This document shows positions 1 to 27,534 of a stretch of 27,534 nucleotides of DNA, piece by piece. This DNA is from a virus: positions 1 to 27,534 of the IMG/VR virus record IMGVR_UViG_3300030060_003078; one strand, 5' to 3'. Both the position numbers and the translations under genes were made by a program. How positions within the stretch are numbered: position 1 is the first letter of the stretch; the number at the start of each line of letters is the position of its first letter. Under the pieces are notes generated by a model. The model was not told the origin of the DNA and searched no databases. It saw nothing but the letters and a program-made list of their open reading frames with translations.

Positions 1-1076
1 TTATTGACGAGCACGGAGTTCCAGTATTCACTACTCCTGACACAGATGTGTTTGCCCCAGACGGTGAACTAATAGATGTAGGCGTAATAGATCATTGGCA
101 AAATGAAGTTGATGGATTAAAAGGTGATCAAGATGCTTTAAACGAGTTTTACAGGCAGTTTCCAAGAACCGAAGAACATGCGTTTAGAGATGAAACTAAA
201 AACTCTATTTTTAATCTTGTTAAAATATATGAGCAAATAGATTATAATGAAGAAATGTCTAGAACTCTTGGTATTACTACTGGTAATTTTCAATGGGTTA
301 ATGGTATAAAAGACTCACAAGTTATATTCTACCCAGATCAAAAAGGTAGATTCAAAGTTAGTTGGGTACCACCTCAACAACTACAAAATAGAGTGGTTTT
401 AAAAAACGGTATAAAATATCCTGGTAATGAACACATAGGAGCATTTGGTTGTGACTCTTATGATATATCAGGAACTGTAGATGGAGAAGGATCTAAAGGA
501 GCATTACACGGCTTAACCAGGTTTAGTATGGAGGACGCTCCTGCGAATAGCTTTTTTTTAGAATACTTATCAAGACCACCTACAGCAGAAATATTTTTTG
601 AAGATGTATTAATGGCATTAGTATTTTACGGTATGCCAATACTTGCAGAGAATAATAAACCTAGGTTGTTATACTATTTAAGACGTAGAGGCTATAGAGG
701 TTTTAGCATGAATAGGCCTGATAAAGTTTGGAATAAATTATCTGTAGCAGAAAAAGAAATAGGTGGTATACCAAACTCTAGTGAAGACATAAAACAAGCT
801 CATGCGGCTGCAATTGAAATGTATATACAAGATCACGTGGGTATGAAACAAGATGGTGGTTTTGGCGACTTGTATTTTAATGAACTATTAAATGACTGGG
901 CTAAGTTTGATATAAACAAAAGAACTAAGTTTGATGCGTCTATAAGTTCTGGTTTAGCTATCATGGCAAACAATAGACACTTGTATGCTCCAAATGCTAA
1001 AGTTGAAAAACCAAAAATAAATATAAATATTTCCAGGTATGATAATGCTGGAACTAATTCACAAATAATAAAGTAA
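1..1076 (+). CDS. terL: Terminase large subunit, C-terminal part (5' end outside window)
   Basis: This is the 3' portion of the packaging motor protein that pumps and cuts phage DNA at the portal. The reading frame is open from base 3, upstream of an apparent GTG at 48, so the gene is truncated by the window edge and the GTG is not the start. The ATPase domain is mostly missing. The RNase H-like nuclease domain is visible: a first acidic residue in FGCDSYD (Asp codon at 453) followed by a GSKGA stretch, a second acidic site in ILAENNK (Glu codon at 648), and a third in KFDASIS (Asp codon at 933), the spacing and order expected for a TerL nuclease. The portal gene follows two bases after the stop, which supports the call. 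The sequence resembles TerL proteins of crAss-like and marine uncultured phages (from memory, not searched). Confidence 0.9.
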   Translation, partial: IDEHGVPVFTTPDTDVFAPDGELIDVGVIDHWQNEVDGLKGDQDALNEFYRQFPRTEEHAFRDETKNSIFNLVKIYEQIDYNEEMSRTLGITTGNFQWVNGIKDSQVIFYPDQKGRFKVSWVPPQQLQNRVVLKNGIKYPGNEHIGAFGCDSYDISGTVDGEGSKGALHGLTRFSMEDAPANSFFLEYLSRPPTAEIFFEDVLMALVFYGMPILAENNKPRLLYYLRRRGYRGFSMNRPDKVWNKLSVAEKEIGGIPNSSEDIKQAHAAAIEMYIQDHVGMKQDGGFGDLYFNELLNDWAKFDINKRTKFDASISSGLAIMANNRHLYAPNAKVEKPKININISRYDNAGTNSQIIK

Positions 1077-1078
1077 AT

Positions 1079-3496
1079 ATGGCATATTCTGGTAAAAATT
1101 ATTTTCCAAGCCAAACGGTTAGCGATGCTGAAAAGTTAAGTTACGATTATGGTTTAAAAGTTGCTAAAGCTATAGAGACAGAGTGGTTTAATAATGACAA
1201 TAGTTACAACAGATATTTAAATAACAGAAACGATTTTCATAGGTTAAGACTATACGCAAGAGGAGAGCAGTCGATACAAAAATATAAGGATGAGTTGTCT
1301 ATAAATGGTGATTTGTCCTATTTAAATTTAGACTGGAAGCCAGTACCTATTATATCTAAGTTTGTAGATATAGTTGTTAATGGTATAGCTGAAAGAACAT
1401 ATGATATAAAAGCTTATTCACAAGATCCTTTTGGTGTAGAAAAAAGAACTGAATACATGGAGTCTTTAATGACAGATATGGAGCTTCGTGATTTTGATTC
1501 TGCAATAGCCGCGGACTTTAATATAAACACTAGAGAAACAGACGTAGAAGAATTACCTGAAACAAACGACGAGTTGCTATTACATATGCAACTAAAATAT
1601 AAACAAGAAGTAGAAATAGCTGAAGAACAAGCTTTAAAAGTTTTGTTTGAAGGTAGTAAATACGAATTAACTAAAAAACGTTTCTATCGTGATTTAACAG
1701 TTTTAGGTATAGGTGCTGTTAAAACAAACTTTACTACTTCAGAAGGAGCTACCGTACAGTATGTAGATCCTGCTGATCTTGTTTATTCTTATACAGATTC
1801 CCCTTATTTTGATGATATATATTACGTTGGAGAGGTTAAAACTATTCCTGTTAACGAACTTGCTAAACAGTTTCCACATCTAACAGAAAGTGATCTTGAA
1901 GATATAATGAGTAATAAAAACTATAACAGAAATAATTATAATACTAGATATTCTACGAATAAAGAAGATAATAATACCATTCAGGTTTTATATTTTGATT
2001 TTAAAACTTATATGAACGAAGTTTATAAAATAAAAGAAGTAGGTACTGGTGCAGAAAAAATAATACCTAAAGATGATAATTTTAATCCACCAGAACAAAA
2101 AGAAGGTGGATATTCTAGGCTATTAAGAGCAATAGAAACTTTATATGAAGGAGCGTTAATACTTGGTACAAATAAACTTTTAAAGTGGGAAATGGCAACA
2201 AATATGATGCGACCTAAAAGCGATTTTACTAAAGTTAAAATGAATTATTCTATAGTTGCTCCTCGCATGTATGAAGGGCGTATAGACTCTTTAGTAAGAC
2301 GTATAACTGGTTTTGCAGATATGATACAGTTAACACATTTAAAAATACAACAGGTTATGTCACGCATGGTGCCGGACGGTGTTTATTTAGATGCTGATGG
2401 TTTAGCTGAAGTTGATTTAGGTAACGGAACTAATTATAATCCACAAGAAGCTTTAAACATGTTTTTTCAAACAGGTAGCGTTATAGGTAGATCGTTTACT
2501 TCTGAAGGTGATATGAACCCTGGTAAGGTACCTATACAAGAAATAAGATCTGGTAATGGTGGTGCTAAAATGCAAAGCTTAATAGCTAATTACAATTATT
2601 ATTTACAAATGATACGTGATGTAACTGGTTTGAATGAAGCTAGAGATGGTAGCATGCCAGATAAAAACGCTTTAGTAGGTGTTCAGAAGTTAGCCGCAGC
2701 AAATAGTAACACTGCGACCCGACATATATTACAAGCTGGATTATATTTAACCGCAGAAACAGCAGAGTGTTTATCACTTAGAATATCTGATGTGTTAGAA
2801 TATTCTCCAACCGCTAACGCTTTTGTTCAAGCTTTAGGTTCACATAACGTAGCTACACTAAAAGAAATGAGTGAATTATACTTGTATGACTTTGGTATAT
2901 TTATAGAGTTATCTCCTGATGAAGAAGAAAAACAATTATTAGAAAACAATATACAAATGGCGCTGCAGCAAAAGACTATAGAGCTTGAAGATGCTATAGA
3001 TATACGTGACATTAAAAATACAAAGTTAGCTAATCAATTTTTAAAAATTAGAAGAAAAAAGAAAGAGTTTAAAGATAGGCAGTTACAAATGGAAAATATA
3101 CAAGCTCAATCGCAATCAAATACACAAGCTGCTCAAGCTGCCGCTCAAGTAGAACTTCAAAAAGAACAAACCTTAATGCAAAGTAAAGCTCAAATGGAAG
3201 AACTAAAAGTACAATTAGAAGCTCAAAAGATGCAAACTGAAGCTGATATTAAAAAAGAATTAATGGCTTTAGAGTTTCAATATAACATGCAGCTAAAAGG
3301 AGCTGAAGTGCAAAACTTAAAAAATAGAGAAAAAGAAAAAGAAGATCGTAAAGACGAAAGAACAAAAATTCAAGCATCACAACAAAGCGAGATGATTGAC
3401 CAAAGAAAAACAGGTAAACCACCTAAAAACTTTGAGTCCGCAGGTAATGATATACTTAGCGGCAACTTTAATTTAGGTAGTTTTGACCCTAGATAA
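1079..3496 (+). CDS. Portal protein
   Basis: This is the likely portal, the dodecameric ring at the unique capsid vertex through which DNA enters and leaves. Evidence is its position directly after terL and before the scaffold and capsid genes, its length of 805 aa (in the range of crAss-like portals), and its layout: a mixed alpha/beta core over roughly residues 1-600 including a TGLNEARDG segment of a type common in portal clip/stem regions, then a long charged, Gln-rich helical tail from about residue 611 to 760. That tail is a predicted coiled coil (Gln, Glu, Lys, Ala, Met rich) and probably corresponds to the barrel or an internal extension. A short Gly/Asn-rich end follows. The start ATG at 1079 is two bases after the terL stop, with an AAAT-type leader and no Shine-Dalgarno. 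No catalytic motif is expected. Assignment is by context and general resemblance. Confidence 0.85.
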   Translation: MAYSGKNYFPSQTVSDAEKLSYDYGLKVAKAIETEWFNNDNSYNRYLNNRNDFHRLRLYARGEQSIQKYKDELSINGDLSYLNLDWKPVPIISKFVDIVVNGIAERTYDIKAYSQDPFGVEKRTEYMESLMTDMELRDFDSAIAADFNINTRETDVEELPETNDELLLHMQLKYKQEVEIAEEQALKVLFEGSKYELTKKRFYRDLTVLGIGAVKTNFTTSEGATVQYVDPADLVYSYTDSPYFDDIYYVGEVKTIPVNELAKQFPHLTESDLEDIMSNKNYNRNNYNTRYSTNKEDNNTIQVLYFDFKTYMNEVYKIKEVGTGAEKIIPKDDNFNPPEQKEGGYSRLLRAIETLYEGALILGTNKLLKWEMATNMMRPKSDFTKVKMNYSIVAPRMYEGRIDSLVRRITGFADMIQLTHLKIQQVMSRMVPDGVYLDADGLAEVDLGNGTNYNPQEALNMFFQTGSVIGRSFTSEGDMNPGKVPIQEIRSGNGGAKMQSLIANYNYYLQMIRDVTGLNEARDGSMPDKNALVGVQKLAAANSNTATRHILQAGLYLTAETAECLSLRISDVLEYSPTANAFVQALGSHNVATLKEMSELYLYDFGIFIELSPDEEEKQLLENNIQMALQQKTIELEDAIDIRDIKNTKLANQFLKIRRKKKEFKDRQLQMENIQAQSQSNTQAAQAAAQVELQKEQTLMQSKAQMEELKVQLEAQKMQTEADIKKELMALEFQYNMQLKGAEVQNLKNREKEKEDRKDERTKIQASQQSEMIDQRKTGKPPKNFESAGNDILSGNFNLGSFDPR

Positions 3497-3524
3497 AATT
3501 TATTAATTATTATTATATTATATT
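3497..3524 (+). promoter_or_regulatory. AT-only leader before the scaffold gene
   Basis: The 28 bases between the portal stop and the scaffold start are all A or T and end in TATATTATATT directly before the ATG. The same 11-base ending, with a similar ATTAATT upstream, precedes the gene at 6301. No other start in the window has it; the rest use short TAAATA(A)AT leaders. It may be a promoter or a translation-initiation element. I see no Shine-Dalgarno sequence and no certain -33/-7 promoter pair. Confidence 0.35.
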
Positions 3525-4718
3525 ATGGAAGAAAAAAATGAAACCGTAGTTGAAGAAACTACACAAGATAATGTCACTAAATTAAATATTAGCAATACTC
3601 AAGAAGATGACAATATTACTAAAGTAAATTTAGATAACCCACCAAAAAAAGAAGAAGATGCCACTGAGAAGCAAAGCACAGATGAGGTACCTGTTCGCGA
3701 CGGATCCGAAGCTAGCGAAGAAGTTCGTCAAGAAAACAAAGAAAAGCCTGAAGAGTCTACCGAACAAAGTGAAGAGAAAAAAGAAGAAATAGTATTAGAA
3801 GAAATAACTGAAGATTCAACTGAAGAAGAAGTTAATGAAGCTGAACAAAAAGTTGAAGAAGCTGTTGCTGAAGCTGAGGCTACTGGCAAGCCACTTCCAG
3901 AAAATATACAAAAACTTGTAGATTTCATGGAAGAAACCGGTGGAGACATTAATGATTATGTGAAGCTTAATCAAGATTATAGCAAATTAAATGATGACGA
4001 TGTTTTATATGAGTACTATAGACAAACAAAACCACATTTAACTAATGAAGAAATTAACTTCCTTATGGAAGACTCGTTCTCTTACGACGAAGAAGTTGAA
4101 GAAGAAAGAGATATACGAAGAAAAAAACTAGCGTTAAAAGAGCAAGTTGCCAACGCGAGAACCCACTTAGACGGGCAAAAGTCTAAATACTATGAAGAAA
4201 TTAAAGCCGGTTCAAAGCTTACAACTGAACAACAAAAAGCTATGGATTTCTTTAATAGATATAACAAAGAGTCAGAAGAAACTCAAAAAATAGCAAAGCA
4301 AAGTACTGAAATTTTTACACAAAAAACAAACAATGTTTTTAACGACAAGTTCAAAGGTTTTGAATACAACGTCGGTGATAAAAAGTATAGGTTTAATGTA
4401 AAAGATGCTAATGAAGTAAAAGCAACTCAAAGTGATATTAATAATTTTACTAAAAAGTTTTTAGATAAAAATAATATGCTAAAAGATGCTAAAGGTTACC
4501 ATAAGTCATTATTTACAGCAATGAATGCCGATGCTGTTGCAAAACACTTTTACGAACAAGGTAAGGCTGATGCTATGAAAGATAGTGTAGCTAAAGCTAA
4601 AAATATCAACATGAACCCAAGACAAAGTCATGGAACTGTTGAAGCTGGAGGAGTAAAAGTAAAAGTTTTAGGTGATAATTCTTCTGATTTTAAGTTTAAA
4701 ATTAAAAACAATAAATAA
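3525..4718 (+). CDS. Putative head scaffolding protein
   Basis: This 397-aa protein lies between portal and major capsid protein, the usual place for a scaffold. The first ~115 residues are very acidic, Glu/Thr/Ser-rich and probably disordered (runs such as EESTEQSEEKKEE and EEEVNEAEQKVEEAV). The rest is charged and mostly helical, with a coiled-coil-like middle and a Lys-rich, basic C-terminus ending in FKFKIKNNK. An acidic helical body with a basic C-terminal capsid-binding tip is typical of phage scaffolds. I see no protease motif, so self-cleavage is not indicated. A head-internal structural protein is the alternative. An oddity is a cluster of four palindromic hexamers at 3686-3716 within the acidic linker. 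The call rests on context and composition; I do not recognise a specific family. Confidence 0.6.
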   Translation: MEEKNETVVEETTQDNVTKLNISNTQEDDNITKVNLDNPPKKEEDATEKQSTDEVPVRDGSEASEEVRQENKEKPEESTEQSEEKKEEIVLEEITEDSTEEEVNEAEQKVEEAVAEAEATGKPLPENIQKLVDFMEETGGDINDYVKLNQDYSKLNDDDVLYEYYRQTKPHLTNEEINFLMEDSFSYDEEVEEERDIRRKKLALKEQVANARTHLDGQKSKYYEEIKAGSKLTTEQQKAMDFFNRYNKESEETQKIAKQSTEIFTQKTNNVFNDKFKGFEYNVGDKKYRFNVKDANEVKATQSDINNFTKKFLDKNNMLKDAKGYHKSLFTAMNADAVAKHFYEQGKADAMKDSVAKAKNINMNPRQSHGTVEAGGVKVKVLGDNSSDFKFKIKNNK

Positions 4719-4738
4719 CAATTTAAAATTACAAAATT

Positions 4739-6214
4739 ATGGCAATTTCAAATCCTGGTAATTTATTAAACAGTACTCCTGGTATAATCCAGCAAGCTAC
4801 TGCTTCAAATTACCTAGACCTTTCAACTAGTGCTGGTTGGGGTCAACAATACGTTCCAGATTTAATGGAAAAAGAGGCTGAGGTTTTCGGTCCAAGAACA
4901 ATTTCAGGTTTCTTAGCACAGGTTGGTGCTGAAGAGCCAATGACTGCTGATCAGGTTATTTGGTCAGAGCAAGGTAGATTACATTTATCTTATACTATGA
5001 CTGTTACTACTGTTAATGGTGGTAGTTCAACAAACGGTGGTTTAATTACTATTAACGATCATATTGATACTAACGCTACTTATACTGCTTCTTCTCATGG
5101 TGTAAGAGTTAATGACACTGTTATTTTAGCTACTGATCAAGCTGTATTAAAAGCTTTAGTAGTGCACGTTAATGGTGACGCGCTTAGTGTTGAACCTTAT
5201 GGTGTTGCTGACTGTACTACACTTACTGCAACTACAGGAACTTTATTAGTTTATGGTTCTGAATTTGCAAAAGGAAGTAGTTATAATTCAGCTGCAGCTG
5301 CTGCTACAGAGCGTAGAGGAGCTAACGAGCCTACTTTTAATACTTTCAATAATAAACCAATTATAATGAAAGATTACTACGAAGTTAATGGTTCTGATGC
5401 TTCTAGAATCGGTTGGGTAGAAATATCTACTGAAGCTGGAGGTTCTGGTTACTTATGGTACTTAAAAGCTGAAGCTGATACTAGAGCTCGTTTTACTGAC
5501 TATATTGAAATGGCAATGTTAGAAGGTGAACTAGGTGTTTCTGGTACAGATGATGTTGCAGACTTCTTAACTGCTAACGCTGATAGTTCAGGTACGCAAG
5601 GTTTATTTGCTGCTGTTGAATCAAGAGGTAATGTTACTACTGGTGTTTCTGGTGTTAACGCTGCTACTGATTTAGCTGAGTTTGATGCAATACTTGCAGA
5701 GTTTGATAAGCAAGGAGCTATTGAAGAGTACATGATGTTTGTTAACAGATCAACTAGCTTGGCTATGGACGATATGTTAGCTTCAATGAACTCTTACGGG
5801 GCTGGAGGTACTTCTTACGGAGTATTTAACAACTCTGAAGATATGGCATTAAATTTAGGTTTCACTGGTTTTAGAAGAGGTTCTTATGACTTCTATAAAT
5901 CTGATTTCAGATACTTAAATGACAAAGCTACAAGAGGTGGTATTAACGATGCTGCTGGTGCAAATGCAATTAGAGGTGTCATGATTCCTGCTGGTACTTC
6001 TTCAGTTTATGATCAAACTGTTGGACAAAGCATGAAGAGACCTTTCTTACATGTTAGATATAGAGCTTCACAAACTGATGACCGAAGAATGAAGACTTGG
6101 GTTACTGGTTCTGTTGGTGCTGCTACTTCTGCATTAGACGTTATGCAACTACATTTCTTAACTGAAAGATGTTTAATCACTCAAGGTGCTAACAACTTTA
6201 TGTTAATGAAGTAA
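4739..6214 (+). CDS. Major capsid protein
   Basis: This 491-aa protein is the likely HK97-fold shell protein. It follows portal and scaffold and is trailed by a strong terminator-like hairpin. An N-terminal arm (about 1-60, LNSTPGIIQQATASNYLDLS) precedes a core with a Thr/Gly-rich beta insertion (about 85-180, perhaps an insertion domain). Next comes the stretch NKPIIMKDYYEVNGSDAS, then IGWVEISTEAGGSGYLWYLK and a helix resembling a spine helix (TRARFTDYIEMAML). The latter block resembles capsid proteins of crAss-like and marine uncultured phages (from memory). Codon use differs from its neighbours: Ile is mostly ATT rather than ATA, and TTC, TAC and AAC are more frequent, as expected for a very highly expressed gene. 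The start at 4739 follows an A/T-rich 20-base leader without Shine-Dalgarno. A maturation cleavage site is not evident. Confidence 0.88.
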   Translation: MAISNPGNLLNSTPGIIQQATASNYLDLSTSAGWGQQYVPDLMEKEAEVFGPRTISGFLAQVGAEEPMTADQVIWSEQGRLHLSYTMTVTTVNGGSSTNGGLITINDHIDTNATYTASSHGVRVNDTVILATDQAVLKALVVHVNGDALSVEPYGVADCTTLTATTGTLLVYGSEFAKGSSYNSAAAAATERRGANEPTFNTFNNKPIIMKDYYEVNGSDASRIGWVEISTEAGGSGYLWYLKAEADTRARFTDYIEMAMLEGELGVSGTDDVADFLTANADSSGTQGLFAAVESRGNVTTGVSGVNAATDLAEFDAILAEFDKQGAIEEYMMFVNRSTSLAMDDMLASMNSYGAGGTSYGVFNNSEDMALNLGFTGFRRGSYDFYKSDFRYLNDKATRGGINDAAGANAIRGVMIPAGTSSVYDQTVGQSMKRPFLHVRYRASQTDDRRMKTWVTGSVGAATSALDVMQLHFLTERCLITQGANNFMLMK

Positions 6215-6223
6215 ACTATTTTT

Positions 6224-6272
6224 AAAAGGAGAGGGCGGCATGCATGTAAACGCTCTCTGCCCTCTCTTTTTA
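6224..6272 (+). terminator. Rho-independent-type terminator after the major capsid gene
   Basis: A stem of GAGAGGGC (6229-6236) pairs with GCCCTCTC (6259-6266) around a 22-base loop. One G:U pair and A:T pairs extend the stem outward (6224-6228 with 6267-6271), and it runs into TTTTTATTTT. GC-rich stem plus U-tract fits an intrinsic terminator placed ten bases after the capsid stop. It would separate abundant capsid transcript from the downstream tail genes, or act as a partial attenuator. The loop contains the overlapping palindromes GCATGC and ATGCAT. Confidence 0.75.
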
Positions 6273-6274
6273 TT

Positions 6275-6300
6275 TTATTAATTTTATTATATATTATATT
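6275..6300 (+). promoter_or_regulatory. AT-only leader after the terminator
   Basis: This short stretch between the capsid terminator and the ATG at 6301 consists only of A and T, ending in TATATTATATT immediately before the start codon. It shares this ending and an ATTAATT upstream of it with the leader of the scaffold gene at 3497-3524. Because it follows a strong terminator, a promoter restarting transcription here would be logical, but no clear consensus is visible. Confidence 0.35.
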
Positions 6301-7116
6301 ATGGCAAAAAAACAAAAAACTGAAAAGGTAGAAGTACCTGTTGTTGAAACACCAGTTGTTGAAACACCAAAACCTAAAACTGAACCTAAGAAACAAACTT
6401 GGGAAATAAAAGATAGAGTTTATTATTTAAAGTCTCAAAGAAAACCTATATCTTACATGTTAAAAACAAATGGTATTTATTACTTTGATAAAGAAAAAGG
6501 TTACGAAAGAGAACTTAAATATTGTCAAAATCAAAGAACTCCTTTTGTTGATGAAATGCAAGGTGATCAAAGACTAGAGCATGTTGTTTTTAGAAACGGC
6601 GCTTTATTTGTAGAAAAAAACAAAACAACACTTCAAAAATTATTATCTTTATACCATCCGCATAAAGATACTATTTTTTATGAGCATCAACCAGAACTTG
6701 TAGCTGAAGATGAAATAGAAATATTAGAACTAGAAGTTGATGCGTTAATGGCAGCTAGAGATATGGATATAGATATGGCTGAAGCTATTTTGCGTGTAGA
6801 AAAAGGATCTAGTGTATCTAAGATGAGTTCTAAAGAGCTTAAAAGAGATTTACTAATATTTGCTCGTAACAACCCTGCTTTATTCTTAGAATTAGCTACA
6901 GATGAAAATGTTCAACTTAGAAACTTTGGTATAAGAGCTACTGAGCTTAATATTATAAAGTTATCTCAAGATCAAAGAAACTTTTTATGGGGTACTAACA
7001 ATAGAGTTATAATGACTGTACCTTTTGACGAGCATCCATACACTGCTTTAGCGCATTGGTTTAAAACTGATGAAGGTATGGAAATATACGCAAGTATAGA
7101 AAAACGATTAAATTAA
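6301..7116 (+). CDS. Conserved post-capsid structural protein, function unknown
   Basis: This 271-aa protein is encoded directly after the major capsid gene and its terminator. The N-terminus (1-36) is Lys/Pro/Thr-rich, low in complexity and probably disordered, with a tandem VVETP repeat. The body starts near residue 36 with TWEIKDRVYYLKS and an aromatic-rich beta segment (ISYMLKTNGIYYFDKEKG), followed by an acidic helical region (EDEIEILELEVDALMAARDM) and a helical C-terminal half (SSKELKRDLLIFARNNPALFLEL). I recall similar proteins downstream of the capsid gene in marine uncultured phages but know of no assigned function. A capsid decoration, head-completion or tail-connector role is possible from location. 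It is followed by a stable hairpin at 7123-7160. Confidence 0.7.
   Translation: MAKKQKTEKVEVPVVETPVVETPKPKTEPKKQTWEIKDRVYYLKSQRKPISYMLKTNGIYYFDKEKGYERELKYCQNQRTPFVDEMQGDQRLEHVVFRNGALFVEKNKTTLQKLLSLYHPHKDTIFYEHQPELVAEDEIEILELEVDALMAARDMDIDMAEAILRVEKGSSVSKMSSKELKRDLLIFARNNPALFLELATDENVQLRNFGIRATELNIIKLSQDQRNFLWGTNNRVIMTVPFDEHPYTALAHWFKTDEGMEIYASIEKRLN
6340..6369 (+). repeat. 15-base tandem repeat, two exact copies
   Basis: GTTGTTGAAACACCA occurs twice in tandem (6340-6354 and 6355-6369), in frame, encoding VVETP twice in the disordered N-terminus of the post-capsid protein. It is probably a slippage product; copy number may vary between relatives. Confidence 0.85.
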
Positions 7117-7122
7117 TCAAAA

Positions 7123-7160
7123 TGTAGAGGTAGTCGCCCTGCGGGGCGATTACAACTACA
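7123..7160 (+). terminator. Stable GC-rich hairpin without a clear U-tract
   Basis: GTAGTCGCCC (7130-7139) pairs with GGGCGATTAC (7144-7153) across a TGCG tetraloop, with one G:U pair. After a 2x2 internal loop the stem resumes with TGTAG (7123-7127) and CTACA (7156-7160). It lies six bases after the stop of the 271-aa gene and ends 16 bases before the small gene at 7177. No run of T follows, so it may be an RNA-processing or stability element, or a weak terminator, rather than a classic intrinsic terminator. Confidence 0.6.
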
Positions 7161-7176
7161 AATAAAATCTAATTAT

Positions 7177-7344
7177 ATGAAAGATAATAAATCAAGAGGA
7201 TTAGGTGACTCAATAGAAAAATTTACAAAAGCAACCGGTATACATAGCTTTGCACAAGCAGGAGCGAGAGTATTAGGTAAAAAAGGTTGTGGCTGTGGCA
7301 AAAGAAAAGATGCTTTAAATAAAAAGTTTCCTTATAAAAAATAA
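7177..7344 (+). CDS. Small conserved CGC-motif protein (55 aa)
   Basis: This short gene encodes 55 residues. It begins MKDNKSRGLGDSIEKFTKATG and carries a KKGCGCGKRKDALNKKFPYK block at its C-terminus, followed by a TAA stop. I recall small phage proteins with the same plan (GLGDxIEKxTKATGI then CGCxxRKxxLNxxFPY) in marine and Bacteroidota phages, always in structural modules and without known function. The Cys-Gly-Cys pair could coordinate a metal, possibly as a dimer, or form a disulfide; a single CxC is insufficient for a complete zinc site. The basic C-terminus might bind DNA. The ATG at 7177 is the only plausible start and is preceded by an A/T-rich leader. The next gene starts six bases after the stop, indicating translation from the same message. 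Confidence 0.8.
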   Translation: MKDNKSRGLGDSIEKFTKATGIHSFAQAGARVLGKKGCGCGKRKDALNKKFPYKK

Positions 7345-7350
7345 AAAAAT

Positions 7351-8109
7351 ATGATTAGCGTAGATAGAGTATATCAAAAAGTTTTAGCAATATCAAATAA
7401 AGAACAAAGAGGTTATATAACTCCACAAGAGTTTAACTTGTTTGCTGCACAGGCTCAAATGGAAATATTTGAGCAATATTTTTATGATATAAATCAGTTT
7501 AATAGAGTGCCTGGTAATTCTCATGCTTATGCTGATATGTTAGAATTACTTGAACAAAAAGTTAATCATTTTAAAGTTTACGATGTAGATATTACACCTC
7601 CTTCTAGCAGTGGTGATATTGACTATAATAACAACGAAGTTTATAGGTTAGGTGAAGTTAAAATTAGATATAACTCTCAAGGACAAAATAAAAAAGTTAC
7701 TGCTGAAGAAATAAAAGTTGAAGAACATCAATTATATTTAGATAGCCCTTTGGCTAGACAAAGTATTACAAGGCCTATATACTGGCAAAGAGCAACTGGT
7801 ATTGGCGGTGAAGTAAGGATAAGAATATATCCAAAAACTACACCTGGTGATACTGTTTTACTTACTTACATTAGAAAACCAAACGATCCTAATTGGCCGT
7901 ATATGGTTACTACTACAGTACCAGGTTCTACGTCTGCGTTATACGATCCTACTTCACTAGCTTTACAACATTTTGAATTACACGGATCAGAAGAAACAGA
8001 GTTAGTTAATAGAATATTAAGTTATGCTGGTATTGCAATACAAAGGCCTGAAATAACTCAAAGCGCCGCAACTATTGAATTATCAAAAACTCAACAAGAA
8101 AAACAATAA
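7351..8109 (+). CDS. Putative head-tail adaptor / ring protein
   Basis: This 252-aa protein has a conserved-looking N-terminus (SVDRVYQKVLAISNKEQRGY followed by ITPQEFNLFAAQAQMEIFEQ) with helices that resemble neck/adaptor proteins of podovirus-like phages. The middle (about 60-190) is beta-rich and includes RPIYWQRATG and VRIRIYPKTTPGDTVLLTYI, a pattern common in connector and tail-tubular proteins. The C-terminus is helical (EETELVNRILSYAGIAIQRP). Two adaptor-like genes in a row before a large nozzle protein match the podovirus order adaptor-ring-nozzle. I recognise the family from marine uncultured phages without a formal name. The start ATG at 7351 follows ATAAAAAAAT. Confidence 0.65.
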   Translation: MISVDRVYQKVLAISNKEQRGYITPQEFNLFAAQAQMEIFEQYFYDINQFNRVPGNSHAYADMLELLEQKVNHFKVYDVDITPPSSSGDIDYNNNEVYRLGEVKIRYNSQGQNKKVTAEEIKVEEHQLYLDSPLARQSITRPIYWQRATGIGGEVRIRIYPKTTPGDTVLLTYIRKPNDPNWPYMVTTTVPGSTSALYDPTSLALQHFELHGSEETELVNRILSYAGIAIQRPEITQSAATIELSKTQQEKQ

Positions 8110-8113
8110 ATAA

Positions 8114-9556
8114 ATGGGATTATTAGACAACGTTAATGAAAGCGAATATTATGGTGGTAATGATTATGGTAACTATCAATTTACTTCTTTAGATAATATT
8201 ATAACACAATTTCAAATTGCTTATGTTGGTGAAAATAAAATAATACCAAAAATAAAAAGAGCTGATATACAGTTTTTTGCAATGAGAGCTTTGCAAGAAT
8301 TATCTTTTGATACTTTTAAATCGGTTAAATCAGAAGAAATAGTAGTTCCAGCTAGTCTACAAATGATCTTACCACAAGACTATGTTAACTATACTAAAGT
8401 TAGTTGGGTTGATACTGCTGGTATAAAACATATTATATATCCTACAAGTAAAACTTCAAATCCCAAAAAATATCAAAAAGATAATAACAACGAATATCTT
8501 TTTAATCTTTCTGGAGAAAAAATATCTTCAGGTGAGTTATTGAAAAATGGTAATTTTCAAGGTATCCAAGAACCTTGGATTTTAAATGAAAATGGTATGG
8601 GTCAAGATGGTAGTATTTCAAGTACTCAAGTTGTTATTGTAGGTACAAACTCTTTAGGTTTAGAAGAACCACTAGAAACAGAAACAACAGGTACTATTGC
8701 TGCTCAAGGTTGGTTTTATGGATACGATGGTAATGCAGTGCGTGGTTACAATTTATTGCAATATCAAGCGTTTCGTCAACAAAATATTGATGAAATAATA
8801 CCAGGTGAAAAATATAAAATAACATATACAATTAGTAATTATAGTTCTGGAGAGTTTCAATTTGTTCTTTCAAATAACGTTGGTGGTGTTGTTGGTGGTA
8901 CCGGAAGAACAGCTAACGGTACTTATGAAGAAACAGTAACTGCTATTGAAACAGGAAACGTAACTCTTAATTCTGCTGGTAATCTTGTTAAATACATAGC
9001 AAATCAATTTTGGCTAAGAAACATAAGCGCTACTGCTGGTAATGCAACTATAGATAGTATTTCTGTTGTTAGAGTAACAAATGAAGAAACTTCTACAACT
9101 TGGGGCAACTACAAATCACATGAACCTAGTGAAAATAGTAATTATGATTATGAAGATTATGAAAATGATGTATATTGGCCTAATGAAGGAAGAAGATATG
9201 GTTTAGATCCTCAACATGCTCAAATAAATGGATCTTATTATATAGATGAATTAGCAGGAAAAATACATTTTAGCTCTAATATTTCTGGACAAACTGTGAT
9301 ATTAGATTATATAAGCGATGGTCTTGGTACAGACGCAGAAATGCAAGTACATAAACTTGCTGAAGAAGCAATGTATAAAAATATAGCTTATTCTATACTA
9401 TCTACATCTTCTTTACCTATGCACCAGCAATTAGCTCCTAGGTTTAAAAAAGAAAAGTTTGCAGCTACAAGACAAGCAAAACTAAGACTATCAAATATTA
9501 AATTAGAAGAAATTACTCAAATATTACGAGGTAAGTCAAAACAAATTAAACATTAA
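8114..9556 (+). CDS. Putative ring/adaptor protein with inserted carbohydrate-binding-like domain
   Basis: The protein (480 aa) has two conserved outer parts and an insert. Residues 1-135 are an adaptor-like N-terminal half (IIPKIKRADIQFFAMRALQE, then IVVPASLQMILPQDYVNYTK). Residues about 375-480 form the C-terminal half (AGKIHFSSNISGQTVILDYI, then an MQVHKLAEEAMYKNIAYSIL helix and a basic end QILRGKSKQIKH). Between them, residues about 136-322 have the signature of a carbohydrate-binding-type beta-sandwich: an initial LLKNGNFQG...W, a central GEKYKITYTISN strand, TGRTANGTYEETVTA, and a final NATIDSISVVRV strand. An acidic Asn/Tyr/Glu-rich linker (about 330-365) follows. The outer parts place it in the head-tail connector, next to the adaptor and nozzle genes; the insert likely projects outward. 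Gene spacing is tight: the start is four bases after the upstream stop. Confidence 0.65.
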   Translation: MGLLDNVNESEYYGGNDYGNYQFTSLDNIITQFQIAYVGENKIIPKIKRADIQFFAMRALQELSFDTFKSVKSEEIVVPASLQMILPQDYVNYTKVSWVDTAGIKHIIYPTSKTSNPKKYQKDNNNEYLFNLSGEKISSGELLKNGNFQGIQEPWILNENGMGQDGSISSTQVVIVGTNSLGLEEPLETETTGTIAAQGWFYGYDGNAVRGYNLLQYQAFRQQNIDEIIPGEKYKITYTISNYSSGEFQFVLSNNVGGVVGGTGRTANGTYEETVTAIETGNVTLNSAGNLVKYIANQFWLRNISATAGNATIDSISVVRVTNEETSTTWGNYKSHEPSENSNYDYEDYENDVYWPNEGRRYGLDPQHAQINGSYYIDELAGKIHFSSNISGQTVILDYISDGLGTDAEMQVHKLAEEAMYKNIAYSILSTSSLPMHQQLAPRFKKEKFAATRQAKLRLSNIKLEEITQILRGKSKQIKH

Positions 9557-9560
9557 TTAA

Positions 9561-12500
9561 ATGGCTGAATTAAAGCACAATTTTACTGCTGGTAAAATGA
9601 ATCTAGATCTTGATGAAAGACTAGTACCTAATGGAGAATATAGAGAAGCAACTAATATTCAAGTTGCTACTTCAGAAAGCTCTAATCTTGGTACTGTTCA
9701 AAACTTACTAAGTAATTATAGATTACCACAAAACTTTAATTACAAATCTAGTTACATTTGCGTTGGTTCAATAGCTGATGAAAAAAATGATTCTTTATAC
9801 TGGTTTATAGCTGCTTTAAATGATTGGACTCCTGATTATACTGTTGATGGTCTGAACGATCCTTTACCTGCAAGTTCTAATGATCCAGGAAATTACAGCC
9901 AATTTAATTCTAAAGATTTAAGCGCTTGGTTTAAACCAGATATTTTAAGTGATAAAATATTAAGGTATCGTAAAACTGAAGATCAAGCTAATCCTGTAGA
10001 AGTAGTAGTTAATGATATTAAAAAAGTTGCTGTAAATATTATAGCTGTAAATGATACTCTCATAAATGGTCCACAATATTATTTAGATTACGAGTCAATA
10101 CAGACTCTTCAAGTTGGCATGCAGCTAGAATCTATTGATATAGTAACATCAGTTGGTCAAGTTTTTGATACTTTTGTTTATCCTAACGATGGTCCTTTTA
10201 TTAAAACTATAGATTTTGTTACTGGTGGTATTACACTAACTACTAGTAGCGTCCCTGGGCTTTTATCTCAATCACCAAATATTGTGCCTAGTGGTTTTGG
10301 TATATGGACTGCTGGAAAAATAGTTTCTTTCGTATTTAAAAGTGTTGACGTAGGTGTTTTAAACTTTGATCCTACTAAAAATAATATAACTGGTATAAAT
10401 ATTATCGATGATATGTTATTTTGGACTGATAGCCGTAACGAACCTAAAAAAATAAATATATCTGACTGTGTGTTAGGTAGTCAAATAGAAACTTACACTA
10501 GATTAGTAAATCCAGAAAGAAACATAAACTTCTCAGATAATATACCTCTTACGCTAGAACATGTAACAGCGATAAGAAAAGCACCTACTAAAGCTCCAGC
10601 CTTAGAACTAAAAACAGGTAGAGATTACAGTAACTTACAAGATGGTGAGCATTATACAGGTGTTATTACTATAACAGAACCTTTAGCTGCAGGCGTTCAA
10701 ATAGATGATGTATTAGAAACTACCTCTTTAGTTGATCCATACGATTTTAGTTCATTATCAGTTGGTGATGTAATTAAAGTAAGAATAGATGAAGATTTAT
10801 TTGGTAATACTGATTTTGAATTATTATGGGGTAATCCAAACAACAAGCCTTTAGTTGTTTTAAAAGAGTTTGATAGTGATCCGGTTGCGCCTCCAGGTAT
10901 TCCAATAACAGATTTTACAATAAAAGGTAGAGTTATAGATCTTGTTAGTAGTGCTAGTACTAATGAATTTGTAAGCTCTGCAACTAATCCTATAGTTATA
11001 GAAATAGAAGTAACTAATATTAGCAAGTTTCCTCCAGGTGTAGTACCTGGTGAAACAACTAGAAAATACGCTATAGATTTATTTGATAATACTGAAAAGT
11101 TATTTGAGTTTAAATTTCCTAGATTTGCTACTAGGTATAAATATAAAGATGGTCAATATTCTTCTTTTTCACCTTTTACTCCAGTAGCTTTCGTTCCAGG
11201 TTCTTTTGATTATCATCCTAAAAAAGGTTATAATATTGGTATGACAAATAGAGTCAACGAAATTATAATTAGAAACTTTAGATTAAACGATATACCTTTA
11301 GATGTAGAAGAAATAGATATACTATATAAAGAAGAAGGCTCACCTAATATTTATTTATTAGACTCAATAAGTAATAGACAAGCTTCTTTTAACGAAGATA
11401 ATTGGAATTTAAACGAGTATACAGTAACTGACGAAACTATAAATGCAACGATACCTTCAAACCAAATATTAAGACCTTACGATAATGTTCCTAAAAAAGC
11501 TTTAGCACAAGAAGTTACAGGTAGTAGAATTGTATATGGTAACTATACTCAAGGTTTTGATTTATTAGTAAAAGATGGTGGTGAATTAAAACCTTATGCT
11601 CCAGAGTTTACAACGTTTTTATATTCTAACTTTGATACTTTAGGTTTTAAAAACAACCAAAGCAATGCTGTTAGATCAATAAAGTCATTAAGAGAATATC
11701 AAGTAGGTGTTGTGTTTTTAGATGAGTATGGTAGAGAAACACCTGTAATATCAAATCCAAGTGGTACTTTTAAAATAGAAAAAGATAGATGTGGAGTTTC
11801 TAATAGATTAAGAGTCGGTTTTAAATCTGGTTCTTTAGAGCCTAGAGGTATGAAGTTTTTTCAATTTTATATTAAAGAAACTTCTGGTGAGTATTACAAC
11901 ATGGCTATGTCTAGATGGTATGACGCTAGAGATGGTAACGTTTGGTTATCTTTTCCTTCAACTGATAGAAACAAAATAGATATAGATACTTTTTTAATAC
12001 TTAAAAAACCTTCTTTAAAAAACAAACCTGTTCTTGATAAAGCTAGATTTAAAGTTATAGCTATAGAAAACGAAGCTCCAGACTATATAAAAACAGAAGT
12101 ATTACAAATAAATAAAACCCAACACAAAAGTAATTCTTCTACTTCTTCAAACGCTTTATTTGATACTACTGGTGCTCTTGATGATGTGCCTTTAAGCGGA
12201 AGAGACACGTTTAGAGTAAACTATAAAAGATTTAAATCAAGTGCTGGTAGCGATTTAGTAGAAAAAGCTAAAAGTGGTGAATTATATATTTCTTTTGATA
12301 ATGATAATTTAAGTGGTACTTCAGATAGATATAGAGTAACTTCTGTAACTACAGATTTAGATACAACTCCAGATGGTTCTGGTGGACAAATTCTAGAAGC
12401 TGATTTAGCTTCATATTATTTTCAAATAGAAACTGTTTTTGGAGATGACACTAATTTTATTTTTGATGATCCAGTTTCTCCAACTGAAATAAAAGTATTC

Positions 12501-15500
12501 ACTAACTTAAATGTTTTTCTTTATAAAGTAAATAATAAGCCACAGTTTGATGGTAGATTTTTTGTTAAAATACATAGAAACGATGTTTTCAATCAACACA
12601 TTGTATTAGACCAAGAAGTTACTCAAGATAACTTTAGAATCTCAAGAAGTATTGACGTTTACTCAATGCTAGGTGAAAATTTTCATCACACAACTCACTC
12701 TGCAAAAGCTACTGGTCATGGTTATGATCTTGGAAGCCATCAGTTAGTTACAGCTAATACAGGTATTTTAACTTCACAAAACGCTTATAGTAAAAACTTT
12801 GGAAGATACGCTTGTTATTTTAGAAAATACAACTTTGGTAACGATAATCCTTCTAGAATAGAAAAATATAGCGCTGGTTATCCAGACGTTTGGAATCCTG
12901 TAGCGGAAATAACTAACGTTAATAACACTATAGCTGGTGTAGGTTATAATCCTGAAAACTGTAGATATAGATTTAATGTAGAAAATTTTAATCGGTTAGA
13001 TTTTTATAAATTTGGTTTAGGCGTTTCATCTATTTATACTACAACTTCTATTCTAAGTGCTATCACTCTTGAAAGCCATTGGTATGATACTATAGCTGAC
13101 GGTTTTAATTTTAGATTACAAAGTGCTTGGTGTGATGAATACTGGTGTTATACAGGTATAACAATGTCTGCTGCAGAATATACTTATAGTGGTACTACTA
13201 TTCCTCAAGTAAATGATTTAGGTGTAACAGGAACAAAAGCTAAAGCTTACATTACAGGTGAAGCTACTAATACATTTGTTGCTACAACTGTTGATGTACC
13301 AACATTTGGTGCTGATACTGGTATAGATATAGGTAACCCTGCCTTTAAAGAACACAATAGTTTACGTAGAGAAGAAGAAGTTTATTTTATAGATTACGGA
13401 AGATATGTAGGCGAGTGTGCAGGTGGTACTGATACTGAACACGATTGGACTCAAGTGCCATATAATCCAGCAATAAACGATAGTGCTCCAACGAACGGTA
13501 GTGGTATATATAGCGGTAGTGCTAATGATGATAATCTTAGAAAGTTTAACATGCATTTAACTCTTGGTCCAATAGTTCACGGAGATAAAAAATGGGATGT
13601 AACTGGAACTGACTCTGTAGCAGAAAACGTATGGAATATAGGAGACGAAGAAGATGGTAACCCGTATTACGGTGATTCTGCAACTAAAGAGTTGTTTGAT
13701 GAGTTCGTTCCTGGTACTAAATGGAGATGGCTTGAAGATCCTAACCAAGTTGTTTTTACAATTGGTTATAATGGTGTTAGACATTCAAGAAGATTAAGGT
13801 ATTATGGCGGTATCGCAGTAGGTCAAAATGGTTTTGACATTTCTAGATATGCGTTTCCTCCTAGTGGTACACCTATTCCTGCTGGATCTGGTTATTCTTA
13901 TTGTTATTTTGCTGGACATCTTTCACCTAATTTTAATAAAACTTGGAAACTAACAAATCTTCATGATGAAGTAATGGGATGGATTCCTGCTGCTGGTCCA
14001 AATACAGGTCTTTCTAATAAAGTAGGACCAATAGCAAATGGCTTATCATGTACAGTTACAACTATTGCTTCTGGACAAGTTATAAATAACACATCTAGTA
14101 TTGATGATTATCATATTATTGTTACTGAAGCTTCTTTTGAAGGAGCAACTTCAAATGGTACTCCTATGAGTATAGTTCCTGGTATGATTATAACAAAACA
14201 TGATACTACAGATTTAGGTGGTTACAGTAATTACAACAATACAGCTATAACAAATCCTTATCTAGCTATAAGAAAAATAGAACAAAGAGTAGATGGTAAT
14301 TATAAGTTGTTTTTAACAGGTTATTTAGAAGCTTTAGATATTACTCATTGTTTTGATCCAGGTGCTAATAAAACAATACATATAGCTCAAGCAACAATGA
14401 ATGGTTATAGTCCAAACTCAGTTGTTAGAATTAGTTTACAAAAAGCACACACTGGCTTTGGTGCTTACACAAGTTCTCTTGGTGGTAACGTTTCGGTGAA
14501 ACACGTAGAAACTTTACTATATCCTGTAGGTTATACTTTACAATTTGTTGAACCTTTTGCAGAAGGTATAGATTTTCCAGAAAATCCAGCAATATGGGAA
14601 ACAGAACCAAAAGACACTACAGATTTAGATGTTTATTATGCTGCTAGTGATGTTTTACCTCTGAGGTTAGATTCTGAAAATCTTAGAACTTTATTACAAC
14701 TAAATACTGGAGACGAAAGACATATACCTATGGGTGGTTTATTAGGCTGCACGATACGACAAAACCAAAATTGGTTTAACACACAATCGTCGGCAGTTCA
14801 AAATCAAGCTGCAATACCAATAGATACAGAAATTTTAGCTATTGAAAATGATACTATATGGATAGATCATACTTTTACAGATCCAAGTTTAACTACTTAC
14901 TTTAATCCTAACATATCTCCAAATTATATAAGTTCTAATTATAGAAAAATAGATATATTTTTGCCTGATGGTTCTATTGTAACAATGAAAGTAGATCATT
15001 TAATACCTGATAGTAGTGGCGCTTTAAGAGGCTTAAGAATAAGACCTGGCGCTTATCAAGGCGAGTACACTTTAAACTGGTATAATTGTTATTCTTTTTT
15101 AAACGGAGTTGAATCTAATAGAATTAGAGATAGTTTTAATTTACCTTTTTTAGGTAACGGTGTACAAGTTTCTACTACTGTTGAAACAGAAGCTTATAAA
15201 GAAGAGCACAGAAAATATGGTTTGATATTTTCAGGGATATACAACTCTGTATCAAACGTAAACGAATTAAATCAATTTATAGCTGCAGAAAAAATAACAA
15301 AGGATATAAATCCAACTTATGGTAGTATACAAAAATTATTTTCAAGAAACACTGATTTAGTAACGCTTTGTGAAGATAAAGTTTTAAAAATACTAGCAAA
15401 CAAAGACGCTGTATTTAACGCTGATGGTAATCCACAATTAACAGCTAATATAAATGTTTTAGGTCAAACTATACCTTTTGTAGGTGAATATGGTATATCT

Positions 15501-16334
15501 AAAAATCCAGAGTCATTTGCTTCAGAGTCTTATAGAGCTTATTTTACTGATAAACAAAGAGGTGCTGTAATTAGATTGTCAAAAGATGGTTTAACACCTA
15601 TATCTGATCATGGTATGAAAGACTGGTTTAGAGATAATTTAAGGCTAACTAATAAAGCAATAGGTAGTTATGATGATAAAAAAGGAGAGTACAATGTAGC
15701 TTTAAAAAGTAAAATAATTAGTATAGACGGTGATACAGATATATACAATAACACTTTTCAAGGCAACTATGTGGTTTCATTTAAAGAAAACGTAAAAGGT
15801 TGGGTTAGTTTTAAATCTTTTACAAGAATAGAAAGTGGAGTTAGCATGGCTAATGATTATTATAGTTTTTGGCAAGGTGATATATACGAGCATCACTCAG
15901 AGCTAGAAACGCCAAAATACAACACTTTTTATGGTAATTCTACTAGTTCTAGAATAACAGTTTTATTTAATGAAGATCCTGGAGTTGTGAAAAGTTTTAA
16001 AGCGTTAAACTACGAAGGTTCACAAGCAAAAATTAGTAGACCTAGAGATGCTGATACTGGAGACTTTGTTAATGATGGTCAGTACTATAACTTTGAAGAT
16101 TTAAACGGTTGGTATACTTATAATATGTTTACAGATATGCAAAGAGGAGGATCTGTTGAGTTTATTAAAAAAGAAAACAAGTGGTTTAACTATATAAAAG
16201 GTTTATGCGCTCCAATTGGAAAATCAACTTTATTAAGTTTTGAAGAAAGCGCATTTAATTATCAAGGTATTGGAAAAATAAGAAGTAATACTTTACTTAC
16301 AACAGGCGGTGGTCCAACTCCAGTTTTAAAATAA
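9561..16334 (+). CDS. Giant tail nozzle/muzzle-like structural protein
   Basis: This 2257-aa protein starts with a signature NLDLDERLVPNGEYREA (residues 14-30) followed by GTVQNLL, which I recognise from tail proteins of marine and crAss-like phages. The first ~300 residues contain propeller-like strands such as INIIDDMLFWTD and NEPKKINIS (about 278-300). A second conserved block lies near the C-terminus (about 1913-2050): PTYGSIQKLFSRNTDL, AYFTDKQRGAVIRLSKDG and SDHGMKDWFRDNL. The long middle is rich in beta strand, Asn, Thr and Gly and includes a Trp/Cys-rich stretch (WCDEYWCY). The T7-type nozzle (gp12) is about 800 aa, so this resembles the very large muzzle proteins of crAss-like virions more. 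It probably forms the distal tail tube and closes it until host contact; the middle insertions could bind receptors. No enzymatic motif was evident. Confidence 0.7.
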   Translation: MAELKHNFTAGKMNLDLDERLVPNGEYREATNIQVATSESSNLGTVQNLLSNYRLPQNFNYKSSYICVGSIADEKNDSLYWFIAALNDWTPDYTVDGLNDPLPASSNDPGNYSQFNSKDLSAWFKPDILSDKILRYRKTEDQANPVEVVVNDIKKVAVNIIAVNDTLINGPQYYLDYESIQTLQVGMQLESIDIVTSVGQVFDTFVYPNDGPFIKTIDFVTGGITLTTSSVPGLLSQSPNIVPSGFGIWTAGKIVSFVFKSVDVGVLNFDPTKNNITGINIIDDMLFWTDSRNEPKKINISDCVLGSQIETYTRLVNPERNINFSDNIPLTLEHVTAIRKAPTKAPALELKTGRDYSNLQDGEHYTGVITITEPLAAGVQIDDVLETTSLVDPYDFSSLSVGDVIKVRIDEDLFGNTDFELLWGNPNNKPLVVLKEFDSDPVAPPGIPITDFTIKGRVIDLVSSASTNEFVSSATNPIVIEIEVTNISKFPPGVVPGETTRKYAIDLFDNTEKLFEFKFPRFATRYKYKDGQYSSFSPFTPVAFVPGSFDYHPKKGYNIGMTNRVNEIIIRNFRLNDIPLDVEEIDILYKEEGSPNIYLLDSISNRQASFNEDNWNLNEYTVTDETINATIPSNQILRPYDNVPKKALAQEVTGSRIVYGNYTQGFDLLVKDGGELKPYAPEFTTFLYSNFDTLGFKNNQSNAVRSIKSLREYQVGVVFLDEYGRETPVISNPSGTFKIEKDRCGVSNRLRVGFKSGSLEPRGMKFFQFYIKETSGEYYNMAMSRWYDARDGNVWLSFPSTDRNKIDIDTFLILKKPSLKNKPVLDKARFKVIAIENEAPDYIKTEVLQINKTQHKSNSSTSSNALFDTTGALDDVPLSGRDTFRVNYKRFKSSAGSDLVEKAKSGELYISFDNDNLSGTSDRYRVTSVTTDLDTTPDGSGGQILEADLASYYFQIETVFGDDTNFIFDDPVSPTEIKVFTNLNVFLYKVNNKPQFDGRFFVKIHRNDVFNQHIVLDQEVTQDNFRISRSIDVYSMLGENFHHTTHSAKATGHGYDLGSHQLVTANTGILTSQNAYSKNFGRYACYFRKYNFGNDNPSRIEKYSAGYPDVWNPVAEITNVNNTIAGVGYNPENCRYRFNVENFNRLDFYKFGLGVSSIYTTTSILSAITLESHWYDTIADGFNFRLQSAWCDEYWCYTGITMSAAEYTYSGTTIPQVNDLGVTGTKAKAYITGEATNTFVATTVDVPTFGADTGIDIGNPAFKEHNSLRREEEVYFIDYGRYVGECAGGTDTEHDWTQVPYNPAINDSAPTNGSGIYSGSANDDNLRKFNMHLTLGPIVHGDKKWDVTGTDSVAENVWNIGDEEDGNPYYGDSATKELFDEFVPGTKWRWLEDPNQVVFTIGYNGVRHSRRLRYYGGIAVGQNGFDISRYAFPPSGTPIPAGSGYSYCYFAGHLSPNFNKTWKLTNLHDEVMGWIPAAGPNTGLSNKVGPIANGLSCTVTTIASGQVINNTSSIDDYHIIVTEASFEGATSNGTPMSIVPGMIITKHDTTDLGGYSNYNNTAITNPYLAIRKIEQRVDGNYKLFLTGYLEALDITHCFDPGANKTIHIAQATMNGYSPNSVVRISLQKAHTGFGAYTSSLGGNVSVKHVETLLYPVGYTLQFVEPFAEGIDFPENPAIWETEPKDTTDLDVYYAASDVLPLRLDSENLRTLLQLNTGDERHIPMGGLLGCTIRQNQNWFNTQSSAVQNQAAIPIDTEILAIENDTIWIDHTFTDPSLTTYFNPNISPNYISSNYRKIDIFLPDGSIVTMKVDHLIPDSSGALRGLRIRPGAYQGEYTLNWYNCYSFLNGVESNRIRDSFNLPFLGNGVQVSTTVETEAYKEEHRKYGLIFSGIYNSVSNVNELNQFIAAEKITKDINPTYGSIQKLFSRNTDLVTLCEDKVLKILANKDAVFNADGNPQLTANINVLGQTIPFVGEYGISKNPESFASESYRAYFTDKQRGAVIRLSKDGLTPISDHGMKDWFRDNLRLTNKAIGSYDDKKGEYNVALKSKIISIDGDTDIYNNTFQGNYVVSFKENVKGWVSFKSFTRIESGVSMANDYYSFWQGDIYEHHSELETPKYNTFYGNSTSSRITVLFNEDPGVVKSFKALNYEGSQAKISRPRDADTGDFVNDGQYYNFEDLNGWYTYNMFTDMQRGGSVEFIKKENKWFNYIKGLCAPIGKSTLLSFEESAFNYQGIGKIRSNTLLTTGGGPTPVLK

Positions 16335-16343
16335 AAAATAAAT

Positions 16344-17894
16344 ATGTCTAGTAAAATAATTAAAAGTTTTAAAATAGATACTACTAACATAAGAGCTAGT
16401 GGTGAAGACAGGTATTTTACAGTAGTTGGTGACGATGGTGCTGTTTTTACTATTGAAGTGTTAAATGAAGACGGTCACTATTATGACTTTTATAGTAAAA
16501 TATTTTCAGCAACTAGAGCTTCTTTAGAAAAACAAACTATATATAACGGTTATTATACTAATAGTATTAGTTTTCCTATAGTAACAGATGATGATCAGTA
16601 TAAAATACTACTTTATGCAGAGCCTACTTACAACACTAAACATACAATATATAAAGAAAAAAGAGATTTAAATCTTGTTATAGATGTAAATAAAAGCACA
16701 GGATCTACTTCTTTAATGTTAACTAAAGTCATAGATCAATTTTTAGATATTAAATTAACGTTAACAGCAACTAGTATTAATTCTGCTACAGCTTTTAGTG
16801 GCATGTCAGTTACTGATACAGAAATAGATTTAGTTTCTTTAAAACCAGGTAGAAAAATACCTTTTACTATAGTTGGTACTTTAGGTGCTACGCGTAACGT
16901 TTCAATAGACAGGCAACCATCAAAAAATGATATTGTTACTTTTGCTCAAAGAACTATTGGCTCAGCGGCAATACCTATACAAGGAGAAGACGTAAGTAGT
17001 TCTACTTATTACAAATGGCCTATTGATAATATTGTTGGTTTAAAAGAAGGTATGAAAGCTTTAGGTAATAATGTAACAACCAGTACTAATATAAGTTCTT
17101 ATTATTCTGATTTTTTAACAGAATATAGACCTCCAGATACAACAACCCCACGTCAACAAACAACTTCTGTAAAAACTAGAACGCCAAGACCTTCTCTTTA
17201 CAGTATTAACCCTGTAGCAGAACAACCATCTAATTTAAGAACAGTGGTTGGTTCTCGTTCTGTGGTTAGTTCTCGTTCTAATATAAAAGAAACTCCAAGA
17301 GAAGATTTTATAACACAAGATGTTGTTAGGCAAACATATTACGAAGTTTATGAAGAAGCTGTACAACGAACAGGTACTATTACTTACACTAATGGAATAC
17401 CAACTAGCGTTGCAGGTAACATTGTTTTTAGTCAAAAACAAGCAGATGCTTTAAAAGACGATACAATAAAAATACTTGGTTATGGTGTGCAAGACATTAA
17501 ATCTTTATCTAACTATGATTTAGATTTTACAGACTTAAAAGTAGAAATAACTCCTGTTACTACTACTACTACTGCTAGTACTATAGGTGCTTCTAGTACA
17601 AGTGTTCAAATAACAGAAAGAGCAGGTATAAGAGACGGTAATTTCAGTACTGTTACTGGTATTGGTATAGACACTTCTTCTGCAGTACCAACTGTAGATA
17701 GTGGAGCCGGCGCCGTTAATGGTGCAGGCACAATAGTTCTTAGTGCCGCTCAAGAATTAGAAGATGGTATAACTTTAACGTTTGGTAATGCTAGTAGAAT
17801 ATTTACAATAACAGGTAACGTTGAAATAAAACAAGCAGGTTTAAGCGATCAAACAATAAGGTTTGACGTTGATAAATTTTTAACAGCAGAATAA
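16344..17894 (+). CDS. Beta-rich virion structural protein, possibly tail appendage
   Basis: This 516-aa protein follows the nozzle gene. The N-terminal ~210 residues are beta-rich (IRASGEDRYFTVVGDDGAVF, then LLYAEPTYNTKHTIYKEKRD). A Thr/Pro/Ser/Arg-rich, probably flexible linker spans about 255-320 (RPPDTTTPRQQTT, with VVGSRSVVSSRS as an imperfect internal repeat). The C-terminal region (about 405-516) is Thr/Gly/Ser-rich and beta-like, including GIGIDTSSAVPTV, GAGTIVLSAAQ and a final TITGNVEIKQAG strand. Such composition suits a tail fibre, tail-sheath cap or surface protein. I recall related C-terminal segments in marine phage structural proteins but know of no function. No chaperone or peptidase motif is visible. 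The start follows AAATAAAT. Confidence 0.55.
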   Translation: MSSKIIKSFKIDTTNIRASGEDRYFTVVGDDGAVFTIEVLNEDGHYYDFYSKIFSATRASLEKQTIYNGYYTNSISFPIVTDDDQYKILLYAEPTYNTKHTIYKEKRDLNLVIDVNKSTGSTSLMLTKVIDQFLDIKLTLTATSINSATAFSGMSVTDTEIDLVSLKPGRKIPFTIVGTLGATRNVSIDRQPSKNDIVTFAQRTIGSAAIPIQGEDVSSSTYYKWPIDNIVGLKEGMKALGNNVTTSTNISSYYSDFLTEYRPPDTTTPRQQTTSVKTRTPRPSLYSINPVAEQPSNLRTVVGSRSVVSSRSNIKETPREDFITQDVVRQTYYEVYEEAVQRTGTITYTNGIPTSVAGNIVFSQKQADALKDDTIKILGYGVQDIKSLSNYDLDFTDLKVEITPVTTTTTASTIGASSTSVQITERAGIRDGNFSTVTGIGIDTSSAVPTVDSGAGAVNGAGTIVLSAAQELEDGITLTFGNASRIFTITGNVEIKQAGLSDQTIRFDVDKFLTAE

Positions 17895-17901
17895 AATAAA
17901 T

Positions 17902-18360
17902 ATGGCACTACTACAAACACAAGCTACATACGATTTAAATTACGTATCAGATTCACATACACAAAACGCAAGTAACATTTCTGCAAAAGTAGGAGATAAA
18001 TTATATAAATATTGTCTTACTAGTTTTGCTATGAGCTCTGGCAATATGACAGATGATCCTGAAGAGTTAGGTACGATAACTCGTATTCGTATAGTAGTAA
18101 ACAACCAAGGTCAACAAGTTTTACGTGTTGGATTTAATTACACTTCTGTTGGTCTTACTTTAGCAGATATACCAGGCAGCGCAAGTTATACTGGTAGTAG
18201 TGCTTGTGATAATATGTTTTTATCATTTAAAAAAGATTGTGGCATAAATATATCTAGTTTAGCAGGTTACTATGCTTCTATTACATTTGTTAATGACGAT
18301 TATAACCACTCAAACGAATTATTTGCAATAGGTGCTCAAGTAGAGCTTAGTAGTAAATAA
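17902..18360 (+). CDS. Small structural protein, function unknown
   Basis: This 152-aa protein sits in the same tight gene series, seven bases after the preceding stop. It is predicted mostly beta, rich in Ser, Asn, Thr and Gly, with no signal peptide or membrane segment. Three Cys residues occur (in YKYCLTS, SACDNMF and KDCGIN). Features include ITRIRIVVNNQGQQVLRVGF and YASITFVNDDYNHSNEL, which look like strands of a compact sandwich. I do not recognise the family. The location between a likely tail appendage and internal virion proteins suggests a virion component, such as a small tail or fibre-associated protein. Confidence 0.6.
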   Translation: MALLQTQATYDLNYVSDSHTQNASNISAKVGDKLYKYCLTSFAMSSGNMTDDPEELGTITRIRIVVNNQGQQVLRVGFNYTSVGLTLADIPGSASYTGSSACDNMFLSFKKDCGINISSLAGYYASITFVNDDYNHSNELFAIGAQVELSSK

Positions 18361-18412
18361 AGTATAAAAACTGTAACTATATTAAAACAAATATTAACTA
18401 AAAAAATAAAAT

Positions 18413-19249
18413 ATGGGATTTCCAATAGCTATACAAGTTGGAGCAGCTTTAATAGGCGCTGGAGTTAGTTACTTTGGTCAAAGAAGAATGCAAAAACAAA
18501 ACGCGCGTTTGTCTAGAGAAGCTTTACAAGCTCAAAAAGAACAACAAGCAAGGCTTGATGCTCAAAGAGCTGAATACGAAGCAATGGAGTTTACAAATCC
18601 TTATGCTGGTATGGATAATCCATTTGAAGATTTAACAGTTAACCAACAGCAGGCACAGTTTCAAGCTCAGTTAGGTGCTCAGCAACGAGCAGACATATTA
18701 CAAGGTTTGAGAGGCGCGGCAGGAACAAGTGGTGTAGCAGGTTTAGCGCAGTCTTTAGCTAATCAACAACAAAGACAAGCACAGCAGATATCTGCTAGTA
18801 TAGGACAACAAGAAGCTAGAAATCAATTATTAGCCGCTAAAGGCGCAGCAGCAGCTGACATGGCAGAAAGAGGTGGTGAAGCTATGGTTCAACAAGCTGA
18901 AATGTCTAGACAAGCAACTTTACTTGGAGTTGAATATGGACAAGCTGCAGGTGCAAACGCAGCCGTACAACAAGCGTATGCTAATCAAATGCAAGGTAAC
19001 GCTATGGCGTCTCAAATGTTATCAGATAGAGTAGGTTTAATAACTAGTACTATTGGTAGTTTGGCAGAGCAAGGTGCGTTTGATTCTGAAGGTAGTGAAA
19101 GTGGTTTTGACGCTAGTAGATTTAAAGTTACTGGAACACCAATAAATAATGTAAATCCTAACAAGCAATCAGTTTTTGTTGGGCCAAAGACACAACAAAC
19201 TAGTATACTTTACAAGACATTTAATCCATTTACAGGAAAATTTGAATAA
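18413..19249 (+). CDS. Putative internal virion / ejection protein (Ala/Gln-rich, gp14-like position)
   Basis: This 278-aa protein has an N-terminal hydrophobic Gly/Ala segment (residues 3-20, FPIAIQVGAALIGAGVSYFG) that could insert in a membrane, a basic helical stretch with a coiled-coil pattern (about 21-55), a conserved-looking motif NPYAGMDNPFEDLTVNQQQA (about 62-81), then long Ala/Gln-rich helices including ILQGLRGAAGTSGVAGLAQS (about 95-114). I recognise this plan from marine uncultured phages. An Ala/Gln-rich helical protein with one hydrophobic segment, encoded just before a medium and a giant protein, fits the smallest ejection protein of podoviruses (T7 gp14-like role) that helps form the channel across the host envelope. 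This is analogy, not detected homology. Confidence 0.6.
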   Translation: MGFPIAIQVGAALIGAGVSYFGQRRMQKQNARLSREALQAQKEQQARLDAQRAEYEAMEFTNPYAGMDNPFEDLTVNQQQAQFQAQLGAQQRADILQGLRGAAGTSGVAGLAQSLANQQQRQAQQISASIGQQEARNQLLAAKGAAAADMAERGGEAMVQQAEMSRQATLLGVEYGQAAGANAAVQQAYANQMQGNAMASQMLSDRVGLITSTIGSLAEQGAFDSEGSESGFDASRFKVTGTPINNVNPNKQSVFVGPKTQQTSILYKTFNPFTGKFE

Positions 19250-19260
19250 ACAAATAAAAT

Positions 19261-21021
19261 ATGGCAAAAAGTTTAATAGGAAAAGCAGATAGTACAATTG
19301 TAAGCGCAGCTTATAGATCTGCATTGGCTAATGTACCTAAAGATAATTTAGAAACACTAAAAATACAACAAGGTGCATATAAATCTTTATTAGATACTGT
19401 TGAAGGCGTATTTACCGCCGCAAAAGAACAGCATGAAGCTGATAACTTAGAATTAAAAGGTTATTTACAAGGCCTTGAAGATGAAATTGCTAGTGGCACA
19501 CATAAAAGTGTTATACAAGATAAAACTGTAGATGATTTAGATATTTTTAGACAAGAGTATAAAGCAATACCAAAAGGTAAAAAAGGTGAAAAACAAAGAT
19601 TAGAGTGGAGGTCTAAAGTTAACAAATATGTTAATGGTTTAAAAAACGAATCTGAAGACTTAACAACTATATCTGATTATTATTTAAATAATGGTGTTAA
19701 TATACAAGCTAGTGGTGAAACAGGTAATATAGAGTTTATGAAGGCTATTGCTAAGTATAGAGCAAACGAGAAAGACCATGGGCTTGTAAGAAATACAGAT
19801 ACAGATGGTAATATTACTTTTACTTTAAACGGTGTAACTAAAACTTTACCAGAAATAGTTGAAAGCGTTGTGCCAAAAGATACAAATGTAGAAGCTGCAG
19901 AGTTAAATATACAAGAAAAATTAACTAAACAAGGTTTGGAAGGCGTTGGCGATATTGATAAAAACTTTATATATGACAGTATATCACCAACGTTAACTAC
20001 TAAAAACGCTTATCTTGATTTTGTTTATAAATCTAGAGGTAAAGATGGTAAATCTATAGCTCAAGAAATACAATCATTAGATGGTCAATATACAGATGTT
20101 ATATTTAAAGTTTTAAACGACAAAGGTATATTACAACAACTTGATAAAGGTAATGACGGTTTAGATAGATCAGATTTTGATGCGAAAAGTTATAAAGCTG
20201 TAGCTGATCATATATTAAAAGGTAATAACTTTGATATGTCAAAGTCTATAGCTTTAGATATATATAGCGAAACTGTTGGACAACAAGCGCTTGATAGAGG
20301 TTTAAACGCTTATAACATAAAACAAGCAAATTTAGAAAAAAGAAATAAACCAACTATTGAAGAAGAGAAAGACAAATATTATTCTGCAAATCAAGCGTTT
20401 TATGGGCCAATAACGGAAGATGGTACAAAAAAAATAGTTTTAGGAAATCAACTTAATAAAATAATAGATAATTTAGATAGTGGTGTTATAACTATAGATG
20501 GTAAACAATATAATCAAAGTAATAGCGATAATAGTTGGGTTTCAGATGATGGTGATGTAAAATCAGGTAATGACGTATTAGATTATTATGATCGTCAACT
20601 TAATATTACGCTAGATTGGTATAATGACAAGCGTTTTGCTAGATTTACAGGAACTGGCTTAGGTGGTGAAAGAACAAAACAAAATCAACTTGTAACTACA
20701 AAAAAACTACAAGAAGAAGCAAGTACCGGTATTGAAGAAGTAGCTTTTATTCGAGGCGCTAGAGCTAATGATGTTGTAAATAAAATAAATGAAATTTTAG
20801 GTGAAAAAAGTGCAACAGTAAGTGGTCAAACAATTACTTTTAACGGTAAAAAGTATAAATTAGGTGATGCTGGAGGATTTGGTCTAGGAGCATCGCCACA
20901 AGTAGAAACTGCAACAAATAAAGCTAGAAGAGATGGTTATATTAAAGAATTAGAAAGACTTATACAAGATTTACAAAATTCTATGAAAGTTAACACGCAG
21001 TACCAAGAAAAAACAAATTAA
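19261..21021 (+). CDS. Putative internal virion protein (gp15-like position), function unknown
   Basis: This 586-aa protein is mostly helical and rich in Lys, Asp, Asn, Glu and Gln, with no membrane segment or signal peptide. Recognisable pieces are an N-terminal AKSLIGKADSTIVSAAYRSA, a coiled-coil-like stretch (about 40-75, VEGVFTAAKEQHEADNLELK), and a basic/helical block (KGKKGEKQRLEWRSKVNKYV). A C-terminal part has ARANDVVNKINEILGEKS and a helical end. I found no catalytic motif. It starts 11 bases after the previous stop and ends five bases before the giant gene, so the three are likely made together. By position it corresponds to the middle ejection protein of podoviruses (T7 gp15). I recall related unnamed proteins from marine phages. 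Confidence 0.5.
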   Translation: MAKSLIGKADSTIVSAAYRSALANVPKDNLETLKIQQGAYKSLLDTVEGVFTAAKEQHEADNLELKGYLQGLEDEIASGTHKSVIQDKTVDDLDIFRQEYKAIPKGKKGEKQRLEWRSKVNKYVNGLKNESEDLTTISDYYLNNGVNIQASGETGNIEFMKAIAKYRANEKDHGLVRNTDTDGNITFTLNGVTKTLPEIVESVVPKDTNVEAAELNIQEKLTKQGLEGVGDIDKNFIYDSISPTLTTKNAYLDFVYKSRGKDGKSIAQEIQSLDGQYTDVIFKVLNDKGILQQLDKGNDGLDRSDFDAKSYKAVADHILKGNNFDMSKSIALDIYSETVGQQALDRGLNAYNIKQANLEKRNKPTIEEEKDKYYSANQAFYGPITEDGTKKIVLGNQLNKIIDNLDSGVITIDGKQYNQSNSDNSWVSDDGDVKSGNDVLDYYDRQLNITLDWYNDKRFARFTGTGLGGERTKQNQLVTTKKLQEEASTGIEEVAFIRGARANDVVNKINEILGEKSATVSGQTITFNGKKYKLGDAGGFGLGASPQVETATNKARRDGYIKELERLIQDLQNSMKVNTQYQEKTN

Positions 21022-21026
21022 TAAAT

Positions 21027-24000
21027 ATGAATGAAATTTATGTAGTTAATGGTCAAGAATACTCTGTAGGCCAAAGTAGACTTGAAGAATTTTTAAATGA
21101 TTTTCCAAACGCAGTAAAAAAGGGAAAAGAACAAGGCTCGACGCAAGACCCGACGATGAGCCAAGAAACTATGGGGTCACAATTGGACGATGGTTCCTCG
21201 GACTCAGTAAGCTGGTTTGATCAAACTTGGTTTGGTAGAGGTTTTAAAGCCGCTAGTACTACTGGTGAAGCTACAGACTTAATGGTTCAAGACTTTTCTA
21301 ATGTAGATATTGAAACTATACAAGCTTTTATTATAGCAAAAGAAAATGAAGCTAAAAACTACGCGCCATCTGAAAGTATGCAAAAGTTTCAAAAGAAATA
21401 TAAAGAAGAAGGTGAAACTTGGAGTGCTTTTTTTAGAGGTGTTAGAGAACAACCTGGTTTATTACCAGAACTTTTTGTACAGTCATTAGGTACTCAAATA
21501 GGTACTTTAGCAGATGCACCAGGTACTACTTTAGCATTCGCCGGTACTGGTGCTGCAACTGGTGCTTTAGCTGGTCCTGCTGGTGCTTTAGCCGGTGCTT
21601 TTGGTGGTTTAGCTACGTCAATGGAAGCGGCATTAACTTTTGGTGAGTTAATAGAAACTAGACTAAAAGAAAAAAACTTAGAGTTTACTGATGAAAATGT
21701 AATGGATTTATTAGAAGAAGAAGGTGACTCTATAAGAAATAAAGCTATTGGTAGAGGTATGTCTATCGGCATAATAGAAGGTTTATCTGGAGGTTTAGCA
21801 GGTAAAACAGCATTAGCTACTAGAAAAGCAGTTACAGGCACAAGAAGAGGTTTATTGGCAGCTGGTGCTACAGGTACTGGTGTTGAGGCTTTAGGTGGTG
21901 CTACTGGTGAAATAGCTGGTAGAGTTGCAGCTGGACAAGAGATGGATCCGGCTGAAATAGGTTTTGAAGCTATAACAGGTACTGTAACAGCGCCGTTAAA
22001 CGTTTCTGCTGCATTGTTAACAGCTAAGAAACCAACATACATGTTAAATAAAGAAGAAGTTACGTATGAACAAATGAAAAAGTTTGTTGATACAGCTGAT
22101 GATTTAGACGTAGCAAAAGCAGATATTAAAATAGAAAATGATTTTACTGGTGTTGGTGAAACAGCTAAAGCAAAACAAGAAGCAGCTACTATAGCCATAA
22201 AAGAAACAGGTGAAGAAGCTGTTATACAAGAAGTTGAAGAAGCTCAAGCTGAAGTAAAGTTTGAAAGAAACATGGAGTTTGCTAAAAAACATAGTAAACT
22301 TTACGGTTTAAAATTTACTGAGTTAACTAAAGAAGAAATAACAGAAAGGTTTAAAGATACTGAAAACGCTGAAATAATTGATGCTTTAGGTGGTGTTATT
22401 AATGATGAAATTATTATTAACAAAGATAATGCTAAAACAAAAATATACGGTGATAATGTAGGTAATCACGAGTTATTACATGGTATAATAAAAGCTAGTG
22501 GACAGAGTCAAAACATAACACAAAATACTATTGACAACTTTTTAAATATTATAGGTAAAGATGGTAAAAAAGCTATAGACAGAAGAATAAGGCTTTCAGA
22601 GTATACTGATGAGTATTTATCAAAACATCTTGATGAGTATTTTACAATGTATTCTGATGCTATTGCTAATAATGAAGTAACTTTTAATGATAATGTGTTT
22701 ACAAAAATAGCAGATGCTATTAGAAGATTATTTGCTGACTTAGGTTATTCTAATGTTGATTTTAGTGATGCTAGAGGTGCTTACAATTTTTTAAAAGATT
22801 ATAACAAAAGTATACATAAAGGTAGTTTAAGTAAAGGTATTACAAGAGCAACAGGAGGACAAGCTGTATTTGAAGAAGCTAAATTTTCAAAAGTAAATGT
22901 ATCACAAGCTGCTAAATTTGTAGACGAAATAGAAGAAAAACTAAGAACAAGATTAAAAACAGAAGGCAAAGATTATACTAAAGAAGAGTTTCAACAAAGT
23001 GAAGAGTTTAATAGAATATTTAGATCTATTAATCTTGAAAATGGGTTTGTAAACAATTATTTAAAATCTGTTATTCCTGATGCGCCTAGAAGATTAAAAA
23101 CTATAGAAAAAATAAATGACAGAATATTAGGTTACGACCCACAAGCAGAAAGAAAAGCAAAAGATCCAAAAACAGGTAAAGTTAGTGAAAAACCTGTTAC
23201 TATCGGTGAACGTATTATGTCTGATAAGCAGTTTGGTAAATTAGATGCTGAAAGAGATTTAGCTATAAAAGGTAAAATAGAAGGTAAAACAGTTAGAATA
23301 GACGCTGCAAAAAGAACAGAAGAAGGTGAAACTACTTTTGATATAGAAGATACCGCTGTTGATACGCAACAAGAAGCGTTTGAAACAGAAAATATATCAC
23401 CACAAGCAGAAGCTAGAAAAGCTCAACAAAAAGCAAAACCAAAAGAGTCTGAGTTTAGAAATAGAGTTAATTTTAAAACTGGTAGTAAAATATATAACCA
23501 AATATTAGACAGTGCTAAAAAGACTTTAATACGTGCTTATGCTAAAACTAAAAATATTAAAGATGCTGCTGCTAGAGAAAGAGCTGTTGTAGAAGAAATA
23601 CAAAAAGAACATAATAGTTTAACTAGCCCTTTATTTAAACAAATAAAAAACTGGTTTACATATGGTATTCCTGAAGAAACAGTACCTAAAGGCACTAAAG
23701 ATATTTACTTTCAAAACTTAATGGAGTTTAGAAAAGACATAGCCAAAATTATATCAACTAGAGACCTTGTTCAAATAGAAAGAAATATTAACGAAAGCGA
23801 TAGAATTTTTACTATATACGTAGAAACACTTCGTAAAAGAGCAGACGTACAAAAAGCTATTGACGACGGTAGATTACTACCAGATGACCTTAGAAAGTTT
23901 GATAAAGATAAAAAAATAAACGTATACGAAACAGTAATACCTAGTGAAACGCAAATAGTAGCTTTTGCTAATCAACCAGCTAAAATACCAGCCAAAGACA

Positions 24001-27000
24001 AACAAGGTAATCCAATTATTAAAAATGGTGAGGCTTTAATGATTAGAAGTGGATTAAAAGGCACTAGAAAAGATGGTATTACCAAAAACACAGTTAATGG
24101 TTTAATTCTTGATGCTGTGATGGAAGCTAGACAGAGTAAAGAAGTTGTTGATCGTGTAAAATTATTAGACGTAGATGTTACTAGCGTTGCACAACTAAGC
24201 GCCGCTACAGGTAGAAAAGCTAATATGAAGTTTTCTAAAACTATAGGCACAAATAATATTGAAGCTTTTATAAAAGAATTAAATTCAGTAGGACTTACAA
24301 AACAACACGCTACAAATTTTGGTAAAGATGATAGGCAAAGAAGATTAGCTGCTACAGCTTTAAACACTTTAATTAAAGAAGTAGATGATGATGGTACTTA
24401 TAGTACCTTAACGCCTATGCTAGTTAAAATGCAAGAATTAATAAATAAAGGCTTATCTTTTAATGACATAGTAAATACTACTTTTAACAACCATAAACAC
24501 TTATTTGAAGGTGCTGAAGGTAATCTATATGCTAGCTTTTTTGAAGGTAGTTTTAGCAAAAAACACGTTACTGGTATATTAGGTTTAGCTAAACGTATTA
24601 CTGAAGCTCAAATAAACGGTATAGCTTTTAATGATGCTATTGCAGATTTAAGTAAAAAGAATAGTAATGAAAACATAATAAAGTTTTTAAAACAATATAG
24701 TAAACAAATAAGAACTGCTAAGTTTAAATATAAAGGTAAAACAATAACTAAAAACGAACATGTACGTGACTTTATTATAAACGATATAAAGCCAAATAAT
24801 AAATTTAAGCTTAAAAACGTGCCTAAAGGCAAAAGAATAACTTTTAACGATGTAGAACAAAGAACTTATCAAAACTCTACAGAAACAAAACAAGTATTTA
24901 AAAACAACAATATAGAACAAATAAATAAAGCGCTTGAAACTAACATTAAAGAATCTAAAGAATCTATAGATTACACAATAAGTATTATTGAATCAGATAA
25001 ATCTACAGAAGTTAAAAAATCACATATCAAAGCACTTGCTGCAGATACAGATTCACCTATTAGAAAAATGGCTTTATTTGGTATAATGTCTAACAACGAA
25101 TCAAAAACAGATTTAGATCATAGGCCACCTGTAAACAAAGTTATAGAAAAAATATATGAAACTATAGACAATCCAACTAAGCAAAATATATCTGAGTTAA
25201 GAACTTTTTTAGAAAGTACTAGAGTAAATAATATACCTTCAGAATTACACGCTTTATTAAACAAGCCAACAGATAAAGGTGGTCTTGGTAAGAAAATTGA
25301 AGGTGGTATGGAAATATTTGAAATACCTGAAGTTGTAAAAGCTATGCAAAATGTTGAAACTACAAGCTATAACGGTACTAAGTTTAGTAAAACATCACGT
25401 TTAAAACCTTTTGGTGATGCTGTAGCAAAAGCTAGACTTTCTAAAACACCTAAAGGTATTAGTATATTAGACTTTGACGATACATTAGCTACTACAGAGT
25501 CTTTAGTTAAGTTTACTAGACCTGATGGTACTACAGGTACTTTAAACGCAGAACAGTTTGCTAGCACTTATGAAAGTTTACAAGACCAAGGCTATAAGTT
25601 TGACTTTTCTGATTTTAACAAAGTTGTAAAAGGTAAGTTAGCACCATTGTTTCAAAAAGCATTAAAGTTACAAAACAAGTTTGGTCCTGAAAATATGTTT
25701 GTATTAACAGCTAGGCCACCAGCTGCACAAAAAGCTATATTTGACTTTTTAAAAGCTAATGGTTTAAATATACCTTTAAAAAATATAACTGGTTTAGGTA
25801 ACAGTACTGCAGAAGCAAAAGCGTTATGGGTAGCTGATAAAGTCGCTGATGGTTATAATGATTTTTATTTTGCTGATGATGCTTTGCAAAACGTACAAGC
25901 TGTTAAAAACATGTTAGATCAGTTTGATGTTAAGTCTAAGGTTCAACAAGCTAAAGCTAAACTTAGTAAAGGTATGAGTAAAGAGTTTAACGATATATTA
26001 CAAGATGTAACTGGTATCGAAACTCAAAAGCGTTTTTCAGAAGCAAAAGCTAGAAAACGTGGTCAAGGTAAAGGTAGATTTAGATTATTTATACCACCAT
26101 CACATGAAGATTTTATAGGTTTATTATATAACTTCATAGGTAAAGGTGAGCAAGGTAATAAACATAGAGACTTTTTTGAAAAAACATTAATACAACCTTT
26201 AAATAGAGCTTATAGAGAACTAAACATGGCTAAGCAAGCTATAGCTAATGATTACAGAAACTTAACTAAGCAAATGCCAGATATACGTAAAAAGCTAACA
26301 CAAAGTACACCTGATGGTGATTTTACATATGATGATGCTGTTAGAGTATATTTATGGAATAATTTTGGTTTTGATATACCAGGTTTAACTAAAACAGATA
26401 CTAATAAACTTATTGAATTTGTTAATTTAGATGATAAGTTAAAAATGTTTGCTGATAAAGTAGGTTTAATATCTAAAATTGATGAAGGTTATGTTGAGCC
26501 AGGTGAGCATTGGTTAGCTGGTAGCATAAAACAAGATTTAGCTGACGCAACAGGTAGAGTTGGTAGAAAAAAGTTTTTTGCAGAGTTTATTGAAAATTCT
26601 GATCAAATTTTTGGTAAAATAGTAAACGGTAAACTTGTTGGCGATAATGCAAATAAAATTAGAGCTGCTTACGGTGATAATTTTGTTGAAGCTTTAGAAG
26701 ATATGTTGTATGCTACTCAAAACGGTACTAATAGAAAGCAAGGTAGTAATAAACAGGTTAATGCGTTTTTAGATTATTTAAACGGATCAGTTGGTGCTAC
26801 AATGTTTTTTAATGCTAGATCTGCTGTATTACAGACTTTGTCTACTGTTAACTTTATAAACTTTGCTGATAACAACATATTTAAAGCTGCTGCTGCTTTT
26901 GCTGATCAACCACAGTTTTGGAAGGACTTTTCTATGATATTCAACTCTGATTATTTAAAACAAAGAAGAGCTGGTGTTGGTTTTGATGTTAATGGTGCTG

Positions 27001-27534
27001 AAATAGCTGCTGCTGTTAAAAAATCAAAAGAACCTGTTAAAGCGGCTATAGCTTATATATTAAACAAAGGTTTTTTACCTACTCAAATGGCTGATAGTTT
27101 TGCTATTGCTCTTGGTGGTTCTAGCATGTATCGTAATAGAGTTAATACTTATATAAAACAAGGTTTACCAAAAAAAGAAGCTGAAACAAAAGCGTTTGAA
27201 GATTTTCAAGCTACTGCAGAAAGTACACAGCAGTCCGCTAGACCTGACATGTTATCACTATTGCAAAGATCAGCTCTTGGTCGTATGATATTTGCTTTTC
27301 AAAATGTAACTTCACAATATGCTAGGTTAATTAAAAAATCAACATTAGATTTAATTAACAGAAGAAAAACACCGCCATACGATACTCAAGTTCAAAGTGA
27401 CATGTCTAATATATCTAAAATAATATATTATGGCGCTATACAAAACTTTATATTTTATAGTTTACAAAGTGCTTTATTTGCTATGGCATTTGAAGATGAT
27501 GAAGATGAAGATAAGAAAAATGAAAAATTCTTTA
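21027..27534 (+). CDS. Giant polyvalent virion protein, 3' end outside window (metallopeptidase-like + HAD phosphatase + membrane module)
   Basis: The frame is open from ATG 21027 (after AATAAAT) to the window end: at least 2169 aa. I followed the frame through the region and found no stop. Layout by residue: 1-75 short N-terminal segment; 166-340 Gly/Ala-rich, glycine-zipper-like hydrophobic zone; about 430-600 metallopeptidase-like region with NHELLHGI (His481, Glu482, His485) and a possible third ligand Glu537 in LDEYFTMYSDAI; 620-1450 long charged helical regions, Lys/Glu-rich, no recognised motif; 1478-1640 HAD phosphohydrolase with DFDDTL (Asp1482, Asp1484), FVLTAR (Thr1561), Lys1598 and FYFADD (Asp1617, Asp1618); 1684-1692 RFRLFIPPS opening a C-terminal module, with hydrophobic stretches at 1922-1952 and 2132-2155 and the motif FAFQNVTSQYARL between them. 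This is a polyvalent protein of the type described in phages and conjugative elements; its last-in-trio position matches T7 gp16. It is probably packaged and ejected into the host. The C-terminal module may be one of the large-polyvalent-protein-associated domains, but I cannot verify which. Confidence 0.85.
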   Translation, partial: MNEIYVVNGQEYSVGQSRLEEFLNDFPNAVKKGKEQGSTQDPTMSQETMGSQLDDGSSDSVSWFDQTWFGRGFKAASTTGEATDLMVQDFSNVDIETIQAFIIAKENEAKNYAPSESMQKFQKKYKEEGETWSAFFRGVREQPGLLPELFVQSLGTQIGTLADAPGTTLAFAGTGAATGALAGPAGALAGAFGGLATSMEAALTFGELIETRLKEKNLEFTDENVMDLLEEEGDSIRNKAIGRGMSIGIIEGLSGGLAGKTALATRKAVTGTRRGLLAAGATGTGVEALGGATGEIAGRVAAGQEMDPAEIGFEAITGTVTAPLNVSAALLTAKKPTYMLNKEEVTYEQMKKFVDTADDLDVAKADIKIENDFTGVGETAKAKQEAATIAIKETGEEAVIQEVEEAQAEVKFERNMEFAKKHSKLYGLKFTELTKEEITERFKDTENAEIIDALGGVINDEIIINKDNAKTKIYGDNVGNHELLHGIIKASGQSQNITQNTIDNFLNIIGKDGKKAIDRRIRLSEYTDEYLSKHLDEYFTMYSDAIANNEVTFNDNVFTKIADAIRRLFADLGYSNVDFSDARGAYNFLKDYNKSIHKGSLSKGITRATGGQAVFEEAKFSKVNVSQAAKFVDEIEEKLRTRLKTEGKDYTKEEFQQSEEFNRIFRSINLENGFVNNYLKSVIPDAPRRLKTIEKINDRILGYDPQAERKAKDPKTGKVSEKPVTIGERIMSDKQFGKLDAERDLAIKGKIEGKTVRIDAAKRTEEGETTFDIEDTAVDTQQEAFETENISPQAEARKAQQKAKPKESEFRNRVNFKTGSKIYNQILDSAKKTLIRAYAKTKNIKDAAARERAVVEEIQKEHNSLTSPLFKQIKNWFTYGIPEETVPKGTKDIYFQNLMEFRKDIAKIISTRDLVQIERNINESDRIFTIYVETLRKRADVQKAIDDGRLLPDDLRKFDKDKKINVYETVIPSETQIVAFANQPAKIPAKDKQGNPIIKNGEALMIRSGLKGTRKDGITKNTVNGLILDAVMEARQSKEVVDRVKLLDVDVTSVAQLSAATGRKANMKFSKTIGTNNIEAFIKELNSVGLTKQHATNFGKDDRQRRLAATALNTLIKEVDDDGTYSTLTPMLVKMQELINKGLSFNDIVNTTFNNHKHLFEGAEGNLYASFFEGSFSKKHVTGILGLAKRITEAQINGIAFNDAIADLSKKNSNENIIKFLKQYSKQIRTAKFKYKGKTITKNEHVRDFIINDIKPNNKFKLKNVPKGKRITFNDVEQRTYQNSTETKQVFKNNNIEQINKALETNIKESKESIDYTISIIESDKSTEVKKSHIKALAADTDSPIRKMALFGIMSNNESKTDLDHRPPVNKVIEKIYETIDNPTKQNISELRTFLESTRVNNIPSELHALLNKPTDKGGLGKKIEGGMEIFEIPEVVKAMQNVETTSYNGTKFSKTSRLKPFGDAVAKARLSKTPKGISILDFDDTLATTESLVKFTRPDGTTGTLNAEQFASTYESLQDQGYKFDFSDFNKVVKGKLAPLFQKALKLQNKFGPENMFVLTARPPAAQKAIFDFLKANGLNIPLKNITGLGNSTAEAKALWVADKVADGYNDFYFADDALQNVQAVKNMLDQFDVKSKVQQAKAKLSKGMSKEFNDILQDVTGIETQKRFSEAKARKRGQGKGRFRLFIPPSHEDFIGLLYNFIGKGEQGNKHRDFFEKTLIQPLNRAYRELNMAKQAIANDYRNLTKQMPDIRKKLTQSTPDGDFTYDDAVRVYLWNNFGFDIPGLTKTDTNKLIEFVNLDDKLKMFADKVGLISKIDEGYVEPGEHWLAGSIKQDLADATGRVGRKKFFAEFIENSDQIFGKIVNGKLVGDNANKIRAAYGDNFVEALEDMLYATQNGTNRKQGSNKQVNAFLDYLNGSVGATMFFNARSAVLQTLSTVNFINFADNNIFKAAAAFADQPQFWKDFSMIFNSDYLKQRRAGVGFDVNGAEIAAAVKKSKEPVKAAIAYILNKGFLPTQMADSFAIALGGSSMYRNRVNTYIKQGLPKKEAETKAFEDFQATAESTQQSARPDMLSLLQRSALGRMIFAFQNVTSQYARLIKKSTLDLINRRKTPPYDTQVQSDMSNISKIIYYGAIQNFIFYSLQSALFAMAFEDDEDEDKKNEKFF

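Follow-up and report, generated by a model that had tools for sequence, protein, structure and literature searches.

Organization of the locus

The window analysed here, the whole 27,534-nucleotide stretch of virus record IMGVR_UViG_3300030060_003078, encodes TerL, a portal protein and a muzzle-type tail protein, and it ends inside a giant gene that is the last and largest member of an ejection-type operon. The genes of interest are as follows.

1079..3496, + strand: portal protein, which anchors the taxonomy (relatives in Pervagoviridae, Elemovirus and Panino)
9561..16334, + strand: muzzle-type tail protein of 2257 aa with a crAss_MUZ_C domain
18413..19249, + strand: Q/A-rich protein of 278 aa, hydrophobic at its N-terminus; homologue of phi40:1 gp99, a virion protein by MS/MS; gp14-like ejection candidate
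19261..21021, + strand: protein of 586 aa in the gp15-like position, which is the position of phi40:1 gp100
21027..27533, + strand: giant polyvalent protein, 2169 codons, 3′ end past the contig, about 2350 aa expected

The phage is best explained as a podovirus whose muzzle is of the crAss type and whose relatives include Pervagoviridae, Elemovirus and phage Panino; we describe it as marine with hosts of the Flavobacteria type.

The giant frame runs to the end of the window through 2169 codons without a stop, whereas about 191 stops would be expected from base composition alone; the open frame reported in the first-pass annotation is real. G+C content at the three codon positions (0.44/0.36/0.15) is uniform along the whole frame, and a relative with 44% identity (L017) is collinear with residues 1–2169 except for a gap at 390–446. 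This collinearity gives no indication of the frameshift or assembly error within 21027–27534 that had been considered earlier. Complete relatives extend approximately 180 aa past the contig end, and a full-length protein of about 2350 aa is thus expected. Extending the contig to the stop codon, as had been proposed, did not succeed: a 38-base sequence near the 3′ end of the gene occurs in no IMG/VR contig, and no overlapping contig reaching the stop was found. At least 578 relatives or loci of the giant are present in IMG/VR; N-terminal tags and middle modules are swapped among them, and the HAD domain and an all-alpha C-terminal core are conserved.

The giant occupies an ejection-protein slot

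The operon is ordered small, medium, large (278, 586 and >2169 aa), the arrangement described for the ejection operons of T7, P22 and N4 (PMC8954989, PMC12633501), with the 278-aa gene two upstream of the giant. A profile of the 278-aa protein matches phi40:1 gp99 (E 1e-29), phi18:3 gp120 and proteins of elemo and Panino. Its residues 1–19 are hydrophobic (KD 1.58), and its homologue gp99 is an MS/MS virion protein of another phage. The deposited records of phi40:1 gp099–gp101 and of phi18:3 gp120, gp121 and gp123 describe them as virion proteins, with the label "experimental MS/MS proteomics". The homologous upstream gene and the virion giants in the same slot of these two phages bear out the earlier assignment of an ejection-protein position. 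Comparison by hhalign detected no similarity between those slot giants and the window chain, so that gene order and size are the basis for equating them. The contents of the slot vary: the Panino protein has a tRNA methyltransferase domain and the elemo protein has DUF3293.

The giant could instead be a multi-enzyme protein that is expressed late, stays inside the cell and only happens to neighbour structural genes, and it is compatible with this that we found no proteomics for the window phage or any close relative. We consider this explanation very improbable, since the slot proteins of two cultured phages are virion proteins by MS/MS, the same three-gene order and a homologous first gene are present, and fold searches liken the C-terminal core to other large polyvalent proteins of phages.

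An N-terminal zincin is nearly universal

The N-terminal part of the giant is divided into four regions.

21027..21128, + strand: N-terminal tag, residues 1–34, a small beta-hairpin/helix with high pLDDT (AF2 model); the kind of tag is exchanged among relatives
21129..21224, + strand: linker, residues 35–66, mostly disordered and Ser/Asp-rich (pLDDT < 50 at 34–60)
21225..22046, + strand: N-terminal helical module, residues 67–340, with a Gly/Ala-rich GxxxG stretch at 160–340
22152..22820, + strand: zincin metallopeptidase, residues 376–598, with HExxH 481–485 at 22467–22481 and E537 at 22635–22637

Homologues of the N-terminal module are found in the ctfjg026 giant (Manatee Spring), a bridge that shares this module only, and in phrog_32588, a family of unknown function whose match spans residues 92–423. 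Scans of the chain with Pfam, NCBIfam and PHROGs returned nothing else; low-score matches to HEPN_Swt1, fibrinogen-binding and similar models were dismissed as chance, and whole-chain tblastn against phage records gave no match at 1e-5. Membrane-like segments had also been noted in the chain. What stands of that claim is the Gly/Ala-rich region at 160–340, which holds 11 GxxxG motifs as compared with 4 in the following 1829 residues; on the other side, no 19-residue window reaches transmembrane level, the best Kyte-Doolittle mean (1.27) lying under the usual cut-offs.

The region first described as peptidase-like is a zincin. H481, E482, H485 and E537 show almost no variation across 61 sequences, and residues 376–598 combine an HExxH helix, a conserved Glu in a later helix and a zincin fold, for which the matches are weak (PPEP-3 and lethal-factor-type chains, Z 4.2–4.9). 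VIA-align of the N-terminal part gave Z < 6, and a profile search of PDB sequences with the N-terminal alignment gave no credible match. HExxH is present in 75/75 full-length relatives of a first set and in 52/55 chains of an independent set (0.5 expected in all).

Exchangeable middle modules, a HAD phosphatase and a conserved core

Downstream of the zincin, four further regions can be delimited.

22899..24209, + strand: middle module A, residues 625–1061, folded; present in a minority of relatives
24240..25382, + strand: middle module B, residues 1072–1452, parts of which are present in 3 to 15 of 80 loci
25446..25955, + strand: HAD phosphatase, residues 1474–1643 (D1482, D1484, T1561, K1598, D1617, D1618)
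25971..27533, + strand: all-alpha C-terminal core, residues 1649–2169, truncated by the contig end

The middle modules carry no assigned domain, and no match to a T7-like single-subunit RNA polymerase domain was found in the giant among Pfam, NCBIfam or PDB sequences. The HAD motif span is complete at residues 1482–1618, and D1482, D1484, T1486, T1561-A-R, K1598, D1617 and D1618 are invariant in 43 sequences, in agreement with the HAD phosphohydrolase proposed initially; DxD, T, K and DD lie on a Rossmann-like core, as in phosphatases of the superfamily. The best fold matches were Pnkp1 (4xru; Z 10.8, rmsd 2.5, 121 aligned) and T4 Pnkp (2ia5; Z 10.3, rmsd 2.4, 114 aligned), but other HADs score within about 1 Z and the match is thus not specific to Pnkp. 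The window giant contains no kinase P-loop, and several relatives carry a zeta-toxin/AAA_33 kinase nested inside the HAD. Inteins were discarded as the cause of HAD breaks in some relatives, where a P-loop kinase or an ART-like domain is inserted.

The C-terminal core is 57–82% identical in most of the first relatives, and complete relatives finish in a basic or a zinc-knuckle tail. In BFVD, a fold search with the core matched entries labelled large polyvalent protein, ART-PolyVal and MuF (10–16% identity), and Foldseek against the PDB gave only transporter-like helix noise (E > 0.06). Profile searches of PDB sequences with the HAD and C-terminal alignments gave no credible match. Together with the MS/MS virion proteins in the same slot of phi40:1 and phi18:3 and the homologous upstream gene, these domains sustain the description of the giant as a polyvalent, multi-domain protein in an ejection position.

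A recurrent tripeptide marks the joints between modules

In both sets of relatives, module borders located C-terminal to the peptidase carry a protein-level [FL]S[KR] motif. The leading module edges in the window giant fall at residues 601/620, 1069, 1453 and 1471, and the joints are located as follows.

22827..22892, + strand: LSK 601–603 and FSK 620–622, in a disordered linker (pLDDT < 50 at 613–622); a strong module edge
24231..24239, + strand: FSK 1069–1071, at a module edge
25383..25445, + strand: FSK 1453–1455 and LSK 1471–1473, at the edge where the conserved block starts
25962..25970, + strand: LSK 1646–1648, KFSK in most relatives; extra modules are inserted here in L065, L074 and L104

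FS[KR] occurs 284 times in 80 giants against 82 expected, with about half of the sites being chance-level singletons and the members of one family not being independent. The motif lies at alignment ends in the first set, and in the independent set it does so in 26/81 cases as compared with 11/158 controls (Fisher p 9e-7). Its density after the zincin is 1.46 and 1.11 per 1000 aa in the two sets, versus 0.39 and 0.42 before it. Serine codons at the motif follow background usage, with both TCN and AGY represented, which argues for selection on the peptide and rules out a DNA-level recombination site. No FS[KR] excess was found in the slot proteins of phi40:1, phi19:3 or ctfjg026, though the last has two HExxH motifs, and the giants of crAss001, N4, phi38:1, elemo and ctfjg026 showed no clear excess of the joint motif.

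The motif is a candidate cleavage site, and two other accounts of it were weighed. The giant may be a virion-packaged ejection protein that works intact, with a zincin that serves as an effector against a host protein (for anti-defence or takeover) and SK tripeptides that are favoured flexible linkers between exchangeable modules. N4 vRNAP, which is described as a single functional enzyme of 3500 residues, retains an HExxH domain (PMC12633501), both uses of a polyvalent zincin are allowed by Iyer 2017 (PMC5512222), and in the AF2 model the linker around FSK 620 is disordered. On the other side, a fixed tripeptide would not be required of a simple linker, yet FSK occurs 89 times as compared with 22–43 in permutations of the same letters (31.8 expected), and the motif concentrates downstream of the peptidase. 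We regard an intact chain as doubtful. Alternatively, a separate maturation (prohead) protease would process the chain before packaging and the zincin would have another role; P1 DarA and DdrB, for which processing before head packaging is reported (PMC5512222), provide the precedent. This appears improbable, given that no protease is among the family matches in the 27.5-kb head/tail region, which is part of the genome, and that the remaining ORFs of the contigs that encode the giants show no FS[KR] excess (52 observed, 56 expected).

A model for the giant

The interpretation that we prefer, with a probability of roughly 0.6, is that the giant is a polyvalent third ejection protein resembling T7 gp16 and N4 vRNAP, packed and then ejected with the 278-aa and 586-aa proteins, and that its zincin cuts at [FL]S[KR] joints. 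The giant would be held with the genome in the head by its all-alpha core and basic, possibly DNA-binding, tail, and would exit through the tail alongside the two smaller proteins. The N-terminal GxxxG module may help it to enter or line an envelope channel. Cutting at the downstream joints, the zincin would then set free its passengers, namely the middle module or modules, the phosphatase and the core. Dephosphorylation of nucleotides or of the ends of nucleic acids is the probable task of the HAD, which would belong to a payload for RNA repair or host takeover that differs among relatives.

A stronger form of this model, which we consider less probable, is an injected polyprotein with a built-in cutting code, in which the chain's own zincin would read joints of the [IV][KM]FS[KR][ST] type that lie only between downstream modules. 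If so, a phage lineage could exchange payload modules freely, provided that each brought its own joint, and virus particles would carry a self-dissecting effector delivery chain. As a large and abundant marine family offers, at its predicted joints, a concrete motif that is a candidate for cleavage, and cultured phages hold a same-slot protein, whether one delivered chain is cut into parts is directly testable. The motif also offers a rule for locating where modules meet in giant phage proteins that lack other annotation.

Comparison with known systems

The first-pass annotation considered an injected multi-enzyme chain an unusual means of delivery, but the principle is already known from N4 vRNAP, the crAss001 cargo proteins and polyvalent proteins. 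N4 gp50 (the vRNAP), with gp51 and gp52, is likewise the last and giant product of a three-gene ejection operon; it has an HExxH domain, a large C-terminal part that is mainly alpha-helical and has no structural homologues, and a beads-on-a-string design (PMC12633501). The window giant differs in having no recognised RNA polymerase domain, an N-terminal zincin and a HAD. hhalign found no significant match of the giant to N4 vRNAP or phi40:1 gp101, and known members of the triad also share very low identity. In crAss001, gp45–gp50 are cargo of a Bacteroidota-type podovirus with the same type of muzzle, encoded just after it as giants that are stored in the virion and then ejected (PMC10172136); hhalign gave gp45 and the N-module a probability of 12.8, so their similarity lacks significance. 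The giants phi40:1 gp101 (Pervagoviridae) and phi18:3 gp123 (Pachyviridae) share slot, size and virion location, but lack the zincin motif. T4-type Pnkp is resembled by the HAD fold and by relatives with a nested kinase; in the window protein, P-loop kinase and HAD do not occur together on the chain.

Also close are the polyvalent proteins (Iyer 2017, PMC5512222), with which the giant shares two or more domains, including enzymatic ones (zincin and HAD), on one chain, a portal-terminase phage, a zincin of HExxH and later Glu, and a mosaic architecture among relatives. It differs from that set in its lack of matches to Pfam or NCBIfam domain models. Autoprocessing, which we propose also for the giant, was suggested for the class in 2017 on the basis of its domains and of the precedent in P1. 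We found no description of a recurrent [FL]S[KR] joint motif, or of a zincin in essentially every member, and the term FSR has 0 occurrences in PMC5512222. The polyvalent class is thus already known; the joint motif and the near-universal zincin, which are less expected than the delivery principle, add something new and testable to it.

Results

The giant occupies the last position of an ejection-type operon

The window, a 27,534-base IMG/VR fragment, encodes TerL, a portal and further structural proteins that match PHROGs families. Its portal matches 87 phage records, all but one from flavobacterial isolates (Flavobacterium elemoviruses, Cellulophaga and Tenacibaculum phages, and Maribacter phage Panino); the exception is ctfjg026, a metagenome-derived genome from Manatee Spring. 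Related loci L095-L113 include MAG contigs labelled Flavobacteriaceae, Crocinitomicaceae and Saprospiraceae, along with others labelled Maricaulis, Aliivibrio and Woesearchaeota, which are probably mis-binned phage contigs. The features discussed here are:

9561-16334: muzzle-type ORF, 2257 aa, with a crAss-type muzzle C-terminal domain
17902-18360: gene for a 152-aa protein
21027 to the window end, + strand: the giant, a candidate podoviral ejection protein

The muzzle ORF is followed, in order, by genes for 516, 152, 278 and 586 aa and then by the giant. The muzzle ORF exceeds the 946-1613 aa of the cultured relatives inspected and could hold inserted domains. The 152-aa protein shares homology with one part of two muzzle-type proteins, that of elemo (1470 aa) and gp97 of phi40:1 (1324 aa). 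In the window, as in phi18:3 (gp115), it is encoded separately: a tail domain that some phages have fused and others free-standing.

The first-pass annotation had placed the giant in the ejection-protein position, and gene order bears this out. A profile of the 278-aa protein matches phi40:1 gp99 (E 1e-29), phi18:3 gp120, and elemo and Panino proteins. In phi40:1, gp99 precedes gp100 (549 aa) and gp101 (1691 aa); in phi18:3, gp120 precedes gp121 (499 aa), one small ORF and gp123 (1935 aa). The deposited records call these proteins (gp99-gp101; gp120, gp121 and gp123) structural, 'based on experimental MS/MS proteomics analysis', which makes this a slot for virion proteins. Profile comparison detected no similarity between the phi40:1 or phi18:3 giants and that of the window; the ctfjg026 giant, which has a window-type N-module (hhalign E 5e-39), connects the giants by position. 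In GenBank, the phi38:1 record (L085, KC821614) has notes that refer to 'similarity to Cellulophaga phage phi18:1_gp101'; this is impossible for a 39-kb phage, and the MS/MS evidence belongs to phi40:1.

Domain anatomy of the giant

As first reported, the frame is open from 21027 to the window end, 2169 codons without a stop where about 191 would be expected in random sequence of its composition, and G+C by codon position is even throughout. A 38-base sequence near the 3′ end of the window is absent from every other IMG/VR contig. Complete relatives extend about 180 residues past the window end before a stop codon, so the full giant should be about 2350 aa.

AlphaFold models were examined for window residues 1-1074 and for the C-terminal part of relative L025, which is 75% identical to the window over their common part. 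The former begins with a 34-residue tag and a disordered stretch; next come the helical N-module, a zincin metallopeptidase (376-598), a linker (pLDDT <50 at 613-622) and, up to residue 1061, a folded module. The latter has a HAD fold (window residues 1474-1643) and roughly 700 residues in helices. The peptidase-like region noted earlier is a zincin with HExxH, and the HAD phosphohydrolase was likewise recovered. The membrane-like segments are weak: the N-module has a Gly/Ala-rich GxxxG region and no classical membrane helix. Fold searches with the HAD ranked Pnkp-type phosphatases best (Z 10.8 and 10.3), other HADs scoring only slightly lower. The helical C-terminal core matched no PDB structure; in BFVD it is similar, at 10-16% identity, to many phage large polyvalent proteins.

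Variable modules and a near-universal peptidase

Relatives were drawn from a first set of 80 and a second harvest, covering at least 578 loci. The HAD and C-terminal core are conserved and the middle is variable; the N-module is conserved weakly, in about a third. The N-terminal tags, about 35 residues long, fall into several unrelated types and are exchanged ahead of one N-module in homologs L002-L081, where a Ser/Asp-rich 'STxDPTMSQxxMGSxLDDGSS' stretch often comes next. The tag region is a possible packaging or exit signal.

Extra domains are inserted directly after the HAD (L065, L074, L104) or within it, between motif I and the cap. The inner site holds a P-loop kinase in L041, L055, L063, L074, L170, L098, L103 and L159, of zeta-toxin/AAA_33 type (Pfam Zeta_toxin/AAA_33 matches in three members scanned), and an ART-like domain in L045. 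HAD and nested kinase may form a composite end-healing enzyme. The C-terminus of complete chains is a basic tail (32% K/R vs 14% overall), replaced in 6 of 55 by tandem zinc-knuckle-like motifs; Cys-rich knuckle C-termini, as in L028, L034, L043, L046 and L048, end '...RCKMQTSNKSGYCYYHD'. Among cultured relatives, the slot giant of Panino (L082 35429-40918) carries a tRNA methyltransferase-like domain (phrog_4752, E 1.7e-16) and that of elemo (L087 83-11167) DUF3293 (E 1e-12); payload therefore differs between them.

The zincin profile was matched by 62 relatives, all with HExxH, and most relatives outside it have a different HExxH. The motif occurs in 75/75 full-length chains of the first set and in 52/55 of an independent set, where 0.5 would be expected altogether. 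The peptidase is swapped within the lineage but hardly ever lost.

A joint motif downstream of the peptidase

The 80 giants contain 284 copies of FS[KR] (82 expected), the other ORFs of the same contigs 52 (56 expected). Right-hand alignment ends fell within 5 residues of the motif at 2.43 per site, where random positions gave 0.26 (200 trials, maximum 0.70); its letter permutations lacked such behaviour, bar KFS, which overlaps KFSK. The independent set gave 58 FSK and 23 FSR (26.5 and 10.2 expected), with 26/81 motif sites and 11/158 control sites at alignment ends (Fisher p 9e-7). These statistics come from related, non-independent sequences, and singletons, expected by chance, account for about half of the sites. 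Sites are dense downstream of the zincin and fall to about 0.4 per 1000 aa upstream; the distance from HExxH to the first site clusters at 136-161 residues (139 in the window). FSK or LSK stands at each leading module edge of the window giant (601/620, 1069, 1453 and 1471); FSK 1176 lies away from module edges. A recombination sequence, as an alternative reading of the motif, was rejected: Ser codon use there follows the background, so the motif is a peptide one.

Discussion

The best-supported reading is that the giant is a virion-carried, polyvalent third ejection protein, and we put the probability that it is packaged at about 0.8. We infer its virion location, ejection and cleavage. If the zincin of the giant cuts the chain at the SK joints, as we tentatively propose, payload modules would be set free, the HAD phosphatase being the recognisable one in the window. 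That this HAD acts on nucleic-acid ends is somewhat more doubtful. The Pnkp-like fold, the nested kinases of relatives and the Panino tRNA methyltransferase domain suggest a payload that may act on RNA ends; the arrangement of kinase and HAD in those relatives differs from that in T4 Pnkp.

The ejection operons of T7, P22 and N4 run from small through medium to large genes (PMC8954989, PMC12633501), as does the window (278 aa, 586 aa, giant). N4 (PMC12633501) and crAss001 (PMC10172136) already supply examples of giant virion proteins that are ejected, and polyvalent proteins, with their zincins and a proposed autoprocessing, have been described before (PMC5512222). What is new is the joint motif and its restriction to the part of the chain that follows the peptidase, together with the presence of a peptidase in nearly every relative and the nested insertion slots.
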